DNA from: Psychrobacter sp. JCM 18900 | GTDB taxonomy: Bacteria; Pseudomonadota; Gammaproteobacteria; Pseudomonadales; Moraxellaceae | DNA: 64,000 bases | Reading direction: 5' to 3' | Assembly (NCBI RefSeq): GCF_904846625.1 | Contig: NZ_CAJHBL010000002.1 | Location: 1 to 64,000, forward strand | Made by a program: the position numbers and the translations under genes | Part shown: positions 1 to 64,000 of the stretch, piece after piece | Layout of the letters: every line of letters starts with the position of its first letter | How positions within the stretch are numbered: position 1 is the stretch's first letter | The notes under the pieces: generated by a model | Database searches by the model: none | Told to the model about the DNA's origin: nothing | Seen by the model: the letters and a program-made list of their open reading frames with translations, nothing else

Positions 1-1
1 T

Positions 2-3000
2 GATGACACCATCGTCTTTGAGATCTTTCAAACAGGCGCAACGGACAAAGACAGTACCGTAACCGTCAAGCTTGATTTGCCAGGCGGCATTGGCGGCGCA
101 GTAGCAGCGGACATTCTTGATCAAGAAGTCATCTTCACGGACGCTAAAGGCTTAGAAACCACCTACACAGTGGCCGAAGCCCTTGCTGGTATTGAAGTGA
201 CCATACCAGCAGTTGGCGCTACTAACAACCCAACGTTTACCATTACCCCAGCCAACGATGGTTTCTATGAAGTCTCAGAAGTATTGGGTATGAGTATCAC
301 GGGCGCGGTAAATGCGACAGTAAACACCGATCCTACTTTAAATAGCGCCACCGGCACCATCTTAGATGAATCAGATGATCCACAGAATCCAGCTGCCAAT
401 ACCGACGGTGACAAACCGACCCTAACCGTTGGCAATGCGAGCGCGACAGAAGGGGACAATCTGGTCCACCAAGTCACAGTGAATGGCACCACCCAAGCGG
501 ACGTCACTTATGACTTTGCACTGACAAACGGCAGTGCGACCGCTGGTGATTACAGTAGTGACCCTGCTGATGTGATCTTTAGCGACGGCGTCATCAACAA
601 TGGTGATGGCACCATCACGGTACCCGCTGGGGTCACAAGCTTCACGGTCAGCTACCCGACGTCAAATGACACTATTCTTGAGAATAATGAAACCACCAAG
701 CTGACCATTGATGGAGTGGCTGGTACTGGTACGATTCTTGATAACGATATTGTACCTATGTTAACGATCAATGATAATAGAGTTACTGAAGCAACAGGCG
801 ATACTGTCATTGGCATATTTACTGTTACTAATCCTCAGAGCGTGGCAAGTCTAGATATAAACGATCAGGATGTGACGCTAGCAACTCCTAGCAACCCTAT
901 TGTTATCTCAGGAGGTAGTGCAGGTTCGCTTTCTATTACCAACTATGACTCACAGACGGGTATTTTGACTTATGAGTACACTGAAGATGGCAATGCAAAA
1001 GACCATAATGTATTGAATCGTGAAGTATTCGAGCAGTTCAACGTAGTATTAACCAATACAATTGGTGGCACAATCAATGATACTTTAGATATTGAGATCA
1101 TCGATACTGTACCTGTTGCAAATAATGACAAGAATAGCGTTACTGAAAATGTAAATGTAGATGAGCAATCTAACAAAATTATAGCAACGGGTAACGTAAT
1201 ATCTGGTGCTGCGCCCACTGAAGCTGATGACTTAGGTGCAGATGCCACCATAGTAACAGCAGTAGAGTCATCAGGTGGTGATGTTGGTATTGCTGATGGC
1301 ATAACTCCAACTTTAGGTAATTTTGGCGAACTGACGCTAAGTCGTGATGGTGACTATACCTATAGTGTAGATAATGCCGCTATAGAGTTTTTAGCAGTAG
1401 GCGAACAGCGAAAAGAAACGTTTGAGTACACTATCACTGATGCTGATGGTAGTACTGATACCGCTAAGCTTACTATAACTATTATAGGTACTAACGATCA
1501 GCCAACTATTAAGACCAGTTCTAATGGCTTGATTGCTTCAACCCAATTTATTGAACCGACAGATGATACAACGCTCACTCAAAATGGCATTATCAGTTTT
1601 AATGACAAAGATACGACTGATGGTTTAACCATTAGCTATTTAGAAGATGCCAACACTACAATCACTACTTCTTCAGGTCTAAACTTTACAGAAGATCAAG
1701 AGGCTGTGCTCAGAGGATTGTTTGAGATTGATCCGGCGACAGTAACAGATACGACAGCAGATTGGGATTTTGAAGCACGAGCTGATTATATCGATTTTAT
1801 TCCAGCTGGCACAACCGTGACCATCCGTTACGCGGTACAAGTTAACGATGATAAAGGTGTCACTACGGCTGTTAATGGTAACGAGCTGAGCAAAAGTGAG
1901 ATTCGTTATGTCGAAGTCACTATCACTGGTACCAACGATGGCGGTATTGCACTTGCCGATAATAGTATTACTATCAATGAAAATGGCACGACGACCTCAG
2001 GTGGTGTGCTTGCTACTATCTTTGATGAAAATGACACTGATGATCCGGATTTTGGAGAACAATTAACTGTAGAAAGCTTCCAGATTGGTAATGGCTCAGC
2101 TATTACTGTAGATCCTGATAACTTAAATAACTTATCTCAGAATGTCAATGTAGGTACTAATAAAGTCGGTGAAATTACTTTCAATAGTGATGGCACTTAT
2201 GAATATGTGGCGACTAGCGATTACAGTGGTACGCTACCAGTTATCACTGCGAATGTCTCAAACGGTGTTACTGGTGCAACTCGTGAAGAAACAAGTCAAA
2301 AATTGACTATCACGGTCAATCCAGTATCTGACGCTCCTCAGCTCACTAACGTGTCCGTTACAACTGAAGAAGACACCGAAGTAACGCTTGGTTTGAAAGC
2401 ACCGGTTATTACTGACGCAACTGACCTAAACAGCAGTAGTCCTGACGATACTCCAGAACGTATTGGTCTAGTTACCTTAACAGGGGTACCGAATGGCACC
2501 GTATTGGACTATGGTGTTGGCACTATTACAGCGACAGGAGCGCCTATTACCATACAATTGGATGGTAACGGCGTCATCAATAATTCAGGTCCAGCTACAG
2601 CCTCTATGACGGTGGATCAATTTGAAGCCATAAAACTCACGCCACCTAAAGATGATGCGAGCAATATCTCAATCACAATGTCGGTGACCTCGTTTGAAGT
2701 GGATAGTAGTGGCAATAGAGTCAATGTTGATGGTACTGGCGCAGTGGTGACGACAGGAGGGTCTCCTATTACAGGTAAAACTAGCACATCTACTATTAGC
2801 ATCGATGTCACAGCGGTCACCGATACTGTACTTAACAACGCTGCTGGTGATGATGCTAGTAGCTTTGGTGTCGATTCAAGTTATGTTATTGAACCTAACG
2901 ATGGTATTAGTTCGATTATTGGTAATGATGTTATTGCTGAAGTCGAGGAAAACAAGTCTGTTGATATACCAATCACTACCACCTTTGGTGATTTAGCAGG

Positions 3001-6000
3001 AAGTGCTGCTAATGGCAGTAGAGAAACCTATGGCTTTGTTATTACAGGTCTTAAACCGGGAACAGTAGTTGAATTTATTGATGCTAGCGGCAATGTGATT
3101 GCAACTAGCGGAACGGTAGATGCCAACGGAACTACCACAATTGGTGCTAATGCGAATAAAGACGGTAGTGGTAATATCATTTTAGATAGTAATACTGGCT
3201 TAGCTACGGTTACTGGTACGAACGAGCCAGTATTTAACACTAGTACTGGTCAGCCCATAATACGCATTAAACCCGATCAATATAACTCACTTGATATGAA
3301 TGATATCGAGGTATCTTTATATACCCAAGATCATGATTCTGACTCTGATCTTGATCCGAACCTAGCGGGTATTCAGAAAGATGCTTCTGTAGAGCTGATT
3401 GATACGATCAATGTCAACCTAACTGTCACTCCAGTAGCTGGTCAAGTTGGGCTTGATAATCAAGGCGTTCAAACTAAAGAAGATACACCAGTTACCCTTG
3501 ATACATTTGGTTTTACTGTGCTGGATAAACCAGATGGTGCTAGCACAGAAGTCATTGATAGTATTGTGTTTGATATACCAGTAGGCTGGTCTTATGTGGA
3601 TGGTGTTGATAGTGCCAACAACGTCACAAATGCAGCAGTTGTGACCACGATCACTATTGATATGACAAGTTCACCTGATTTGAGTACGTTCTCTATCAAA
3701 CCGCCTGCACAGTCTTCAACCGATACTGAGTTTAGCTTTACCGTGACAACGACAGATACTGATGATGATGGCGGTAACACGGTGACCAGCACATCAGAAA
3801 GCCCATTAACGCAAACAGTAGTTGTCACTCCAGTTGCTGAAGTAGTGGGCGGACGTAGTGATAACGATACTATAGATGACCTAACCATCAATCCAGACCG
3901 TGTTTATACCGCTACCGCCCAAGAGGACGCTGCCTTTAATCTTGGTAGTGGTATTGATGCCAATACTAGTACTACGTTTAACCTAATAGATGGCTGGTCA
4001 AACCAAGATGACATGGTCGACTTCGGACAGGAAAGCCATACCGCTGCCGCTAATGACTCTGAACAGACTTACGCGCATCTGACGTTTGGTAGCAGGGACA
4101 ACGGTGAATTTACCGCGATAGCAGGCGCGGTCTTTACCTATAGTGTTGATGGTGGTGCAACTACTGAGCCTGCTCTAACAGATAATGGGACGGGTGTCGA
4201 TATCCCAGCCGCTTATCTGAATACGGTTACTGTGACCCCGCCGCAAGACTATAGTGATTATACAGTCACTTCAGAATCGGCTACTGCTCAGACAGCAGTT
4301 AAGGTAGAAGCCAAAACCATCGATTATGATGAAGATGGTGGTGCTAGTGTGACAGCGACCAGTGGTGGGAGTTATCTAACCTTTACCGTCACAGGTGTGG
4401 CGGATCCAGCTACCTTAGCCGTTGACCCTGCCGAGGGGATTGAAGATCAGGCCATCATTGGTGGTAATACGCGTGCCACCGCTGCAGATATGGGGGATGT
4501 AACAACGGGTACTATTGGAAGTGATATCACTCCTATCAATGGCATTGCACTTAATATCCGTCCAAGCTCGCGTGATAGTCTTTCAGAGACTTATGATGTA
4601 ACCATTTCAGAAATACCACTAGACGGGCAGCTGTATCAAAATAATAAAGGTGTAATAACACTACTAGATACCAGTAGTGGCTCGGTCATCATTCCTAACT
4701 ATACTAATGATGTGACTAATTTATATTTCGTTCCTGCTGAAAATTACAGCGGTACAGTAACTCTAAAAGTATCAGCAGTTAGTCAGGAAGAAGGGACAAC
4801 CGGTACGCAAAGCACTACACTCAACTTACCTATTAAAGTCATTGGTAAAGCTGATCTTATCTTAAATGATGATCTGGCTGTTGACCTCGAAAATGTAAAT
4901 TACACTAAAGTAATTGCCGAAGACCAGCCCAATTCTGAAGGTTTGAGTACCAACAGTATCGCAGTATCAGACTTCTTTGATGATGCTATGTCAATAGCGC
5001 CTTATGATAGTGGCTCACCGCAACCTGAAGCGATAAGCTATAGCATAACAGGACTACCTGAAGGTTTTAATATCATAGGCGCTGGTGTGGTGTTCTTAGG
5101 AGGTAGTGGTGCGGATCGCGTGTGGTCAGTGCCGCTTGCTGCTATTCAGAATGGTGGTGCTATGTTGACCACCCCAGAGCACTTTGCAGGTGATATTAGC
5201 TTTGATATTCAAGATACTACCACTGAGCGTGTATCGGGCAATAGTGTCACACATTCTCCTAAGACAGTCTCTGTATTGATAGTTCCAGATGCTGCTGATG
5301 GTACAGTCAATAACCCGCAAGTGGTAGCGTTCGAAGATGAATGGACGACGATAGACTTTAATGCTGCTTTTAAAACCACGGATGCATCTGCAGGCGATGA
5401 AGTACTTGATACAATTACTTTAAATCCTGATGATATAGCAAACGTGGTATTACTTGTTAATGGCGAGGCTCCTGAAGTTGGCAACTACACCTTTAATGCC
5501 AGCGATAAAATTGAAGTAAAATACAACAGTGCTAACGAACATAGTGATGCCCCTTTTAATATCAGGTTTGACTATACTTACACCGATACGGCTACATTAA
5601 CAGATGGCACAAAGCTCATCACGACATCATCGTCTCAAACGGATAATGAGGTAAATGTCACATTCCAAGCAGTCACTGATGACCCAACAATTGCTCTAGC
5701 TGAAACTGATGTGAGTATTGATAACAGTGGATTCAATGATACTGCGACGGTTACCGTCTCATTGACCTCGGCTGACCAAGACGGCTCAGAGATCTTTACT
5801 CGATTGGAAGTCAGCGGTGTGCCTGATGGTATTATCGTACAAGGTGGTATCGTATCCAATGGCGTGTGGTATGTGGATGTGCCTAATCCAGCCATCACTA
5901 CAGGGATTGCGCCAAGTTATGATTTAGTACTGGAGCGTGATAATGGCGCTGATTTTTCTATAAATAATATAAATACTATTACTGTAACAGGGGTTACTCA

Positions 6001-8419
6001 AGATATTGCTGGAAAAGGTATCGATGGTAGGGAAGAGGTAGACAGTAAAGACTTTATCCTAGAGCTAACACGCACAAATCCAGGTAACAATCCCCCTCCT
6101 GCTGACTTGGTTAATAATTTAGTTATTAAACCTATTGAGCCTAATGAAGATAGTAGCTTTAATCTAGGGGATGTGATTGATGCTACGCTGGTAGGGACCA
6201 GTGCTAGTAGTGTCACTGCTTATAACATTGCGCTAAGTGGTGTGCCAGAGGGAACAAATCTATCTGTAGATCCGGAGGCTTCAGGCCAGGTGAGCGCTAT
6301 AAGAATTGGAGACCAGTGGATTATCAGCGTGAATGATGCCAGTACGCTGACGCCACAGAAAGCGCTTAATGCAATAAGTGTTTCGCTGCCAGAAGACTTT
6401 AGTACCAATGAGACGGGGCAAGAGCTAAGCTTCAATGCAACCTTTACTGCTCGCGATAATAAGGGGCGCGAAGATGTATCTCCAACTGAAAACATCGCTA
6501 TCACTGTCAAGCCAGTCACTGACACGTTTGATAATCATAATGGCATATCACCAGTTGTCGCAGCCGAAGATGCTAGAGTTGATATAGATATCAATCTAAC
6601 GAATAGTGCTGATGGTGATTATGTCTCATTGATTAATGGGAAACTGTATATCGAGATCGATGAATCTAATCTAAAAAGAGGTAATGGAGACGCTGGGATA
6701 TTAGAATATAACGGTACGAGACTGAACTCAACTGAGGTAACAGCTAGTGAGCTTGCTGGTACAGGTATTGCACCTGGAGAGTATTATGTCGTAGATGTTG
6801 CAGATAGTAATGGTGCCATAGATGGTGTCAATCCACCTAGTAGTGTCAAGGTTCAATATACTCCTGCCGCAGATGCTAATGGTAGCGCTATTATTTTTGT
6901 TAATGCCGCTCATAAGGAAGTGAGCGATGTGGCTATTGATGGTGACATAGAAACTTATAAGCATCAATATACTGTTGACGTTACTGCCCAACCCGACAAG
7001 CTTAATGTCTTTAAACCTGATACAGAAGATACCACCGTTACAGCAGTGGGTAATGAAGATACCCTTATCCCTATTCCTTATGAGATTAGTTCAAGGGATA
7101 CTCAAGGAGATAATGATGGTAGCGTAAATGGTAAGTTTGATAAGGCTACTGGTATTAGTATCGACAATGTACCTGATGGTTATTTGGTATATTACATAGA
7201 TAGTAATGATATACAACAACTTGCTAACAACAATGGTAATAAAAACAGTAATGGTAATTTATGGACAATCAATGCTACCGATCTAAGTTCAGAGGCTGAC
7301 AGTATTTTCATTCAGCCACCAGAGAATATCAGTGCTGAGGTGACTGGCGTTGAGATGAGAGTCATTAGCGACAGCGGTCTAGTCAGTGAGCCATTAAATA
7401 TTACTCTGCAAGTCAAACCAGTTGCTGATGGTCTTACCTTTAATCCTACTGATACTATTGGTAATCAAGGTAAATGGACAGCATTAAATTTGAACGCAGT
7501 ATTAGAAGATACAGATAGTAGTGAGACAGTAAATATAGTTATCACTGATAATGGTGTTAACTTAACCGATGATGTCTTACGCTTTAGAGTGAATAGTAAC
7601 AAAGAGCTATTGACTGCGATTTGGGATGAGGCGACTAATAGCTACACTATTATCGGTATCACTCTTAAACAGATCAATGACCTACAAATTAATTCGTCTG
7701 TACCGTTAGAAGCTGATCTAGAGTTTGCGCTTAGTACTACCGATACAGTTACCTATACCGAAGGGACTGTGACGGATACATCTGATGTTTATATTGATAT
7801 CGATGGTAATGTGCCGTCTGTCTCTGTTGATATAGCGTTTAGCAAAACTTTTGTAGGTACAGAAGAAAATGATATCGTTGATGCTTCTGGACAGTCAGTA
7901 TCTGTCAACTATAAAGGCGGCGCTGGAGATGATATCTTTATAGGCGGTAGTGGCAATGACTTCCTCGACGGCGGTACTGGAGCCAATACGCTAAGAGGTG
8001 GTGCAGGCAATGATACGCTAGTATTCGCAGCTGATAACTTGTTGATGGATGGTGGCGCAGGTATCGATACTTTATTGATTAATATGGCCAATACTACTAT
8101 CGATTTTGGTACTTTTGATTTATCTAAGTTTGAAAGTATTGAAGTTATCGATATGACAGGTAATGGCGCGCAATCACTAACCAATCTGTCGACCATTGAT
8201 GTGCTTGATATTATTAGTGATACAGCCATGATTAATAAAGATTTAATCATCAAGGGCGATGGCGGGATTAATGGTGATTCAGTGACATTGACTGATGAGT
8301 GGATCAGTAGCGGTACTAGGAGTCAAGGTGGCACTAGCTATAACGTTTATAGCTTCTCTGATACCAATGGTACTCATGATCTGTTGATTCAGACTGATGT
8401 GAATACTACTATTCTATAG
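2..8419 (+). CDS. Giant type I secreted RTX adhesin (5' end missing)
   Basis: The frame is open from the first bases of the window, so the start lies upstream; the first possible start codon inside (TTG at 77) is not the real one. About 2,805 residues are visible. Near the N-terminal end is a Calx-beta-like module (motifs SATAGDY and GTILDNDI), then a VCBS-type repeat (GELTLSRDGDYTYSVDN), then many Ig-like or cadherin-like modules opening with phrases such as 'TEEDTEVTL'. Near visible residue 2,640 are RTX nonapeptides (GGAGDDIF, GGSGNDFL, GGAGNDTL), followed by about 150 residues typical of a type I secretion C-terminus. Such proteins are exported by a TolC-linked ABC exporter and mediate attachment or biofilm formation; Ca2+ binding by the RTX repeats is known for the family. 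No exporter genes lie downstream here. The first ~0.7 kb is clearly richer in GC than what follows. Confidence 0.93.
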   Translation, partial: DDTIVFEIFQTGATDKDSTVTVKLDLPGGIGGAVAADILDQEVIFTDAKGLETTYTVAEALAGIEVTIPAVGATNNPTFTITPANDGFYEVSEVLGMSITGAVNATVNTDPTLNSATGTILDESDDPQNPAANTDGDKPTLTVGNASATEGDNLVHQVTVNGTTQADVTYDFALTNGSATAGDYSSDPADVIFSDGVINNGDGTITVPAGVTSFTVSYPTSNDTILENNETTKLTIDGVAGTGTILDNDIVPMLTINDNRVTEATGDTVIGIFTVTNPQSVASLDINDQDVTLATPSNPIVISGGSAGSLSITNYDSQTGILTYEYTEDGNAKDHNVLNREVFEQFNVVLTNTIGGTINDTLDIEIIDTVPVANNDKNSVTENVNVDEQSNKIIATGNVISGAAPTEADDLGADATIVTAVESSGGDVGIADGITPTLGNFGELTLSRDGDYTYSVDNAAIEFLAVGEQRKETFEYTITDADGSTDTAKLTITIIGTNDQPTIKTSSNGLIASTQFIEPTDDTTLTQNGIISFNDKDTTDGLTISYLEDANTTITTSSGLNFTEDQEAVLRGLFEIDPATVTDTTADWDFEARADYIDFIPAGTTVTIRYAVQVNDDKGVTTAVNGNELSKSEIRYVEVTITGTNDGGIALADNSITINENGTTTSGGVLATIFDENDTDDPDFGEQLTVESFQIGNGSAITVDPDNLNNLSQNVNVGTNKVGEITFNSDGTYEYVATSDYSGTLPVITANVSNGVTGATREETSQKLTITVNPVSDAPQLTNVSVTTEEDTEVTLGLKAPVITDATDLNSSSPDDTPERIGLVTLTGVPNGTVLDYGVGTITATGAPITIQLDGNGVINNSGPATASMTVDQFEAIKLTPPKDDASNISITMSVTSFEVDSSGNRVNVDGTGAVVTTGGSPITGKTSTSTISIDVTAVTDTVLNNAAGDDASSFGVDSSYVIEPNDGISSIIGNDVIAEVEENKSVDIPITTTFGDLAGSAANGSRETYGFVITGLKPGTVVEFIDASGNVIATSGTVDANGTTTIGANANKDGSGNIILDSNTGLATVTGTNEPVFNTSTGQPIIRIKPDQYNSLDMNDIEVSLYTQDHDSDSDLDPNLAGIQKDASVELIDTINVNLTVTPVAGQVGLDNQGVQTKEDTPVTLDTFGFTVLDKPDGASTEVIDSIVFDIPVGWSYVDGVDSANNVTNAAVVTTITIDMTSSPDLSTFSIKPPAQSSTDTEFSFTVTTTDTDDDGGNTVTSTSESPLTQTVVVTPVAEVVGGRSDNDTIDDLTINPDRVYTATAQEDAAFNLGSGIDANTSTTFNLIDGWSNQDDMVDFGQESHTAAANDSEQTYAHLTFGSRDNGEFTAIAGAVFTYSVDGGATTEPALTDNGTGVDIPAAYLNTVTVTPPQDYSDYTVTSESATAQTAVKVEAKTIDYDEDGGASVTATSGGSYLTFTVTGVADPATLAVDPAEGIEDQAIIGGNTRATAADMGDVTTGTIGSDITPINGIALNIRPSSRDSLSETYDVTISEIPLDGQLYQNNKGVITLLDTSSGSVIIPNYTNDVTNLYFVPAENYSGTVTLKVSAVSQEEGTTGTQSTTLNLPIKVIGKADLILNDDLAVDLENVNYTKVIAEDQPNSEGLSTNSIAVSDFFDDAMSIAPYDSGSPQPEAISYSITGLPEGFNIIGAGVVFLGGSGADRVWSVPLAAIQNGGAMLTTPEHFAGDISFDIQDTTTERVSGNSVTHSPKTVSVLIVPDAADGTVNNPQVVAFEDEWTTIDFNAAFKTTDASAGDEVLDTITLNPDDIANVVLLVNGEAPEVGNYTFNASDKIEVKYNSANEHSDAPFNIRFDYTYTDTATLTDGTKLITTSSSQTDNEVNVTFQAVTDDPTIALAETDVSIDNSGFNDTATVTVSLTSADQDGSEIFTRLEVSGVPDGIIVQGGIVSNGVWYVDVPNPAITTGIAPSYDLVLERDNGADFSINNINTITVTGVTQDIAGKGIDGREEVDSKDFILELTRTNPGNNPPPADLVNNLVIKPIEPNEDSSFNLGDVIDATLVGTSASSVTAYNIALSGVPEGTNLSVDPEASGQVSAIRIGDQWIISVNDASTLTPQKALNAISVSLPEDFSTNETGQELSFNATFTARDNKGREDVSPTENIAITVKPVTDTFDNHNGISPVVAAEDARVDIDINLTNSADGDYVSLINGKLYIEIDESNLKRGNGDAGILEYNGTRLNSTEVTASELAGTGIAPGEYYVVDVADSNGAIDGVNPPSSVKVQYTPAADANGSAIIFVNAAHKEVSDVAIDGDIETYKHQYTVDVTAQPDKLNVFKPDTEDTTVTAVGNEDTLIPIPYEISSRDTQGDNDGSVNGKFDKATGISIDNVPDGYLVYYIDSNDIQQLANNNGNKNSNGNLWTINATDLSSEADSIFIQPPENISAEVTGVEMRVISDSGLVSEPLNITLQVKPVADGLTFNPTDTIGNQGKWTALNLNAVLEDTDSSETVNIVITDNGVNLTDDVLRFRVNSNKELLTAIWDEATNSYTIIGITLKQINDLQINSSVPLEADLEFALSTTDTVTYTEGTVTDTSDVYIDIDGNVPSVSVDIAFSKTFVGTEENDIVDASGQSVSVNYKGGAGDDIFIGGSGNDFLDGGTGANTLRGGAGNDTLVFAADNLLMDGGAGIDTLLINMANTTIDFGTFDLSKFESIEVIDMTGNGAQSLTNLSTIDVLDIISDTAMINKDLIIKGDGGINGDSVTLTDEWISSGTRSQGGTSYNVYSFSDTNGTHDLLIQTDVNTTIL

Positions 8420-8453
8420 GTTTATTCACCTAGTACAGATTTTGATTTTTCAT

Positions 8454-8489
8454 AAAACGCCATTGGATTCAATCCAGTGGCGTTTTTTT
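8454..8489 (+). terminator. Rho-independent terminator of the adhesin gene
   Basis: A 14-bp stem (AACGCCATTGGATT pairing with AATCCAGTGGCGTT, one G-T pair) is followed by seven T. It lies 35 bp after the adhesin stop and also separates it from the convergent cytochrome operon. Confidence 0.85.
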
Positions 8490-8569
8490 GCATTCACATT
8501 AGGGCTTTTTCTAGATGTATTTTGGTATGTAAAGTTATATTGACTCTATTAATAGCGACTCTTGTAAAC

Positions 8570-9277
8570 TCACTCACTAGGATCAGCGCCTGGTGGGAAG
8601 TCATGGCGTAGCTGTGCGACATTAGCAGTGGTTACTATATCAATGAAATTATTTAGATCGCTATGCACGTATTGTGTGACAGCTGCTATTTGCTCATCAT
8701 TCATCATGCTATGGAATGATGGCATGCCGCGTAGGCCATTGATAACGACACTAATAATATAATACTTCGATTGCATCTTGCTGTTATTGGCTAGCGGTGG
8801 ATAGTAGCCTGCGCCTTGCGCACCTTCACCTTTTTGCATATGACAACCAGCACAAGAGTCATCGTAGAGTTTTTTGCCATTGGTGGTAAAAAACCCCGTG
8901 TTACCTTGTGTGCTGCCTTCAAATTTAGTGAGCCACTGCTGCATGCTGGCATCTTCACTCATGTTTGGTATTGAGCGCACATCGACAATATTGCTGGTAG
9001 GTTCAGCCAACTCTTTTTTGGTCATATATACGCCGCCCCATGCGCCCTGATTGCGACTGGCTTGATTGTCGACACTATTGTTAAATAGCATTGGTGCTGT
9101 CTGCGGGTTGGCGATAGTGGCTACGTTTTCTGCTTTATACTGACTACAGCCAGATAGGGCTATCGACCCACCAATCATGAGCATCGTTATTGCTTTGCCC
9201 GAGCTGAGTGAGCTAGATGGTTTGATTGGATTTACTACCACTATGTTCATGACTGTTCCTAATGTGCTTAGTCTCAT
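8570..9277 (-). CDS. Lipoprotein c-type cytochrome (monoheme)
   Basis: A hydrophobic segment ends in a lipobox (IALSGC), so the protein is probably a membrane-anchored periplasmic lipoprotein. One heme motif, CAGCH, lies at about residue 142, and GMPSF further on offers a plausible distal Met ligand, as in class I cytochromes c. Two starts have Shine-Dalgarno-like sequences: the one given (AAGGA about 8 bp upstream) and an ATG at 9250 (AGGAA about 5 bp upstream). The upstream in-frame ATGs, up to 9316, lack a well-placed site. It is the last gene of a three-gene set transcribed with the flavin amine oxidase, 60 bp downstream of it. I infer that it accepts electrons from that flavoenzyme or passes them to the respiratory chain. 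Confidence 0.85.
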   Translation of the reverse strand: MRLSTLGTVMNIVVVNPIKPSSSLSSGKAITMLMIGGSIALSGCSQYKAENVATIANPQTAPMLFNNSVDNQASRNQGAWGGVYMTKKELAEPTSNIVDVRSIPNMSEDASMQQWLTKFEGSTQGNTGFFTTNGKKLYDDSCAGCHMQKGEGAQGAGYYPPLANNSKMQSKYYIISVVINGLRGMPSFHSMMNDEQIAAVTQYVHSDLNNFIDIVTTANVAQLRHDFPPGADPSE

Positions 9278-9337
9278 TGTTATCATCCTTGCTTCAACGG
9301 CAGACTGGTTATTCAAAGCTCATTACTCAAAATCTGG

Positions 9338-10939
9338 CTATCCAAGCTTTTTGACTTTTTGATGCAAGCGTTTGGCGGCATCCATTCCAGATAGGATTGC
9401 ACCTTCTTGCCACGCAGGAATATGCGAACAGTGCTCACCTGCCAGTATGATGCGGTGATCAATCTCGCAGAGTGTGTCGTAATACTGCTCACGACTGGAC
9501 TCGCTCCAAATGCCGTAGCAGCCAAGCGACCAAGGGATACGGTGCCATGCGACAGACGTGCCAGCGCGAAATTCCTTAGTATATTGCGGATGAATCTGTT
9601 TGCCATAGGCGAGCGCGGCATTGATACGTTCTTTGGGTGTCAATGAGTTAAATTTGTATGAGGCTTCCCCAAATCCATACGCGCCAAGTATCACGCCCGA
9701 GCCTGAGCTAAACATATCTTGTGACGGATAGGAGATTTGCGAGATAGGCATATCAGTATAAGTGATGCCGCCATAGATCCATTCATCCTCTTCCCAAAAC
9801 CGTCGTTTGAACTCCAAACCCACTTTGTAAGAGCTATCATAAGGAACGGCTGCCATGGCTTGCTTCATTGGTGCGGAGACATTGATATCAATCTGCGTCA
9901 AGATGGATAAGGGGATGGTGCAAATACACCAATCGGCGCGCACGGTTTTGATAGCACTATCAGGGCTATTGCTATCAACATAATCAACAGTGACGCCAGT
10001 TTCGTCTTGATTGATTTTGGTGACTTTGGCATTGAAGGTAATCATCTCGCGACACTCACGCGTGAACGCATCACCGATTTTTCCCATACCGCCGACGGGC
10101 TGAAACATCGCTGGTTGATGGACATGGACGGTATAGTTGGTATAAATGTCCGACCACATGCCTGAGTCTAATAATTTGTCCATCGGTATGGGGGTTGATG
10201 GCTTGGCATCAGGCATCAGACCACCACCGGGATATACACTATAGCCACGATGCTTACCAGTTTCTTGGCTTTTGACGTAACGGTAGTTGGTATCTAACAC
10301 GCCCCAGCCCTTGAGACCTTCGAGGAGTTTTTCTTTGTCCTCTTTATTGACCGTACTATCGAGACTGCCTTTATTGACGGCTTTGGATAATAACTCTGAT
10401 ACATAACCGCGAATATCGCTTTGCACTTCGCCCAAGCGCTGAGGCGCACCATCGAAATGATTGGTACGATGTAGATAAGCACGATCATTGGTCTGGATAA
10501 ATGGCTGTAGTGCCACACCGAACTTTTTGCAGTAATGGAAGACCGCGTAGTGGTGGATGGGCAATCGCCATGGACCACCATTGAAGTAATTGCCTTTTTT
10601 AAAGTCGCACGTGACCTCAGCGCCGCCCAGCTCTGTATACTTGTCACCACTATTGAGTGTCCAGCTACGTCCACCGCCACGATTTTGGTACTCAAGCACA
10701 GTCACTTTATAGCCTGCTTTGCGCAGCTCATAGGCAGCAGTTAGACCACCCAATCCTGCGCCCAAAACCACGATACTTGCGCCAGCTGGTGCGCCTTTGA
10801 GATTCATCTCTTTTTTAAAGCTCGACTCAGATGCAAACCCCAACGTGGTCATCGCTTGATACATCGCGGTCGCGCCTGCCGTCTTGCCTATCATTGAGAG
10901 CAGTTGTCGTCGCGTGGGAGATTGGAGCAGGTCATTCAT
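9338..10939 (-). CDS. Tat-exported flavin monoamine oxidase/dehydrogenase family protein
   Basis: 533 residues. The N-terminus has a twin-arginine signal (SPTRRQLLSM, residues 7-16) and a hydrophobic stretch, predicting export of the folded flavoprotein. The dinucleotide-binding motif VVLGAGLGGLTA (57-68) and the RGGGRSW motif (87-93) are the FAD signature of the amine oxidase (MAO/LAAO) superfamily. The C-terminal AGEHCSHIPAWQEGAI (about 500-515) is the second FAD contact. The start has an AAGGA site 8 bp upstream. The gene lies between two c-type cytochromes. In the relatives NicA2 and pseudooxynicotine amine oxidase, a cytochrome c rather than oxygen is the physiological electron acceptor. 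That makes a dehydrogenase role likely here, but it is an inference. The amine or amino acid substrate cannot be told from sequence. Confidence 0.9.
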   Translation of the reverse strand: MNDLLQSPTRRQLLSMIGKTAGATAMYQAMTTLGFASESSFKKEMNLKGAPAGASIVVLGAGLGGLTAAYELRKAGYKVTVLEYQNRGGGRSWTLNSGDKYTELGGAEVTCDFKKGNYFNGGPWRLPIHHYAVFHYCKKFGVALQPFIQTNDRAYLHRTNHFDGAPQRLGEVQSDIRGYVSELLSKAVNKGSLDSTVNKEDKEKLLEGLKGWGVLDTNYRYVKSQETGKHRGYSVYPGGGLMPDAKPSTPIPMDKLLDSGMWSDIYTNYTVHVHQPAMFQPVGGMGKIGDAFTRECREMITFNAKVTKINQDETGVTVDYVDSNSPDSAIKTVRADWCICTIPLSILTQIDINVSAPMKQAMAAVPYDSSYKVGLEFKRRFWEEDEWIYGGITYTDMPISQISYPSQDMFSSGSGVILGAYGFGEASYKFNSLTPKERINAALAYGKQIHPQYTKEFRAGTSVAWHRIPWSLGCYGIWSESSREQYYDTLCEIDHRIILAGEHCSHIPAWQEGAILSGMDAAKRLHQKVKKLG

Positions 10940-11020
10940 AGAATTATCCTTATCGTGCTAGTATTTGCCATATGATAAAAGGCGAAAATTAGAGCGCATT
11001 TTTTATAGTTAGTCTTATGG

Positions 11021-12457
11021 TTAGCTTTTTTCTTTTATCACACGTGTGACATCCGCCGCGCTGACATCGCTGTTGGGTAAACCACCAAAGGTGACTCGTA
11101 CGTAGTTAGTAATGCTAGCGATTTGTGCAGGGCTTAAATCTTCTGAGAAGCCAGGCATCTTTGGTGCGGTATTAAATGCGCCTTCTGCACCGAACGCAAT
11201 CACACTGATAAGTGCATCAGGTTTTACGCGGCGAATACTACTGAGGCCAACGATGGATGCATAGCGTGCATCGGGCTGGGCGTAACCATCGACCCCATGA
11301 CAACTGGCGCAATGGATGAGATATAAATCTTTTGGCGAATTGCTATTATTTACATAGTGCGAACTGACCATACTATCTACACTAGTAACCGTCTCAGATT
11401 TTGCCTGTGCCAAATAGTTTTTTTGCTCCAGTAAGTTATAAGTAATGGAGTTGCTGACTGGCTGCGGCAGGCGAGACACATTGACTGGTATCAGATAATC
11501 ATCGGTCTTAATGGCTGGGACGACTTTTAAGTAGTCAGCCATCGCGATCAGGTCTTCATCAGTGAGATAACGCGTACTGTGCGCCACGGCTTCTGCCATC
11601 GGGCCGCCCGCATAAGCGCGCTTATCAAGCGTGCCTGTACGCAGGTAAGTTACGATATCCATTTCGTTCCAAAGGCCGATACCCGTATCGTTGTCAGGCG
11701 TGATATTTGGTGCAAACCATTTACCAAGTGGTGCGCCGGATAAATAGCGGTCTTTATCGAGGCCTTGAGTTAAGTTGCGCGGTGTATGACAAGTGCCGCA
11801 GTGCTCTAAGTTATTGACCAAATATTCACCGCGCTGCTGAGTTTCAGTTAGCCCTGAACGATTTTCAGTAGAGGGCACATTGATGACATTCCATGCCAGC
11901 ATCAAGCTACGAATATTTAACGGGAAAGGCAAATGAGTGGTTTTTTCAGGTGGTTTGTCTACGATAGGAACGGTCTGAAAATAGGCGAACAAGGCGCTGA
12001 TATCCTCATCTGTCATGCTATGATAAGACGGATAAGGCATCGCAGGATAAAGCTGATGATTGGGTGCACGACCTTTTTGCAACGCCTTTTTGAAATCGGA
12101 TTCGGTATAGTTGCCGATACCATAGCGCGTCGATGGTGTGATATTGGTCGAATAGATATTGCCAATGGGTGTCTCAATCGGTACGCCGCCACTATAGTCA
12201 TCACGGTGGCAAGCCATACAGTCAGCGGTACGCGCCACGTAAGCCCCGCGGTTGGCAAGCGCACTATTAGCAGGGCTGACATTTGGCAGGGTTATTCGAC
12301 TGGGCAAAGTGTCTATTGGCAGGCTGACCGTACCTGCCATCACGACGGTAGACACTAAGCTGAATCCCAATGTCAGTGTTATTATCGAAGAAAATGACAA
12401 TGCTGGCATGATTGCAGACAATGGTTTCGTAATGCTTTTATAATACCGATGAATCAT
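11021..12457 (-). CDS. Triheme c-type cytochrome, dehydrogenase-subunit type
   Basis: About 478 residues from the ATG at 12457, which has an AAGGA 8 bp upstream; an ATG at 12490 without such a site would add 11 residues. A signal peptide-like hydrophobic segment (SIITLTLGFSLVSTVVMAG) comes first. Three heme-binding motifs follow: CMACH (about residue 80), CGTCH (about 220) and CASCH (about 383), each with downstream cytochrome c domain features. This architecture matches the membrane-associated cytochrome subunits of alcohol, gluconate and sorbitol dehydrogenases, which pass electrons from a periplasmic dehydrogenase to quinone or an oxidase. No such sugar or alcohol dehydrogenase is next to it; the neighbour 81 bp downstream is the Tat-exported flavin amine oxidase, its likely partner. 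Confidence 0.9.
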   Translation of the reverse strand: MIHRYYKSITKPLSAIMPALSFSSIITLTLGFSLVSTVVMAGTVSLPIDTLPSRITLPNVSPANSALANRGAYVARTADCMACHRDDYSGGVPIETPIGNIYSTNITPSTRYGIGNYTESDFKKALQKGRAPNHQLYPAMPYPSYHSMTDEDISALFAYFQTVPIVDKPPEKTTHLPFPLNIRSLMLAWNVINVPSTENRSGLTETQQRGEYLVNNLEHCGTCHTPRNLTQGLDKDRYLSGAPLGKWFAPNITPDNDTGIGLWNEMDIVTYLRTGTLDKRAYAGGPMAEAVAHSTRYLTDEDLIAMADYLKVVPAIKTDDYLIPVNVSRLPQPVSNSITYNLLEQKNYLAQAKSETVTSVDSMVSSHYVNNSNSPKDLYLIHCASCHGVDGYAQPDARYASIVGLSSIRRVKPDALISVIAFGAEGAFNTAPKMPGFSEDLSPAQIASITNYVRVTFGGLPNSDVSAADVTRVIKEKS

Positions 12458-12530
12458 GTCTAATTCCTTTTTAAGCTTTCTGCAAATCACTACCAGTATC
12501 CATTCAGACAGTGGCGAAACATTAAAAATA

Positions 12531-13145
12531 CTACTGTCTGGCGGCTTCGACCTTGATACTTAAGTCAAGGTTTTTGGTCAGTCCGAACCAAGCGAATTTA
12601 TTGATATTCCATTTTGTGCGATTAATCGTAGCAGTGAACTCGCCACCGCAAACATCCTTTCTGATGCTCGTGTTTAGATAACAATCAAACTTAGTTGCGG
12701 TTAGGCTAATTGGGTGGGTCTCGCCATGCAGGGTCAGTTGTCCATCTACCCGAGTGACCTGCGGGCTTTTTTTATCTTAATTGAAATGCCATTTTGTCGA
12801 TTCAAACTGCGCTGAAGGAAACCTCTGCATATCAAAAAACTCAGGCCCCGTTAGACTATTATTAAAAGAAGGGTTGCCCGTATTTAGGGAGTTTATCGGT
12901 ATGATCAGTGAGATGTCGCCTGTTCTTCGGTTTGGATCGTATTGCAATTGACCTTTGATATTATAAAAGCCACCAGTCGTGGCTGAACTCTTAAAGCGTT
13001 CGATAGCAAATCGAATATGAGTGTTGGCAGGATTAATAGCGTAACTAGCAGCTTGACTGCTATTTGCAGTGCCTACGAATAATAATGGAATGGTCAAAAA
13101 AGAATAGATATGCGATGATTCTGGCCTAGTAGACAACAAGCGCAT
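12531..13145 (-). pseudogene. YceI-family periplasmic protein, interrupted by one in-frame TAA
   Basis: Residues 1-122 have a signal peptide and the start of a YceI beta-barrel (YAINPANTHIRFAIERF, FNNSLTGPEFFDMQRFP, QFESTKWHF). The frame stops at TAA (12777-12779). Reading on without any shift gives 81 more residues that complete the family fold: VDGQLTLHGETHPISLTAT, then CYLNTSIRKDVCGGEFTATI and NRTKWNINKFAWFGLTKN, ending at TAG (12531-12533). The restored length, about 204 codons, fits the family (about 190). A single-base change in one codon explains everything, so this is a recent nonsense mutation, a sequencing error, or much less likely readthrough. YceI proteins are lipocalin-like isoprenoid binders, often encoded near cytochromes. 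Confidence 0.85.
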
Positions 13146-13338
13146 AGCTACATTCCTTTATCGACTATTGATATAGAAGAGCTTATTTACAAGCGCTATC
13201 CTTGCGTTTGCTTAACAATAAGCCAGTGATTGTTTATTATTTATACAGGGTTTTTCAAATACTTAGTAGTGCTATTTTAGTAAAGAGATAACGAACAACT
13301 CTGTCATGCCCGAACGTCAATTCCAAGTATGGATGCTA

Positions 13339-13407
13339 AGTACTGATACCTAATTATTGAAGCTGAGTACTTATGCAACAGTACTGATGCATAATTATTG
13401 AACCTAA
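13339..13407. repeat. Imperfect direct repeat, two copies, ~41 bp period
   Basis: AGTACTGATACCTAATTATT (from 13339) recurs as AGTACTGATGCATAATTATT (from 13380), each followed by GAA and a CTGAGTAC or CTAAGTGC-like continuation. It lies in the gap between yceI and the PAP2 gene. No function is evident. Confidence 0.55.
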
Positions 13408-13416
13408 GTGCTGACT

Positions 13417-14241
13417 TTAAGTGTTAGAGTGCTCAATGCTAGACAAGCTAAGACCAGTATGTCTTTTATCGTCGTTGGTGCTGTGTGCTTTATTTTTAAT
13501 CAATTGTTTGAAAAATAGGGCTGCGAGCGCACAGGCTATGGTTAATGACAGCAGCATTGAGACCAAAGTATGGCTAAAGAAATGATCACCAAACAGCATC
13601 TTATACAGTCCCATTGTCCAGCCCAAAACGGTTATTGATATGACTATCTGGTAGCGGTATTTTCTTAATGTCGGTAAAAAAGCCAGTCCATATAAGGAAA
13701 ACCCTGCGCTGGCGTGAGCTGCTGGGAAGCATCTGGCAGGTGTTGCTGCTACGATGTTTTGCCATAGGTTGAGGTAGGGCAAATCCCCATTAAAAATAAC
13801 CAAGTCATTTGGGCAGCTAACATGGGTGACGCCTTTGAGCGTGGCAATGGTAGCAGGTACAATCGCTAATATAATCAGTAGGTAGCCAATCTCGCGCATA
13901 GGTAAAGGAAGCAGAAATTTATCAAGCTTACTATGGTTGAGCTTACTGTGATTTAGCTTATGGCAGTTTAGGGCATTAGCATTAAGCCTTGACTGTCTAT
14001 ACTTGATGATTAAAACCGCTATGAGGTAGATAGCCAATAGAATCAATAATGCTTTGGGCAAATCATAAAAGATAAATGCGTAAGGCTGCGCGCCTTTTTC
14101 GAGTAGCCAGTGTCCATTGTTATAAAAAAGCTCACTGATGCGTACATCTAACTGACTATGCTCAAAAATTAAGGTGGCCATGATGGTCACGCACAGTAGT
14201 TTTAGCCAGTCCCAAGTCATTGCGTTGTTTTCTGAAGTCAT
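13417..14241 (-). CDS. PAP2-family membrane phosphatase
   Basis: About 274 residues with five or six hydrophobic segments. The phosphatase motifs are FPAAHAS (conserved motif 2) and GDHFFSHTLVS (motif 3 with its His), as in type 2 phosphatidic acid phosphatases and lipid A phosphatases. The start chosen, ATG at 14241, has AGGTG 5 bp upstream; the frame could extend to 14352 but has no ribosome site there. It follows dgkA and probably shares its transcript, which begins behind a PmrA-like box. In this setting it likely removes phosphate from undecaprenyl diphosphate, phosphatidic acid or lipid A; the exact substrate is unknown. A pap2 gene also follows mcr-1, and Moraxella species are known sources of MCR-type enzymes. 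Confidence 0.85.
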   Translation of the reverse strand: MTSENNAMTWDWLKLLCVTIMATLIFEHSQLDVRISELFYNNGHWLLEKGAQPYAFIFYDLPKALLILLAIYLIAVLIIKYRQSRLNANALNCHKLNHSKLNHSKLDKFLLPLPMREIGYLLIILAIVPATIATLKGVTHVSCPNDLVIFNGDLPYLNLWQNIVAATPARCFPAAHASAGFSLYGLAFLPTLRKYRYQIVISITVLGWTMGLYKMLFGDHFFSHTLVSMLLSLTIACALAALFFKQLIKNKAHSTNDDKRHTGLSLSSIEHSNT

Positions 14242-14355
14242 GACTACACCTGTTAACATATATGCGATGTTGATGGATTTTAATACGACCTTCGTTTTAT
14301 TATTTAAGATAGTGCTAGCAACGCGTTTCGCTGTTAGACGAATGCTCGCCATGCT

Positions 14356-14829
14356 TTAATAAAATAGAGCAGATAATGCCATTACCCATAAAACCATTAA
14401 CAAACATAAAGACAAAAACTGTGCTGCAGAGCCGACATCTTTTGCGATTTTTGCGAGCGGGTGTTTGGCGGTCGAAGTATGGTCGACACAGGCTTCAACT
14501 CCTGTATTGAGCAGCTCAACAATCAACGACAAAAAAGAAGCGACGACTAGCATCATTTTTATACCAAGCGCAAAAGGCATAACGATGACAGCAGCTAGCA
14601 GTACAAGGTTGAGCCACACGACTTGTCTAAAAGCCGCTTCAAATTTATATGCGGCTTTAAAGCCATCTATAGAGTAACTAGTGGCTTTTATAATGCGAAG
14701 GATTCCCGTTTTACCTTTGGCATGACTTGCAAAGCTATCAGCTGCGAGTGCATTATCATGCGTCGTCTGATTGATAGAACTATGCTCGGCTGATGGGTCT
14801 ACAAGGTTGGTATGAGTAATTTGCTTCAT
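14356..14829 (-). CDS. dgkA: Diacylglycerol kinase DgkA
   Basis: 157 residues. After a polar N-terminal extension of about 45 residues comes the compact three-helix DgkA core: AAYKFEAAFRQVVWLNLVL, then the catalytic-region helix ASFLSLIVELLNTGVEACVD, then a last membrane helix. The E. coli enzyme is about 122 residues, so the extra N-terminus is the odd part. DgkA phosphorylates diacylglycerol to phosphatidate in the inner membrane. Phosphoethanolamine transfer from phosphatidylethanolamine by EptA leaves diacylglycerol, so this gene recycles the by-product of its neighbour. A PmrA-like box lies 57 bp upstream of the start, at the same distance as the one before eptA. Confidence 0.92.
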   Translation of the reverse strand: MKQITHTNLVDPSAEHSSINQTTHDNALAADSFASHAKGKTGILRIIKATSYSIDGFKAAYKFEAAFRQVVWLNLVLLAAVIVMPFALGIKMMLVVASFLSLIVELLNTGVEACVDHTSTAKHPLAKIAKDVGSAAQFLSLCLLMVLWVMALSALFY

Positions 14830-14885
14830 AGGGCATTCTTAATGGTCTATTAAAATTAAGATAGCCTGAGTATAAGACGGGAGAG

Positions 14886-14902
14886 GTTAAGAAAACGTTA
14901 AG
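14886..14902 (-). promoter_or_regulatory. PmrA-like box upstream of dgkA
   Basis: On the minus strand this reads CTTAAC-GTTTT-CTTAAC, two half-sites with 5-bp spacing, matching the enterobacterial PmrA box (YTTAAK-N5-YTTAAK) in all but the last base of each half. A -10-like TATACT follows 11 nt after the second half-site. The box is 57 bp from the dgkA start. Confidence 0.72.
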
Positions 14903-15007
14903 AGGCTATATAGGAAGGAGAATAAAGCGTAATGGTTGTTTAAGCCTGTCGTTTCCCAATCAGTAATTATGATTGGGAAATGAAGATGTCTTTGGACTAT
15001 CACAAGG

Positions 15008-16348
15008 TTATTTATAATAAATACTAAAGGTGCTACCACCTGAGCGATTGGCTTGGTGAGTGAGCTGCCAGCCCATATGTGACATGATACGCTGGACGAT
15101 ACTGAGTCCTAGACCTGATCCTTCAACCTTATGTTTTGTCTCATGCTCTGACAACAGAATTGTTTGCTCGTCTTTATACTGAGACTCTAATCGCTCAAAC
15201 CGTTCATAGAGTAAAGGCATCATTGCTTCAGGAATACCTAAGCCAGTATCAGTCACCGTGATTTTTTCGTCATCGATAGTAATGGCTACTTCGCCATCAT
15301 CAGTATATTGAAACGCATTTTTTATGAGATTGCCTAGTGCCATTTTTAGGAGTTCGGGGCGTACGTAAGCGCTGTATTCCTGCTCAGCAATTACCTGACA
15401 AGTGACAGACTTATACCGCAGCGAATACTTCAGGCGCTGCATTTCTGCTAAAGCGATATTATTGATAGAGGTTTGCGGTGCGTCTAACTTTTCAGGCGCG
15501 CGCGATAGTAGAAGCAGGGCAGTGATAATCTCAGAAGTTTCTTTGGCAGTAGTGCTAATGCGATTGGTAAATTCATTTAAGTGGCTGTCAGCGTCTAATT
15601 GCGAGGCCAATACCTCGGAAGCCCCCATGATAATAGTCAACGGTGTGCGTAACTCGTGGCTGACATCACCAGTAAACAGTTGCTCGCGCTTGAGGTACTG
15701 TTCTAACTTGTGGTTTTTATCATCGATAGCCCGTGCCAAGACACCAACCTCAGATGGCAAATGTGTTAAATCGCTTAAGTTGTGATGATCGGTCTCGACG
15801 GCCTGCTTTAAGTCCAATAGAGGCTTAATGATTTGTTTGGAAGACAACTGAGAGAAGATAGCGGCGATAAGTAAGCTTAAAATAACGGCTACTTTTAGCG
15901 TATCTGCAAATATGTCTTCTAGGTGCTCAAATATCGCCAAGACTGGATAATTTCCCATCACCATTTCGGTGTTTTCTAGGTAAGTCAAAATATAGGTTTG
16001 ACCGTCTTGGGTGTAGGCAAAAAGATGCAGGTTGGCATGACCTGCTCCAGAGGCTTTATTAACAGTGACAGAGGTCTCTTGCACCGTGTTATTGGCTATC
16101 GCTTGTAAACTAGCAGGTGCTTTGTCATAGCGATAAATCTTGATACCTGGGTCAGCGACATAAATAGGCTGCTCACCATGCTTTTCTTGGCTAAGCTCTA
16201 GCTGCTGCAATAGGCGAGCCTTGACCAAATCTTGCTCTATTCGGCTCTCTGCGTACAAGAAAATACTGACAAAAGCTGCGCACAGTAATAACGCGAATAT
16301 GAAGTAAGACAGTCTGAACTTATTGGCTATCGAGTCTATATTGAACAT
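15008..16348 (-). CDS. Sensor histidine kinase, PmrB/QseC-like
   Basis: About 446 residues. There are two membrane helices (about residues 15-35 and 155-172) around a roughly 115-residue periplasmic sensor region. Then come a HAMP-like linker, the HisKA H-box (GDVSHELRTPLTIIMGAS, His about 231) and the HATPase domain with N-box LGNLIKNAFQYT, DTGLGIPE and the G2 motif GSGLGLSIVQRI. It lies downstream of the response regulator and between eptA and dgkA, matching the eptA-pmrA-pmrB order of Acinetobacter pmrCAB. The frame also allows a TTG start at 16360. Signal sensed: probably cationic peptides, metal ions or pH, inferred from the family only. Confidence 0.88.
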   Translation of the reverse strand: MFNIDSIANKFRLSYFIFALLLCAAFVSIFLYAESRIEQDLVKARLLQQLELSQEKHGEQPIYVADPGIKIYRYDKAPASLQAIANNTVQETSVTVNKASGAGHANLHLFAYTQDGQTYILTYLENTEMVMGNYPVLAIFEHLEDIFADTLKVAVILSLLIAAIFSQLSSKQIIKPLLDLKQAVETDHHNLSDLTHLPSEVGVLARAIDDKNHKLEQYLKREQLFTGDVSHELRTPLTIIMGASEVLASQLDADSHLNEFTNRISTTAKETSEIITALLLLSRAPEKLDAPQTSINNIALAEMQRLKYSLRYKSVTCQVIAEQEYSAYVRPELLKMALGNLIKNAFQYTDDGEVAITIDDEKITVTDTGLGIPEAMMPLLYERFERLESQYKDEQTILLSEHETKHKVEGSGLGLSIVQRIMSHMGWQLTHQANRSGGSTFSIYYK

Positions 16349-16487
16349 GGCATGGGACAACCTAATAGAAGAAGGCGATATATAGCTGGGCGATATATAA
16401 CAGAGCGATAAATACGATACGGTCAGTCAGTTAGTAAGTCACATGAGGTTTATTTAATTCATGCTGCAATCACAACTACGCGCTTGC

Positions 16488-17171
16488 TCATTTGTTAGGG
16501 TCAACAACTTGGTAGCCCACGCCAGGTACGGTGACTATCATGGGTGTGTCAAATGGCTTATCAACCTGTGCGCGCACGCTATGCATATGGGTGCGCAGTG
16601 CATCACTACTGGGTATGTCTAGCCCCCACACTTTTTCTTCAATTTCAGCTTTACTGACGACTCTAGGCGCTGTACTCATTAGGATGTGCAATATTTTAAA
16701 GCCAGTGGGGGTAAGCTTCAGTGATTGTCCATCGCGTATAATAGTATGCTCACTATTGTTTAAGGACAACGCTCCGACGGCAATACTGTGGGCAAAATGA
16801 TCGTCCTCGGTGCGACGTATGAGCGCTTTGATACGGCATTCCAGCTCAACCAGCGAAAATGGCTTGACCAAATAATCATCAGCGCCGCTATCAAACCCAG
16901 CCACTTTATCCAAGATTGTATCGCGAGCCGTGAGCATTAGCACAGGCGTTTTGTCATGCAGCTCTTCTCTGAGTTTTTTGCACAGCTGCGTGCCATCCAT
17001 ACCTGGCAGCATCACATCTAGCAATATCACATCATAACGATTGTTTGAGGCGAGTGTTAGCCCGCTATAGCCGTTGTGCGCGTTGTCCAACTCAAACCCT
17101 TTTGGCTCAAAAAAAGCATAAATATTGGCCACGATATCGGGGTTGTCTTCAATAACGAGTATCTTGTACAT
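16488..17171 (-). CDS. OmpR/PhoB-family response regulator, PmrA-like
   Basis: 227 residues. The receiver domain has the acidic pair (ED, residues 8-9), the phosphoacceptor Asp52 in VILLDVMLPGMDG and the conserved Lys in DYLVKPFS. A winged-helix DNA-binding domain follows (SLKLTPTGFKILHILMS, then a recognition helix ending HMHSVRAQVDKPF). It is encoded just upstream of its kinase, about 140 bp apart, and downstream of eptA. Two PmrA-like direct repeats in the locus are its likely targets. I call it PmrA-like from context and domain type; ColR/QseB-type regulators are equally close by sequence motif alone. Confidence 0.88.
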   Translation of the reverse strand: MYKILVIEDNPDIVANIYAFFEPKGFELDNAHNGYSGLTLASNNRYDVILLDVMLPGMDGTQLCKKLREELHDKTPVLMLTARDTILDKVAGFDSGADDYLVKPFSLVELECRIKALIRRTEDDHFAHSIAVGALSLNNSEHTIIRDGQSLKLTPTGFKILHILMSTAPRVVSKAEIEEKVWGLDIPSSDALRTHMHSVRAQVDKPFDTPMIVTVPGVGYQVVDPNK

Positions 17172-17277
17172 GATGCTGACCTAAAAAATAGTGGTTACCT
17201 AAAAGAACTGAACGATATAAAACGAATGTAGTGAGCTACTTTTAACAAATTATTTGAATTAAATTATTTTTAGCCAC

Positions 17278-18996
17278 TCAACTAGAATGACCCAATTTAA
17301 AAAAAGTTGCTGCACCTTTGACTTCATCGGTCGTAATACCAAAAAAGCTAAGCAATGTCGGGGTAATAAAATCGTGCGACACGGGCTGATTGACCATACT
17401 AGAAAGACTTTCAGTATCGATACTATTACTATTGGGCGACCAAATTATCGTAGGCACGTGTTTTTGGGTATCGGGTGCGAACTTATAGGGCAAGCCGTGC
17501 AAGTAGATATTATTTTCACCCAAACTCTCCCCATGATCACTAATATATACCATTACCACATCATAATCTTGCTCATAAGGCTTTAACGTATCAATCACAT
17601 TATTCAAAAAGTAATCGGTATAACGAATCGCATTATCGTAGCCATTTATCACAGACTGAGCATCACATTTAGACAGCTCATTGGTCATGCAGACAGGGTT
17701 ATACGTTTCAAACGTTTTAGGATAGCGCTGATAATAGGCGGGGCCATGATTGCCCATTTGATGCAGCAGAATAAGTGTGTCTTTTGGCATATTTTTCTGT
17801 GAGCTGCCTGACTTTACAAGTTCATCAAACCCATCAAGCATACCGATATCTCGGCATTCAACATCGCAGTTGGGGTTTGTGTCAGCTGTTTTGTAGTCTT
17901 CAAAAGTAACACGATCCGCCACGCCTTTTGAGCTAGAGTTATTGTCCCGCCAAATGACATTGACCCCTTGCTTGCTTAGCGTATCTAGTACGTTTTCATT
18001 ATACTTGGCGGTATCGATATCGTAGTCTGTTCGATTTGCATAGCTAAACATGCAAGGTACGGAGTAGGCCGTAGAGGTTCCGCAGGAGACGGCATCTTTA
18101 AAGCTATAAAGGTCTGACTGCTTTGAGAGCAGCGGTGTGGTGTTGCGTGTATAACCGTTCAAGCCGAAGTGATCTGCGCGAGCCGTTTCCCCAACCACAA
18201 ACACCATTAGTTTTGGTTTGCCGCTGCCACTCACACTATTAGCAGGTGCCACGCGTTTCGCATCTGTCGCATGCAGCGTCAAAGTATCAGGACGGCGTAG
18301 CTCATCGACATAGCTTTCACCAAGTTTGATCGTAGAGTAAATAGGCGTGATTGGGTTGGCATAAGAACGGACTTGTTTATGCTGACGGAAGAAACTGGCG
18401 TATTGATCACCAAATGGCAAAATACAAACGACGATTAGCGCTATCGACAGTATCAAGGTGACTGTTTTTTGTAGAATACTGCGTTGCCAAGTAAAGCGTT
18501 TTAAACGAATTTTGCTAATGATAAATGCTGGCAACACGCCCAGTAGCAGCACACGAATGACCATGCTGGGGGCAAACAATCCCATCGCCTCTGCTTGATC
18601 GGTCTCCAGACTGTTAATCAACATGTTGGTATCAAATATCGTTCCATAGGCGCTAGTAAAATAACCACAGATGGCAGCGATAATCAGCAACGTAGCTAGT
18701 ACGGGTTTGGCAATTGGGCGATAGCACAGCAGCTGTAATACCAGCCACATCAGTCCAAATAACAAGCCAATAATAGACAGGATAAATCCGACGTTTTTGC
18801 TAAATGGATAGACAGCCAGCACCTGCTCAAAGAACGCAATATTTGCAGTCACTACCAAATATAAAGCCACGATAATAATAAGATAACTGAGACTTATCTC
18901 ACGATCATAGAGCTTACTAAGGTAGCTGGTCTTTGTATTGGCGTTGGGTGCGTTGATTTTTAGCACATTGGTCTTGATGACTTGAGGTATGGACAT
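17278..18996 (-). CDS. eptA: Lipid A phosphoethanolamine transferase EptA/PmrC
   Basis: About 572 residues. There are five N-terminal membrane helices with the family motif region YGTIFDTNMLINSLETDQAE, then a periplasmic sulfatase-fold domain with the nucleophile Thr in VVGETARADHFGLNGY (about residue 271) and the zinc-binding SDHGESLGEN...HGLPY. The enzyme moves phosphoethanolamine from phosphatidylethanolamine to lipid A, lowering surface charge and polymyxin binding. The ATG at 18996 is preferred over 19041 because GAGAAG lies about 8 bp upstream and a PmrA-like box then sits 58 bp upstream, the same distance as at dgkA. Relatives include chromosomal eptA of Acinetobacter and the MCR enzymes; which subgroup this belongs to needs a tree. 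Confidence 0.93.
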   Translation of the reverse strand: MSIPQVIKTNVLKINAPNANTKTSYLSKLYDREISLSYLIIIVALYLVVTANIAFFEQVLAVYPFSKNVGFILSIIGLLFGLMWLVLQLLCYRPIAKPVLATLLIIAAICGYFTSAYGTIFDTNMLINSLETDQAEAMGLFAPSMVIRVLLLGVLPAFIISKIRLKRFTWQRSILQKTVTLILSIALIVVCILPFGDQYASFFRQHKQVRSYANPITPIYSTIKLGESYVDELRRPDTLTLHATDAKRVAPANSVSGSGKPKLMVFVVGETARADHFGLNGYTRNTTPLLSKQSDLYSFKDAVSCGTSTAYSVPCMFSYANRTDYDIDTAKYNENVLDTLSKQGVNVIWRDNNSSSKGVADRVTFEDYKTADTNPNCDVECRDIGMLDGFDELVKSGSSQKNMPKDTLILLHQMGNHGPAYYQRYPKTFETYNPVCMTNELSKCDAQSVINGYDNAIRYTDYFLNNVIDTLKPYEQDYDVVMVYISDHGESLGENNIYLHGLPYKFAPDTQKHVPTIIWSPNSNSIDTESLSSMVNQPVSHDFITPTLLSFFGITTDEVKGAATFFKLGHSS

Positions 18997-19053
18997 ACAG
19001 ATACTTCTCAACAGATGGTAGGAAACGTCATTCCTTACCATAGCAAGTGGTCT

Positions 19054-19070
19054 GTTAAGAAGATGTTAAG
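19054..19070 (-). promoter_or_regulatory. PmrA-like box upstream of eptA
   Basis: On the minus strand this reads CTTAAC-ATCTT-CTTAAC, identical in both half-sites and spacing to the box before dgkA. A -10-like TATGGT lies 11 nt after the second half-site, again matching dgkA. Confidence 0.75.
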
Positions 19071-19137
19071 GCAATTGATGCTAACTATCATAAGTTAGAT
19101 GTTGTATGAATTGTTGAGACGGCTTTATATATTCAAG

Positions 19138-19827
19138 TCAGGCAGGATTCATCATTGCCATCAACTGGGGTTTGTCCTTTATAGTGATAAAACCATAGTG
19201 CATATCGATAAGATGCTGCTTTTGCCACGATTGGATGATTTTATTGATGGTTTGTCTAGTAGTGCCAAGCATAAAGCCAAGCTCTTCTTGCGATAAGCGC
19301 AGATCTATTTTGATATCGTCTCCTATTTGCTGTCCATAAGTGTCAATCAGCCCAATCAGCATGCTAGCCAGTCGCGCTGAGGTATTGAGTGAGGTAGCAT
19401 CGTCAATCCAATCAAATGCTCGTCGGATTCGCTCGCAGGTTATAAGCGCGAGGTGCTTGTATAAAATCGGATGCAACTGCGCTGTTTGAATCACCAGATT
19501 TCTAGGAATTGAGATTAGCGTTACTTTGTTAATCGTCCACGCATCATGGGTGCGAGGATTGTCATCTATGATAGATATCTCACCAAACCACTCGCCACTA
19601 GATAGATGCGCCAGTGTCATAGCATGGCCACTAGCGCTCACATTACAGACTCTAATTGTACCCGACATGACAAAGTGTAGTGCCGCATCATCGTTGTCAC
19701 CGATGGCATGAATCATTTGGCCTTTTTGGTATACCTTTAGCACCGCATCGCCTGCCAATAGCGGCTGCACAATGGCTGGTAATTGACTAAACCATGGGTC
19801 GTTATTTAAATAATGATTGATATTCAT
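19138..19827 (-). CDS. Crp/Fnr-family transcriptional regulator
   Basis: About 229 residues from the ATG at 19827; the frame extends to 19914 but this start fits the family length. The N-terminal cyclic-nucleotide-binding-like beta roll has FVMSGTIRVCN and SSGEWFGEISIID. The C-terminal winged helix carries LRLSQEELGFMLGTTRQTIN, the Crp-type recognition helix. No cysteine cluster for an Fe-S centre is evident, so it is not a classical Fnr. It is divergent from the class II aldolase gene, with a short shared promoter region, which suggests it controls that gene and the hydrolase behind it. The effector is unknown. Confidence 0.87.
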   Translation of the reverse strand: MNINHYLNNDPWFSQLPAIVQPLLAGDAVLKVYQKGQMIHAIGDNDDAALHFVMSGTIRVCNVSASGHAMTLAHLSSGEWFGEISIIDDNPRTHDAWTINKVTLISIPRNLVIQTAQLHPILYKHLALITCERIRRAFDWIDDATSLNTSARLASMLIGLIDTYGQQIGDDIKIDLRLSQEELGFMLGTTRQTINKIIQSWQKQHLIDMHYGFITIKDKPQLMAMMNPA

Positions 19828-19912
19828 AAGTGTAATGTTTTTGACAGATTTGGTTTTATGAAATGGTGTAAAGTAATCATTCAGGATATCTAACACAGTA
19901 AAGGAATACACC

Positions 19913-20704
19913 ATGCAAACAACTATGCAAACTGCGACATCAACCGATTCAATCTCGAGTGTACACCATAATATGAGCGAACAAGAGTGGCAGATGCGCG
20001 TAAATCTTGCCGCCTGTTATCGAATGATTGCCTCTTATGGTTGGGACGATTTGGTATTCACTCACATCTCTGCGCGCGTACCAGGTACTGAGGATGAGTT
20101 TTTAATCAATCCGTACGGGATGTTATTTGAAGAGATTACCGCCTCTAGTCTGGTAAAGGTTAATAAAGCAGGCGAAAAAGTAGCGCCATCAGAGTTCGAA
20201 GTCAATCCAGCTGGATTTATCATTCATAGTGCTGTACACGAGGCTCGTGATGATGCGCATTGCGTCATTCATTTGCACACCAATGATGGGGTTGCCGTCT
20301 CAGCGCAAGAAAAAGGCCTACTACCCATCTCGCAACAATCATTATTTCCGCTATCCAACTTGGCATACCACGACTACGAAGGTGTCGCATTAAACCCTGA
20401 AGAAAAAGTACGCTTGGTTGCTGATTTAGGCGACGCTCACTTTATGATTTTGCGTAACCATGGTCTGCTCACCTGTGCCGATACGGTTGCCAATGCGTTC
20501 TTATACATGTATATCATGCAAAGAGCTTGTGAGATTCAGATCAAAGCGCAGAGCGGAGGAGGTGCCTTGACGCCGATACCAGCACAAATATTGGCAGGTA
20601 TCCAAGCTGCATCAGAGCAAGTCACCCGTGGCGCGAATGGCGATATCGCCTGGCCTGCATTGTTGAGAAAATTGCGCCGCACTGATCCATCGTTTGAGGA
20701 GTAA
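19913..20704 (+). CDS. Class II aldolase/adducin-domain protein
   Basis: 263 residues. Domain features are the N-terminal helix region LAACYRMIASYGWDDLVFTH, a Ser-rich loop (HISARVPG), the zinc-ligand segment CVIHLHTND and a later ligand in ILRNHGLLTC, as in fuculose-phosphate aldolase relatives. AAAGGA about 8 bp upstream supports the start. Many family members are not sugar aldolases and are annotated only by domain; the eukaryote-like adducin head is of this type. It is followed at 7 bp by an alpha/beta hydrolase and faces a Crp-type regulator. No sugar kinase or isomerase is nearby, so the substrate is unknown. Confidence 0.88.
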   Translation: MQTTMQTATSTDSISSVHHNMSEQEWQMRVNLAACYRMIASYGWDDLVFTHISARVPGTEDEFLINPYGMLFEEITASSLVKVNKAGEKVAPSEFEVNPAGFIIHSAVHEARDDAHCVIHLHTNDGVAVSAQEKGLLPISQQSLFPLSNLAYHDYEGVALNPEEKVRLVADLGDAHFMILRNHGLLTCADTVANAFLYMYIMQRACEIQIKAQSGGGALTPIPAQILAGIQAASEQVTRGANGDIAWPALLRKLRRTDPSFEE

Positions 20705-20711
20705 GTCTTTA

Positions 20712-21584
20712 ATGATAACTCTTGATGAGTGGCAACGGCAGGGGCAATATGAATCCATTAACGGGCATCAAATCTTTACTCGGTATGCAGGGGATAAAAG
20801 TGCACCTGTATTGCTATTGATTCATGGTTATCCTAGTGCCAGTTGGGACTGGGAAGGCATGTGGGACGCGCTAACCGAGCACTATTATGTCATCACGCTT
20901 GATATGCTGGGGTTTGGGTTGTCAGATAAACCTAAAAACGCGCGCTATCTAATCAGTAAACAGGCTGATATTTATCAAGCGGTTTTAGAAAAACTGGACG
21001 TCAGTGATTATCATATATTAGCGCATGACTATGGTGATACGGTGGCTCAGGAGTTACTAGCAAGACAAGTCGAAGGGAGCGCTGAGCGACACATTGCTAG
21101 CGTATGCTTCTTAAACGGTGGTCTGTTTCCTGAGACGCACAAACCTATCTTGGTACAGAAGCTACTGCTATCGCCATTGGGTCCTCTGGTATCAAAGCTA
21201 ATTAATAAGCAGAAATTTGCGGACAGTCTACAACGGATATTTGGCCCCGACACGCAGCCCACAGTAGAGGTGATAGATACGCTATGGCAGCTGTTAAATC
21301 ACAATGATGGATTGGGTGTGATGCATAAGCTGATTAACTATATACCACAGCGTCAGCAATACCGCGAGCGATGGGTAGGTGCGATTATCGACAGTACTGT
21401 ACCGGTGAAATTGATCGCAGGTGCCAAAGATCCTATCTCAGGTCAGCATATGATTGATCGTTATCGTCAACTGATACCCAATGCTGATATAACCAATATG
21501 CCTATGTTAGGTCATTATCCGCAGATAGAGGATGCAGCGGCAATCACAGCGGCCTATCTACAATTTAGACGCAGTATTCTGTAA
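20712..21584 (+). CDS. Alpha/beta hydrolase resembling MEST/PEG1, Asp nucleophile
   Basis: About 290 residues. The oxyanion-hole motif is LIHGYPSASWDWEGMW. The nucleophile elbow is AHDYGD, so the nucleophile is Asp, as in epoxide hydrolases and haloalkane dehalogenases rather than esterases. The order HDYGDTVAQELLARQ, FLNGGLFPETHKP, QRQQYRERWVGA and GHYPQIED closely recalls the mammalian MEST/PEG1 protein, as remembered. The start is taken as the ATG at 20712, behind GAGGAG about 10 bp upstream; an in-frame TTG at 20694 would overlap the aldolase gene. The catalytic His is probably in GHYPQIED. It probably forms an operon with the aldolase-domain gene. Substrate unknown. Confidence 0.88.
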   Translation: MITLDEWQRQGQYESINGHQIFTRYAGDKSAPVLLLIHGYPSASWDWEGMWDALTEHYYVITLDMLGFGLSDKPKNARYLISKQADIYQAVLEKLDVSDYHILAHDYGDTVAQELLARQVEGSAERHIASVCFLNGGLFPETHKPILVQKLLLSPLGPLVSKLINKQKFADSLQRIFGPDTQPTVEVIDTLWQLLNHNDGLGVMHKLINYIPQRQQYRERWVGAIIDSTVPVKLIAGAKDPISGQHMIDRYRQLIPNADITNMPMLGHYPQIEDAAAITAAYLQFRRSIL

Positions 21585-21603
21585 ATACCGTTCAACCTAA
21601 CGG

Positions 21604-21636
21604 ACGCAGGGCATCAAATGGTGCTCTGCGTTTGTT
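21604..21636 (+). terminator. Probable terminator after the hydrolase gene
   Basis: A 10-bp stem (ACGCAGGGCA with TGCTCTGCGT, one G-T pair) and an 8-nt loop are followed by a short, imperfect T-rich tail, 19 bp after the stop. Confidence 0.6.
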
Positions 21637-22078
21637 ATTCTCTTATCATCCTTTAACTCTCAAAAAATGCATCATTCTAAATGAGACTAATATCCGTGAG
21701 CGTAATCACAAAACTGTGCAAAAGGTTTTTGATAAAATGATCACCAAAAAACGGCGAGTTATCATTAAGTGGCCTATATGCGCAGTGCTACAAAATACTG
21801 ATGACTTGATAAAAAGATATTTTGAAAAACTTGAGGTTCTGGAGCGTAGTCTAAGAGTCTATCTTTTAAGTTTATTATGAGAATATAAAGTAATCGAGTA
21901 AAGCCTAACAGATATAACTATTCTTAAAAGTTGTTATAAGTGGTTCCATTATACCAGTCTGTTTTAAGTAGTCTGTTAATAGGTTTTTGGGGTGAAATAG
22001 CTGGTTCCGCTGGGGTATACCGTAACTTCACATTGTAGATACTAGCTTAACAGCAAAGGTGTTAAGCTCAGTCATTAT
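21637..22078. other. Intergenic stretch with no supported gene
   Basis: About 440 bp, AT-rich. The only long reading frame starts with TTG, has no ribosome site and resembles no family. Nothing else was recognised. Confidence 0.5.
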
Positions 22079-22942
22079 CTATAATTCACTCAAACTATAA
22101 TAATTATCACATCCTATCTGATTTCCATTTTCACAACTTTTTTTAAACCATTCTTTCGCGTCAATACTGTTACTCTTTACACCTTCCCCTTTAATATACA
22201 TAAGACCAAGATTATATTGTGCATCTGCATTATTTTGCTCAGCAGCCTTTGTAAACCATTTTATTGCCTGAACATAATTTTTTTCTGATCCCTCGCCTAA
22301 GTAGTATAGAAGACCAATGCTATATTGTGCATCTGCATTATTTTGCTCAGCAGCTTTTGTATACCATTTCATTGCTATATTAGGATTTTGCGGTACACCA
22401 ACTCCCTCTACATAATGATAACCAAGATTAAGTTGTGCTGGTCCATAATCCTGTTCAGCAGCTTTTTTGAACCACTTTACCGCTTTGGTGTAATCTTGCT
22501 CAACTCCCTTACCCGCATCGTACATAAGCGCTAAATTATATTGAGATAATGCAAAACCTTGTTCAGCAGCTTTTAGACGCCACTTTGCTGACTCATTATA
22601 ATTTTGCTCGACTCCCTTACCTTGTTCGTACATAACACCTAGATTATGTTGAGATTCCACGAAACCTTGTTCAGCAGCTTTTTTGAACCACTTTACCGCT
22701 TTGGTGTAATCTTGCTCGACTCCCTTACCTTGTTCGTACATAACACCCAGATTATGCTGTGCGAAAGCATCACCTATTTCAGCTAGTTCTTTTAAGCTTT
22801 CAACGTCATGGCTTTCGTCTTCAGCCACTAATTGCGCTTGATAAACACTTTGTTTATCAACATTTGAATCCTTCTGACAACTTATCAATGATATAGATAA
22901 GGATGTAAGGACTACGGATAATGAAATTTTAAACAAGGTCAT
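22079..22942 (-). CDS. Sel1-repeat lipoprotein
   Basis: 287 residues. The signal peptide ends in a lipobox (SLISCQ, Cys about 22). There are six tandem Sel1-like repeats of 36 residues with the pattern (A/S)Q.NLG.MY..GKGVEQDY..A..W..KAAEQ. The first three repeats are nearly identical even in nucleotide sequence (22448-22530 and 22661-22760 almost match), which points to recent internal duplication. Sel1 repeats form TPR-like alpha solenoids that mediate protein contacts. No partner is nearby; the gene stands alone between unannotated gaps. Role unknown, perhaps envelope signalling or stress. Confidence 0.9.
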   Translation of the reverse strand: MTLFKISLSVVLTSLSISLISCQKDSNVDKQSVYQAQLVAEDESHDVESLKELAEIGDAFAQHNLGVMYEQGKGVEQDYTKAVKWFKKAAEQGFVESQHNLGVMYEQGKGVEQNYNESAKWRLKAAEQGFALSQYNLALMYDAGKGVEQDYTKAVKWFKKAAEQDYGPAQLNLGYHYVEGVGVPQNPNIAMKWYTKAAEQNNADAQYSIGLLYYLGEGSEKNYVQAIKWFTKAAEQNNADAQYNLGLMYIKGEGVKSNSIDAKEWFKKSCENGNQIGCDNYYSLSEL

Positions 22943-23230
22943 TTAATACATTCACTCAGGAGGTTTTATTTGTTTAGATTATCATCTAAGTTAGAATTGT
23001 AGGGTCTAGCTACCATAACATCCATTATGGGAATATGTTCGATGCCTGTATAGCGCACCGATCACGAATAGAATATGCATGGTAAGTACACCATGAAGTA
23101 CACTGAGACTATCTCAGCGAGTTAAAACGTTGATACCATTAGCCCACAGCTTAGTGTTCAAGTCCTCACTAGGGAACCGAACCTTTAACAGCCGTATTTT
23201 GGCTTTTTTCACTGACTATTTTAGATAAGT

Positions 23231-24004
23231 TTAGGCTTTAGCGCTGTCTACCCAAGAGAACTCTTCTAAGATACTCATCCATTGATCGTCTAATCCTGCT
23301 GTTAGTACTAGTGGCTCACCAGTGACGGGGTGGCTGAGCGCCAAAGTCTGTGCATGCAGCAACATACGCGTGCAATCATAGTGAGTACGAAAAAACCGTG
23401 TATGACGTATATCGCCGTGACTGGTATCACCCACGATATGATGGAATACATGTCTCATATGCCGACGCAGCTGATGTTTGCGTCCAGTTTCAGGCGTTAA
23501 GCGAACCAGACTATAGCGGCTAGTGGCATGCTTTTTTGATACTGCAAATGGCAGCTCAATTTGTGCCAAACTTTGCCAGTGGGTGACCGCTTCTTGAGCA
23601 GGTTTATCTAAGTTGGCAAATTTATCGGCAATGGCGTCAGGCTTAAAGCTCAACGCATAGTCAACAGTACCTTGCTCAGACATAAAGCCGCGCACCACAG
23701 CCAAATATTGCTTGGTCACTTTGCGTTCAGTAAACGCTTCGGTAAGGCTACGTGCCACGGCTGAACTCTTGGCAAACAACAACACACCTGATGTGGGTTT
23801 GTCTAACCTATGCACTGGAAACACATGGCAGCCTACCGCGTCACGGGTGAGCTGCATGGCAAAGCGTGTCTCACCTTTGTCCAGCCAACTGCGATGAACC
23901 AACAGACCAGCTTCTTTATTAATCGCTACTATATACTCATCTTCATAGATAATTTCTATTTGATCAGCCGTATTGCCTTCGATATCCATGTTTTCAGTGC
24001 TCAT
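23231..24004 (-). CDS. truC: RluA-family pseudouridine synthase, TruC-like
   Basis: 257 residues. The RluA-family catalytic motif is VHRLDKPTSGVLLFAKS, with the catalytic Asp in HRLDKPTSG. The later RYSLVRLTPETGRKHQLRRH is the RNA-binding segment. N-terminal INKEAGLLVHRS matches TruC, which makes pseudouridine at position 65 of tRNA-Ile and tRNA-Asp in E. coli. The length fits TruC (about 260), and there is no S4 domain, unlike RluC/RluD. No operon partner. Confidence 0.85.
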   Translation of the reverse strand: MSTENMDIEGNTADQIEIIYEDEYIVAINKEAGLLVHRSWLDKGETRFAMQLTRDAVGCHVFPVHRLDKPTSGVLLFAKSSAVARSLTEAFTERKVTKQYLAVVRGFMSEQGTVDYALSFKPDAIADKFANLDKPAQEAVTHWQSLAQIELPFAVSKKHATSRYSLVRLTPETGRKHQLRRHMRHVFHHIVGDTSHGDIRHTRFFRTHYDCTRMLLHAQTLALSHPVTGEPLVLTAGLDDQWMSILEEFSWVDSAKA

Positions 24005-24272
24005 ATTTTAGATGCGTCAATTATATATCCTTTTTATTGTACCTGTAGTGGCATAATAAATTTAGATAGTACTGCAGAGAAAGTAAGCAATAAAACTACC
24101 GTACCGTTGTTTATCTCTTTGCCATTAGCAGCAGCGTTAATATAAATGGTAAGACGCTAAATGATAATACGTCAGTTGCCGATGTATTGAGCATGGAAGT
24201 ACCAACAACCATTCAACACTTTTCTACGCTCATTCTTTGTAATATATAGAGTATCAAGAAAGGAGTAGATTC

Positions 24273-25211
24273 ATGAGTATTCAAACGTTTGAGCCAAAAC
24301 TGGCTAATGTCGGCGGTATTCCAATCGCACGTTTACTACCTAACAAAGGCAAAAAACCTATCGGTGCGTGGTGCTTTTTAGATCATGCAGGTCCTGCTGA
24401 TTTTGGTCAAGATGATGCAGGGATGCAAGTGGGTCGCCATCCGCATACTAACTTGCAGACTTTCAGCTGGATGCTAAATGGTGAGGTGCTACATAAAGAC
24501 AGTTTGGGCAATCATCAGGTTATTACCAAAAACCAAGTTAATGTCATGACCGCAGGTACGGGCCTACACCAAGGCATCAGTCATACAGAACAAAGTGTCT
24601 TTCCAGATATGGGCGGTTCAGAAAATGCTGCACGTGGTATCAGTATGGTGCAGCTATGGATTGCGCTTCCCACCGATCAGAAAATCGAACGCAGTTTTCA
24701 TCATTATCCTAAGCTACCGACATGGAGCGAGGGCAATGTAGAGATGATACTAACGACAGGCAGTTATACCAATACATCAGGTGAGACATTTAAAGCGCCT
24801 ACCATTCAGTATTCTAAATTGGTTGGTATAGATGTGTACTTCAAGCAAGATGGCGAAGCGAAATTGAATTTAGAGCCAGGCTTTGAGTACGGTATCTTGG
24901 TTTCAGAAGGGGAGGTAGAGTCTGAAGGCAAGGTTTGTCAGCAAGACCAGTTATTCCGTTTTCATGATAGCGATGTCGCTAATAACAAAAGTATTAAGCT
25001 GGTTGCCAAAAAGGGCACACGTATCATGTTTATCGGCGGCGAACCGCTTAATAACCGAGTGCTAATGTGGTGGAACTTCGTTGCTGATAACAAAGCTGAG
25101 ATTGAACAATCTATTGTTGATTGGAATAATGGCCATGAGCGTTTCGGTAATGTTGACTCTGATATGAAGCGCTTGCCTGCACCTGAACTACCGAAAGGTT
25201 TTAAAGGCTGA
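24273..25211 (+). CDS. Pirin-family protein
   Basis: 312 residues, two cupin domains. The N-terminal part has the pirin pattern FLDHAGPADFG with metal-binding region GRHPHTNLQTFSWMLNGEV and TAGTGLHQGISHTE; the C-terminal part carries GFEYGILVSEGEVE and IMFIGGEPLN. Pirins are Fe-binding cupins and some have quercetin dioxygenase activity, but most have no known role. A strong AAGGAG lies 8 bp upstream of the start. It stands alone. Confidence 0.9.
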   Translation: MSIQTFEPKLANVGGIPIARLLPNKGKKPIGAWCFLDHAGPADFGQDDAGMQVGRHPHTNLQTFSWMLNGEVLHKDSLGNHQVITKNQVNVMTAGTGLHQGISHTEQSVFPDMGGSENAARGISMVQLWIALPTDQKIERSFHHYPKLPTWSEGNVEMILTTGSYTNTSGETFKAPTIQYSKLVGIDVYFKQDGEAKLNLEPGFEYGILVSEGEVESEGKVCQQDQLFRFHDSDVANNKSIKLVAKKGTRIMFIGGEPLNNRVLMWWNFVADNKAEIEQSIVDWNNGHERFGNVDSDMKRLPAPELPKGFKG

Positions 25212-25439
25212 TTACAGTTTGTCTCGCCCCCTCACTATTTGACCTTAACTCGTAGAAAACTGCTTAAGTAAAATACTGCTTAAATAAAATAAGGGTAGTT
25301 TGACGTAAGGATTAGAAGGGGTAAGCTGACCGAAAATCAAATCTTGATTCACACATAATTACCACGATGTTAAATCATATATGAATCAGGACAATATTTG
25401 AGATATAGCTCAGTTGGCTTACAATCAAAGCTTCAACGC

Positions 25440-25718
25440 TTAAGTTCTATAAAGGACTTTTACGACATGCCAGCCAAATTTGGTCTTTACTAAATGCGGG
25501 GTAAATAGTTCGCCGGTAAAGCAAACCTTATCGAATGGCCCTACCATATCGCCTTTGCCAAACTCACCTAAGCTGCCACCTTTTTTACCTGATGGGCAGG
25601 TTGAGTATCGCTTGGCCAGTACATCAAACTTAGCGCCTTTTTTAAGCTTGGCAATAATGTCCTCAGCTTGTTCTTTATGTTTTACTAAAATGTGCAATGC
25701 GCTAGCGGTACGAGCCAT
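25440..25718 (-). CDS. ppiC: Parvulin-type peptidylprolyl isomerase
   Basis: 92 residues, the size of the single-domain E. coli PpiC (93). The parvulin pattern is clear: ALHILVKHKEQAEDI at the start, CPSGKKGGSLGEFGKGDMV in the middle, and TKFGWHVVKVL at the end. It is a cytoplasmic cis-trans prolyl isomerase with no signal peptide. AAAGGG about 8 bp upstream supports the start. Confidence 0.95.
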   Translation of the reverse strand: MARTASALHILVKHKEQAEDIIAKLKKGAKFDVLAKRYSTCPSGKKGGSLGEFGKGDMVGPFDKVCFTGELFTPHLVKTKFGWHVVKVLYRT

Positions 25719-25931
25719 AATGTAACCCTTTCATAAAATATCAATTATCAGGACATTATATCACTACTTACCTTGGTTGCTAACCTCACTTGCAGGTGCT
25801 GAGTTCTCCCAAGTCATCCTTATACAATCGTGACTATAGGGGTTGGAAATAAGAAGTTTTAGTCATGTAAATTTTTATTTAAACTATAGTCTTTATTTAA
25901 ACTACAGCCCTTAAATGACGGACATAAAAAA

Positions 25932-25955
25932 AGCCTCAATCTTTAGATTGGGGCT
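25932..25955 (-). terminator. Terminator of rutR, copy of a repeated terminator
   Basis: The stem AGCCTCAATC/GATTGGGGCT with TTTA loop gives a run of seven T on the minus strand, 36 bp after the rutR stop. The hairpin and its flanks (CTACAGCCC at 25902, CGGACA, TTCGAA) recur near 35.5 kb and 49.35 kb, where they adjoin tRNA-Val fragments. Here the tRNA part is not recognisable. Confidence 0.75.
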
Positions 25956-25990
25956 TTCGAATTGGGGATCTGTACTTTACTCATATCAAA

Positions 25991-26641
25991 TCACGGAATC
26001 AAACTATCTACCAAAAGCTGAGTACTAGTGTTTAATGCCTCGTTAGCGAACTTCTTATTTCTCAAACTATGATTACACACCGCTTCAGTTTGCGTAGAAA
26101 AATCAGAATAGTGCTGAGTGACTGCCCAAATATGGAAAATCAAATGGATGGCAGACACGGACTTAATCTTGTTGTCTGCAATCCATCCATCAATCACTGC
26201 CACCTTTTCACGAACCAAAGATTTCAAAGGGCCTTTTAATACAGCCATCAAATGAGGTGCTCCTTGTATAATCTCTAACGCATACAGTCTCGATGCTGCA
26301 GGCGATTTTTTTGAGATTTTATACTTTTCTTCAATATAGGTCTTAAGGGCAACCCTTGGATCTTGGTTGACGTTAATCTCACTCAAAGGTGATAACCACT
26401 TACTCAGCACCTTTTCTAAAACAGCAACATACAGAACTTCTTTACTTTGAAAGTAATAAAATATATTCGATTTAGATATGTCAGCTTCTTCGGCAATTTG
26501 CTCCATGCGCGCGCCATTTAACCCCTCTTGGGAAAATACGATCAATGCAGCATTGATGATATGTTCTTTCTTTTTTAATATCTTTGCACTCGTCTCTGTC
26601 TCTTCTTTTAGTGCGTATTCTTTCACTATATTTTCCCTCAT
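25991..26641 (-). CDS. rutR: TetR-family repressor RutR
   Basis: About 216 residues from the ATG at 26641; a TTG at 26683 would extend it. The N-terminal TetR helix-turn-helix includes GARMEQIAEEADISKSNIFY and YYFQSKEVLYVAVLEKVLS. The C-terminal domain has the RutR character (ASRLYALEIIQGAPHLMAVL, HLIFHIWAVTQHYSDF). E. coli RutR represses the rut operon and binds uracil or thymine. It is divergent from rutA across about 470 bp, where a close match to the RutR operator is present, so self and cluster control are both expected. Confidence 0.92.
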   Translation of the reverse strand: MRENIVKEYALKEETETSAKILKKKEHIINAALIVFSQEGLNGARMEQIAEEADISKSNIFYYFQSKEVLYVAVLEKVLSKWLSPLSEINVNQDPRVALKTYIEEKYKISKKSPAASRLYALEIIQGAPHLMAVLKGPLKSLVREKVAVIDGWIADNKIKSVSAIHLIFHIWAVTQHYSDFSTQTEAVCNHSLRNKKFANEALNTSTQLLVDSLIP

Positions 26642-26894
26642 CGTAAAGCCAAAAAACCTAGTTTTAAATGATAGTTGATTCAATTTAAAAAAGGGTAGAA
26701 GTAACCAAATGCAGATGCTACTGGCTGATCAAAACAGATATGCCAACTACTCCAACAGCGAGCAATACCATATCGGTTTGCAGGTTCACTAACTATAGCA
26801 ACCTGTTGTTGACCAGTCTTTTCTGCTGCTTATTCCACCTTATCTTCATTCAAACCATCATCAAAATGTACTTATAAATAATTTATACATTTGT

Positions 26895-26954
26895 GCACTA
26901 TTTTATAACACTTTGCACCAATTTATAACAGCCCGCACTATTTCTCTGCATATT
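26895..26954 (+). repeat. Three 20-bp iterons starting GCAC, upstream of the rut promoter
   Basis: GCACTATTTTATAACACTTT, GCACCAATTTATAACAGCCC and GCACTATTTCTCTGCATATT start at 26895, 26915 and 26935, exactly 20 bp apart. A weaker partial unit precedes them. TGCAC is the half-site of the NtrC enhancer, and the E. coli rut operon is NtrC-activated. Two helical turns of spacing would put all copies on one DNA face. Activator identity is inferred. Confidence 0.55.
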
Positions 26955-26956
26955 TT

Positions 26957-26972
26957 TAGACCATATGGTTTA
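26957..26972. promoter_or_regulatory. RutR operator
   Basis: TAGACCATATGGTTTA matches the E. coli RutR consensus TTGACCANNTGGTCAA at 12 of 14 defined positions, with both GACCA/TGGT cores intact. It lies between rutR and rutA, 54 bp upstream of the -24 element of the sigma-54-type promoter. Confidence 0.75.
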
Positions 26973-27025
26973 ATAATTTTTGTATGAAAAAAATATAAGT
27001 TATTGATAAATAACAATTAATTTAT

Positions 27026-27042
27026 TTGGCATAAATTATGCT
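27026..27042 (+). promoter_or_regulatory. Sigma-54-type (-24/-12) promoter of the rut cluster
   Basis: TTGGCATAAATTATGCT has the invariant GG (27028-27029) and GC (27040-27041) separated by exactly 10 bp, and fits YTGGCA...TTGCW except for ATGC in place of TTGC. Predicted transcription start is near 27053, 60 bp before the rutA ATG. Confidence 0.62.
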
Positions 27043-27112
27043 ACATAAAAAACATGAAATAATCTTTATTTCTTTTATCGCTCTTTTCTTCCTCAAACGT
27101 ATAGGTGAAATC

Positions 27113-28216
27113 ATGGAAATAGGTATTTTTTGTCCGATTGGCAACAACGGCTGGTTAATCTCAAAAAACGCGCCGCAGTACAAGCCAACATTTGAGCTAA
27201 ATAAACAGATTGTGCAACGTGCTGAGCACTATGGGTTTGATTTTGCCCTATCGATGATCAAGCTGCGCGGTTTTGGCGGGGAAACTGAGTTTTGGGATTA
27301 CAACCTCGAGAGCTTTACCTTGATGGCAGGACTCGCGGCAGTCACGTCTAAGATAAAAATCTATGCCACATCGGCGACGTTGGTCATGCCACCGGCAATC
27401 GTAGCGAGAATGGCATCAACGCTTGACAGCATCTCAAACGGGCGTTTTGGATTGAATGTCGTGACTGGCTGGCAAGAAGCAGAATATGGACAGATGGGCA
27501 TGTGGCCAGGCGATGATTATTTTGGTAAGCGCTATGACTACCTATCTGAATATGTACAAATTCTAAGAGATCTTTGGGCAACAGGCCAATCTGATTTGAA
27601 GGGTGAGTTCTTCCAAATGGATGACTGTCAAGTGAAGCCTATTCCACAAGCGGATATGAAGATTATCTGTGCGGGTCAATCAGATACAGGCTTGGCATTC
27701 TCTGCGAAATACGCTGATTACAACTTTGTCTTTGGTAAAGGTTTAAACACGCCAACTGCCTATGCCGGCATTAATGACCGCTTAAAGGTACATACGGATC
27801 AGACGGGCCGCAATGTTCCCACTTATGTCCTCTTTATGGTTATTGCAGATGAGACCGATGAAAAAGCCCAAGTAAAGTGGCAATCATACAATGATGGCGC
27901 GGATTTTGAAGCCATTGATTGGCTGCAGTCACAAGGTGGTAAGGACAAAACTTCAGGTAAAGATACCAACGTTCGCCATATGGCATCAAGCGTTTCACCA
28001 GTCAATATCAATATGGGTACGCTGGTTGGCTCCTTTGAAAATGTCGCCAGCATGTTAGACGAAGTCGCTGAAGTACAAGGTACGGATGGCGTTCTACTGA
28101 CCTTTGATGATTTCGTGCAAGGTGTTGAAGATTTTGGTAGCAGAATTCAACCCCTTATGAAGAGCCGTATCAATGTCGATACCCCAGTTGCCAGTCAAGC
28201 TGTCAGCGAAGCCTAA
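27113..28216 (+). CDS. rutA: Pyrimidine oxygenase RutA
   Basis: About 367 residues from the ATG at 27113, which has AGGTGA just upstream and begins with the family N-terminus [17 protein letters not shown]. Longer frames start within the predicted leader. The luciferase-like flavin monooxygenase fold shows as [40 protein letters not shown] and [16 protein letters not shown]. RutA uses FMNH2, NADH-derived electrons and O2 to open the uracil ring between N3 and C4, giving ureidoacrylate peracid. It is the first gene of the cluster and the first enzyme of the pathway. Confidence 0.96.
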
Positions 28217-28230
28217 TAAAAGGAGCAGAT

Positions 28231-28950
28231 ATGAATTCGGTTAATACAATTTGTGCAGACTTTACCAAGGAATCCTCTCCTGTTTTAGAGTCGTTGCCTG
28301 AACCTATCAAGTTAGATCCCACACAGACGGCACTGATCGTCGTGGACATGCAAAATGCATATGCCAGTCAAGGTGGTTATCTGGATTTGGCTGGGTTTGA
28401 TGTCACAGCGACCAAACCCGTCATCGATAAGATAAAGCAAGCCGTGGATATTGCGCATCAAGCTGGCATACAAGTCATCTATTTCAGAAATGGCTGGGAC
28501 AACAAGTATGTGGAAGCGGGTGGTAGCGGATCGCCCAATTATCACAAGTCAAACGCCTTAAAAACCATGCGTAAGAATCCTGAAATTGAGGGAACGCTAT
28601 TGGCAAAAGGGGGCTGGGATTATGAGTTGGTCGATGAGCTTATCCCTGCGCCTCAAGACATCGTTATAGATAAACCTCGATATAGCGGCTTTGCGAACAC
28701 CAATTTCGATAGTGTATTGCGGTCACGTGGCATACGTAATCTATTGCTCACAGGTATCGCGACCAACGTCTGTGTTGAATCCACGCTTCGAGATGGATTT
28801 TTCCTTGAGTATTTTGGGGTGTTATTAGATGACGCTTGTTATCAGGCAGGACCAGTAGAGGCTCATGACGCCACACTATATAACGTAAAAACCTTTTTTG
28901 GTTGGGTGTCCGATGTTGCCAGCATGCAGCAGTGTTTTTCGAATAGTTAA
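28231..28950 (+). CDS. rutB: Ureidoacrylate amidohydrolase RutB
   Basis: 239 residues, cysteine hydrolase (isochorismatase-like) family. The catalytic triad is visible: Asp39 ([11 protein letters not shown]), Lys148 ([11 protein letters not shown]) and Cys181 ([15 protein letters not shown]). RutB hydrolyses ureidoacrylate peracid to aminoacrylate peracid and carbamate, releasing ammonia. AAAGGAG upstream supports the start. It is 14 bp behind rutA, clearly co-transcribed. Confidence 0.96.
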
Positions 28951-29025
28951 CGTTTTACTTAGCCAGTTTTTAGCAACCTAAACCACGATTTTCATACTTA
29001 ACCTAACCGTAATAGGAATGTAGAT

Positions 29026-29409
29026 ATGTCTAAACAAGTGATTATCCCTGAAGGTACCAGCAAACCATTAGCCCCTTATGTACCAGCGACTAAGGCCGAC
29101 AACATCGTCTATGTCTCGGGCACTTTGCCCTTTGATGAAAACAACGATGTCGTACATGTGGGTGATGCCGCTGCTCAAACTCGCCATGTGTTAACAACGA
29201 TTCAAAACGTTATTCAAACTGCTGGTGGCGATATGGATGATGTGACCTTTAATTCGATCTTTGTAAAAGATTGGGCAGATTATGACGCGGTCAATCAAGT
29301 CTATGCAGAATTTTTTCCCAATGAAAAGCCAGCAAGATTTTGTATCCAATGTGGATTGGTTAAACCAGATGCTTTGGTCGAAATCGCGTCCATAGCGCAC
29401 ATTGGATAA
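29026..29409 (+). CDS. rutC: Aminoacrylate deaminase/peracid reductase RutC (RidA family)
   Basis: 127 residues, typical YjgF/YER057c/UK114 length. The family signature is present: [34 protein letters not shown], and [20 protein letters not shown] with the substrate-binding region near the end. RutC acts on aminoacrylate peracid or aminoacrylate in the Rut pathway. It is 75 bp after rutB. Confidence 0.94.
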
Positions 29410-29541
29410 AGACCTGTTTAAAAATAACTGCAGTTAGTGAATTTAAAGTTACCTGACATTGAACCCCTTAGCATTGGACTGTAGTAGGGCGCTTTAGTTG
29501 ACTACACATGTGGCGGAATATTGTTTAAAAGGAAATGACAG

Positions 29542-30123
29542 ATGAATACAGTAATTAAAGAAAGCCAAGTAACGCAATCCTCATTAATGAAACATAAGTC
29601 TAAAGAATCATTCACCTCTACGGCAGGAAACTTAACCGACATGCAGCAGTCTTTTAGAGATGCAATGAGCAAGTTGGCTGCTGCCGTGAACATTATTACC
29701 ACTGAAGGTCCAGCAGGGCGGGCAGGATTTACAGCCTCAGCGGTATGCAGTGTCACTGACGAACCGCCAACCCTATTAGTATGTCTAAACCGAAGCGCTT
29801 CTGTATACAAATTTTTTAAAGAAAATATGGTGCTATGCGTCAACACACTTGGTCTTGAACATAAAGACTTAAGCGGTGTGTTTGGCGGAAAAAAGGCGTT
29901 GGAAGAAAGATTTGAGCAAGGCAATTGGTCCACGCTGTCAACTGGATCGCCTGTATTAGAGGATGCCAGTATCTCTTTTGATTGCAAAATCAAACTCATC
30001 AGCTCGGTGGGAACTCACGATATTCTTATTTGTGAAGTATTGGATATCAAACACAAGCCTGATTGTGAAAGTCTCATCTATTTCAATCGAGACTACCATC
30101 AATTAAGTAAGTGCAAAAACTAA
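29542..30123 (+). CDS. rutF: FMN reductase RutF
   Basis: 193 residues. The flavin reductase-like split-barrel domain begins at about residue 37 ([20 protein letters not shown]) and has [20 protein letters not shown] and [20 protein letters not shown]. The first ~35 residues are a polar extension not needed by the fold, but the start at 29542 has AAAGGA 8 bp upstream. RutF supplies reduced FMN to RutA. Gene order rutC-rutF without D and E between differs from E. coli, where the order is rutABCDEFG. Confidence 0.93.
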
Positions 30124-30156
30124 GTATCACACCTCTACTTTTTAAGGATATTGAAA

Positions 30157-31515
30157 ATGGATAAATGGTTTGTGAAATGGCGTCCTTACACCGGGAACCT
30201 AGAAACGACACCGGTAGGTATCAATGAATACTTACCAATGGGTAAAAGTGTGGTGTTAGGCGCACAGCACTCATTCGCAATGTTCGGTGCGACAATCTTA
30301 GCTCCCTTACTGATGGGCTTTGATCCTAGCTTGACCATGCTGATTACTGGCATAGGTACGATACTTTTCTTTCTGATTACTGGTGGTCACGTACCAAGTT
30401 ATTTGGGTTCTAGTTTTGCATTTATCGGAGCGGTCGCAGCAGTAACAGGGTATAGCGGCACTGGTATAAACCCAAATATTGGTATTGCCCTAGGAGGTAC
30501 CGTTGTTTGCGGAGTTTTATATGCACTGATGGGTCTGCTGGTGATGAAAACAGGGACAGAGTGGATTGAGAACTTGATGCCACCTGTGGTCACTGGGTCC
30601 ATCGTCATGATTATTGGGTTGAACTTAGCGCCTGTCACCATACAAAGCGTCATCGGCAGTAGCTTTGATTCTTGGATGGCGTTGGTCACCGTATTATGTA
30701 TTTGTTCAGTCGCCGTATTTACCAGAGGTATGGTCAGACGTCTATTACTGTTAATAGGACTGGTAGCTGCATATTTTATTTATTTCCTATTAACGAACGT
30801 CTTGGGCATGGGCACGCCTATTGATTTTAGTCCAATTGCAAATGCCGCTTGGTTCGGTATTCCAACCCTTTATTCTCCTGTCTTTGAGACCAGTGCCATA
30901 TTAGTCATTGCACCTGTCTTTATCATCTTGATCGCTGAGAACCTTGGACATTTCAAAGCAGTAGAAGCTATGACTGGCAAAAGTATCTCACCTTATATGG
31001 GTAGAGCGTTCTTCGCTGATGGCCTTTGTACCACGCTTTCAGCCTCGGTAGGCGGCACTGGTATGACGACTTATGCAGAAAACATCGGCGTGATGGCCGC
31101 GACCAAAATCTACTCTACAGTTGTCTTTGTCATAGCAGGTGTCTTTGCAATCTTATTGGGCTTATCTCCTAAATTTGGCACCTTGGTCAGTACTATTCCT
31201 GTACCTATTTTGACTGGTGCCTCAATCGTTGTCTTTGGTTTAATCACGATCGCTGGTGCGCGCATTTGGATGAATGCAAAAATTGATTTTAGTAAGAATG
31301 GCAATATGTTGGTAGCCGCCGTCCCAGTAATCCTAGGCACTGGCAACTATTCACTAAACATTGCAGGATTTGATTTAGGTGGTATCGGTACCGCTACTTT
31401 TTTAGCCATTCTTATGAACCTCGTTTTCAATTTTAAAAACAAACAAAAAGAGGTGAGCGTGACCACTGAGAGAGAAATCGCTACATCAGAGCCGCTCTTA
31501 AAACTCAATCCATAA
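30157..31515 (+). CDS. rutG: Uracil permease RutG (NCS2 family)
   Basis: About 452 residues and a dozen or more membrane segments. The NCS2/UraA signature appears in [20 protein letters not shown], the second conserved region in [18 protein letters not shown], and [20 protein letters not shown]. The ATG at 30157 has AAGGA 8 bp upstream and is preferred over the in-frame TTG at 30151. It imports uracil (and perhaps thymine or xanthine) by proton symport. The gene lies 33 bp after rutF. Confidence 0.94.
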
Positions 31516-31555
31516 ATTTAAATCACTACTTGATATTACCTTAAGGAATCGTGTC

Positions 31556-33055
31556 ATGAATACAGAACCACGCAGCGTACAACAATTGATCAATGGCGAG
31601 TTTACCGAATCAACTACCACAGAATGGATTGATATCACCAATCCAGCCACTCAAGAAGTTATCGCCAAGGTACCACAGTCAACACCTGAGGAAATCGAGC
31701 AAGCTATCAAAACAGCATCTGAGGCCTTTCAGAGTTGGCGTGTCACACCCATTAGCAAACGAGCCCGTGTTTTCTTAAAGTATCAACAACTGATACGTGA
31801 AAATATGGATGAGCTGGCAGCGCTACTGACTGAAGAACAAGGCAAAACGCTGGCAGATGCGAGAGGCGATGTATTTAGAGGTCTTGAGGTCGTAGAACAC
31901 GCATCCGGTATCGGTAACTTGCAACAAGGTGGCTACATCGAAAACGTCGCCAGTAGTGTCGATATGTATACCGTGCAGCAACCAATAGGTGTCTGTGCAG
32001 GTATTACCCCCTTTAATTTCCCTGCCATGATACCGCTATGGATGTTTCCAATGGCCATCGCCACAGGCAACACGTTCATCTTAAAACCCTCTGAACAAAA
32101 TCCAATCGTTACCATGAGATTGGTCGAGTTGGCGCTTGAGGCAGGTATACCAAAAGGGGTATTAAATGTGGTTCATGGTGGTAAAGACACAGTGGATGCG
32201 CTGTGCGATCACCCTGATATAAAAGCGATATCTTTCGTTGGTTCAACAGCAGTGGGCAAGCATGTCTATGATCGAGCCGGTCAGGCTGGCAAACGTGTGC
32301 AATGTATGATGGGTGCGAAGAACCATGCCGTTATCATGCCTGATGCCAATAAAGAACAAAGTCTGAATCAGCTAGCAGGTGCAGCATTTGGTGCAGCAGG
32401 TCAGCGATGCATGGCACTGTCTGTTGTGGTATTGGTTGGAGAGTCTAAACAGTGGGTTGATGAGATTGTAGAAAAATCAGCACAGCTAGTAGTGTCTGCT
32501 GGCAAGGATGATAAAGATTTAGGTCCGCTAATATCTAAGCAAGCCAAAGCCCGTGTCGAGCGCTTAATCCAAGCGGGAATTGATGAAGGGGCGCATCTAA
32601 GACTCGATGGCCGTGGTTGTCAGGTAGCAGGTTATGAAGATGGTAACTTTGTTGGTCCGACCATCTTAGACAATGTAACAGCTGATATGAGCTGTTATAC
32701 CGAAGAGATCTTTGGTCCTGTCCTATGCATTATGTATGCCGACACGCTTGAGGAAGCCATTGAGATTATCAATACCAATCCAAATGGTAATGGCACTGCT
32801 ATTTTTACCCAGTCTGGCGCCCATGCACACAAGTTCCAACAAGATATCGATGTTGGACAAGTTGGTATTAATTTACCAATTCCAGTACCGCTACCGATGT
32901 TTTCGTTTACAGGATCTAGAGCCAGTAAGCTCGGTGATTTAGGTCCTTATGGTAAGCAAGCGGTGCAGTTTTATACACAGACGAAAACCGTGATATCACG
33001 TTGGTTTGATGAAGATGCTAGTGAAGGCGTAAATACTACTATTTCTATGAAGTAG
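31556..33055 (+). CDS. mmsA: CoA-acylating (methyl)malonate-semialdehyde dehydrogenase
   Basis: 499 residues, aldehyde dehydrogenase fold. The catalytic Cys285 is in [10 protein letters not shown], and [10 protein letters not shown] replaces the usual ELGGK with its catalytic Glu, the mark of the CoA-dependent MmsA branch. [20 protein letters not shown] is also typical. In valine and inositol catabolism it makes propionyl-CoA or acetyl-CoA. Within the rut cluster the likely substrate is malonic semialdehyde, the product of uracil breakdown, giving acetyl-CoA and CO2. In E. coli the same intermediate is reduced to 3-hydroxypropionate and discarded. RutE is also kept here, so both routes coexist. 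Confidence 0.93.
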
Positions 33056-33080
33056 CTATACGGCCTAGCAAACGTAGGAC

Positions 33081-33124
33081 GTTATGTAGAGCGTGTGATT
33101 AATTGACGATAGGCTCTACATAAC
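33081..33124 (+). repeat. Perfect 12-bp inverted repeat between mmsA and ribB
   Basis: GTTATGTAGAGC (33081-33092) pairs with GCTCTACATAAC (33113-33124) across a 20-nt loop. No T-run follows, so it is not a simple terminator. It could be an RNA processing or stabilising hairpin or a protein site. The conserved segments of an FMN riboswitch are not seen. Confidence 0.5.
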
Positions 33125-33163
33125 AACATACAAAAGCAAATATAAATGCAAATGGTGGATTTT

Positions 33164-33877
33164 ATGAATATCAATACAATACCAGAAATCATTGAAGATA
33201 TTAAAGCAGGCAAGATGGTCATAATCATGGATGATGAAGATCGGGAAAATGAAGGTGACCTGATCATGGCAGCCACTTTAGCCAAGCCTGATGATATCAA
33301 TTTTATGATTACCCATGCCAGAGGTTTGGTTTGTTTGACCTTGACCTCCGAGCGTTGCAAAAAATTAAAACTACCTCTCATGTGCAAAGACAACCAAGCA
33401 CCTTATAGTACAAATTTCACCGTTTCCATTGATGCAGCGGAAGGGGTAAGTACCGGAATATCAACGGCAGACAGAGCTCATACCATTAGAACTGCCGTGT
33501 CTCAAGACGTTACCTTTGATGACGTCGTAACCCCAGGTCATATTTTTCCATTAGTGGCTAAAGAAGGCGGTGTCTTAGAACGCGCTGGGCATACTGAGGC
33601 AGGTTGTGACCTAACGAGACTGGCTGGTTTAGAACCTGCTGCGGTTATTGTAGAGATTATCAACCAAGATGGTGAAATGGCTCGCAGAAATGATCTGATG
33701 AAATTCGCCGATACTCATAATCTAAAGGTTGGCACCATAGATGCATTAATCAAATATATCAAGTCTCAAGAGGCTGTTGAAAATAAAAGTAAAAATGAAA
33801 GCGAAGTCGAAAATTTAGAAGAAACCGTAGCGTATGAATATGATGAAAGCGATGAGCGTACCGTTGAATTGATTTAA
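33164..33877 (+). CDS. ribB: 3,4-dihydroxy-2-butanone-4-phosphate synthase (RibB type) inside the rut cluster
   Basis: About 237 residues. The DHBP synthase motifs are all present: MVIIMDDEDRENEGDLIMAA (metal- and substrate-binding acidic loop), THARGLVCLTL, and GHTEAGCDLTRLAG with the conserved His. Standard RibB is about 217 residues; the extra part is an acidic C-terminal tail rich in Glu and Asp. No GTP cyclohydrolase II domain follows, so it is not RibBA. It makes the four-carbon precursor of riboflavin. Since RutA, RutF and RutE use flavin, a dedicated flavin-supply gene is the likely reason it sits here. The ATG at 33164 has GGTGGA upstream; 33146 is an alternative. Confidence 0.92.
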   Translation: MNINTIPEIIEDIKAGKMVIIMDDEDRENEGDLIMAATLAKPDDINFMITHARGLVCLTLTSERCKKLKLPLMCKDNQAPYSTNFTVSIDAAEGVSTGISTADRAHTIRTAVSQDVTFDDVVTPGHIFPLVAKEGGVLERAGHTEAGCDLTRLAGLEPAAVIVEIINQDGEMARRNDLMKFADTHNLKVGTIDALIKYIKSQEAVENKSKNESEVENLEETVAYEYDESDERTVELI

Positions 33878-33958
33878 TAAATTTAATTTAACTTGATTTT
33901 ATAAGCTATTAGATACTTTTACCGCAATTTGAATTTTGCTGAAATTGGATGAAACCCT

Positions 33959-34735
33959 ATGTTAGTTAAAAAATATCCTTGTAAGAACGACACGTCAGAA
34001 ACGGTCGTATTTAGTTCAGGTTTAGGCGGGCATGCTGATTTTTGGTTACCTCAAATTGAGAGTTTTACCGAGCATTACAATGTGATTTGCTATGAACAAG
34101 AAGGGGTGTCGCCTGATAGTGCTCTCTTACCTGATAACTATTCTATGCAAGATTTAGCAGAACAATTAATCGAAATTTTAAAACAAGAAGAGCTGTCTAA
34201 CTGTCATTTCGTCGGTCACGCACTTGGCGGATTTATCGGTATGGAAGTCGCTTATAAAGCGCCAGAATTGTTAGATAAACTGGTCATCTTAAATGGATGG
34301 GAAAGCCTAGATCCTCACACTATTAAATGTTTTAGCATGCGAACCAGTTTGCTACAAGACACAGGGGTAGAGGCATTTGTACGTGCCCAAGCGATATTTT
34401 TATACCCACCGATCTGGATCTCAGACAACATAGATACACTCACGCAAAAAGAAAATAAAGCCATCGCTCACTTTGCGCCAGTCGAGAACGTCTCAACGAG
34501 ACTAAAAGCCTTGCAGGCTTATCAACCCCTGATAAATGCCAAGCATATCAAAAACAAAACACTAGTTTTAAGCAATCTTGATGATGTTTTGGTGCCATGG
34601 CAACGCGGTCTGGCTTTAGCCGATAATATACAAAATGCTCAATTTGAGTTGATGGTAACAGGTGGCCATGCCAGTACAATCACAGAAACCTGCTCAACCA
34701 ATAGCAAAATCCTTCAATTCTTATCCAAAAATTAA
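33959..34735 (+). CDS. rutD: Aminoacrylate hydrolase RutD-like (alpha/beta hydrolase)
   Basis: 258 residues. The nucleophile elbow in HFVGHALGGFIGMEVA is G-H-A-L-G, so the usual Ser is replaced by Ala. The oxyanion-loop region is VVFSSGLGGHADFWLPQ, and the catalytic His is likely in VTGGHASTI. The sequence pattern fits RutD (about 266 residues in E. coli), which speeds aminoacrylate hydrolysis to malonic semialdehyde. The Ala in place of the nucleophile is worth checking against other RutD proteins. The position just before rutE supports the assignment. Confidence 0.88.
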   Translation: MLVKKYPCKNDTSETVVFSSGLGGHADFWLPQIESFTEHYNVICYEQEGVSPDSALLPDNYSMQDLAEQLIEILKQEELSNCHFVGHALGGFIGMEVAYKAPELLDKLVILNGWESLDPHTIKCFSMRTSLLQDTGVEAFVRAQAIFLYPPIWISDNIDTLTQKENKAIAHFAPVENVSTRLKALQAYQPLINAKHIKNKTLVLSNLDDVLVPWQRGLALADNIQNAQFELMVTGGHASTITETCSTNSKILQFLSKN

Positions 34736-34753
34736 TATCAATTAGGACGTACT

Positions 34754-35350
34754 ATGACTGATTCCCTATCGTTAACCTCAGAAGGTCTTGACCAACTGTT
34801 TGGTAAGGCCAGATCCTTTAATGCTTGGCAAAAAAAAGACGTGCCAGATGCACTACTTGAAGAGATCTATCATTTAGTTAAAATGGCACCTACCTCGGCC
34901 AACTGTTCACCGGCACGGTTTGTATTTCTCAAATCTGATGACGCTAAAGCGAAATTAGAGCCAGCACTGTCAACAGGTAATATCGAAAAAACAATGACAG
35001 CACCTATCACAGTGATTGTCGCTTATGACAATGAGTTTTATGAGCAACTTCCCAAATTATTCCCACATACGGATGCCAGATCATGGTTTAACTCTAGCCC
35101 TGAGCTCATAAAAGAGACGGCGTTTAGAAACAGCTCTATGCAAGCCGCTTATCTAATCTTGGCTTGTAGAGCATTGGGTTTAGACACGGGCCCTATGTCT
35201 GGATTTAATAATGAATTAGTGGACGACACCTTTCTTAAAGATAGCAAATGGACCTCAAATCTACTCATTAATATAGGGTATGGCCAAGAGGATCAATTGT
35301 ACAGCCGCCTCCCAAGATTGGACTTTGATGAGGCTTGTCAGCTCTTATAA
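34754..35350 (+). CDS. rutE: Malonic semialdehyde reductase RutE (nitroreductase family)
   Basis: 198 residues, near the E. coli length (196). The nitroreductase-fold FMN-binding features are [40 protein letters not shown], and [19 protein letters not shown] with [11 protein letters not shown]. RutE reduces malonic semialdehyde to 3-hydroxypropionate. It is the last gene of the cluster, 18 bp after rutD. A strong hairpin about 150 bp further on is the likely end of the transcript. Confidence 0.93.
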
Positions 35351-35497
35351 AAACAAGCGATTCATCTATGTGAAAGGGTAGCTGCTTTCGACTGGGTTAT
35401 TAAGTGAACCATAATGACGTTTAATAACCATTTTTGGTTAAAGATCTCTAAAAATAAAGGTTTTCCGCTACAGCCTTTATACTATAGGCACTAAGAA

Positions 35498-35521
35498 AGC
35501 CCCAATCTTGAGATTGGGGCT
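35498..35521 (+). terminator. Strong hairpin after rutE
   Basis: A 10-bp perfect stem with a TTGA loop lies 148 bp after the rutE stop. The following GTTTAAATT is only weakly T-rich on this strand. It is the terminator hairpin of the repeated tRNA-Val block. Confidence 0.55.
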
Positions 35522-35530
35522 GTTTAAATT

Positions 35531-35582
35531 TGGCAAACATAATATGACTCGAACCAACGATCTCTATCATGTTTGAGTAGGT
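35531..35582 (-). pseudogene. Degenerate 3' half of tRNA-Val(GAC)
   Basis: 52 nt that align with the remnant at 49389-49440. ATCGTTGGTTCGAGTC keeps the T arm, and the anticodon-stem region ACTCAAACATGATAGA is mutated (loop CAAACAT instead of TTGACAT). It cannot encode a functional tRNA. Confidence 0.65.
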
Positions 35583-35778
35583 TGACCAAGCAACGTATTA
35601 TTACACTCTCTTATAGATATTTCTTGTATCAGCCTATGGCTATCTGAGCTATGCTACATATATTTCTCTATATATGACTATATAGTAGGCTAAGCGAAAC
35701 TGACATGTATCCAAGTTATAGAGGACTGGTTATATTAAAATATAAACAAACTTCCGAGATTCAAGGTTTTTATATTTC

Positions 35779-36198
35779 TTACTCTACAGCGTTAGCTGAT
35801 AAGAAAAGAGATTTTGATAAAGCCGAGAAAAAATCTTGATATATTTTGGGATTTTCAATTGGTTTCAAGTTGTATTGCGCGTTTGCTCTAACAATTACAG
35901 ATTTTCCAGAACTAGAAGGTCTTGCAGTAACAGTCATTCTAACTTTATTACCGCTGACTAGTCTGGTAGCTGAAACTGTACCAAGATCTGTATCAGCTTT
36001 ATCAATGACAAAACTCAAATCTTGTAAGGTTGATATTACATTTCTAACTACTATAGTTTTATCACTAGTATCAAAAGCTCGCGTTTGCATACTGCGTAGC
36101 TCTACTTGATTGTCAGCGCCCAAAATTCTAGCATCATGTGTTGCACAACCTGTAATAGCGAGGAAGGCAGCGAAAAAAGTTATTTTTAATGATTTCAT
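35779..36198 (-). CDS. Small lipoprotein, paralogue of its upstream neighbour
   Basis: 139 residues. A signal peptide ends in the lipobox AITGCA (Cys18). The mature part has no recognised family. It shares the pattern MQ.R.F(D/E)T.D...(V/L)...V...LQD(L/M).(F/Y).ID with the gene upstream, and both end with FFS.LSKS(L/V)FL..A. The start overlaps the upstream stop by four bases (ATGA), so translation is coupled. It is the last gene of a three-lipoprotein operon. Function unknown. Confidence 0.85.
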   Translation of the reverse strand: MKSLKITFFAAFLAITGCATHDARILGADNQVELRSMQTRAFDTSDKTIVVRNVISTLQDLSFVIDKADTDLGTVSATRLVSGNKVRMTVTARPSSSGKSVIVRANAQYNLKPIENPKIYQDFFSALSKSLFLSANAVE

Positions 36199-36725
36199 AT
36201 TTCTTGAGCCTCTAAAAATACTGATTTAGATAATTTACTGAAGAATTCAACATATAGCTCTTCTGTCTTCATGGTTTCGGCTTTGGTTACTTGTCCTTGA
36301 GTATTTGTCACAATGCGCTGAAAAGTAGCTCTAGCTAAATAACCTTCATTGTTGAGCTTAGAAGGTAGTGTGACGAAACTAACTTTAATTTGCTGCTCGC
36401 TATCAACTGACATATTGCCACCACCAAGGACGGCTAATAGTACCGCGCCTGCTATCTGCGCGTTATTAGTGGCACTTACAGTCTTAGACGCTGTAATAAC
36501 ACCTGATTTTGTTTCGGTTTCGTCTATCGAATATCCCATATCTTGTAATACAGCGACTCCAGCTGAAAGAAGTGAGATCTCATCTTTTGTTTCAAAGAAT
36601 CTAGACTGCATTTGTCGTTCTTGTAGAGAGGTCTCAGAAGCTTGAAATAAGTTTTCTGGTGCAGTTGTCGCGCAACCAGTCATTGCTAAAGTACAAGCGA
36701 CAAAGATATATTTCATTTTTTTCAT
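36195..36725 (-). CDS. Lipoprotein, paralogue of its downstream neighbour
   Basis: About 176 residues from the ATG at 36725 (AGGG 9 bp upstream); the frame extends to 36761, inside the preceding gene. The lipobox is AMTGCA. The middle holds MQSRFFETKDEISLLSAGVA and VLQDMGYSIDETETKSG, then a hydrophobic glycine-rich insert (IAGAVLLAVLGGGN) absent from the shorter paralogue, then VEFFSKLSKSVFLEA. The insert could be a membrane-touching loop. It starts 10 bp after the BamE-like gene and overlaps the next by four bases. Confidence 0.85.
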   Translation of the reverse strand: MKKMKYIFVACTLAMTGCATTAPENLFQASETSLQERQMQSRFFETKDEISLLSAGVAVLQDMGYSIDETETKSGVITASKTVSATNNAQIAGAVLLAVLGGGNMSVDSEQQIKVSFVTLPSKLNNEGYLARATFQRIVTNTQGQVTKAETMKTEELYVEFFSKLSKSVFLEAQEI

Positions 36726-36735
36726 TAGTTTGACC

Positions 36736-37131
36736 CTAGAACTTTGATGAATGATAGGCAAAGTCTCTTACCAAGTTTTGTTCATCAAATTTTATTATTA
36801 TAGTAAGTGTTCTCTGTGAGGTAGATGACGCACCTGAACTAGATTGACCACCAGCTAGAACAGCAAATACCCAACCTGTACTTGATGACTGAACTCTATC
36901 TGTAGCTACTTTATCGTAAACCCAGACCTCTCTTCTTTGATCATCTGTAGAGACCATATTCGGTGATCCAAGTGCTTGTAATACATCTGCACCACTCATG
37001 CCTACTTTGATTTGTTTTTGAACAACGCCCACAGATATATTTGAGTTGCTTTGAACTTGTTCAGCATGATGTGCTGCTGAAACACAGCCACCAAGTGATA
37101 AAGCGGCTATTAAAATAAATATAGCTTTCAT
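36736..37131 (-). CDS. SmpA/OmlA (BamE-like) domain lipoprotein
   Basis: 131 residues. The lipobox is LSLGGCV (Cys16). The mature part has the BamE-like pattern KVGMSGADVLQALGSPNMVS, then REVWVYDKV, and ends with LTIIIKFDEQNLVRDFAYHS, as in SmpA/OmlA and related small outer-membrane lipoproteins. A glycine/serine-rich loop (AGGQSSSGASS) is inserted. It is not the housekeeping BamE, which is normally encoded alone near fur or recN. It is the first gene of the operon, behind a perfect 17-bp palindrome. AAAAAGGAA lies upstream of the start. Confidence 0.85.
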   Translation of the reverse strand: MKAIFILIAALSLGGCVSAAHHAEQVQSNSNISVGVVQKQIKVGMSGADVLQALGSPNMVSTDDQRREVWVYDKVATDRVQSSSTGWVFAVLAGGQSSSGASSTSQRTLTIIIKFDEQNLVRDFAYHSSKF

Positions 37132-37166
37132 CTTATTTCCTTTTTAATAGAGTGATATGCACAGTA

Positions 37167-37207
37167 TAAGTTAGGTGTGAAAACATTATATTTTCACACC
37201 TAACTTA
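37167..37207 (-). promoter_or_regulatory. Perfect 17-bp palindrome before the lipoprotein operon
   Basis: TAAGTTAGGTGTGAAAA (37167-37183) and its exact complement (37191-37207) flank a 7-nt loop. On the minus strand the centre reads TATAATG, so a -10-like TATAAT sits in the loop, about 55 bp upstream of the BamE-like start. There is no T-run for termination. It could be an operator over the promoter or a 5' UTR hairpin. Confidence 0.6.
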
Positions 37208-37432
37208 GATAGACACAATGTAACGGTTTAGTTAACAAATGTAAATAAAAAACTATAAAATACAAGGCTTTTGTTCTTTATTTACATTCATACTTTTATA
37301 TGATTTAAGAAAATAAACTTAAAGAAATCTTTTATTTATTTTGATATTCACGTGAATAGTAGACTTACCTATAATGGCAAAGGGAGTGCCAACTAAGTAT
37401 TCAATATTATTGGTGATACAAGTGTCGCTATA

Positions 37433-37864
37433 TTACAAACTCGAAAGCAGAACGCTTGTTTCGCTATTCAAAATGCCATCAATTTCTCTGACTTGACGCA
37501 GCACTTCATCAAATTCTCTCAAGCTTGTCGTGTGTATCTCTCCTACCAAATCCCAGGCCCCGTTGGTCGTATGCAGCTTAATCAATTGCGGAATACCCCG
37601 CAGTTTCCTAATCACTTGTGAAGTAGACTTTCCTGTTACTTCAATCATCATCATCGCTTTGACCGTTTCTTTATCTAGTGCCTCATGCACTCGAATCGTA
37701 AATCCTAAAATAGCACCGTTGTGAATCAGTCTATCCAATCTGTTTTGGATAGTGGCACGAGAGACTTTGAGTTTTTTAGCAAGGTTTGAGATGGTTGCTC
37801 GACCATCTTGTCGAAGTTCAGATATCAGTTCGCTATCTAAAGAATCATAAATGTAATACGCCAT
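37433..37864 (-). CDS. Lrp/AsnC-family regulator
   Basis: About 143 residues from the ATG at 37864, with AAGGAAG 7 bp upstream; an upstream in-frame ATG at 37909 lacks a site. The N-terminal winged helix (LISELRQDGRATISNLAKKL, KVSRATIQNRLDRL) and C-terminal RAM domain (MMMIEVTGKSTSQVIRKLRG, HTTNGAWDLVGEIHT) are standard. It is divergent from ornithine cyclodeaminase, with an inverted repeat between them, and so is probably the arginine- or ornithine-responsive switch for the module. Confidence 0.9.
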   Translation of the reverse strand: MAYYIYDSLDSELISELRQDGRATISNLAKKLKVSRATIQNRLDRLIHNGAILGFTIRVHEALDKETVKAMMMIEVTGKSTSQVIRKLRGIPQLIKLHTTNGAWDLVGEIHTTSLREFDEVLRQVREIDGILNSETSVLLSSL

Positions 37865-37957
37865 AAAAATGCTTCCTTCACTAGATTTTGACATTATGCT
37901 AAGTAGCACCTAACAATGTGTCAAAAAAACGTCCATATTTGGTAAATTATTGACATT

Positions 37958-38000
37958 TTAACTGACAATTATAATTGGTAGCATATTAATTGTCGGTTAA
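37958..38000. promoter_or_regulatory. Inverted repeat, candidate Lrp-type operator
   Basis: TTAACTGACAATTA (37958-37971) and TAATTGTCGGTTAA (37987-38000) are 14-bp arms with one mismatch and a 15-bp spacer. A possible promoter, CTGACA-N16-TATTAA, lies inside it, reading toward the ornithine cyclodeaminase gene. Confidence 0.6.
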
Positions 38001-38032
38001 ATAAATAATATTCATGGAAGGGAGCAAAATTA

Positions 38033-39127
38033 ATGTCTAAATTTATCGTATCACAGAAGCAGGGTGTGCCATTTGTTAGCGTACAGGCGATGGCTGAAAT
38101 TATTAGTAATTATGGTATAGAACAGACCATAAAAGAATTGGTAGATGCTTTAGAACAAGATTTTTCTCGTTGGGATAGTTTTGAAAAATCCAGTCGTTTT
38201 GCTTCTCATTCCAAAGACGGTGTCATAGAGTTGATGCCTGTCAGCGATGGTGAAATGTTTGCGTGCAAATATGTCAATGGTCATCCGATCAACACCAAGC
38301 GTGATTTGCAGACGGTAGCCGCTTTTGGCTTATTGTCTGATGTCGATACAGGCTATCCCATTCTGCTGACAGAAATGTGTATTTTAACCGCCTTACGTAC
38401 TGCGGCGACTTCTGCATTGGTTGCCAAACATTGTGCGCCCAAAAACGCCCAGACTTTAGCGCTTATCGGTAATGGTGCTCAGGGTGAGTTCCAAGCAATG
38501 GGTATGAAAGCAGTCGTGGGTATCTCAAAAGTGCGTTTATATGATGTCGATTCAGCCGCGTCTGAAAAAGTAGCGCATAACCTTGCCGATTCAGGCCTAG
38601 AGATTACTATCTGCAAAACGGTAGAAGAAGCAGTTGAAGGTGCAGATATCATCACTACCTGTACCGCAGATAAGAAAAATGCCACGATTCTTCGTGATGA
38701 TATGGTCAAAAAAGGTGTCTACATCAATGCCATCGGTGGTGACTGTCCTGGAAAAACGGAGCTGGATGCCAACATCTTGTTAAGAGCCGATCATGTGATT
38801 GTGGAATTTGAACCGCAAACCCGTATTGAAGGCGACATTCAACAGCTCTCTCAAGATTTCCCTGTGACAGAGTTTCACCGCATCGTAAATGGTGAAAAAG
38901 CAGTACGCACCAATGAAGATAACTTGGTTGTATTTGATGGTGTTGGTTTTGCCTCAGAAGACTTTACGGCTTTGGTATTTTTGCGTGATTTGATCAAAAA
39001 GCAGGATGCATATGAGCTGCTTGACTTGATTCCTCAGCAACAAGACCCTAAAAACCTCTATTCGGTAGTCAAAGCTCATAGCAAAGATCGTAGCCTAGAG
39101 ACGGATGAAGCGATGGCCGCATCATAA
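38033..39127 (+). CDS. ocd: Ornithine cyclodeaminase
   Basis: 364 residues. The mu-crystallin/OCD family features are MCILTALRTAATSALVAKH, the NAD-binding LALIGNGAQGEFQAMGMKA, ITTCTADKKNATIL and INAIGGDCPGKTELDANIL. Family enzymes convert L-ornithine to L-proline and ammonia with bound NAD+. The length is close to Pseudomonas OCD (about 350). It is the first gene of the module, 30 bp before arginase, which makes the ornithine. GGAG lies about 10 bp upstream of the start. Confidence 0.92.
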   Translation: MSKFIVSQKQGVPFVSVQAMAEIISNYGIEQTIKELVDALEQDFSRWDSFEKSSRFASHSKDGVIELMPVSDGEMFACKYVNGHPINTKRDLQTVAAFGLLSDVDTGYPILLTEMCILTALRTAATSALVAKHCAPKNAQTLALIGNGAQGEFQAMGMKAVVGISKVRLYDVDSAASEKVAHNLADSGLEITICKTVEEAVEGADIITTCTADKKNATILRDDMVKKGVYINAIGGDCPGKTELDANILLRADHVIVEFEPQTRIEGDIQQLSQDFPVTEFHRIVNGEKAVRTNEDNLVVFDGVGFASEDFTALVFLRDLIKKQDAYELLDLIPQQQDPKNLYSVVKAHSKDRSLETDEAMAAS

Positions 39128-39157
39128 GTAGTTTGAATATAGAAAAATAGGAGTTCA

Positions 39158-40174
39158 ATGCCAGTTTTGGACTCAAATGATGAAAAAATTGTTTTATTTA
39201 ATAGAGACAAAATAATGAATGATTTAATGAAAAACGTGCGAATAGTAGAAGTTTATTCAGACGTCGCAGGGCATAAAAAAGGCGCGTCATTAGGAATCGA
39301 TGCATTGCGCGCATCATCAAAAGAAATGAACGCAGACTATTATGAAAAATTGCAACTTGATAGTATAAAAAATGAATATATACATGAAGAAGAGTCGCCA
39401 TTTAAGCATGCAAAATACGCTGATGTAATTGAACCTGTTATTTCTAAATTGGCGCATAAAATCAAAGATATAAGAAATGAGAATCAATTTCCGATTGTTA
39501 TCGCAGGTGATCATTCTAGCTGCGCAGGCACCATGCATGGCCTAAAAATGGCACATCCTGATGCTGAAATCGGCGTGGTTTATATAGATGCTCACGCTGA
39601 TTTTCATTCACCATATACCAGTGGGTCAGGAAATATGCATGGCATGCCTTTGGCGATGGCTTGTGCCATTGATAATTTGGAATGTCAGCGTAACGAGCTT
39701 TCTGAAAAAGAAAAAGAGTATTGGGAAAAGTTGAAGTTTATGGCATCGAACGAGCCATCAATTAAGCCAGAAAACGTGGTTTTTTGTGCGGTTAGAGATT
39801 ATCAAGAAGAAGAAATGGATTTAATTAGAAGACATAAAATCCCTTTATATAGTGTGGCTGAGATAACCCAAAAAGGTATCAGTTCTACCGTAGAGGAAAT
39901 CTTCAAAAAACTAGAATATTGCGACCATATTTATGTGTCGTTTGATGTTGATAGTGTCGATCCTTTATATGTGCCAGGAACCGGTACGCCTGCAATGAAT
40001 GGCCTATCATACGAACAAGCGATGCAACTTAACATAGAGTTAATTAAGAATAAGAAAGTATGCTGCTGGGAGATGGCAGAAATAAATCCTTTGTATAACA
40101 ACTCAAAAGATGACTCGACCAGAATATTTAAAATTTTGGAGAAAGTGACCCACACACTTTTGAGCAATTACTAG
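39158..40174 (+). CDS. Arginase (ureohydrolase family)
   Basis: 338 residues, about 30 more than typical arginases, mostly at the N-terminus. The Mn-binding motifs are IVIAGDHSSCAGTMHGLKMA, VVYIDAHADFHSP and YVSFDVDSVDP, all with the expected His and Asp ligands. TAGGAG just before the start supports the long form. Known activity is arginine to ornithine plus urea; the neighbouring OCD favours arginase over agmatinase. No urease genes are in the window. The nucleotide sequence is AT-richer than that of ocd, so the two genes may have different histories. Confidence 0.9.
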   Translation: MPVLDSNDEKIVLFNRDKIMNDLMKNVRIVEVYSDVAGHKKGASLGIDALRASSKEMNADYYEKLQLDSIKNEYIHEEESPFKHAKYADVIEPVISKLAHKIKDIRNENQFPIVIAGDHSSCAGTMHGLKMAHPDAEIGVVYIDAHADFHSPYTSGSGNMHGMPLAMACAIDNLECQRNELSEKEKEYWEKLKFMASNEPSIKPENVVFCAVRDYQEEEMDLIRRHKIPLYSVAEITQKGISSTVEEIFKKLEYCDHIYVSFDVDSVDPLYVPGTGTPAMNGLSYEQAMQLNIELIKNKKVCCWEMAEINPLYNNSKDDSTRIFKILEKVTHTLLSNY

Positions 40175-40270
40175 TACTGAATATTTAAAATGAGTAAAAG
40201 AATCTAGCCTAAAGGGGTTTGTTAAAACCTTCTTTAGGTTGGTTAAAAAGGGACTGCGAGTAAAAATAAT

Positions 40271-41674
40271 ATGGACATTATTAAAGCCAGCGCTGCAAGT
40301 CGAGATGTTAGCGGTATCAATATCAGACAATTTTTAAAGTTCTTTATCCCATCTATCATAGGTTTGATGCTTTTCGTATTTCCAATTCCTTATGTTGACG
40401 GTAAGTTTGTCACCTATGCAGAAGGATTTACCATTCCTATATCTGTATTGAAGGATTATATACAGGGTTATATCGGTGACCTTTTACCGTTATTGGTTGT
40501 CACCTCAATCATGATTACCTTGTGTTGCACCTTATATACTAAAATCATGAAACCTGCATTTATTCTGAAGAATGCGTTTCTAAATAATTTATTAAACGTT
40601 ACAACGCCTTGGCTTGTTATTAGGATGCTTGGTGCGTTCTTTGTTGTCGTGACCTATTTTAAATTTGGGTTTGAGTCAATATATTCAGACAATATTGGCG
40701 GCTTAATATTATATGAGTTAATGCCTATACTTTTTATCGTATTTTTCTTGGCTGGATTGCTGCTACCGTTATTGCTTGATTTTGGCTTATTAGAATTCTT
40801 TGGGGTTCTACTAAGCAAAGTAATGAGACCTTTATTTGGTTTACCAGGTAGGTCATCTGTAGATTGTTTAACGTCATGGTTGGGCGATGGCACTATCGGT
40901 GTGTTATTAACCGATAAACAATTGGAAGGTGGGTTCTATACCAAAAAAGAAGCGGCAATTATTGCTACAAGTTTTTCAGCAGTGTCGATTACATTCTGTT
41001 TGGTTGTCATTTCTCAGGTTAAGCTCGAAAGCTACTTTATCAATATGATTGGCGTCGTTGCTTTATGCGGAATTGTTTGTGCGCTAATAGTTCCAAGGTT
41101 ATTGCCTTTATCTAGAATTGAAGATACTTATACTATCGAAAACAGTGATAGAGATCATGAAACCATTCCCGAAGGAAAAACGTTATTCACCCACAGTTTG
41201 CATAAAGCTGTCCAAAAAGCAGATAAGAGTCCAAGCTTTCTTACTTTTTTAAGAGATGGTCTAAAAAATATTTTGGATATGTGGATTGGGATATTGCCTG
41301 TCGTTATGGCAATCGGCACGATGGGTCTAATCGTTGCAGAAGAAACACCTGTATTTGATTATCTAGGTATGCCGTTTATTCCATTCTTAGAGTTATTGAA
41401 TATACCGTTTGCCGCAGAAATGTCAAAAACGATCATGGTAGGTTTCGCAGATATGTTCTTGCCGGCTATTATCGGTTCTTCAATAGAGTCAGAACTAACT
41501 CGATTTGTTATCGCTTGCTTGTCAGTGTCTCAATTGATCTATATGTCAGAAGTCGGCGGATTGATTTTAGGGACAAAAATCCCAGTAAGCTTTTTTCAAT
41601 TATTGATAATCTTTCTACTAAGAACAATCATCTCGTTACCAATCATTGCGGTATGTGCTCACATGATTTTTTAA
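40271..41674 (+). CDS. YjiH-family membrane protein with nucleoside-recognition (gate) domain
   Basis: 467 residues and about ten hydrophobic segments. The two gate-like halves carry LPGRSSVDCLTSWLGDGTIG and FADMFLPAIIGSSIESELTR, the pattern of YjiH and of the nucleoside-recognition/SpmA-B domain. The cytoplasmic loop in the middle is charged (about residues 290-330). Substrate is unknown for the family; the position right after ornithine cyclodeaminase and arginase suggests arginine or ornithine import, or export of a product. Only a weak ribosome site is seen, 96 bp after arginase. Confidence 0.82.
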   Translation: MDIIKASAASRDVSGINIRQFLKFFIPSIIGLMLFVFPIPYVDGKFVTYAEGFTIPISVLKDYIQGYIGDLLPLLVVTSIMITLCCTLYTKIMKPAFILKNAFLNNLLNVTTPWLVIRMLGAFFVVVTYFKFGFESIYSDNIGGLILYELMPILFIVFFLAGLLLPLLLDFGLLEFFGVLLSKVMRPLFGLPGRSSVDCLTSWLGDGTIGVLLTDKQLEGGFYTKKEAAIIATSFSAVSITFCLVVISQVKLESYFINMIGVVALCGIVCALIVPRLLPLSRIEDTYTIENSDRDHETIPEGKTLFTHSLHKAVQKADKSPSFLTFLRDGLKNILDMWIGILPVVMAIGTMGLIVAEETPVFDYLGMPFIPFLELLNIPFAAEMSKTIMVGFADMFLPAIIGSSIESELTRFVIACLSVSQLIYMSEVGGLILGTKIPVSFFQLLIIFLLRTIISLPIIAVCAHMIF

Positions 41675-41708
41675 ATAGAGCTTTCTAAAAGCTAGCTGCA
41701 CCACGTCT

Positions 41709-41737
41709 AAAAAAACCACCTTAATAGGTGGTTTTTT
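41709..41737 (+). terminator. Rho-independent terminator after the arginine module
   Basis: AAAAAACCACCT-TAAT-AGGTGGTTTTTT, a 12-bp perfect stem with a T-run, 35 bp after the stop. Confidence 0.88.
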
Positions 41738-41873
41738 GCTATCAGTCTCAAGCTATAGTTGAATTCACATGATTTCAATACAAGGAAATCGAGGTTGAGC
41801 GATACGTTATTTCTTGCAACCATACAAAAATAGATATACGATTCATATACGTTTCGTATATCAAGGTATTTTT

Positions 41874-42080
41874 ATGGGTATTGTGAAAATTGATGATGAA
41901 CTGCATGAAGATATTCGTAAAGCAAGTGCAGTCATGGTGCGCTCCATCAACGCACAAGCTGAATATTGGATGAAGATAGGCATGCTCGCTGAAGCCAACC
42001 CGAATATGTCTTACAACCAGATTATCAATGAGCAAATGAGACAGGCTGATGTCAATATAAGGAACCTTATAGATGGATAA
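41874..42080 (+). CDS. ParD-like antitoxin-family protein
   Basis: 68 residues from the ATG at 41874, which has AAGG 7 bp upstream; a frame from 41814 is possible. GIVKIDDELHEDIRKASAVM, VRSINAQAEYWMKIGMLAEA and NPNMSYNQII match the ParD-like family (ribbon-helix-helix type). No ParE or other toxin follows. Instead the stop overlaps the start of a methionine aminopeptidase gene by 8 bp, so the two are translated together. It may be a regulator of that gene. I have seen this pairing annotated in other genomes, but its role is not established. Confidence 0.82.
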   Translation: MGIVKIDDELHEDIRKASAVMVRSINAQAEYWMKIGMLAEANPNMSYNQIINEQMRQADVNIRNLIDG

Positions 42081-42846
42081 GGTCATACTTAAAAATGCAG
42101 CAGAATTGGAAATCATGCGCGAGTCTGGCCGACTTCTAGCCTCTGTCTTTGATTATCTAGATGAGAAAATTACAGTTGGTACTTCTACGATGGACATCAA
42201 TAACCTTGCTGAGCACTATATCGTCAATCAGTTAGGTGCACGTCCAGCCAGTAAAGGTCAGTATGGTTACCAATATGCATTGAATACCTCAGTGAATAAC
42301 GTGGTCTGTCATGGCATTCCTTCAGAGCAGCAAATACTCAAATCAGGTGATATTGTGAATGTAGATATTACCCTAGAACAAGGGGGTTTTATCGCTGATT
42401 CTAGCAAAATGTATTTGATAGGTGAGGTGGCACCACTTGCAAAACGCTTGGTTGATCAGACCTATGAAGCCATGTGGGGAGGAATACGAGTGGTGAAACC
42501 TGGAGCAACGCTAGGTGATGTTGGTCATGCCATCCAAAGTTACGCTGAGCAGCAGGGCTATTCAGTAGTGCGAGAATATTGCGGTCATGGTATTGGACGC
42601 GAGATGCATGAGGGACCGCAAGTTTTGCATTACGGATATCAAGGAAAAGGTCTAGTCCTACAAGAAGGTATGACATTTACCATTGAACCGATGGTCAATC
42701 AAGGTAAAGCCAAAGTTAAAGTCAAAAGAGATGGCTGGACTGTAATCACCAATGATAAAAAGCTATCTGCTCAGTGGGAGCATACGATTGCGGTTACTTC
42801 TGACGGCTATGAGGTTCTCACTCTGCGTAACGATGAGCTTATTTAA
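42073..42846 (+). CDS. map: Type I methionine aminopeptidase
   Basis: 257 residues, no N-terminal extension. The metal ligands are visible: NVDITLEQGGFIADSSKMY (Asp region), GHGIGREMHEGPQVLHYG (His) and FTIEPMVNQG (Glu), with WEHTIAVT (Glu) near the end. In one respect it differs from housekeeping Map: the second metal-ligand Asp region reads GGFIADSSKMY, where the usual pattern is DG(Y/W)HGDTS. It lies behind a ParD-like gene, not next to rpsB, so it is probably a second, accessory aminopeptidase. Confidence 0.92.
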   Translation: MDKVILKNAAELEIMRESGRLLASVFDYLDEKITVGTSTMDINNLAEHYIVNQLGARPASKGQYGYQYALNTSVNNVVCHGIPSEQQILKSGDIVNVDITLEQGGFIADSSKMYLIGEVAPLAKRLVDQTYEAMWGGIRVVKPGATLGDVGHAIQSYAEQQGYSVVREYCGHGIGREMHEGPQVLHYGYQGKGLVLQEGMTFTIEPMVNQGKAKVKVKRDGWTVITNDKKLSAQWEHTIAVTSDGYEVLTLRNDELI

Positions 42847-42875
42847 GCGATTTAATATTCGAACGACGATTCGGT

Positions 42876-42908
42876 AAGGCGTTTCTGTAATTCAGAAGCG
42901 CCTTTTTT
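42876..42908 (+). terminator. Terminator after map
   Basis: AAGGCGTTTCTG and CAGAAGCGCCTT pair (one G-T) around a TAATT loop and are followed by six T, 30 bp after the stop. Confidence 0.88.
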
Positions 42909-43005
42909 AGAGCTTCCTGTGACCGTTATTTAGCCAGTTATGGCTGAGAAGAAAGTGACTGACATCAAGAGTAGAAGACTATTTGATACATATAAATATA
43001 CCTAG

Positions 43006-44664
43006 CTAGAGAACTGCTTTGGTCGCGCCAGCTGCCCGTTCGATCAATAAATCTACAGGAGCATCAGGACTTAATGTACCAAAGGCTAGCCCATGCTCAT
43101 TCCCAATCCTAGAACGACAGAATGCCTGAGCGATCTCCGTATGTTCAGTCTGTAGTAATATCGAAGCCTGTAGCATCAATGCTAGGCGCTCAATCACATA
43201 GCGACTACGGAACTCCAAGGTTTGAGTGTCCTCAAATCGCTCTATCAGCAGGTGTAATTCTGCATCATAATCAGCACTTTTTCCTGCTGCCTGCTGCAGT
43301 TCCTTAAATAAAGCTCGCTGAGTTTCTGGCTCCTTTTTTAAGGCACGTAGCACATCTAGACACTGCACATTGCCGCTGCCTTCCCAGATTGAGTTTAGCG
43401 GCGCTTGCCTGTACAAACGCGGCATAATAGTCTCTTCGACATAGCCATTACCGCCCAAACATTCTTGTGCCTCATTGATAAAAATGGGGGCGCGTTTGCA
43501 TATCCAATACTTTCCAATTGCTGTCGCGATACGAGCGAGCGCGGCTTCATGAGGGTCTGTTTCTATCCTATCAACAGCGCGTGCAATACGCATTGTTAGG
43601 GCCAAAGCCGCTTCTGACTCTAAGGCTAAGTCTGCCAGCACATTACGCATAATAGGTTGGTTGACTAATAATTTACCAAAGGCTTCGCGCTGGCTGGTGT
43701 GATGAATCGCTTGAACGATCGCTTGGCGCATTTGAGCTGAGGAGCCAATCATACAATCAAGTCGGGTTAGCGCGACCATCTCGATAATGGTAGGAATACC
43801 GCGACCTTCAATGCCCACTAGCTCACCGAATGCACCTTGAAACTCTACCTCGGAGGAAGCGTTTGCCCAATCTCCTAATTTATCTTTTAAGCGTTGAACT
43901 TGTACGGCATTGCGTGTCCCATCAGGCCGAAAGCGTGGTACTAAAAAGCAACTAGGACCACTGTCAGATTGGGCCAAGACGAGATGAGCATCACACATTG
44001 GCGCTGAGAAAAACCATTTATGCCCAACGATTTCATACGAGCCATCTTCTTGTCGTGTGGCTCGAGTCGTATTGCGACGTAAGTCTGATCCACCTTGTTT
44101 TTCTGTCATGCCCATGCCCATCGTACAGCCTAGCTTTTCTTCCATGGGCAAGCTGCGCGGATCATAGTGTTCAGATGATAGCTTGGGCAGCCATTTTTCA
44201 GCCAGTGCTGGCGAATGACGTAGGGCAGGGATAGCGGCATAGCTCATAGACATGGGACAACCAAACCCAGCCTCAGGCTGTGAGCCGAGATACATGACTG
44301 CCGCCCGAGCCACGTGAGCACTATCACGCTCTTCGTTGCGCCAAGCAAAATTGCTCATGCCGTATTTCATTCCTGCTCGCATCAGGTCATGGTAAGCCGG
44401 ATGAAACTCTACTTCATTTATACGCCGACCATAGCTATCAAAGTTGCGTAATTTAGGCTTGTTTTCATTGGCTAAGAATCCGCTGCTGATCAGCTCTCCA
44501 CCAGTCAGTGCGCCAAACTCTTTCAAGTGACTTTCTGCCCAAGCAGCACCCTCTCGTGCGACAGCTTCTTTGAGCGCCGTATCTGTTTCCCATGCATTAT
44601 AATTGGCTAAGGTAAAAGGTTGATTCTGCACCTCATGGGTCTTAAATTGATTTACAATTGACAT
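43006..44664 (-). CDS. aidB: AidB-like acyl-CoA dehydrogenase
   Basis: 552 residues, close to E. coli AidB (541) and longer than ordinary acyl-CoA dehydrogenases (about 380). Features are LGCTMGMGMTEKQGGSDLRR (flavin-binding region), HKWFFSAPMCDAHLVLAQ, the MMP-like GNGYVEETIMPRLYRQAPLN, and the extra C-terminal domain found in AidB, which in E. coli carries basic DNA-binding residues. AidB belongs to the alkylation-stress response; its in vivo reaction is uncertain. No ada or alkB is nearby. The divergent PaaX-like regulator gene shares the promoter gap of about 107 bp. Confidence 0.88.
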   Translation of the reverse strand: MSIVNQFKTHEVQNQPFTLANYNAWETDTALKEAVAREGAAWAESHLKEFGALTGGELISSGFLANENKPKLRNFDSYGRRINEVEFHPAYHDLMRAGMKYGMSNFAWRNEERDSAHVARAAVMYLGSQPEAGFGCPMSMSYAAIPALRHSPALAEKWLPKLSSEHYDPRSLPMEEKLGCTMGMGMTEKQGGSDLRRNTTRATRQEDGSYEIVGHKWFFSAPMCDAHLVLAQSDSGPSCFLVPRFRPDGTRNAVQVQRLKDKLGDWANASSEVEFQGAFGELVGIEGRGIPTIIEMVALTRLDCMIGSSAQMRQAIVQAIHHTSQREAFGKLLVNQPIMRNVLADLALESEAALALTMRIARAVDRIETDPHEAALARIATAIGKYWICKRAPIFINEAQECLGGNGYVEETIMPRLYRQAPLNSIWEGSGNVQCLDVLRALKKEPETQRALFKELQQAAGKSADYDAELHLLIERFEDTQTLEFRSRYVIERLALMLQASILLQTEHTEIAQAFCRSRIGNEHGLAFGTLSPDAPVDLLIERAAGATKAVL

Positions 44665-44771
44665 GATAATTGTCTTCCCTGATTTTGAATGTCATTCCCT
44701 AAGTTTCAGTAGTTCAGCAACTTACATGATCAGTATTACATATAAAAAATAATTCCGTCAATAGGTGTAAT

Positions 44772-45575
44772 ATGAACAAACCAACGCCTCGTTTATTGCT
44801 TTTACGCTTACTTATGGTGGCAGAAGCAAACACACTTAGTGCCTCCGAAGCGGTGCTGGCAGGCTCTATCTTTGGTATGACAGAAAACAGTATACGTGTG
44901 ACGTTGGCTCGTTTGATCCAAGTGGATCTTGCTGAGTCGATTGGTCCTGCCACCTACAAACTTGGACCAAAAGCTCAAAAGTTGGGCGCTGATGTGGCCT
45001 TATGGCAGACAGCGGATAAAAGAACGATAAAATCCGATGGCTCATGGATAGCGGTAGCTACAGGTGGACTACCCCGCAGTGATCGTAAAGCGCTGCGTGC
45101 CCGTGCTCGCGCTTTGTCATTATTGGGGTTTCGTGAACTTGATAAGGGGCTTTATCTGCGTCCCAATAATTTATTAGGCGGTATTGATGTCGTCCGCAAG
45201 CGTCTATTGGACTTGGGCTTAGAAGAGGAAGCTGCAGTTTTTAAAGCCAATGACTTTGATGAGGTTAGGCAGAAAAAAGCACGAGCACTTTGGTCAGACA
45301 TGCATCTTGAAAATCATTATAACGAGAAGTCGCAGCAGCTCACCGACTGGTTAAGTGGTTTGGACGACTTACCGTCCCATGTGGCGCTGCGAGAAATATT
45401 CGTCCTTGGAGATGCAGGTATTCGTAGTGTTGTTTTTGACCCTCTGCTTCCTGCTCCCCTAGTAGATGAGGACGCACGGCAAAAGTATTTTGAGACGGTG
45501 CGACGTATTAATGAGGAGGGTAGGCGCTTATGGTTTGCCTTTTTTGAAGAGGCTAAATCGTTAGAATCCGTTTAA
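44772..45575 (+). CDS. PaaX-family transcriptional regulator
   Basis: 267 residues. The N-terminal winged-helix segment contains SASEAVLAGSIFGMTENSIRV and TLARLIQVDLAESI, the PaaX-type DNA-binding pattern. The C-terminal part (LPSHVALREIFVLGDAGIRS) matches the PaaX C-terminal domain. Known PaaX represses phenylacetate genes and responds to phenylacetyl-CoA. No paa genes are here; the divergent aidB-like gene is its likely target, suggesting an acyl-CoA or aryl-CoA ligand. Confidence 0.86.
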   Translation: MNKPTPRLLLLRLLMVAEANTLSASEAVLAGSIFGMTENSIRVTLARLIQVDLAESIGPATYKLGPKAQKLGADVALWQTADKRTIKSDGSWIAVATGGLPRSDRKALRARARALSLLGFRELDKGLYLRPNNLLGGIDVVRKRLLDLGLEEEAAVFKANDFDEVRQKKARALWSDMHLENHYNEKSQQLTDWLSGLDDLPSHVALREIFVLGDAGIRSVVFDPLLPAPLVDEDARQKYFETVRRINEEGRRLWFAFFEEAKSLESV

Positions 45576-45699
45576 CCAAGTCATTAGAATGCGCTTAAAC
45601 AGAATAAAGTGAAATGGTGGCACAGTAATTAACAAGCAGCAGAGGCGTTATATATAGCGATGAATAAGCATTAGTTATTTGCACCTATTCAGATAGTAT

Positions 45700-46131
45700 T
45701 TAATGTGAGCCATATGGCGAATTTTCATGACAAGAATGATCAGCAAGTGCATTCAATATGCCACATGACTTCGCTGGTGCGCTACTGACACATTTCTGCC
45801 GCAAAACACTTAAGTGTTTTTTTAACTGTTTTAGCTCTTCTATACGTGTTTCCACAGCGCGGATATGTTCATCCAACAAGGTATCGACATCAGCGCAATC
45901 TCTGCTAGGTTCTGCCCAGTACTTAAGTAAAGTCCGTACTTCATCCAACGTCATATCTAGTGTACGACAGTGCAGAACGAACTGTAGACGCTCGATATGA
46001 CTTTCGCGATATAAGCGATAATTCCCTTCACTACGCGCAGGCTCTGGTAATAGCTTTTCTTTTTCATAATAGCGAATGGTTTCTACTGTAGCGCCTGTAC
46101 GCTTAGCGAGCTCTCCAATTTTTATTAGCAT
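45700..46131 (-). CDS. cadR: MerR-family metal regulator CadR-like
   Basis: 143 residues. The MerR helix-turn-helix is MLIKIGELAKRTGATVETIR, and the dimer helix follows from about residue 75. The metal site is built as in CadR/PbrR: Cys in RQKCVSSAPAKSCGILNALA and a His-containing tail (CHENSPYGSH). It is divergent from the P-type ATPase gene, whose promoter has a long spacer typical for MerR activation. Cd(II), Pb(II) or Zn(II) are the likely ligands. Confidence 0.93.
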   Translation of the reverse strand: MLIKIGELAKRTGATVETIRYYEKEKLLPEPARSEGNYRLYRESHIERLQFVLHCRTLDMTLDEVRTLLKYWAEPSRDCADVDTLLDEHIRAVETRIEELKQLKKHLSVLRQKCVSSAPAKSCGILNALADHSCHENSPYGSH

Positions 46132-46155
46132 GGTTATCTCAAAGTCATTTCAAAA

Positions 46156-46187
46156 CTGAAATCATTAAAGTAACTATAAGGTTTAAC
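46156..46187 (+). promoter_or_regulatory. Candidate MerR-type promoter of cadA
   Basis: A -35-like CTGAAA (46156-46161) and -10-like TTTAAC (46182-46187) are separated by 20 bp, longer than the usual 17 and typical of MerR-activated promoters. An imperfect dyad centred on AAAGTAACTATAAGG fills the spacer. Each hexamer matches the consensus at 4 of 6 positions. Confidence 0.5.
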
Positions 46188-46297
46188 CCTAAGGAAATCA
46201 AGTTTATACAATTGCATATAAATGGCCTTGACCCTGAAGCCACTAGAGGGTTCACAATAGCGTTATCAAATGAATTCTTATAATGAGGCAGTTTATT

Positions 46298-48490
46298 ATG
46301 CAATATCGTATTGAAGGTATGGACTGTGCCAGTTGCGTCAGAAAAATCGAAACTGCATTAGCACGTATGCCTGGCGTCTCTGACATACAGCTTAATTTTG
46401 CGACTGAAAAGTTAGAGCTATCGCTTGCCCCTAATTCAGATACTCAGTGCAGCGATATTGAAAAGACCATCAAGCGTCTGGGTTTTGGCATATCTGCCAC
46501 TACTGATCAAGCAAACGCAGCAGACAGCATTAGTGATAATCAATTGAAGACGCAGCAACAGTATTGGTGGCAAACTAGAAAAGGTAAGCAAGTCGTTAGT
46601 CTCGGTATCTTGATGAGTGTCGCCTACGCGTTGGCACTAGTTTTTCCTGATTATGGCATGTGGGCATTTGCTATTGCTGTCATTGTGGGTGTTTTCCCCT
46701 TCACTCGAAAATCTATGACCTTGGCAATGACAGGCACCCCGTTTTCAATTGAAATGCTGATGTCTATCGCGGCAATTGGTGCGCTTGTCATTGGTGAGGC
46801 TGAAGAGGCGGCGGCGGTTGTCTTTTTGTTCTCTGTCGGTGAATTGTTAGAAGGTGTGGCAGCAGATCGTGCCCGTGCTGGTATCAGGGCATTGGCATCA
46901 TTGGTGCCAAAGAATGCGATTTTGCTTGATGCACAAGGCGGACAGCGTGACGTTCTTGCAGCTTCGTTGCAGATCGATGATCTGGTATTGGTACGTCCTG
47001 GCGATAAAGTATCTGCTGATGGTGTCATTGTTCAAGGTAGCTCTAGTCTTGATGACTCACCTGTCACTGGCGAATCCATACCCGTTGCTAAAGACATGGG
47101 CGATGCAGTATTTGCAGGATCAATCAATATGGATGGGGCGCTGCAAATCCGTGTACAAAAGACAGCTGCTGACAACACTATTGCACGCATTATCAATTTG
47201 GTAGAGCAAGCGCAAACCTCTAAAGCCCCTACGGCTCGTTTCATTGAAAAATTTAGTCGTTATTACACCCCAGCGGTGATGGCTATCGCTGCACTGGTTA
47301 TTATTGTTCCGCCGCTAACGATGGGAGGTGAATGGTCGACTTGGTTATATCGTGGTTTTGCACTATTGCTAATCGCCTGTCCTTGCGCGCTTGTACTATC
47401 TACTCCGGCTGCCATTGCATCAGGATTGGCTGTCGGTACACGCCGCGGTTTACTTATCAAAGGGGGCAGCGCTTTAGAAACCATTGGTCGCGTGAATGTC
47501 GTGGCTTTTGATAAGACGGGTACATTAACTGAAGGTAAGCCACAGGTAACCGATGTGATCGCCTTTACACAGAAGCAATCAGTACAAGAGCATATAGGGC
47601 CTGAAGGTCAGAATGAGATACTAGCGCTGTTTGCCAGTGTTGAGTCTGCTTCTAGTCATCCACTGGCAAAAGCGATTATTGATCATACCAAAGCCGCTAA
47701 TATCTCTATACCGATAACTTCAAATGCCTATGCTACTGCGGGGAAAGCAGTACATGCAACGGTAGCCGGGCGCCCTTTAGCCATTGGATCACCAGTCTAT
47801 GCAACTGAGAAAAGCTTGCTGTCAATTGACCAACAGGCAGACATTGAAGTATTGCAAAAGGAAGGCAAGACGGTCTCCGTTCTGTTCGATGAGCAGAGCT
47901 GCGAAGTGCTTGGGTTGGTTGCGCTACGAGACGAATTGCGAGAGGATGCTCAGGCAGGAGTGGCACAGCTCAAAGCGATGGGTGTGCGCTCTGTGATGCT
48001 TACAGGTGACAACCGTCTGACCGCTCAGGCACTTGCTAGTCACTTAAATATAGAATGGCAAGCTGAGCTATTGCCCGAAGATAAGCTACGTTTGCTCAAT
48101 GAGATGAAGGATAATAGCAAGATAGCGATGATTGGTGATGGTATTAACGATGCGCCAGCATTAGCAACAGCAGACGTAGGTATTGCTATGGGTGGCGGTA
48201 CGGATGTCGCCATCGAGACAGCCGATATCGCGTTATTAAAAAGTCGTGTTACAGACGTTGCTCATCTCATTGCCTTATCGCGTGCAACCATGGCCAACAT
48301 ACATCAAAATGTAATTTTTGCTCTAGGACTAAAGGCCGTGTTTCTAATCACTACTGTACTGGGTATTACTGGGCTATGGATTGCTGTGATAGCGGACACT
48401 GGTGCAACGGTACTAGTGACTCTCAATGCTTTACGCTTGCTAAGGTTCAAAGGAGCTCAACCACTAACAACTTTGTCCAAAGCAAAGTAA
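46298..48490 (+). CDS. cadA: Zn/Cd/Pb-exporting P-type ATPase
   Basis: 730 residues from the ATG at 46298 (GAGG 9 bp upstream); an ATG at 46283 adds five. The N-terminal heavy-metal-binding domain has GMDCASCV (Cys10 and Cys13). Membrane metal site CPC (about 361-363), phosphorylation motif DKTGTLTEGKP (Asp about 405), TGES actuator motif (DSPVTGESIP) and hinge GDGINDAPALA are all intact. The type fits CadA/ZntA (P1B-2) rather than CopA, since the third-last helix region DTGATVLVTLNAL carries the family Asp. Divergent cadR controls it. Confidence 0.94.
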   Translation: MQYRIEGMDCASCVRKIETALARMPGVSDIQLNFATEKLELSLAPNSDTQCSDIEKTIKRLGFGISATTDQANAADSISDNQLKTQQQYWWQTRKGKQVVSLGILMSVAYALALVFPDYGMWAFAIAVIVGVFPFTRKSMTLAMTGTPFSIEMLMSIAAIGALVIGEAEEAAAVVFLFSVGELLEGVAADRARAGIRALASLVPKNAILLDAQGGQRDVLAASLQIDDLVLVRPGDKVSADGVIVQGSSSLDDSPVTGESIPVAKDMGDAVFAGSINMDGALQIRVQKTAADNTIARIINLVEQAQTSKAPTARFIEKFSRYYTPAVMAIAALVIIVPPLTMGGEWSTWLYRGFALLLIACPCALVLSTPAAIASGLAVGTRRGLLIKGGSALETIGRVNVVAFDKTGTLTEGKPQVTDVIAFTQKQSVQEHIGPEGQNEILALFASVESASSHPLAKAIIDHTKAANISIPITSNAYATAGKAVHATVAGRPLAIGSPVYATEKSLLSIDQQADIEVLQKEGKTVSVLFDEQSCEVLGLVALRDELREDAQAGVAQLKAMGVRSVMLTGDNRLTAQALASHLNIEWQAELLPEDKLRLLNEMKDNSKIAMIGDGINDAPALATADVGIAMGGGTDVAIETADIALLKSRVTDVAHLIALSRATMANIHQNVIFALGLKAVFLITTVLGITGLWIAVIADTGATVLVTLNALRLLRFKGAQPLTTLSKAK

Positions 48491-48552
48491 GTATGAAGTT
48501 CTTGTTAAAATGGCGGTTTGATTCTCTATTCTAATGACTAAGAGTGGCATTG

Positions 48553-48981
48553 TTAAGATTTTGGTTTAAAAGGTTTTGAGAATTGTAGAATTAAAAAACC
48601 AACTACTGATAATATAATGGCAATCTCATAGCGACCATAAGCCACCGATATCCCAATGGCGGCTGTATTCCACAATCCAGCCGCAGTAGCAGTGCCCTTT
48701 GCGCCGCTTTCATTTTTAAAGATAGCGCCACCGCCAATAAAACCCATTCCAGTGATTATGCCATACATAATTCTAGCCTCAGCATCGGCGTCTTGATAAA
48801 TGTCCATGCCCACTAGCATAAAAGCACACGAAGCAATTGTTACTAAAGGAAAAGTCCTCAAACCTGCACCATTATCTTCAAGTTCACGATTGAGAGCGAT
48901 TGGTAGTGACAATATGAAAGCAATACCTAATTGAAAGGCATGATACACCAGAACATTTAGACTAAAATCGAAGTTAAACAT
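48553..48981 (-). CDS. MgtC/SapB-family membrane protein
   Basis: 142 residues and four to five hydrophobic segments. The MgtC/SapB signature is FQLGIAFILSLPIALNREL, then GIITGMGFIGGGAIFKN, GTATAAGLWNTAAIGISVAY. It has only the membrane domain, without the C-terminal ACT-like domain of Salmonella MgtC (231 residues), so it belongs to the short SapB-like group. Function in Mg2+ or acid stress is inferred from family. It is convergent with cadA. Confidence 0.9.
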   Translation of the reverse strand: MFNFDFSLNVLVYHAFQLGIAFILSLPIALNRELEDNGAGLRTFPLVTIASCAFMLVGMDIYQDADAEARIMYGIITGMGFIGGGAIFKNESGAKGTATAAGLWNTAAIGISVAYGRYEIAIILSVVGFLILQFSKPFKPKS

Positions 48982-49075
48982 AGTAATAACTCAGAAGATA
49001 TTTAGGGTATGGTTTACTTTAAAAAATATAAGTATAAATAAAGAATAACAGAAATTAGCAAGTCGCAGTGTCTAA

Positions 49076-49171
49076 GATCTAATTGATAAAATTTGTGAAG
49101 CACTAGATATTAGGGCAGGGGATATTTTTGAATATTTAAAAAAGGATAAAGAGAAAAATACTCAGAAATAG
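49076..49171 (+). pseudogene. C-terminal remnant of an XRE-family regulator
   Basis: Reading DLIDKICEALDIRAGDIFEY, then LKKDKEKNTQK and a stop. This is the final part of a Cro/CI-type helix-turn-helix protein (the usual form is LDKICEAL...PGDIFEY). A stop codon lies directly upstream in frame and no 5' part is found. Confidence 0.65.
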
Positions 49172-49320
49172 GTTTTAGCTTACAGTTTAAAGTAGAGGTC
49201 AAAAAGAGGGTTTTAATTTTAATGGTTTTTAAGGGTCGGTCACCATTTGGTCACCGTCACTTTTTTAAATGATTTAAATCTGATTGTATAATCATGACTA
49301 TGAGTCGATGTAGACAAGTA

Positions 49321-49444
49321 TTTTCCGCTACAGCCCATATTTCACGGACAAAAAAAGCCCCAATCTTAAGATTGGGGCTTTTCGAATCTGGTAGGCGTAA
49401 TCGGATTCGAACCAACGACTTCTACCATGTCAAAGTAGGTCGAC
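49321..49444. repeat. Direct repeat copy 2: tRNA-Val 3' half plus terminator
   Basis: A better-preserved copy of the 35461-35584 block. It has the hairpin AGCCCCAATC-TTAA-GATTGGGGCT (49356-49379) with an A-run before it, giving a T-run in the tRNA direction (minus strand). The tRNA 3' half lies at 49389-49440. With copy 1 it brackets 13.7 kb. Confidence 0.8.
49389..49440 (-). pseudogene. 3' half of tRNA-Val(GAC), truncated in the anticodon arm
   Basis: On the minus strand: anticodon stem and loop CTACT-TTGACAT-GGTAG (anticodon GAC), variable AAGTC, T arm GTTGGTTCGAATCCGAT, and acceptor TACGCCTACCA. Homology stops just before the anticodon stem, and no D arm or 5' acceptor strand precedes it. 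This is the typical segment carried at the end of tRNA-integrated elements. Confidence 0.8.
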
Positions 49445-49712
49445 TAAAATACATATTATGACGATATCTTACATACATTGATATAAAAAGGCTTTAGATA
49501 TTATAAGGCTGAATAATTAGAATGTAAATTGTAATAAAATAAAATTTAAATCGTATTTAGGCACTGTATTTTTATAGTACTTTTACCTCTACTCCATTGT
49601 CAGATTAGACCAGAAATATTGAAAATAAGTCATTAAATAACAAGCAAATAGAGTCTTCTGTTGCTCGATATTCAGGGGTAGGTGACAGTAGGCTCAAATT
49701 TTATTAAAGAAT

Positions 49713-50024
49713 TCAGGTTTGGCTTGTATTTAAGTGAGTATCTATCGATGGATACGGGTGGTCCCTTGAATCCCGAACAGCTTTGACAAACAAGTTGTAA
49801 CGCCAACTACTTTTAAGAAAATCGACTAATAAGTCGTGAGTTTCGATATTTTTTTTCGTTGACTTCGATTGTTTTCCCAAACTATCACAACTATCGTTTA
49901 CCCCAATCAACGTTGTGAGAGAAATACGCTGGATAAAATATTCACCATATGGACGATTCGAAAACATTTCTACAAATATCATCGCAACCAACGGCTGTGT
50001 CCTATCCTTAAGATTTCTCGTCAT
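49713..50024 (-). CDS. Hypothetical protein, doubtful
   Basis: A 103-residue reading frame (begins MTRNLKDRTQPL) with no family I recognise, in a region of gene debris. The start lies about 100 bp after the ankyrin remnant on the same strand, so it could be a further decayed piece of the same gene. Confidence 0.25.
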   Translation of the reverse strand: MTRNLKDRTQPLVAMIFVEMFSNRPYGEYFIQRISLTTLIGVNDSCDSLGKQSKSTKKNIETHDLLVDFLKSSWRYNLFVKAVRDSRDHPYPSIDTHLNTSQT

Positions 50025-50119
50025 CCCACCGTGCCATCACACTACTCAAGGTTTGTCGTTACCAGTTAACTAAAGCAGCCGAGCTGGTAACTATTTGAAC
50101 TTTGTACTCGATCTCAGGA

Positions 50120-50353
50120 TTCATGTAAAAACTTAGCCCACCAAGATCGAAATGACAACGTTCCTAAAACTAAGTCATCAATCCGTTGTGTCTGCTATAA
50201 GCTCACTATAGCTATTTTAGCAATATCCTACCAATTTCTATAAATAGCAAAATGAAGTGGAGAGAAACCTATCTCGTTTCTTACGCTAGTGTTGCCTTTT
50301 TTAGAACACAAAAGGTTATTTGTTGTGATTCTTCTTAATAATTTATTAGTCAT
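50120..50353 (-). pseudogene. Ankyrin-repeat protein remnant
   Basis: From an ATG at 50353 the frame reads MTNKLLRRITTNNLLCSKKG, NTSVRNEIGFSPLHFAIYRN and W, then TAG (50228-50230), then DIAKIAIVSL and another stop. GFSPLHFAI is the ankyrin core and DIAK.AI fits its second helix. Two in-frame stops in 50 codons mean it is dead. Confidence 0.55.
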
Positions 50354-50392
50354 AATAAGACTGACAGAAAACATAAGACTAAAGGAATAGAC

Positions 50393-51271
50393 ATGACGAA
50401 TGGAAATATAGGTATTGTCGGTTTAGGCCGTATGGGTAATGGTATGGCTCAGTCTTTGCTTCGCAAAGGTTTTAAAGTATTTGGCACAGACATAGGAGAA
50501 ACCCAATGCCAAGCTGCCAAGGGAATCGGCGTGAATGTGGTTGCAGATCTTAAAGCGCTTTGTACCGAATCTAGCGTCATCATTCTGTCTTTGCCAATGG
50601 CAAAGCATGTACAAGCAGTTGTTAAAGGTAAAGATGGCATTATTGACTGCGCTCAGCCTAATACTCTGATTATTGATACCTCTACCTCAGAACCAGAGGT
50701 AACGCGGGCACTCTCTAGGGAGCTAGATCGGTTAGGCCATCAGTTATTGGACTGCCCTGTAAGTGGCGGTCCAGCGGGTGCTGAAGCCGGTACTATGGTG
50801 ATGGTTGTTGGCGGCGAACGCAGCTCCCTTGAACGTGCTCAGTTGTATCTGGATGCGCTAAGCTCAAAAGTGGTCTACATGGGCAAGTCTGGCAATGGAC
50901 ATGCCGCTAAACTCATTAATAATCTACTATGTGCCGCACATCTCGTGACCACTGCCGAAGCAGTAGCTTTGGGCACCAAGGCAGGCCTCGATCCTGCAGA
51001 CCTTATTGCTGGTTTGAATGCCGGCTCAGGTCGTAGTGCGATCAGTGAAGTAAATTTTCCTCGTTGGATTCTCGATCAAAGTTTTGATTCCGGTTTTACG
51101 ATGGAGCTGATGCGTAAAGACGTACGTCTGGCAAAAAATATGATCAGTGAGATGGGATTAGAGTTGCCTTTGGCGCAACAGGTAGCTGAGATTTGGTCGC
51201 AGAGTGAAGAAAACATACCTGATCAGGATGATTTTAACTGCATTGTTAAAAATGCTGGCTTGGGAGAGTAG
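50393..51271 (+). CDS. 3-hydroxyisobutyrate dehydrogenase-family NAD(P) oxidoreductase
   Basis: 292 residues. The N-terminal Rossmann motif is GIVGLGRMGNGMAQSLLRKG. The signature LLDCPVSGGPAGAEAGTMVM and the catalytic Lys region KSGNGHAAKLINNLL are standard for beta-hydroxyacid dehydrogenases. Typical substrates are 3-hydroxyisobutyrate, tartronate semialdehyde or similar small hydroxyacids. AAAGGAA upstream supports the start. It is followed at 3 bp by an aldehyde dehydrogenase gene, so the pair may oxidise a hydroxyacid, then the semialdehyde. Confidence 0.9.
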   Translation: MTNGNIGIVGLGRMGNGMAQSLLRKGFKVFGTDIGETQCQAAKGIGVNVVADLKALCTESSVIILSLPMAKHVQAVVKGKDGIIDCAQPNTLIIDTSTSEPEVTRALSRELDRLGHQLLDCPVSGGPAGAEAGTMVMVVGGERSSLERAQLYLDALSSKVVYMGKSGNGHAAKLINNLLCAAHLVTTAEAVALGTKAGLDPADLIAGLNAGSGRSAISEVNFPRWILDQSFDSGFTMELMRKDVRLAKNMISEMGLELPLAQQVAEIWSQSEENIPDQDDFNCIVKNAGLGE

Positions 51272-51274
51272 GTT

Positions 51275-52813
51275 ATGAGTTTTATCGTAGAAGGAAATGG
51301 CGAGCAGCAAGTTGACATATTGCTTAATGAACTATTAGGTACTTCTGAATTTGGCAGCTGGATTGATGGAGAATTAGTTACAGGTAATGGAGACAACATC
51401 GATCTGACTAACCCAGCGACTGGCCAAGTATTTCTAAACTATCGTGATGCGGGAAAAAGTATTGTTGCTGATGCCGCTGATGCCGCTATGAAAGCTCAAA
51501 AAGTATGGTGGTCAATGACTGCCAGTGCACGAGGTCAGTTGATGTGGAAGTGCGGCATGAAAATACGCGAAGCTGCAGAACCTTTGGCACGTTTAGAGTG
51601 TCTCTCTGCAGGCAAGCCTATTCGGGATTGCCGGGTTGAGGTGGCAAAAGTTGCAGAGATGTTTGAATACTATGCTGGCTGGTGTGACAAAATTATGGGG
51701 CAAGTTATCCCCGTACCAACAAGCCACTTGAACTACACTCGCCATGAGCCTTATGGTGTCGTGATTCAAATCACCCCTTGGAATGCACCTGTATTTACTG
51801 GAGGCTGGCAAATCGCGCCAGCCATCTGCGCCGGTAATGCTGTCTTACTAAAGCCATCTGAATTAACCCCACTAAGCTCAACAGCACTCGTTAAAATTCT
51901 TGAGCAAGCAGGTATCCCGCGTGGTTTGGTCAATGTCATTAATGGGCTGGGACACACCACAGGATCTGCTGCCATTGCTCATCCGGCAACTAAAAAAGTG
52001 GTTTTTGTTGGCTCACCGAAGACTGGTGCGCTCATTGCTTCGGCATCTGCGCAACGTGTCATCCCTTGCGTATTGGAGCTGGGTGGTAAGTCAGCCAATA
52101 TAATTTTTCCAGATGCTGATCTGGATCGCGCGGTAGTGGGCGCGCAAGCTGCGGTATTTTCTGCTGCTGGACAGAGCTGTGTATCGGGTGCTCGGTTATT
52201 GGTCCATCGTGATATCTATAAAGAAGTGTTGGATCGGGTTGCCTCGGCCGCGAGTAAGTTGCCCGTGGGTTTGCCATGGCATGAAGGCACGATGGTGGGA
52301 CCGATCAATAATCAAAAACAGTTTGACCACGTACACTCGTTAGTATCGGACGGTATTGCTGAAGGTGCGGTTGTTGCCGCAGGCGGAAAGGCAGGTGCTA
52401 TTTGTGGCGGTAAAAACGGTTACTTTTATCAGCCAACCGTTTTGGCCAATGTGAAAAATGATATGCGAGTCGCGCAGGAAGAAATTTTTGGACCTGTGGT
52501 TTCTGTTATTTCATTCGATGAAGAAGAAGAAGCGGTAGCGATAGCAAATGACAGTCGTTTTGGTTTAGCGGGCGCTGTTTGGACGGCTGATGTCGGCCGC
52601 GCGCATCGGATGGCCGCTCAAGTAAATGCTGGAACATTCTGGGTAAATAGCTATAAATCAATCAACGTCATGTCGCCATTTGGCGGTTTTGGTGAGAGTG
52701 GCTATGGTCGATCGAGTGGCTACGAAGGTTTACTCGAATATACACAGACCAAAAGTGTCTGGGTCGAAACAGCAAAAGACTCCGCTATCCAATTTGGTTA
52801 CTCAATTCAATAG
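51275..52813 (+). CDS. Aldehyde dehydrogenase (betaine-aldehyde/NAD type)
   Basis: 512 residues. ELGGKSANIIFPDADLDRAV contains the catalytic Glu and SAAGQSCVSGARL the catalytic Cys. PFGGFGESGYGRSSGYEGL near the end is the family C-terminus. GSPKTGALIA is the NAD-binding region. Because ELGGK is intact it is a hydrolytic (not CoA-acylating) dehydrogenase, unlike mmsA in the rut cluster. Substrate unknown; its neighbours suggest an aldehyde from an amide or amino compound. GGAG lies upstream of the start. Confidence 0.93.
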   Translation: MSFIVEGNGEQQVDILLNELLGTSEFGSWIDGELVTGNGDNIDLTNPATGQVFLNYRDAGKSIVADAADAAMKAQKVWWSMTASARGQLMWKCGMKIREAAEPLARLECLSAGKPIRDCRVEVAKVAEMFEYYAGWCDKIMGQVIPVPTSHLNYTRHEPYGVVIQITPWNAPVFTGGWQIAPAICAGNAVLLKPSELTPLSSTALVKILEQAGIPRGLVNVINGLGHTTGSAAIAHPATKKVVFVGSPKTGALIASASAQRVIPCVLELGGKSANIIFPDADLDRAVVGAQAAVFSAAGQSCVSGARLLVHRDIYKEVLDRVASAASKLPVGLPWHEGTMVGPINNQKQFDHVHSLVSDGIAEGAVVAAGGKAGAICGGKNGYFYQPTVLANVKNDMRVAQEEIFGPVVSVISFDEEEEAVAIANDSRFGLAGAVWTADVGRAHRMAAQVNAGTFWVNSYKSINVMSPFGGFGESGYGRSSGYEGLLEYTQTKSVWVETAKDSAIQFGYSIQ

Positions 52814-52831
52814 TATGTAAGGAGAAAACAC

Positions 52832-53995
52832 ATGTTAATTAACGAAACCCTACTAGGTGAAGTAAAACAGTGGCGTCAGCAAATCCATAGTCAACCAGAG
52901 CTTGGCTTTAAAGAGTTCAAGACCTCAGCATTTATTGTTGATAAATTACAGAGCTTTGGGATGGAAGTGCATCAAGGATTGGGCGGCACGGGCGTTGTCG
53001 GTGTTCTAAAGAACGGCTCAGGTCCTACTATTGGCATACGAGCCGATATCGATGCGCTACCAATAAAAGAGCAAAACGATATTGAGCATAAATCCACTCA
53101 TGAAAACTGTATGCATGCCTGTGGCCATGATGGTCATACTTCAGTTCTGCTTGGTACGGCAAAGCATCTGAGCCAGCATAAAGACTTTAACGGCACTATT
53201 TATTTTATCTTTCAACCTGCTGAAGAGGTCTTAGGCGGTGCAAAGGCTATGATTGATGATGGGTTGTTTGATAAGTTCCCTATGGATGCTGTTTACGGGT
53301 TACATAACTGGCCAGGTCTACCTGTGGGAGAGGTTGCGGTCAACAACGGGCCTATGATGGCGTCTTTTGATACCTTTGAGATTACTTTAACTGGTAAAGG
53401 AACTCACGCAGCTATGCCACATTTAGGAGCTGATCCTATAGCAGCAGGTGCGGCATTGATTACTAATATTCAATCTATTGTCTCTCGTCGAATATCTCCA
53501 CTCAAGTCAGGTGTTATCAGCGTCACTCAGATGAATAGTGGTGATACAACCAATGTCATTCCTGATTACGCCATTCTAAAAGGAACCGTTCGCAGCTTTG
53601 ATATGGACGTAAGACAGTCCATGCAGGATATGCTGACAGAAATGGTTGCAACACTACCGCCTTTATATGGTGTCACAGGAGAGATGGATTACCATATTCG
53701 CTATCCAGTAACCACTAATGACAGCCAAGCCTATCTTGAAATTAAAGAGGCTGCTACTAAAGTGTTGGGTGCTGATAAGGTAAATACTGATGTGGAACCA
53801 TCAATGGCTTCTGAGGATTTCTCATTTATGAGTCAAGTCGTTAAGGGGGCTTATTTTTGGTTAGGCGTTGATGGTAATAGCCCCTCTAAACCATTACACA
53901 ATGCGGCTTATGATTTTAATGACGATGCTATTGAGACAGGAATCAAAGTATGGGTCTCTTTAGTTGAGTCTCAGCTACCAAAACTTTCTGCATAA
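52832..53995 (+). CDS. M20-family amidohydrolase (hippurate hydrolase-like)
   Basis: 387 residues. The metal-binding motifs are ADIDALPIKEQ, CMHACGHDGHTSVLLGTA, FIFQPAEEVLGGAKAMIDDG and GLHNWPGLPVG, ending with PLHNAAYDFNDDAI. This is the pattern of N-acyl-L-amino-acid or hippurate hydrolases, dinuclear metal enzymes. AAGGAG upstream. The next gene encodes a DUF3100 membrane protein, a frequent companion of M20 amidohydrolases, which suggests uptake of the amide substrate and its cytoplasmic hydrolysis. Confidence 0.94.
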   Translation: MLINETLLGEVKQWRQQIHSQPELGFKEFKTSAFIVDKLQSFGMEVHQGLGGTGVVGVLKNGSGPTIGIRADIDALPIKEQNDIEHKSTHENCMHACGHDGHTSVLLGTAKHLSQHKDFNGTIYFIFQPAEEVLGGAKAMIDDGLFDKFPMDAVYGLHNWPGLPVGEVAVNNGPMMASFDTFEITLTGKGTHAAMPHLGADPIAAGAALITNIQSIVSRRISPLKSGVISVTQMNSGDTTNVIPDYAILKGTVRSFDMDVRQSMQDMLTEMVATLPPLYGVTGEMDYHIRYPVTTNDSQAYLEIKEAATKVLGADKVNTDVEPSMASEDFSFMSQVVKGAYFWLGVDGNSPSKPLHNAAYDFNDDAIETGIKVWVSLVESQLPKLSA

Positions 53996-54044
53996 ACCAA
54001 ATCATCAAAAAACGTAGGCATCATAAAATGCAAAAGGAACTGCT

Positions 54045-55361
54045 ATGAATAATACCACTATACTATCAAGTACAATGACGAAGCACTTATTTGATTGGAA
54101 GCTGCATTTACTAGTAATTATTACATCGCTATTTGCAGAATGGATAGGGATCATTAAGATACCTATTGGTATTGGTACACTAGTCTTACTGCCTTTGCTA
54201 TACGCATTCATATTTACACTACTATTGAACCCCAACGTTATACCTTCAATGAAAGCGGTAATTTCTAGAGACCGAGTAAAATTTGCAAGCTACGCCGTCC
54301 TTTTGAGCATCATGCCATTCATTGCAAAATTTGGTGTTGGTGTCGGTCCTAAAGTTGAAGAAATCATAGCCGCAGGTCCCGCTCTTTTGCTACAAGAATT
54401 GGGCAATGTAATGACTGCTCTTATCGCCTTACCCGTTGCGGTATTGGTATTTGGAATGGGGAGAGAAGCTATTGGCGCCACTCACTCAATTGCTCGTGAA
54501 CCAAATATTGCGCTCATTGCTGATAAGTATGGACTTCAGAGCGCCGAAGGTATCGGTGTCATGGGTGTCTATGTAATGGGCACCTTATTTGGCGCAATTT
54601 ACTTTTCATTAATGGCGGGTGTTATTGCCTCTATGGATATCATGGATGTTCGAGCGCTCGCTATGGCTTGTGGTATTGGTAGTGGTAGTATGATGGGTGC
54701 CTGTTCAGCAGCGCTCGCAGAAACGGTACCTGCTCAAGCGGAAACTATTACTGCGTTTGCAGCGACTTCTAATTTATTAACTTACGCCACAGGGCTATTC
54801 GTCAGTTTGTTTGTTGCCCTACCATTCACAGAGTTTTTATATAAAGTTATTAATAAATTTAAGAAGCATAATGATATTACTGCTGCCACAAAAACAGATT
54901 TTGGTTTAAAGGTACCAGAGCAATCTATTTTATCAGTAAAGCAGTCCCTATCCCTATTGGCGGTTATCTGTATCGTTCTATTACTAAGCAATTGGGTAGG
55001 GCAAGGCGTTGATCCAATCTCTGCGCTACCTGCCATGTTGATTCTGTTCGCTTGTTGTATCGCTGGCGTTTTATTAAAGGAGGTTATTCCTGTCAATGTC
55101 CCCGCTATTGCTTGGATATCAATTGTGGCCATTCTGATATCTTTACCACAGTTTCCAATGAGCGAGTATGTCTTAGTAGAAACAGACAAGTTGGGCGTAT
55201 TACAACTCATTACTCCTGTGCTTGCCTATGCAGGGTTTGCAATTTCTCAGATGGAAGTGACTTTGTTTAAAAAATCTGGATTTAAAATCGCAATGGTTGC
55301 GCTGCTTACTTTTACTGGCACTTTCTTGGGTTCTGCCATAATAGCCCAGGCTATGCTGTAA
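54045..55361 (+). CDS. DUF3100 membrane protein, probable transporter
   Basis: 438 residues and about eleven hydrophobic segments. Conserved-looking parts are VGPKVEEIIAAGPALLLQEL, GREAIGATHSIAREPNIAL, ADKYGLQSAEGIGVMGVYVM and GIGSGSMMGACSAALAETVP. These are the marks of DUF3100 as I know it. No function has been shown for the family to my knowledge; the gene order M20 hydrolase-DUF3100 argues for a substrate importer. AAAAGGA about 7 bp upstream of the start, 49 bp after the hydrolase. Confidence 0.85.
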   Translation: MNNTTILSSTMTKHLFDWKLHLLVIITSLFAEWIGIIKIPIGIGTLVLLPLLYAFIFTLLLNPNVIPSMKAVISRDRVKFASYAVLLSIMPFIAKFGVGVGPKVEEIIAAGPALLLQELGNVMTALIALPVAVLVFGMGREAIGATHSIAREPNIALIADKYGLQSAEGIGVMGVYVMGTLFGAIYFSLMAGVIASMDIMDVRALAMACGIGSGSMMGACSAALAETVPAQAETITAFAATSNLLTYATGLFVSLFVALPFTEFLYKVINKFKKHNDITAATKTDFGLKVPEQSILSVKQSLSLLAVICIVLLLSNWVGQGVDPISALPAMLILFACCIAGVLLKEVIPVNVPAIAWISIVAILISLPQFPMSEYVLVETDKLGVLQLITPVLAYAGFAISQMEVTLFKKSGFKIAMVALLTFTGTFLGSAIIAQAML

Positions 55362-55444
55362 AAGGTGCGAAGCCGTTCAGTTCTACGTTAACAGCTATTT
55401 CAAAACAGCATCCAGCAACTCAACGTTGCTGGTGTGCAGCCCAC

Positions 55445-56350
55445 TTACAAAGCTTTCATCCATGACTTCATATGCTGTAGTAATTCATGTGGACCTTGGG
55501 ATAGATGACGACCCAATCGAGTGACGATATGTGCTTCACCGCTTGACAGGAGCGTATTGTCTATAGGGATAGCTATCAAATGTCCGTCTTTCACTTCTTT
55601 GGACACTACAAAATATGGTAAAAAGGTAAACCCCATATTTGAGCGAGCAAAGTTCTTTAGCACCGTGAATGAGTCAGTGGTTAGGATAGGGTCAAATCGA
55701 ATTTTTTGTTGAAATTCTGCCATCGCTAGTAACTGACGCACGCCAAAACGACTTTCAGCCAGCCCCACTGGATATTCCAAAAGCTCCTTTAACTGCATAG
55801 GTTTACTTCGATTGGCCAACGGGTGGTCGGGCGAAACAATAATATACATTGGCTGACAACTGATAACCTGTGAGCGGATGCGCGGATGACTGCTGGGATG
55901 AAATACTAGCCCAATATGCGCTTCATCTTCCTCAACCTGACGAATCACCTCGTTTGATCCACCAGTACTGATTGAAAGTGTTAGCGCCGGATATAGACGG
56001 GAAAACTCAGATAATGGACCTAACATCAAATCCCCAACAAAACCATCACCCATTGCTAACTTTATATGACCCCGCTGTAATCCCAATAACGCCTGTAATT
56101 TGGAAACACAAGTCTCTTCAGCGGAGAGTGATTCTCGATAAAACTGTAAGAGAATACTACCAGCTTCTGTTGGTGTTACTCCTTTTCGGTGCCGCTCAAT
56201 AAGAATGCATGCTAACTCTTTTTCTAACAGAGATATTTGTCGGCTGATGGCTGAGGGAGCAATATCTAGCTTATCTGCTGCAGCCCGGATCGTCCCCATA
56301 GTTACAGCTTCATAAAGATAGGATAACCGCTTTCCATTGATCTCTGTCAT
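55445..56350 (-). CDS. LysR-family regulator
   Basis: About 301 residues from the ATG at 56350; an ATG at 56380 is possible. The N-terminal helix-turn-helix is YLYEAVTMGTIRAAADKLDI with APSAISRQISLLEKEL, followed by the substrate-binding domain (HIGLVFHPSSHP, GFTFLPYFVVSKEV). It is convergent with the amidohydrolase operon rather than divergent, which is unusual for LysR genes. It is still the only regulator next to that operon. Confidence 0.9.
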   Translation of the reverse strand: MTEINGKRLSYLYEAVTMGTIRAAADKLDIAPSAISRQISLLEKELACILIERHRKGVTPTEAGSILLQFYRESLSAEETCVSKLQALLGLQRGHIKLAMGDGFVGDLMLGPLSEFSRLYPALTLSISTGGSNEVIRQVEEDEAHIGLVFHPSSHPRIRSQVISCQPMYIIVSPDHPLANRSKPMQLKELLEYPVGLAESRFGVRQLLAMAEFQQKIRFDPILTTDSFTVLKNFARSNMGFTFLPYFVVSKEVKDGHLIAIPIDNTLLSSGEAHIVTRLGRHLSQGPHELLQHMKSWMKAL

Positions 56351-56560
56351 TGTTTTCTCTTGCCCTGTTCTCGGTTTCATTGAATAAGTACAGCACTTTG
56401 ACCCATGGATGGAGTAATAAGGGACAGTATCGGTATACTATTTAGTCAGACCTATAAAAGTGTCCATGATGTATAAAAAAGTATACCTTAATAAAAACAA
56501 ACAGTGACCTAGACTTGTTTAAAACGATAATCTTTCAAGTTTACTTGTACAGTTTTTTCA

Positions 56561-56698
56561 TCATAGCTCAATATGATCTAATACACTTGGAAACTCTTTA
56601 AGCTTATCTTTACCTAAGAAGTATTTAGAATCTTGACTTGTATATTCAATACCTAATTCTTCGATGAATCGTGGCAACACTTTAAATGGCATACTCAT
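56561..56698 (-). CDS. Small unknown ORF (43-45 residues)
   Basis: MSMPFKVLPRFIEELGIEYT, then SQDSKYFLGKDKLKEFPSVL and DHIEL. AGAGG is close upstream; if the second ATG (56692) is used the spacing is good. Codon use looks like coding DNA, but I recognise no family. It lies alone in the 548-bp gap between two LysR genes; the rest of that gap shows nothing. Confidence 0.4.
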   Translation of the reverse strand: MSMPFKVLPRFIEELGIEYTSQDSKYFLGKDKLKEFPSVLDHIEL

Positions 56699-56898
56699 GA
56701 CCTCTAATGCGCTAAATAATCAGCAATAAATTGCCTCTATGATAATCTACTCGAAGAGCCATCAAGCCTAGGTTGTCAAATACACTCAGATGTACACTAA
56801 TGCGATATCGAGTATTATGATAAACGGGTTCGAGGCAAAAAAACCTAATTCGCAAGATGCGTGTATATTAAAACACTAAAATACTCTTTTGACCTAGT

Positions 56899-57774
56899 CT
56901 AACCAGAGGTGTCTAAAGAGTTCATCAAAGCAGTCACCACTAAATTGTTTACATTTTTGAGTGAAAAGACCACCTCATCATAGTCTGAAGGTAGCTCCGC
57001 AATGGGTACCTTCACAAAACCACCTTTTCTGATCGCGCTTTCGCTCCATGCAAATCCCACACCTAAGTTTTGGTAAACCGCATCGTAAACACTTTCTTGG
57101 GTGTTTACGATATACGTAGGGGTTATCTCTAAATTAATTTTTGCTAGCGCCTCATTTATAAGTTTTTGAGTGGTGGAACCGTGCGTGCGGAATATAACAG
57201 TTTCAGTCGATAATTCAGTTAAGCTTATAGATTCTCTTGATGCAAAAGCATGGTTCGGTGAGCACAAAGCAACAAGCCTTTGGGTAGCACATTTCTTAAA
57301 TTGAAACTTATCACCTTTGGGAACATTTGCAAGAATACCAACATCTACCTGACCGTTAACCACTCTACTAAACGTTTCATGGAAATTACCAAAATAGATT
57401 TCAGTCTGTAGCTTGGGATAGCGCTTACTAAACTGTTTAATAATTTCAGTGCCCGGCAGCGGGCTGCATAGACCTACCTTCAATATAGCTGATTCAAAAA
57501 TTTTACTTCTTTGAATCAGCTGATCTAGTTCGTCTTCAACTGCTTGCACTTTACTCGTTAACGTTCCAAGCTCTAAGCAGTAATCTGTTGGCACAAAGTG
57601 CCTGCCACGCTGCATAAATAGCTTAAACCCAAGATTGTTTTCAAGCGTAGATAATGCTTGGCTAATGGCAGATTGAGACACGCCCAAACGTTTAGCCGCC
57701 TGCGTGTAATTACCTTCCTCAAGCACAGAGTTCAAGATATTTAACTGATTATAGGTGTAAGGTTTTTTCGTCAT
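56899..57774 (-). CDS. LysR-family regulator of the aminophosphonate cluster
   Basis: About 291 residues from the ATG at 57774 (GGGGGT just upstream); frames to 57906 would add an unlikely extension. The DNA-binding helices are YNQLNILNSVLEEGNYTQAA and RLGVSQSAISQALSTLENNL. The effector domain shows VDVGILANVPKG and QNLGVGFAWSESA. It is divergent from the ABC transporter genes across about 257 bp, the usual LysR arrangement, so it most likely activates them in response to the phosphonate or an intermediate. Confidence 0.9.
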   Translation of the reverse strand: MTKKPYTYNQLNILNSVLEEGNYTQAAKRLGVSQSAISQALSTLENNLGFKLFMQRGRHFVPTDYCLELGTLTSKVQAVEDELDQLIQRSKIFESAILKVGLCSPLPGTEIIKQFSKRYPKLQTEIYFGNFHETFSRVVNGQVDVGILANVPKGDKFQFKKCATQRLVALCSPNHAFASRESISLTELSTETVIFRTHGSTTQKLINEALAKINLEITPTYIVNTQESVYDAVYQNLGVGFAWSESAIRKGGFVKVPIAELPSDYDEVVFSLKNVNNLVVTALMNSLDTSG

Positions 57775-58031
57775 ATGACCCCCGTCTTTCATATAGGTTT
57801 CAGTTGCAGAGATTGTCAGGCTTATCTCCGGGAAGTACGAGAAGTTATACACGATAAATAAGACTGAATGATTAAATGTATAAGCTAACCTTATATTTGA
57901 CGCCAAACTGTCATATTCATCTTCTATATTAGTTACGTGTAAACGATTAAAGCATTGAACAATTTACCTAAATGTATTTGCTTGAGCTATCACTCACTGC
58001 TAATACCAAAATATAAGTTTGGGCTTGAATT

Positions 58032-58910
58032 ATGTTAGAACTAAGAAATGTGACTAAGAAGTATGATGGCAAAGTTATTTTTGAGGATATCTCCCTAAAA
58101 GTGAATAAGGGTGAGATTGTTTCAATATTGGGCCCATCTGGCTGTGGGAAAACCACGTTGCTACATATTATTTTAGGTCTAACCGATATTAGTTCTGGTC
58201 GACTTGCCTATGATAAGGAAGACATCACACGTGTGCCTATGAAGCACAGAGGTTTCAATATTGTATTCCAAGACTATGCGTTGTTTCCTAACTTGAATGT
58301 AAAGCAGAATATTGAATATGGGCTACGTAATAGACCTAACGTCAGCACACAAGCGGAGGTTGATGAGCTAGTTGACCTTTTGGAGATTAAGCCGCATTTG
58401 AACAAGCGAATCAGCCAGCTCTCTGGTGGGCAGAAGCAGCGTGTTGCATTAGCACGTACTTTAGTGATGAAGCCTAAAATTTTATTATTAGATGAGCCTT
58501 TATCTGCTTTAGATGGGGTTATTAAAGAGACGATTAAGGCACGTATTCGTGAGATTGCAGAGCGTTATGAGTTAACCACTTTGATTGTGACACATGATCC
58601 TGAAGAAGCGATGACACTCTCTGATCGTATTTTGTTGTTATCAGACGGCAAAGTAGCTCAATATGCTAAGCCATCAGAAATCATTCAAAACCCTGCGAAT
58701 GACTTTGTTAAAAGCTTTATCTTGAACCAGCTAAATATCAAACGCCGTAATATCTTGAGCCTATTTGAAGCGGACGATGCGCCAGCTGACCCTTTAGAAA
58801 AATACACTCAAATGAGACCTACACCAACTGGTAGCTCAGTTACTGAAGATATCAACGCCATAATCCAGCGCACAGCTGCTAAATCCATTAAAGACACTTC
58901 CACAAGTTAA
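58032..58910 (+). CDS. ABC transporter ATP-binding protein (aminophosphonate type)
   Basis: 292 residues. Walker A is GPSGCGKTTL, the Q-loop is in FQDYALFPNLNVKQNIEYGL, the signature is LSGGQKQRVALARTL, and Walker B is ILLLDEPLSALD, followed by the H-loop in LIVTHDPEEAM. A C-terminal tail of about 60 residues is poorly conserved. This is the CysA/FbpC/PotA-like branch found with Fe3+-type and 2-aminoethylphosphonate transporters. The permease starts 56 bp downstream. Confidence 0.92.
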   Translation: MLELRNVTKKYDGKVIFEDISLKVNKGEIVSILGPSGCGKTTLLHIILGLTDISSGRLAYDKEDITRVPMKHRGFNIVFQDYALFPNLNVKQNIEYGLRNRPNVSTQAEVDELVDLLEIKPHLNKRISQLSGGQKQRVALARTLVMKPKILLLDEPLSALDGVIKETIKARIREIAERYELTTLIVTHDPEEAMTLSDRILLLSDGKVAQYAKPSEIIQNPANDFVKSFILNQLNIKRRNILSLFEADDAPADPLEKYTQMRPTPTGSSVTEDINAIIQRTAAKSIKDTSTS

Positions 58911-58966
58911 TCGCACTAGGCCAACGCTGGTCTCTCAAAACTTACTTATTTTGCGCGTAGGTCATT

Positions 58967-60649
58967 ATGAAACTTAATAACTCATCGCTAATGAAAGCTT
59001 CGTGGCTTTTCATTGGTGCGCTATTCATCGTCTTTATGTTTGTGCCTTTGGGCAAAATGTTGATGCTGTCATTTAATGTGGCTGATGGATTAGGTCTCAG
59101 CCATTACGTCGATATCATCAGCAGTAATGACTTCAGACAAGTGATGTTAAATAGTTTTTTTGTCGCCATTGTTAGTGCGATGAGTGCCACCTTTTTGGCA
59201 TTTATCCTTGCCTATACGGTGCACTGGACTAACTTGCCAAAGGGTTTTAAACAAACCATTAAGCTTGCATCACTGTTCCCTATGCTATTGCCAACAGTGA
59301 CTTATGGATTTGCCATTATTTACACCTTTGGTAAGCAAGGTCTACTCACTAAGATAATTGGCTTTCAGTTGTTTGAAGACATATATGGTTTCTATGGTAT
59401 GTGGCTTGGCTACACTATCTATACCTTGCCAATAGCCTTTTTACTGCTTAACAATACCTTTCAATATTTGGATAAGAAGTTTGTGATCGTATCAGAACTG
59501 ATGGGCGATTCACGCTTACGCCAGATAGATATGACGGTCATTCGTCCTTTAATTGGTACGTTTGCAGCCGCTATTATTCAATGCTTCTTTTTGGCCTTTA
59601 CTGACTTTGGTATTCCAGCCTCTATTGGTGGTCAGTATAAGGTTATAGCCACTGAGCTTTATACCCAAATACTGGGTGCATCTCCCTCGTTTGAAAAGGG
59701 CTCTGTGGTTGCTTTGTTTATGCTAATCCCCTCTGTTTTGAGCATTCTACTGCTTTGGTATGTGGCTCGATTTAATGTCAGATATGACTCAGTAGAGCAT
59801 TTTGACTTGCCTACATCTAAAGTCAAAGACAGAATTCTGAGTGTGTTGTCCAGTGGTATTTTGATTTCACTGTTATTCGTATTTGCTGTGATATTCATCA
59901 TTCCATGGATTAAGACATGGCCTTACGAGATGGCGTTTAGTACAGACACATTTACTAAGGTGATTGAGTCCTCGAACCTAATGCGAGTGTATAAAAATTC
60001 ACTTATTGTCGCGACCTTAACGGCTGTTTTTGGCACTATTATTACCTATGTTGCCGCGTTGATATACGAGCGTTCAGGGCTATTCAAGATAGGAAAGCTG
60101 ACGATAGAAAGCTCAGCATTAGTAACCAATACAGTGCCAGGTATGGTTATTGGTATTGCTTACCTGATGGTTTTTTCAGGGTCATCGATATCGAACACCA
60201 TCTTCATTATTGTGATTAGCAATATCATTCATTACTTCTCGACACCTTATCTCATGAGCAAAAACGCACTATCAAAAATGAATCTAGGTTGGGAGACTAC
60301 AGCCTCTTTACTGGGAGACTCATGGCTACAGTCTTTACGCCGAATTGTTGTACCCAACTCAATACTTACGCTTATCGAAGTGGCCTCGTACTTTTTTATC
60401 AGTGCGATGGTTAGCATCAGTGCAGTGATATTCATTTCAGGTGCAAAGACGATGGTGCTAACTACAAAGATTGTCGAACTACAGCACTTCGCCCGCTTTG
60501 ATGAGATCTTTATCTTGTCACTGATGGTGCTACTCACAAATATCACGGCATTAATATTCTTCGCAGCGGTGCGATACCTTTATACCAGAAGCATATATGG
60601 AACAAAAAAAATAAAAGTGATAAAGACGACAGTGACGACAGTCGCTTAG
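58967..60649 (+). CDS. ABC transporter permease, fused two-domain type
   Basis: 560 residues and about twelve membrane segments, two homologous permease halves in one chain, as in FbpB and the second class of aminoethylphosphonate permeases. The coupling EAA-like loops are SELMGDSRLRQIDMTVIRPL and ASLLGDSWLQSLRRIVVPNS, one per half. TAGGT precedes the start. With the ATPase and the binding protein it forms a complete importer. Confidence 0.92.
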   Translation: MKLNNSSLMKASWLFIGALFIVFMFVPLGKMLMLSFNVADGLGLSHYVDIISSNDFRQVMLNSFFVAIVSAMSATFLAFILAYTVHWTNLPKGFKQTIKLASLFPMLLPTVTYGFAIIYTFGKQGLLTKIIGFQLFEDIYGFYGMWLGYTIYTLPIAFLLLNNTFQYLDKKFVIVSELMGDSRLRQIDMTVIRPLIGTFAAAIIQCFFLAFTDFGIPASIGGQYKVIATELYTQILGASPSFEKGSVVALFMLIPSVLSILLLWYVARFNVRYDSVEHFDLPTSKVKDRILSVLSSGILISLLFVFAVIFIIPWIKTWPYEMAFSTDTFTKVIESSNLMRVYKNSLIVATLTAVFGTIITYVAALIYERSGLFKIGKLTIESSALVTNTVPGMVIGIAYLMVFSGSSISNTIFIIVISNIIHYFSTPYLMSKNALSKMNLGWETTASLLGDSWLQSLRRIVVPNSILTLIEVASYFFISAMVSISAVIFISGAKTMVLTTKIVELQHFARFDEIFILSLMVLLTNITALIFFAAVRYLYTRSIYGTKKIKVIKTTVTTVA

Positions 60650-60726
60650 ATATTTCAACACAATTTAGGCCTTAATGTGACGAAAACCAATTGAACCGTT
60701 AACCACTCAAATAATTAGGAACAACA

Positions 60727-61713
60727 ATGAACTTATTCAAAACGATAGTAATGGGATTAACTTGTGGAGTTTTAGTAGCAGGTTGTGGGTCGCAAAGCTC
60801 GGACGATACAGCTGGCGAGGAGGTGATTATTTATAGTAATGCTGATGAAGAGGCAGTCGAGGTTATTCAAGAGGTGCTTGATGAGGCAGGCTTTGAAGAT
60901 CAATACATATTTCAATCATTCGGAACAGGTGAGCTTGGGGGACGACTATTAGCAGAAGGAAAAAATATTGAAGCTGATATGGTGACAATGAGCTCGTTTT
61001 ATATCGAAAGTGCTCAAGCAAAGAACCCGATGTTTAAAGCGTTAGCATTTACAGCAAACCCACAGATTGCGACGCCTAATTACTATGCACCGATTCTCAG
61101 CTTTACGGGTGCTATCTTACTCAATACCAAAGAGATGGAAGCCAATAATCTTCCAGTACCTACTAGTGCCAAAGACTTAGCGAATCCTATTTATAAAAAT
61201 CAAATTTCTATGGTTGATCCAAATGGTTCATCAACTGGTTGGTTGTTTGTACAAGACATTGCTGCTGAATATGGCACCGATGCTGAAGGTCAACAAATCA
61301 TGAATGCTATTCGTGAAAATGCAGGACCTAATTTAGAGCTATCTGGCTCTGGTCCTCTTAAAAAGGTAATGGCAGGTGAGGTGCCTATCGGTTTCGGTCT
61401 ACGTCATCAGGCAGTCGCTAATAAAGCAAAAGGTTTACCAATTGATTTTGTTGATCCTAGTGAAGGTAATTACACATTGACTGAATCGGTTGCTGTTATT
61501 GATAAAGGAGAGAAAACCAATCCTAAAGCAATGAAAATGGCTGAGTTAATTGTCACTAAAGCTCGCCCACGTTTATTAGAAATTTATCCAAATATTGTGT
61601 ATGACGGTGAGACAGTAGCTGCTGAAAATCAGATTGATAACTCTAAGACCTATCCAGAGCCATTAACTGCCGAGCTGTTAGATAAGCACCGTGCTTTTTT
61701 CCACGGTGAGTAA
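60727..61713 (+). CDS. ABC transporter substrate-binding lipoprotein (aminophosphonate or Fe3+-type fold)
   Basis: 328 residues. The signal peptide ends in the lipobox LVAGCG (Cys20). The mature part is a type II periplasmic binding fold: VIIYSNADEEAVEVIQEVLD, FGTGELGGRLLAEGKNIEAD, QISMVDPNGSSTGWLFVQD and VPIGFGLRHQAVANKAKGLP. No tyrosine pair typical of ferric-binding FbpA is obvious, which favours the aminophosphonate branch. AGGAACA upstream supports the start. Confidence 0.9.
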   Translation: MNLFKTIVMGLTCGVLVAGCGSQSSDDTAGEEVIIYSNADEEAVEVIQEVLDEAGFEDQYIFQSFGTGELGGRLLAEGKNIEADMVTMSSFYIESAQAKNPMFKALAFTANPQIATPNYYAPILSFTGAILLNTKEMEANNLPVPTSAKDLANPIYKNQISMVDPNGSSTGWLFVQDIAAEYGTDAEGQQIMNAIRENAGPNLELSGSGPLKKVMAGEVPIGFGLRHQAVANKAKGLPIDFVDPSEGNYTLTESVAVIDKGEKTNPKAMKMAELIVTKARPRLLEIYPNIVYDGETVAAENQIDNSKTYPEPLTAELLDKHRAFFHGE

Positions 61714-61815
61714 TTTTAGTTGAATCAAAATAATGACCATTCAGGCTTAGCTATATTAGTTCATAGGTTAAGCAAGTAGAGGGCTAATTAATAAAGATAT
61801 ATGGGAAGAGCAGGT

Positions 61816-62958
61816 ATGACAATGAGCAAAATACTTTCTGATAAAACATACGATGTCGTTGTCGTAGGTGGGGGTATCGTTGGGCTGGCAAGCGCCTACG
61901 CCGCCGTTAAAAAGGGGCTGAGTGTTGCGGTTGTAGAACGCCAATCTCAGAACAAAGATGCTTCTGTTCGTAATTTTGGATTTGTGACCGTTAGTGGTCA
62001 GCGTCGAGGTAAGCATTGGCAACGCGCCATGCACTCGCGTAATGTTTGGGCCGAAATTGCCCCAAAAGCAGGTATTCAGGTAGAGCATATCGGTCTGCAT
62101 ATGTTAATGCAGCGACCTGAAGCGGTAGATGTTGCACAAGCTTTTTTAAAGACAGAAATGGGTGAAGGTTGCCGACTACTGACACAGTCTGAAATTAATG
62201 AAGCCGCGCCTTATCTGAACAAGGGAGAAGGGGTGTTATATAGTCCACATGAGCTTAGAATAGAGTCCAATACTGCAATCGCTAAGCTGACTCATTGGTT
62301 ACAAGAGACGCAGAGTGTGGATTTTTACAACCATACTACGGTGACTTCAGTGGAATTGCCAAAAGTGCATACCAGTCGCGGTGTACTTAACGCTGAGCAC
62401 TGTGTGGTCTGCCCCGGAGCGGACTTTACCAGCTTATATCCAAACGTGTTCGCTAAGACCAAAGCTAAAATGTGCACGCTAAATATGATGCGAGTCATGC
62501 CCAAAAAAACATTTAAATTAAATGCTGCTGTCATGTCAGATTTAAGCTTTGCCCGTTATGATGGATTTGCTCAGTTACCTGAAGCTACGGTACTAAAAAG
62601 CTTACTTGACGATATTCAAAGTGCAGAGCGTCAAGCAGGTGTCCACCTAATTGTGGTTCAGTCTGAAGATGGCTCACTAATCATTGGCGATAGTCATGAT
62701 TATAGTGATAGAGAACTACCGTTTAGAGACACTCGAATTGATGATCTAATCATTAATGAATTTAAGCAGGTGATGGATATTGGTGAGATAGATGTTACTC
62801 AGCACTGGTTGGGTGTATATCCAAGTGCAGATGATGTGGTATTTAAGGCATCACCTGAAAAAGGTGTGGTGGTCGGTGCAGTCACCAGTGGTACAGGGGC
62901 ATCAACAGGTTTCGCATTTGGCGAAGAGTTAATTGAATTGGTATTGGAATCAAAGTAA
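61816..62958 (+). CDS. FAD-dependent oxidoreductase of phosphonate clusters (TIGR03364-like)
   Basis: About 380 residues; ATGs at 61801, 61816 and 61822 are all possible, and the middle one has GGAAG 7 bp upstream. The FAD-binding motif is VVVVGGGIVGLASAYAAVKK, and the DAO-like end is GVVVGAVTSGTGASTGFAFG. DAO-family enzymes of this kind, found in phosphonate clusters, were reported to oxidise N-methyl-aminoethylphosphonate, and some also aminoethylphosphonate, to phosphonoacetaldehyde. The next gene, a phosphonatase-like hydrolase, overlaps its stop (TAATG), so the two act together. No PhnW transaminase is in the window. Confidence 0.88.
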   Translation: MTMSKILSDKTYDVVVVGGGIVGLASAYAAVKKGLSVAVVERQSQNKDASVRNFGFVTVSGQRRGKHWQRAMHSRNVWAEIAPKAGIQVEHIGLHMLMQRPEAVDVAQAFLKTEMGEGCRLLTQSEINEAAPYLNKGEGVLYSPHELRIESNTAIAKLTHWLQETQSVDFYNHTTVTSVELPKVHTSRGVLNAEHCVVCPGADFTSLYPNVFAKTKAKMCTLNMMRVMPKKTFKLNAAVMSDLSFARYDGFAQLPEATVLKSLLDDIQSAERQAGVHLIVVQSEDGSLIIGDSHDYSDRELPFRDTRIDDLIINEFKQVMDIGEIDVTQHWLGVYPSADDVVFKASPEKGVVVGAVTSGTGASTGFAFGEELIELVLESK

Positions 62959-63731
62959 TGAATACAGCAAATAATAATATAATAAGCAGCAGCTCACATA
63001 GTGATAGTTTAAACAGTATTAAAAACAAATTTTTTGATATTAAGCTCTGTGTATTTGATATGGCTGGCACAACAGTAGATGAAAGTAACCTGGTCTATAA
63101 GACCGTATGTAATGCTATCAATGAAGCATTGAAGAGCACTGGCAAATCAGATAAGCAAGTGAGTCTTGAGTTATGTCTAGAATATGGTGCAGGTAAAGAA
63201 AAACGCAATGCCATCCGTGATATTTTGAATATGATAGATTTATCTAATGCTGATATTGAATCATTAACGGATACAGCGTTTGCAGCCTTTAAAGTCAATC
63301 TTGCAACTGCTTATAGCAAGCACACTCTATCTGAGTTTGAAGGCATGTCAGAGTTGTTCGAGCAGTTGAAGGCGAGCGGTCGTAATGTCGTATTGAATAC
63401 AGGATATGATGCTAAGACTGCTAATAAAATTTTGACTATCTTAGGTTGGTCTGTGGGGGATCAAGTAGATGCATTAATAACAGCCGATGATGTAGATAAT
63501 GGGCGCCCAGGTCCTGATATGATTACTCTTGCGATGAAACAGTTCAATGTTGATAACTCACAGCAGGTGTTAAAAGCAGGGGATAGTGGTATCGATATTG
63601 AAGAGGGTAGGAATGCAGGGTGTGGGATAGTGTTAGGTGTGCTATCTGGTGCACAAAATGAGCAGCAGCTAGTGAAATATTCACCTGATGCGGTTTTAGA
63701 CAAGCTGACTGAATTAAAGGAGTTCATTTAA
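62958..63731 (+). CDS. Phosphonatase-like HAD hydrolase
   Basis: 257 residues, HAD superfamily. The nucleophile Asp34 is in LCVFDMAGTTVDE, motif II in VVLNTGYDAKT and motif III/IV in NGRPGPDMI and VLKAGDSGIDIEEGRNAG. The cap contains GAGKEKRNAIRDIL; Lys80 aligns by eye with the Schiff-base lysine of true phosphonoacetaldehyde hydrolase (PhnX), but the residues around it differ, so this belongs to the 'phosphonatase-like' group. Expected reaction: phosphonoacetaldehyde to acetaldehyde and phosphate. The N-terminus has about 22 extra polar residues (Asn/Ser-rich). Confidence 0.88.
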   Translation: MNTANNNIISSSSHSDSLNSIKNKFFDIKLCVFDMAGTTVDESNLVYKTVCNAINEALKSTGKSDKQVSLELCLEYGAGKEKRNAIRDILNMIDLSNADIESLTDTAFAAFKVNLATAYSKHTLSEFEGMSELFEQLKASGRNVVLNTGYDAKTANKILTILGWSVGDQVDALITADDVDNGRPGPDMITLAMKQFNVDNSQQVLKAGDSGIDIEEGRNAGCGIVLGVLSGAQNEQQLVKYSPDAVLDKLTELKEFI

Positions 63732-63770
63732 CTCAAAGCTAAGTCTAAGCTTCAATATATAAAAAATAGT

Positions 63771-63805
63771 AAAGCCATAAGAGCAATGACTTTTATGGCT
63801 TTTTT
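63771..63805 (+). terminator. Terminator of the aminophosphonate cluster
   Basis: AAAGCCATAA and TTATGGCTTT pair around a 14-nt loop and a T-run follows, 40 bp after the hydrolase stop. The remaining ~190 bp to the window end show nothing recognisable. Confidence 0.8.
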
Positions 63806-64000
63806 AATTTGGATAAAATATCTCAGATTCTGTGTAATTGACGTTTAAGTTAAAGGCTTACTGATACAGTCATCAAACATAAAGCGATCTAAAACAGACG
63901 TCCAGTCACGGATCGACGCTTGCTAGGCTGCTAAGTACATGACCTTAGATACAGCCTGACATCCATTATACGATTCGATGAATAAGCTTGAGTCTTTGAT

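Follow-up and report, generated by a model that had tools for sequence, protein, structure and literature searches.

A tRNA-Val(GAC) hotspot bearing an array of integrase-less islands in Psychrobacter sp. JCM 18900

For tDNA islands, the integration target is the 3′ half of a tRNA gene, which is restored by a copy carried on the element (PMC4383910). Table 1 of the Islander study lists 3919 islands and, beside these, tandems of two or more (125) and of three or more (4) (PMC4383910). In the accretion described for CIMEs, the integration genes of an element are lost, and another element then integrates at the att site (PMC5704250). A literature search outside subscription papers found no account of a Psychrobacter island at tRNA-Val, and in the passages of PMC3478194 examined, Psychrobacter appears only in a figure of island content and a count of restriction genes. 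Here, we analyzed a 64,000-nucleotide stretch of Psychrobacter sp. JCM 18900 (contig NZ_CAJHBL010000002.1, positions 1 to 64,000 of the forward strand; "the window"), in which a first-pass annotation had reported two repeat blocks bracketing a 13.7-kb segment and had read the blocks as the att sites of a tRNA-directed integrase.

The two blocks were recovered in a common orientation on the minus strand, at 35461..35580 (copy B) and 49321..49438 (copy C). Each comprises TTTTCCGCTACAGCC (at 35461 and 49321), a terminator hairpin (GCCCCAATCTT.AGATTGGGGC), and the 3′ part of tRNA-Val. The terminator stem, previously described as identical, is indeed the same in both blocks, and the loop differs at one base. 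The repeat edge falls immediately 5′ of the anticodon stem, as the first-pass annotation had it, so that copy C retains the entire anticodon arm with its GAC triplet. At copy B the anticodon position has decayed to AAC; the label tRNA-Val(GAC), formerly given to both blocks, is therefore literal for copy C only. A genome-wide search (3.28 Mb, 18 contigs) added to these two an intact tRNA-Val(GAC) gene and a fourth, partial copy, yielding a series of four blocks on one contig (C2) and in a single orientation. The intact gene (copy D; C2:73812-73888, minus strand, identified with ARAGORN) is located 24 kb to the right of the reported segment, beyond the window, within which ARAGORN found no tRNA and Rfam gave no match at gathering scores. 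The block shared with the intact gene is 119 bp in length; it starts at the 5′ edge of the anticodon stem and takes in the rest of the tRNA through its CCA end, the terminator, and a TTTTCCGC motif. The partial copy (copy A; 25902..25962, minus strand), presumably the oldest displaced block, retains the terminator part only.

Copy C is 97% identical to the intact gene across 119 positions, copy B is 78% identical over 112 bp, and the terminator part of copy A is 87% identical over 62. These values fit a series in which older scars lie farther from the tRNA, with copies A and B too short and uneven for a strict ranking. When copy C was used as the query against its own genome, the matches were the tRNA copy (C2:73722-73861, 98%, E = 6.0e-63), copy B (35461-35621, 75%, E = 3.3e-23), and copy A (25902-25962, partial, 85%, E = 7.8e-12), and all remaining matches were weaker (E of 5.6e-4 and up) and covered the hairpin or short tRNA pieces only. 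The TTTTCCGCTACAGCC sequence, at up to one mismatch, occurs at three sites in 3.28 Mb, all within the array, compared with one site for the reversed control pattern. The block repeat is far beyond chance. Because the block copies are confined to the array on contig C2 rather than scattered, the reading of the blocks as a dispersed repeat was rejected.

The series divides 48 kb into three segments of 9.5, 13.7, and 24 kb. Its left chromosomal flank consists of a ppiC-type rotamase gene (25440..25718, minus strand; Pfam Rotamase), a pirin gene, and a pseudouridine synthase gene, and GST and hemB lie to the right of the intact tRNA. Segment 1 (25963..35460, plus strand, ∼9.5 kb; Pfam and NCBIfam) is a rut-type pyrimidine catabolism cluster, with RutA, RutB, and RutC above their NCBIfam cut-offs and RutG slightly below its cut-off. 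The second segment falls into two parts with Pfam-assigned genes: segment 2a (35581..42900) encodes lipoprotein-like ORFs, AsnC, ornithine cyclodeaminase, arginase, a Gate-family membrane protein, and an M24 peptidase, and segment 2b (42964..49057) encodes aidB-like and PaaX-like genes, a MerR/heavy-metal ATPase pair, and mgtC. Segment 3, between copies C and D, is represented in the window by 49595..64000 and continues to the intact tRNA outside it. It contains a dehydrogenase/M20/DUF3100 module, DAO and HAD enzymes with a transporter that resembles aminoethylphosphonate transporters and scores below the NCBIfam cut-offs, with additional genes following as far as an XRE regulator. Base composition gives no clear boundary or island signal, which counts against the explanation that we favor below.

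The site was then compared across relatives by searching 80 Psychrobacter genomes with the block and the right-end flank. In total, 77/80 genomes matched the block query. A displaced block on the contig and strand of the tRNA was present in at least 22/80 genomes (G000, which is the present genome, G002, G006, G009, G014, G018, G021, G023, G028, G029, G040, G041, G043, G046, G047, G057, G058, G060, G065, G073, G076, and G077), and it lay on the 3′ side of the tRNA in 22/22. This count was made by hand from the matches listed and required a same-contig, same-strand match running to the tRNA 5′ end; since other genomes have blocks on separate contigs, it is a lower bound. The empty site that would be expected of a relative without the segment was found in G017, which carries a single block and no segment, in the order ppiC, 89 bp, one block, intact tRNA, GST, and hemB. 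Copy A aligns with the stretch from ppiC to the terminator in this empty site. The ppiC gene also adjoins the outermost block in seven relatives (G028, G065, G009, G079, G047, G018, and G060). In G023 and G003, ppiC was reached and the outermost block went undetected, which counts against the favored explanation.

Blocks flank the rut segment in G047, G028, G009, and G079 (93-95% identity). The stretch read also extends to ppiC in G065, G003, and G023, and no match to the rut segment there exceeded 483 bp. The segment between copies B and C is contiguous from 37.4 kb onward in G047 and G028. In G079, its two halves are separated by a block and ∼5 kb, and they are likewise split in G039, with a block between them. 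In G023, the aidB-cadA-mgtC half (segment 2b) is the tRNA-proximal unit, adjoining the tRNA, and the arginine half adjoins ppiC. The stretch from 37.4 to 42.9 kb is thus apart from segment 2b in G079, G039, and G023, which indicates that two formerly separate units have been joined in the 13.7-kb segment. A block marks the joint between 2a and 2b in G079 and G039; an att block was sought there in the present genome and none was found, with ∼60-75 bp of other sequence in its place. The segment first reported is therefore block-bounded, as described, but it is the composite middle unit of a three-segment array and not a stand-alone island. Within segment 3, the module at 50030-56556 stands as a separate unit in G060, flanked by an inner block on one side and the tRNA on the other, and no integrase was found within it there. 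The module is 95.1% identical between G060 and the present genome over 6557 bp, whereas identity in the core flank is only 80.3% (2103 bp), a difference that points to movement of the module between species. In the closest relatives, the core and the islands show similar identities (∼91-96% for each), as would fit vertical inheritance of the islands there.

The first-pass annotation had concluded that no integrase is left, and none was found in the array, nor was one of this family found in the genome. No relative of the integrase encoded at this site in G009, which has Arm-DNA-bind_2 and Phage_integrase domains, was found in the present genome, where six integrase-family matches were all on other contigs. 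No integrase remnant was detected at C2:72500-73480, and a tblastn search spanning 22-76 kb revealed none either (E up to 10; best E, 1.4). The link between the array and this enzyme consequently rests on shared end sequences, which counts against our explanation. In relatives, the enzyme is found at the site itself. Of the 12 genomes scanned, 7 have a Phage_integrase gene (one with internal stops) no farther than 2 kb from the intact tRNA; none was found within that distance in the present genome, G028, G060, G018, or G040. Pattern seeding in 84,980 species genomes, some of whose records are the same genomes as those searched above, returned 39 integrase loci, of which 34 were from Psychrobacter and 5 were distant (25-30%). 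At 30/34 of the Psychrobacter loci, an intact tRNA-Val(GAC) was located ∼0.8-0.95 kb from the integrase start, counting three defective genes (L136, broken; L138, truncated; and L128, cut by a contig end). As to the other four, L130 is interrupted by the contig border, and L129, L137, and L139 show a block but no intact tRNA within the stretch covered (L129 lying at the end of its contig). L137 and L139 are integrase stumps at inner blocks, retaining residues 1-176 and 6-76, respectively, and, as read from these gene remains, such stumps show how inner islands would lose their integrase.

At loci that retain the integrase, the right-end order is integrase, 71-amino-acid (aa) ORF, XRE gene, 11-bp repeats, and block. 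The 71-aa ORF, which we take to be Xis-like from its general resemblance, had no match in Pfam or PHROGs. An XRE gene end and GGTCACC sequences had earlier been suggested as the last traces of an element at copy C, and both belong to this conserved module of relatives. The XRE (HTH_26) remnant at 49058..49168 (plus strand) matches residues 31-67 of an intact XRE protein at 65% in tblastn. The two GGTCACC repeats (49238..49255, plus strand), proposed type 1 arm-type integrase sites, begin at 49238 and 49249, which places them 11 bp apart and at −83 and −72 from copy C. On the other side of copy C, a conserved left end of the third island was delimited at 49439..49594 by flank comparison. The flank right of copy C matches 9/27 other inner-block flanks over at least 80 bp, and the cargo beyond the matched flanks differs in most. 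The right-end module, too, is common to islands whose cargo differs. Copies A and B are without this conserved left end, although segments 1 and 2 start there, and this counts against the favored explanation.

The repeats were assigned by eye to two types, GGTCAC at 11 loci and GGCACA at 22 loci. Integrase residues 8 and 12 separate the types in 33/33 loci, and no other column of the 398 integrase columns and no XRE column (0/67) separates them fully. On a tree of 29 integrase sequences, built from residue 20 to the end and leaving out L130 (no block) and L136 to L139 (broken or truncated), the repeat type changes seven times, at least four of them on supported branches. In a tree-based sign test, 4/4 supported pairs agree (p = 0.125), a number too small for significance; for XRE, an average of 2.4 pairs agree and 1.1 disagree. 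The repeats were also considered as XRE binding sites, and this candidate was rejected because the XRE class mismatches the repeat type at five loci (L119, L120, L121, L129, and L131). The 11-bp repeats, including the GGTCACC pair, are best read as proposed arm sites of the integrase.

Relatives of the G009 integrase (E up to 1e-60) occur in 39/119 Moraxellaceae genomes and 7/16 genera. Among the 30 Moraxellaceae loci returned, 6 are at tRNA-Val(GAC), with integrases 85% identical or more, 16 are at tRNA-Gly(GCC), with integrases 56-68% identical, and 8 have no tRNA within the short stretch covered. A related arrangement is present on pALWED3.4 of Acinetobacter lwoffii (NZ_CP032289.1), deposited as a 12.4-kb circle, in the order integrase (59%), 71-aa ORF, XRE, GGTCACC-type repeats, terminator, and tRNA 3′ half, the last corresponding to the tRNA-Gly(GCC) found in A. 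baumannii. This layout is as expected for an excised island with its attP, and pALWED3.4 is a probable free circular form. It also encodes an IstB/DnaA-like ATPase and a DUF1376 gene and is assigned a replicon type in PLSDB, and it may replicate. No mention of pALWED3.4 was found in literature outside subscription papers.

Taken with the empty site, the confinement of the blocks to one array, and the tyrosine integrase at tRNA-Val(GAC) in relatives, the att-site reading of the first-pass annotation is supported. We consider it very probable, from sequence comparison, that the blocks are att scars of successive islands integrated at the tRNA-Val(GAC) 3′ half by a tyrosine integrase. One island family would insert serially into this 3′ half by site-specific recombination. 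Each newcomer would supply a copy of the tRNA 3′ end and terminator, restoring the tRNA gene, and each insertion would displace the previous 3′ end leftwards, an order of events that we infer from the series. The enzyme would be a tyrosine integrase whose Arm-DNA-bind_2 domain binds the 11-bp repeats beside the block; its gene, together with the genes for the 71-aa Xis-like protein and XRE, is present at the tRNA in many relatives and would have been lost from the islands here. With the integrase absent, the islands are probably fixed at this site until one is acquired from elsewhere.

Some features of the array could also have arisen if homologous recombination, for instance following DNA uptake, was the main route by which cargo was gained and exchanged, acting between the 119-bp blocks or shared flanks, with the integrase responsible for the first scars only. 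The array exists here without an integrase. The cargo is in another order in G065, and no block remains where 2a meets 2b, which implies that other recombination also acts. Conversion between copies would fit as well, in that the last part of XRE and the block are near-identical at copies C and D and the upstream XRE sequence is diverged. However, the block edges are sharp and recurrent, one integrase family is found at the tRNA in 30/34 loci, and stumps of it lie at inner blocks. We therefore regard recombination as an unlikely main source of the cargo; the order of the pieces in G065 suggests that serial integration may have been accompanied by some reshuffling through homologous exchange from block to block.

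A prophage origin draws on the phage-type integrase and XRE regulator, and PHROGs assigns the integrase to an integrase family. Against it, no phage structural family was among the Pfam matches of the 50/53 candidate ORFs taken in by the scan (22.1-76.3 kb). The phage integrases are all less than 60% identical, with the best among the matches listed at ∼31%, and pattern seeding found no relative of the integrase in IMG/VR. For the integrase-bearing islands of relatives, annotation covered the first few genes of one island. If the tRNA gene had been duplicated in tandem, with later decay of the copies and chance insertion of cargo, several partial copies beside a single intact gene would be accounted for, but copies B and C stop at the same point of the tRNA, the same edges (query positions 144-262) recur in relatives, no copy holds a 5′ half of the tRNA gene, and no duplicated GST/hemB flank was seen in the array. 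On these points both were rejected, the construction of the array by prophages rather than cargo islands as highly improbable and tandem duplication as scarcely credible.

Serial integration at tRNA-Val(GAC) locates a recurrent entry point into Psychrobacter genomes for catabolic and metal-handling genes, and it supplies a likely enzyme with its att block, proposed arm sites, and, from a sister genus, what is probably the free circle. A more far-reaching and tentative proposal, which we hold to be possible and somewhat doubtful, is that tRNA-Val(GAC) is a genus-wide, integron-like catabolic store of islands that lack an integrase but keep att blocks and arm repeats. If so, integrases acting in trans would stack and excise these islands and carry them from one species to another, and the type of arm repeat, GGTCAC or GGCACA, would determine which integrase can move a given island. 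Natural swaps in which the integrase N terminus changes along with the arm-repeat type also offer a ready test system for arm-site recognition.

The array resembles the tDNA islands of Islander in having an intact tRNA gene at one end, a same-orientation 3′ fragment on the 3′ side of the tRNA at the other, the island between them, and an att region that spans the anticodon arm (PMC4383910), and a relative retains the empty site. As described there, Islander demands an integrase for each island and accepts tandem arrays only if every member has one, whereas the islands here contain none, the gene being present at the site in relatives; they are therefore filed as integrase-less rather than as complete islands, and island finders with such a demand would miss arrays of this kind. 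No relaxase or conjugation family was found in the Pfam matches of the 50 ORFs scanned here, and the array was not classed as an ICE or IME. In common with CIMEs as presented in PMC5704250, integration genes are lacking, attL and attR are kept, and elements are stacked at one site: copies B and C bound the middle segment, copies C and D bound the third, and the left end of segment 1 has a partial block only. The CIME models concern decayed conjugative ICEs and IMEs, whereas the present analysis turned up neither transfer genes nor a conjugative parent; the clues to ancestry are the XRE remnant and type 1 repeats at copy C, together with the integrase stumps of two relatives, to which the present genome has no counterpart. 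The tRNA-Gly(GCC) loci of Moraxellaceae and pALWED3.4 share the module order, and pALWED3.4 also has metabolic cargo, but it differs in its integrase (59% identical), in its tRNA (Gly(GCC) rather than Val(GAC)), and in being a circle with the ATPase and DUF1376 genes. The array is thus a tRNA island hotspot with integrase-less islands and CIME-like accretion, a new member of a kind already known.

In five Psychrobacter integrase loci (L119, L120, L121, L129, and L131), the class of the XRE regulator is at odds with the integrase N-terminus and repeat type, and these loci are natural swaps of the regulator class against the other two. The conserved left end in the window, the flank to the right of the block copy that opens the third island (49439..49594), carries an AGGCAC motif at 49555-49570 that resembles the type-2 repeats, whereas the right end of the same island is type 1. 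Relatives have matching left ends with this motif.

In five relatives, the array contains a very long open frame, of 1126-1188 aa, that matches Phage_integrase (G065:C35:208815, G009:C1:32449, G047:C23:75177, G014:C13:112729, and G077:C1:2981980). In the block search of Psychrobacter genomes, two matches in G002 reach the tRNA-Val 5′ end (G002:C1:1909241 and G002:C1:2711431), and a displaced block lies ∼49 kb from one of them.

Elsewhere in the window, a DHBP-synthase-family gene of the riboflavin pathway (33146-33877) is located inside the rut-type cluster, and the three 108-nt tandem repeats at 22140-22463, within a Sel1-repeat gene, are unremarkable.

The Acinetobacter lwoffii record pALWED3.4 (NZ_CP032289.1), filed in the database as a plasmid, carries at 850-3040 an integrase, the 71-aa ORF, an XRE regulator, GGTCACC-type repeats, a terminator, and a tRNA-Gly 3′ half. 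Given this integrase module and tRNA-Gly 3′ half on a record filed as a plasmid, pALWED3.4 may be an excised island.
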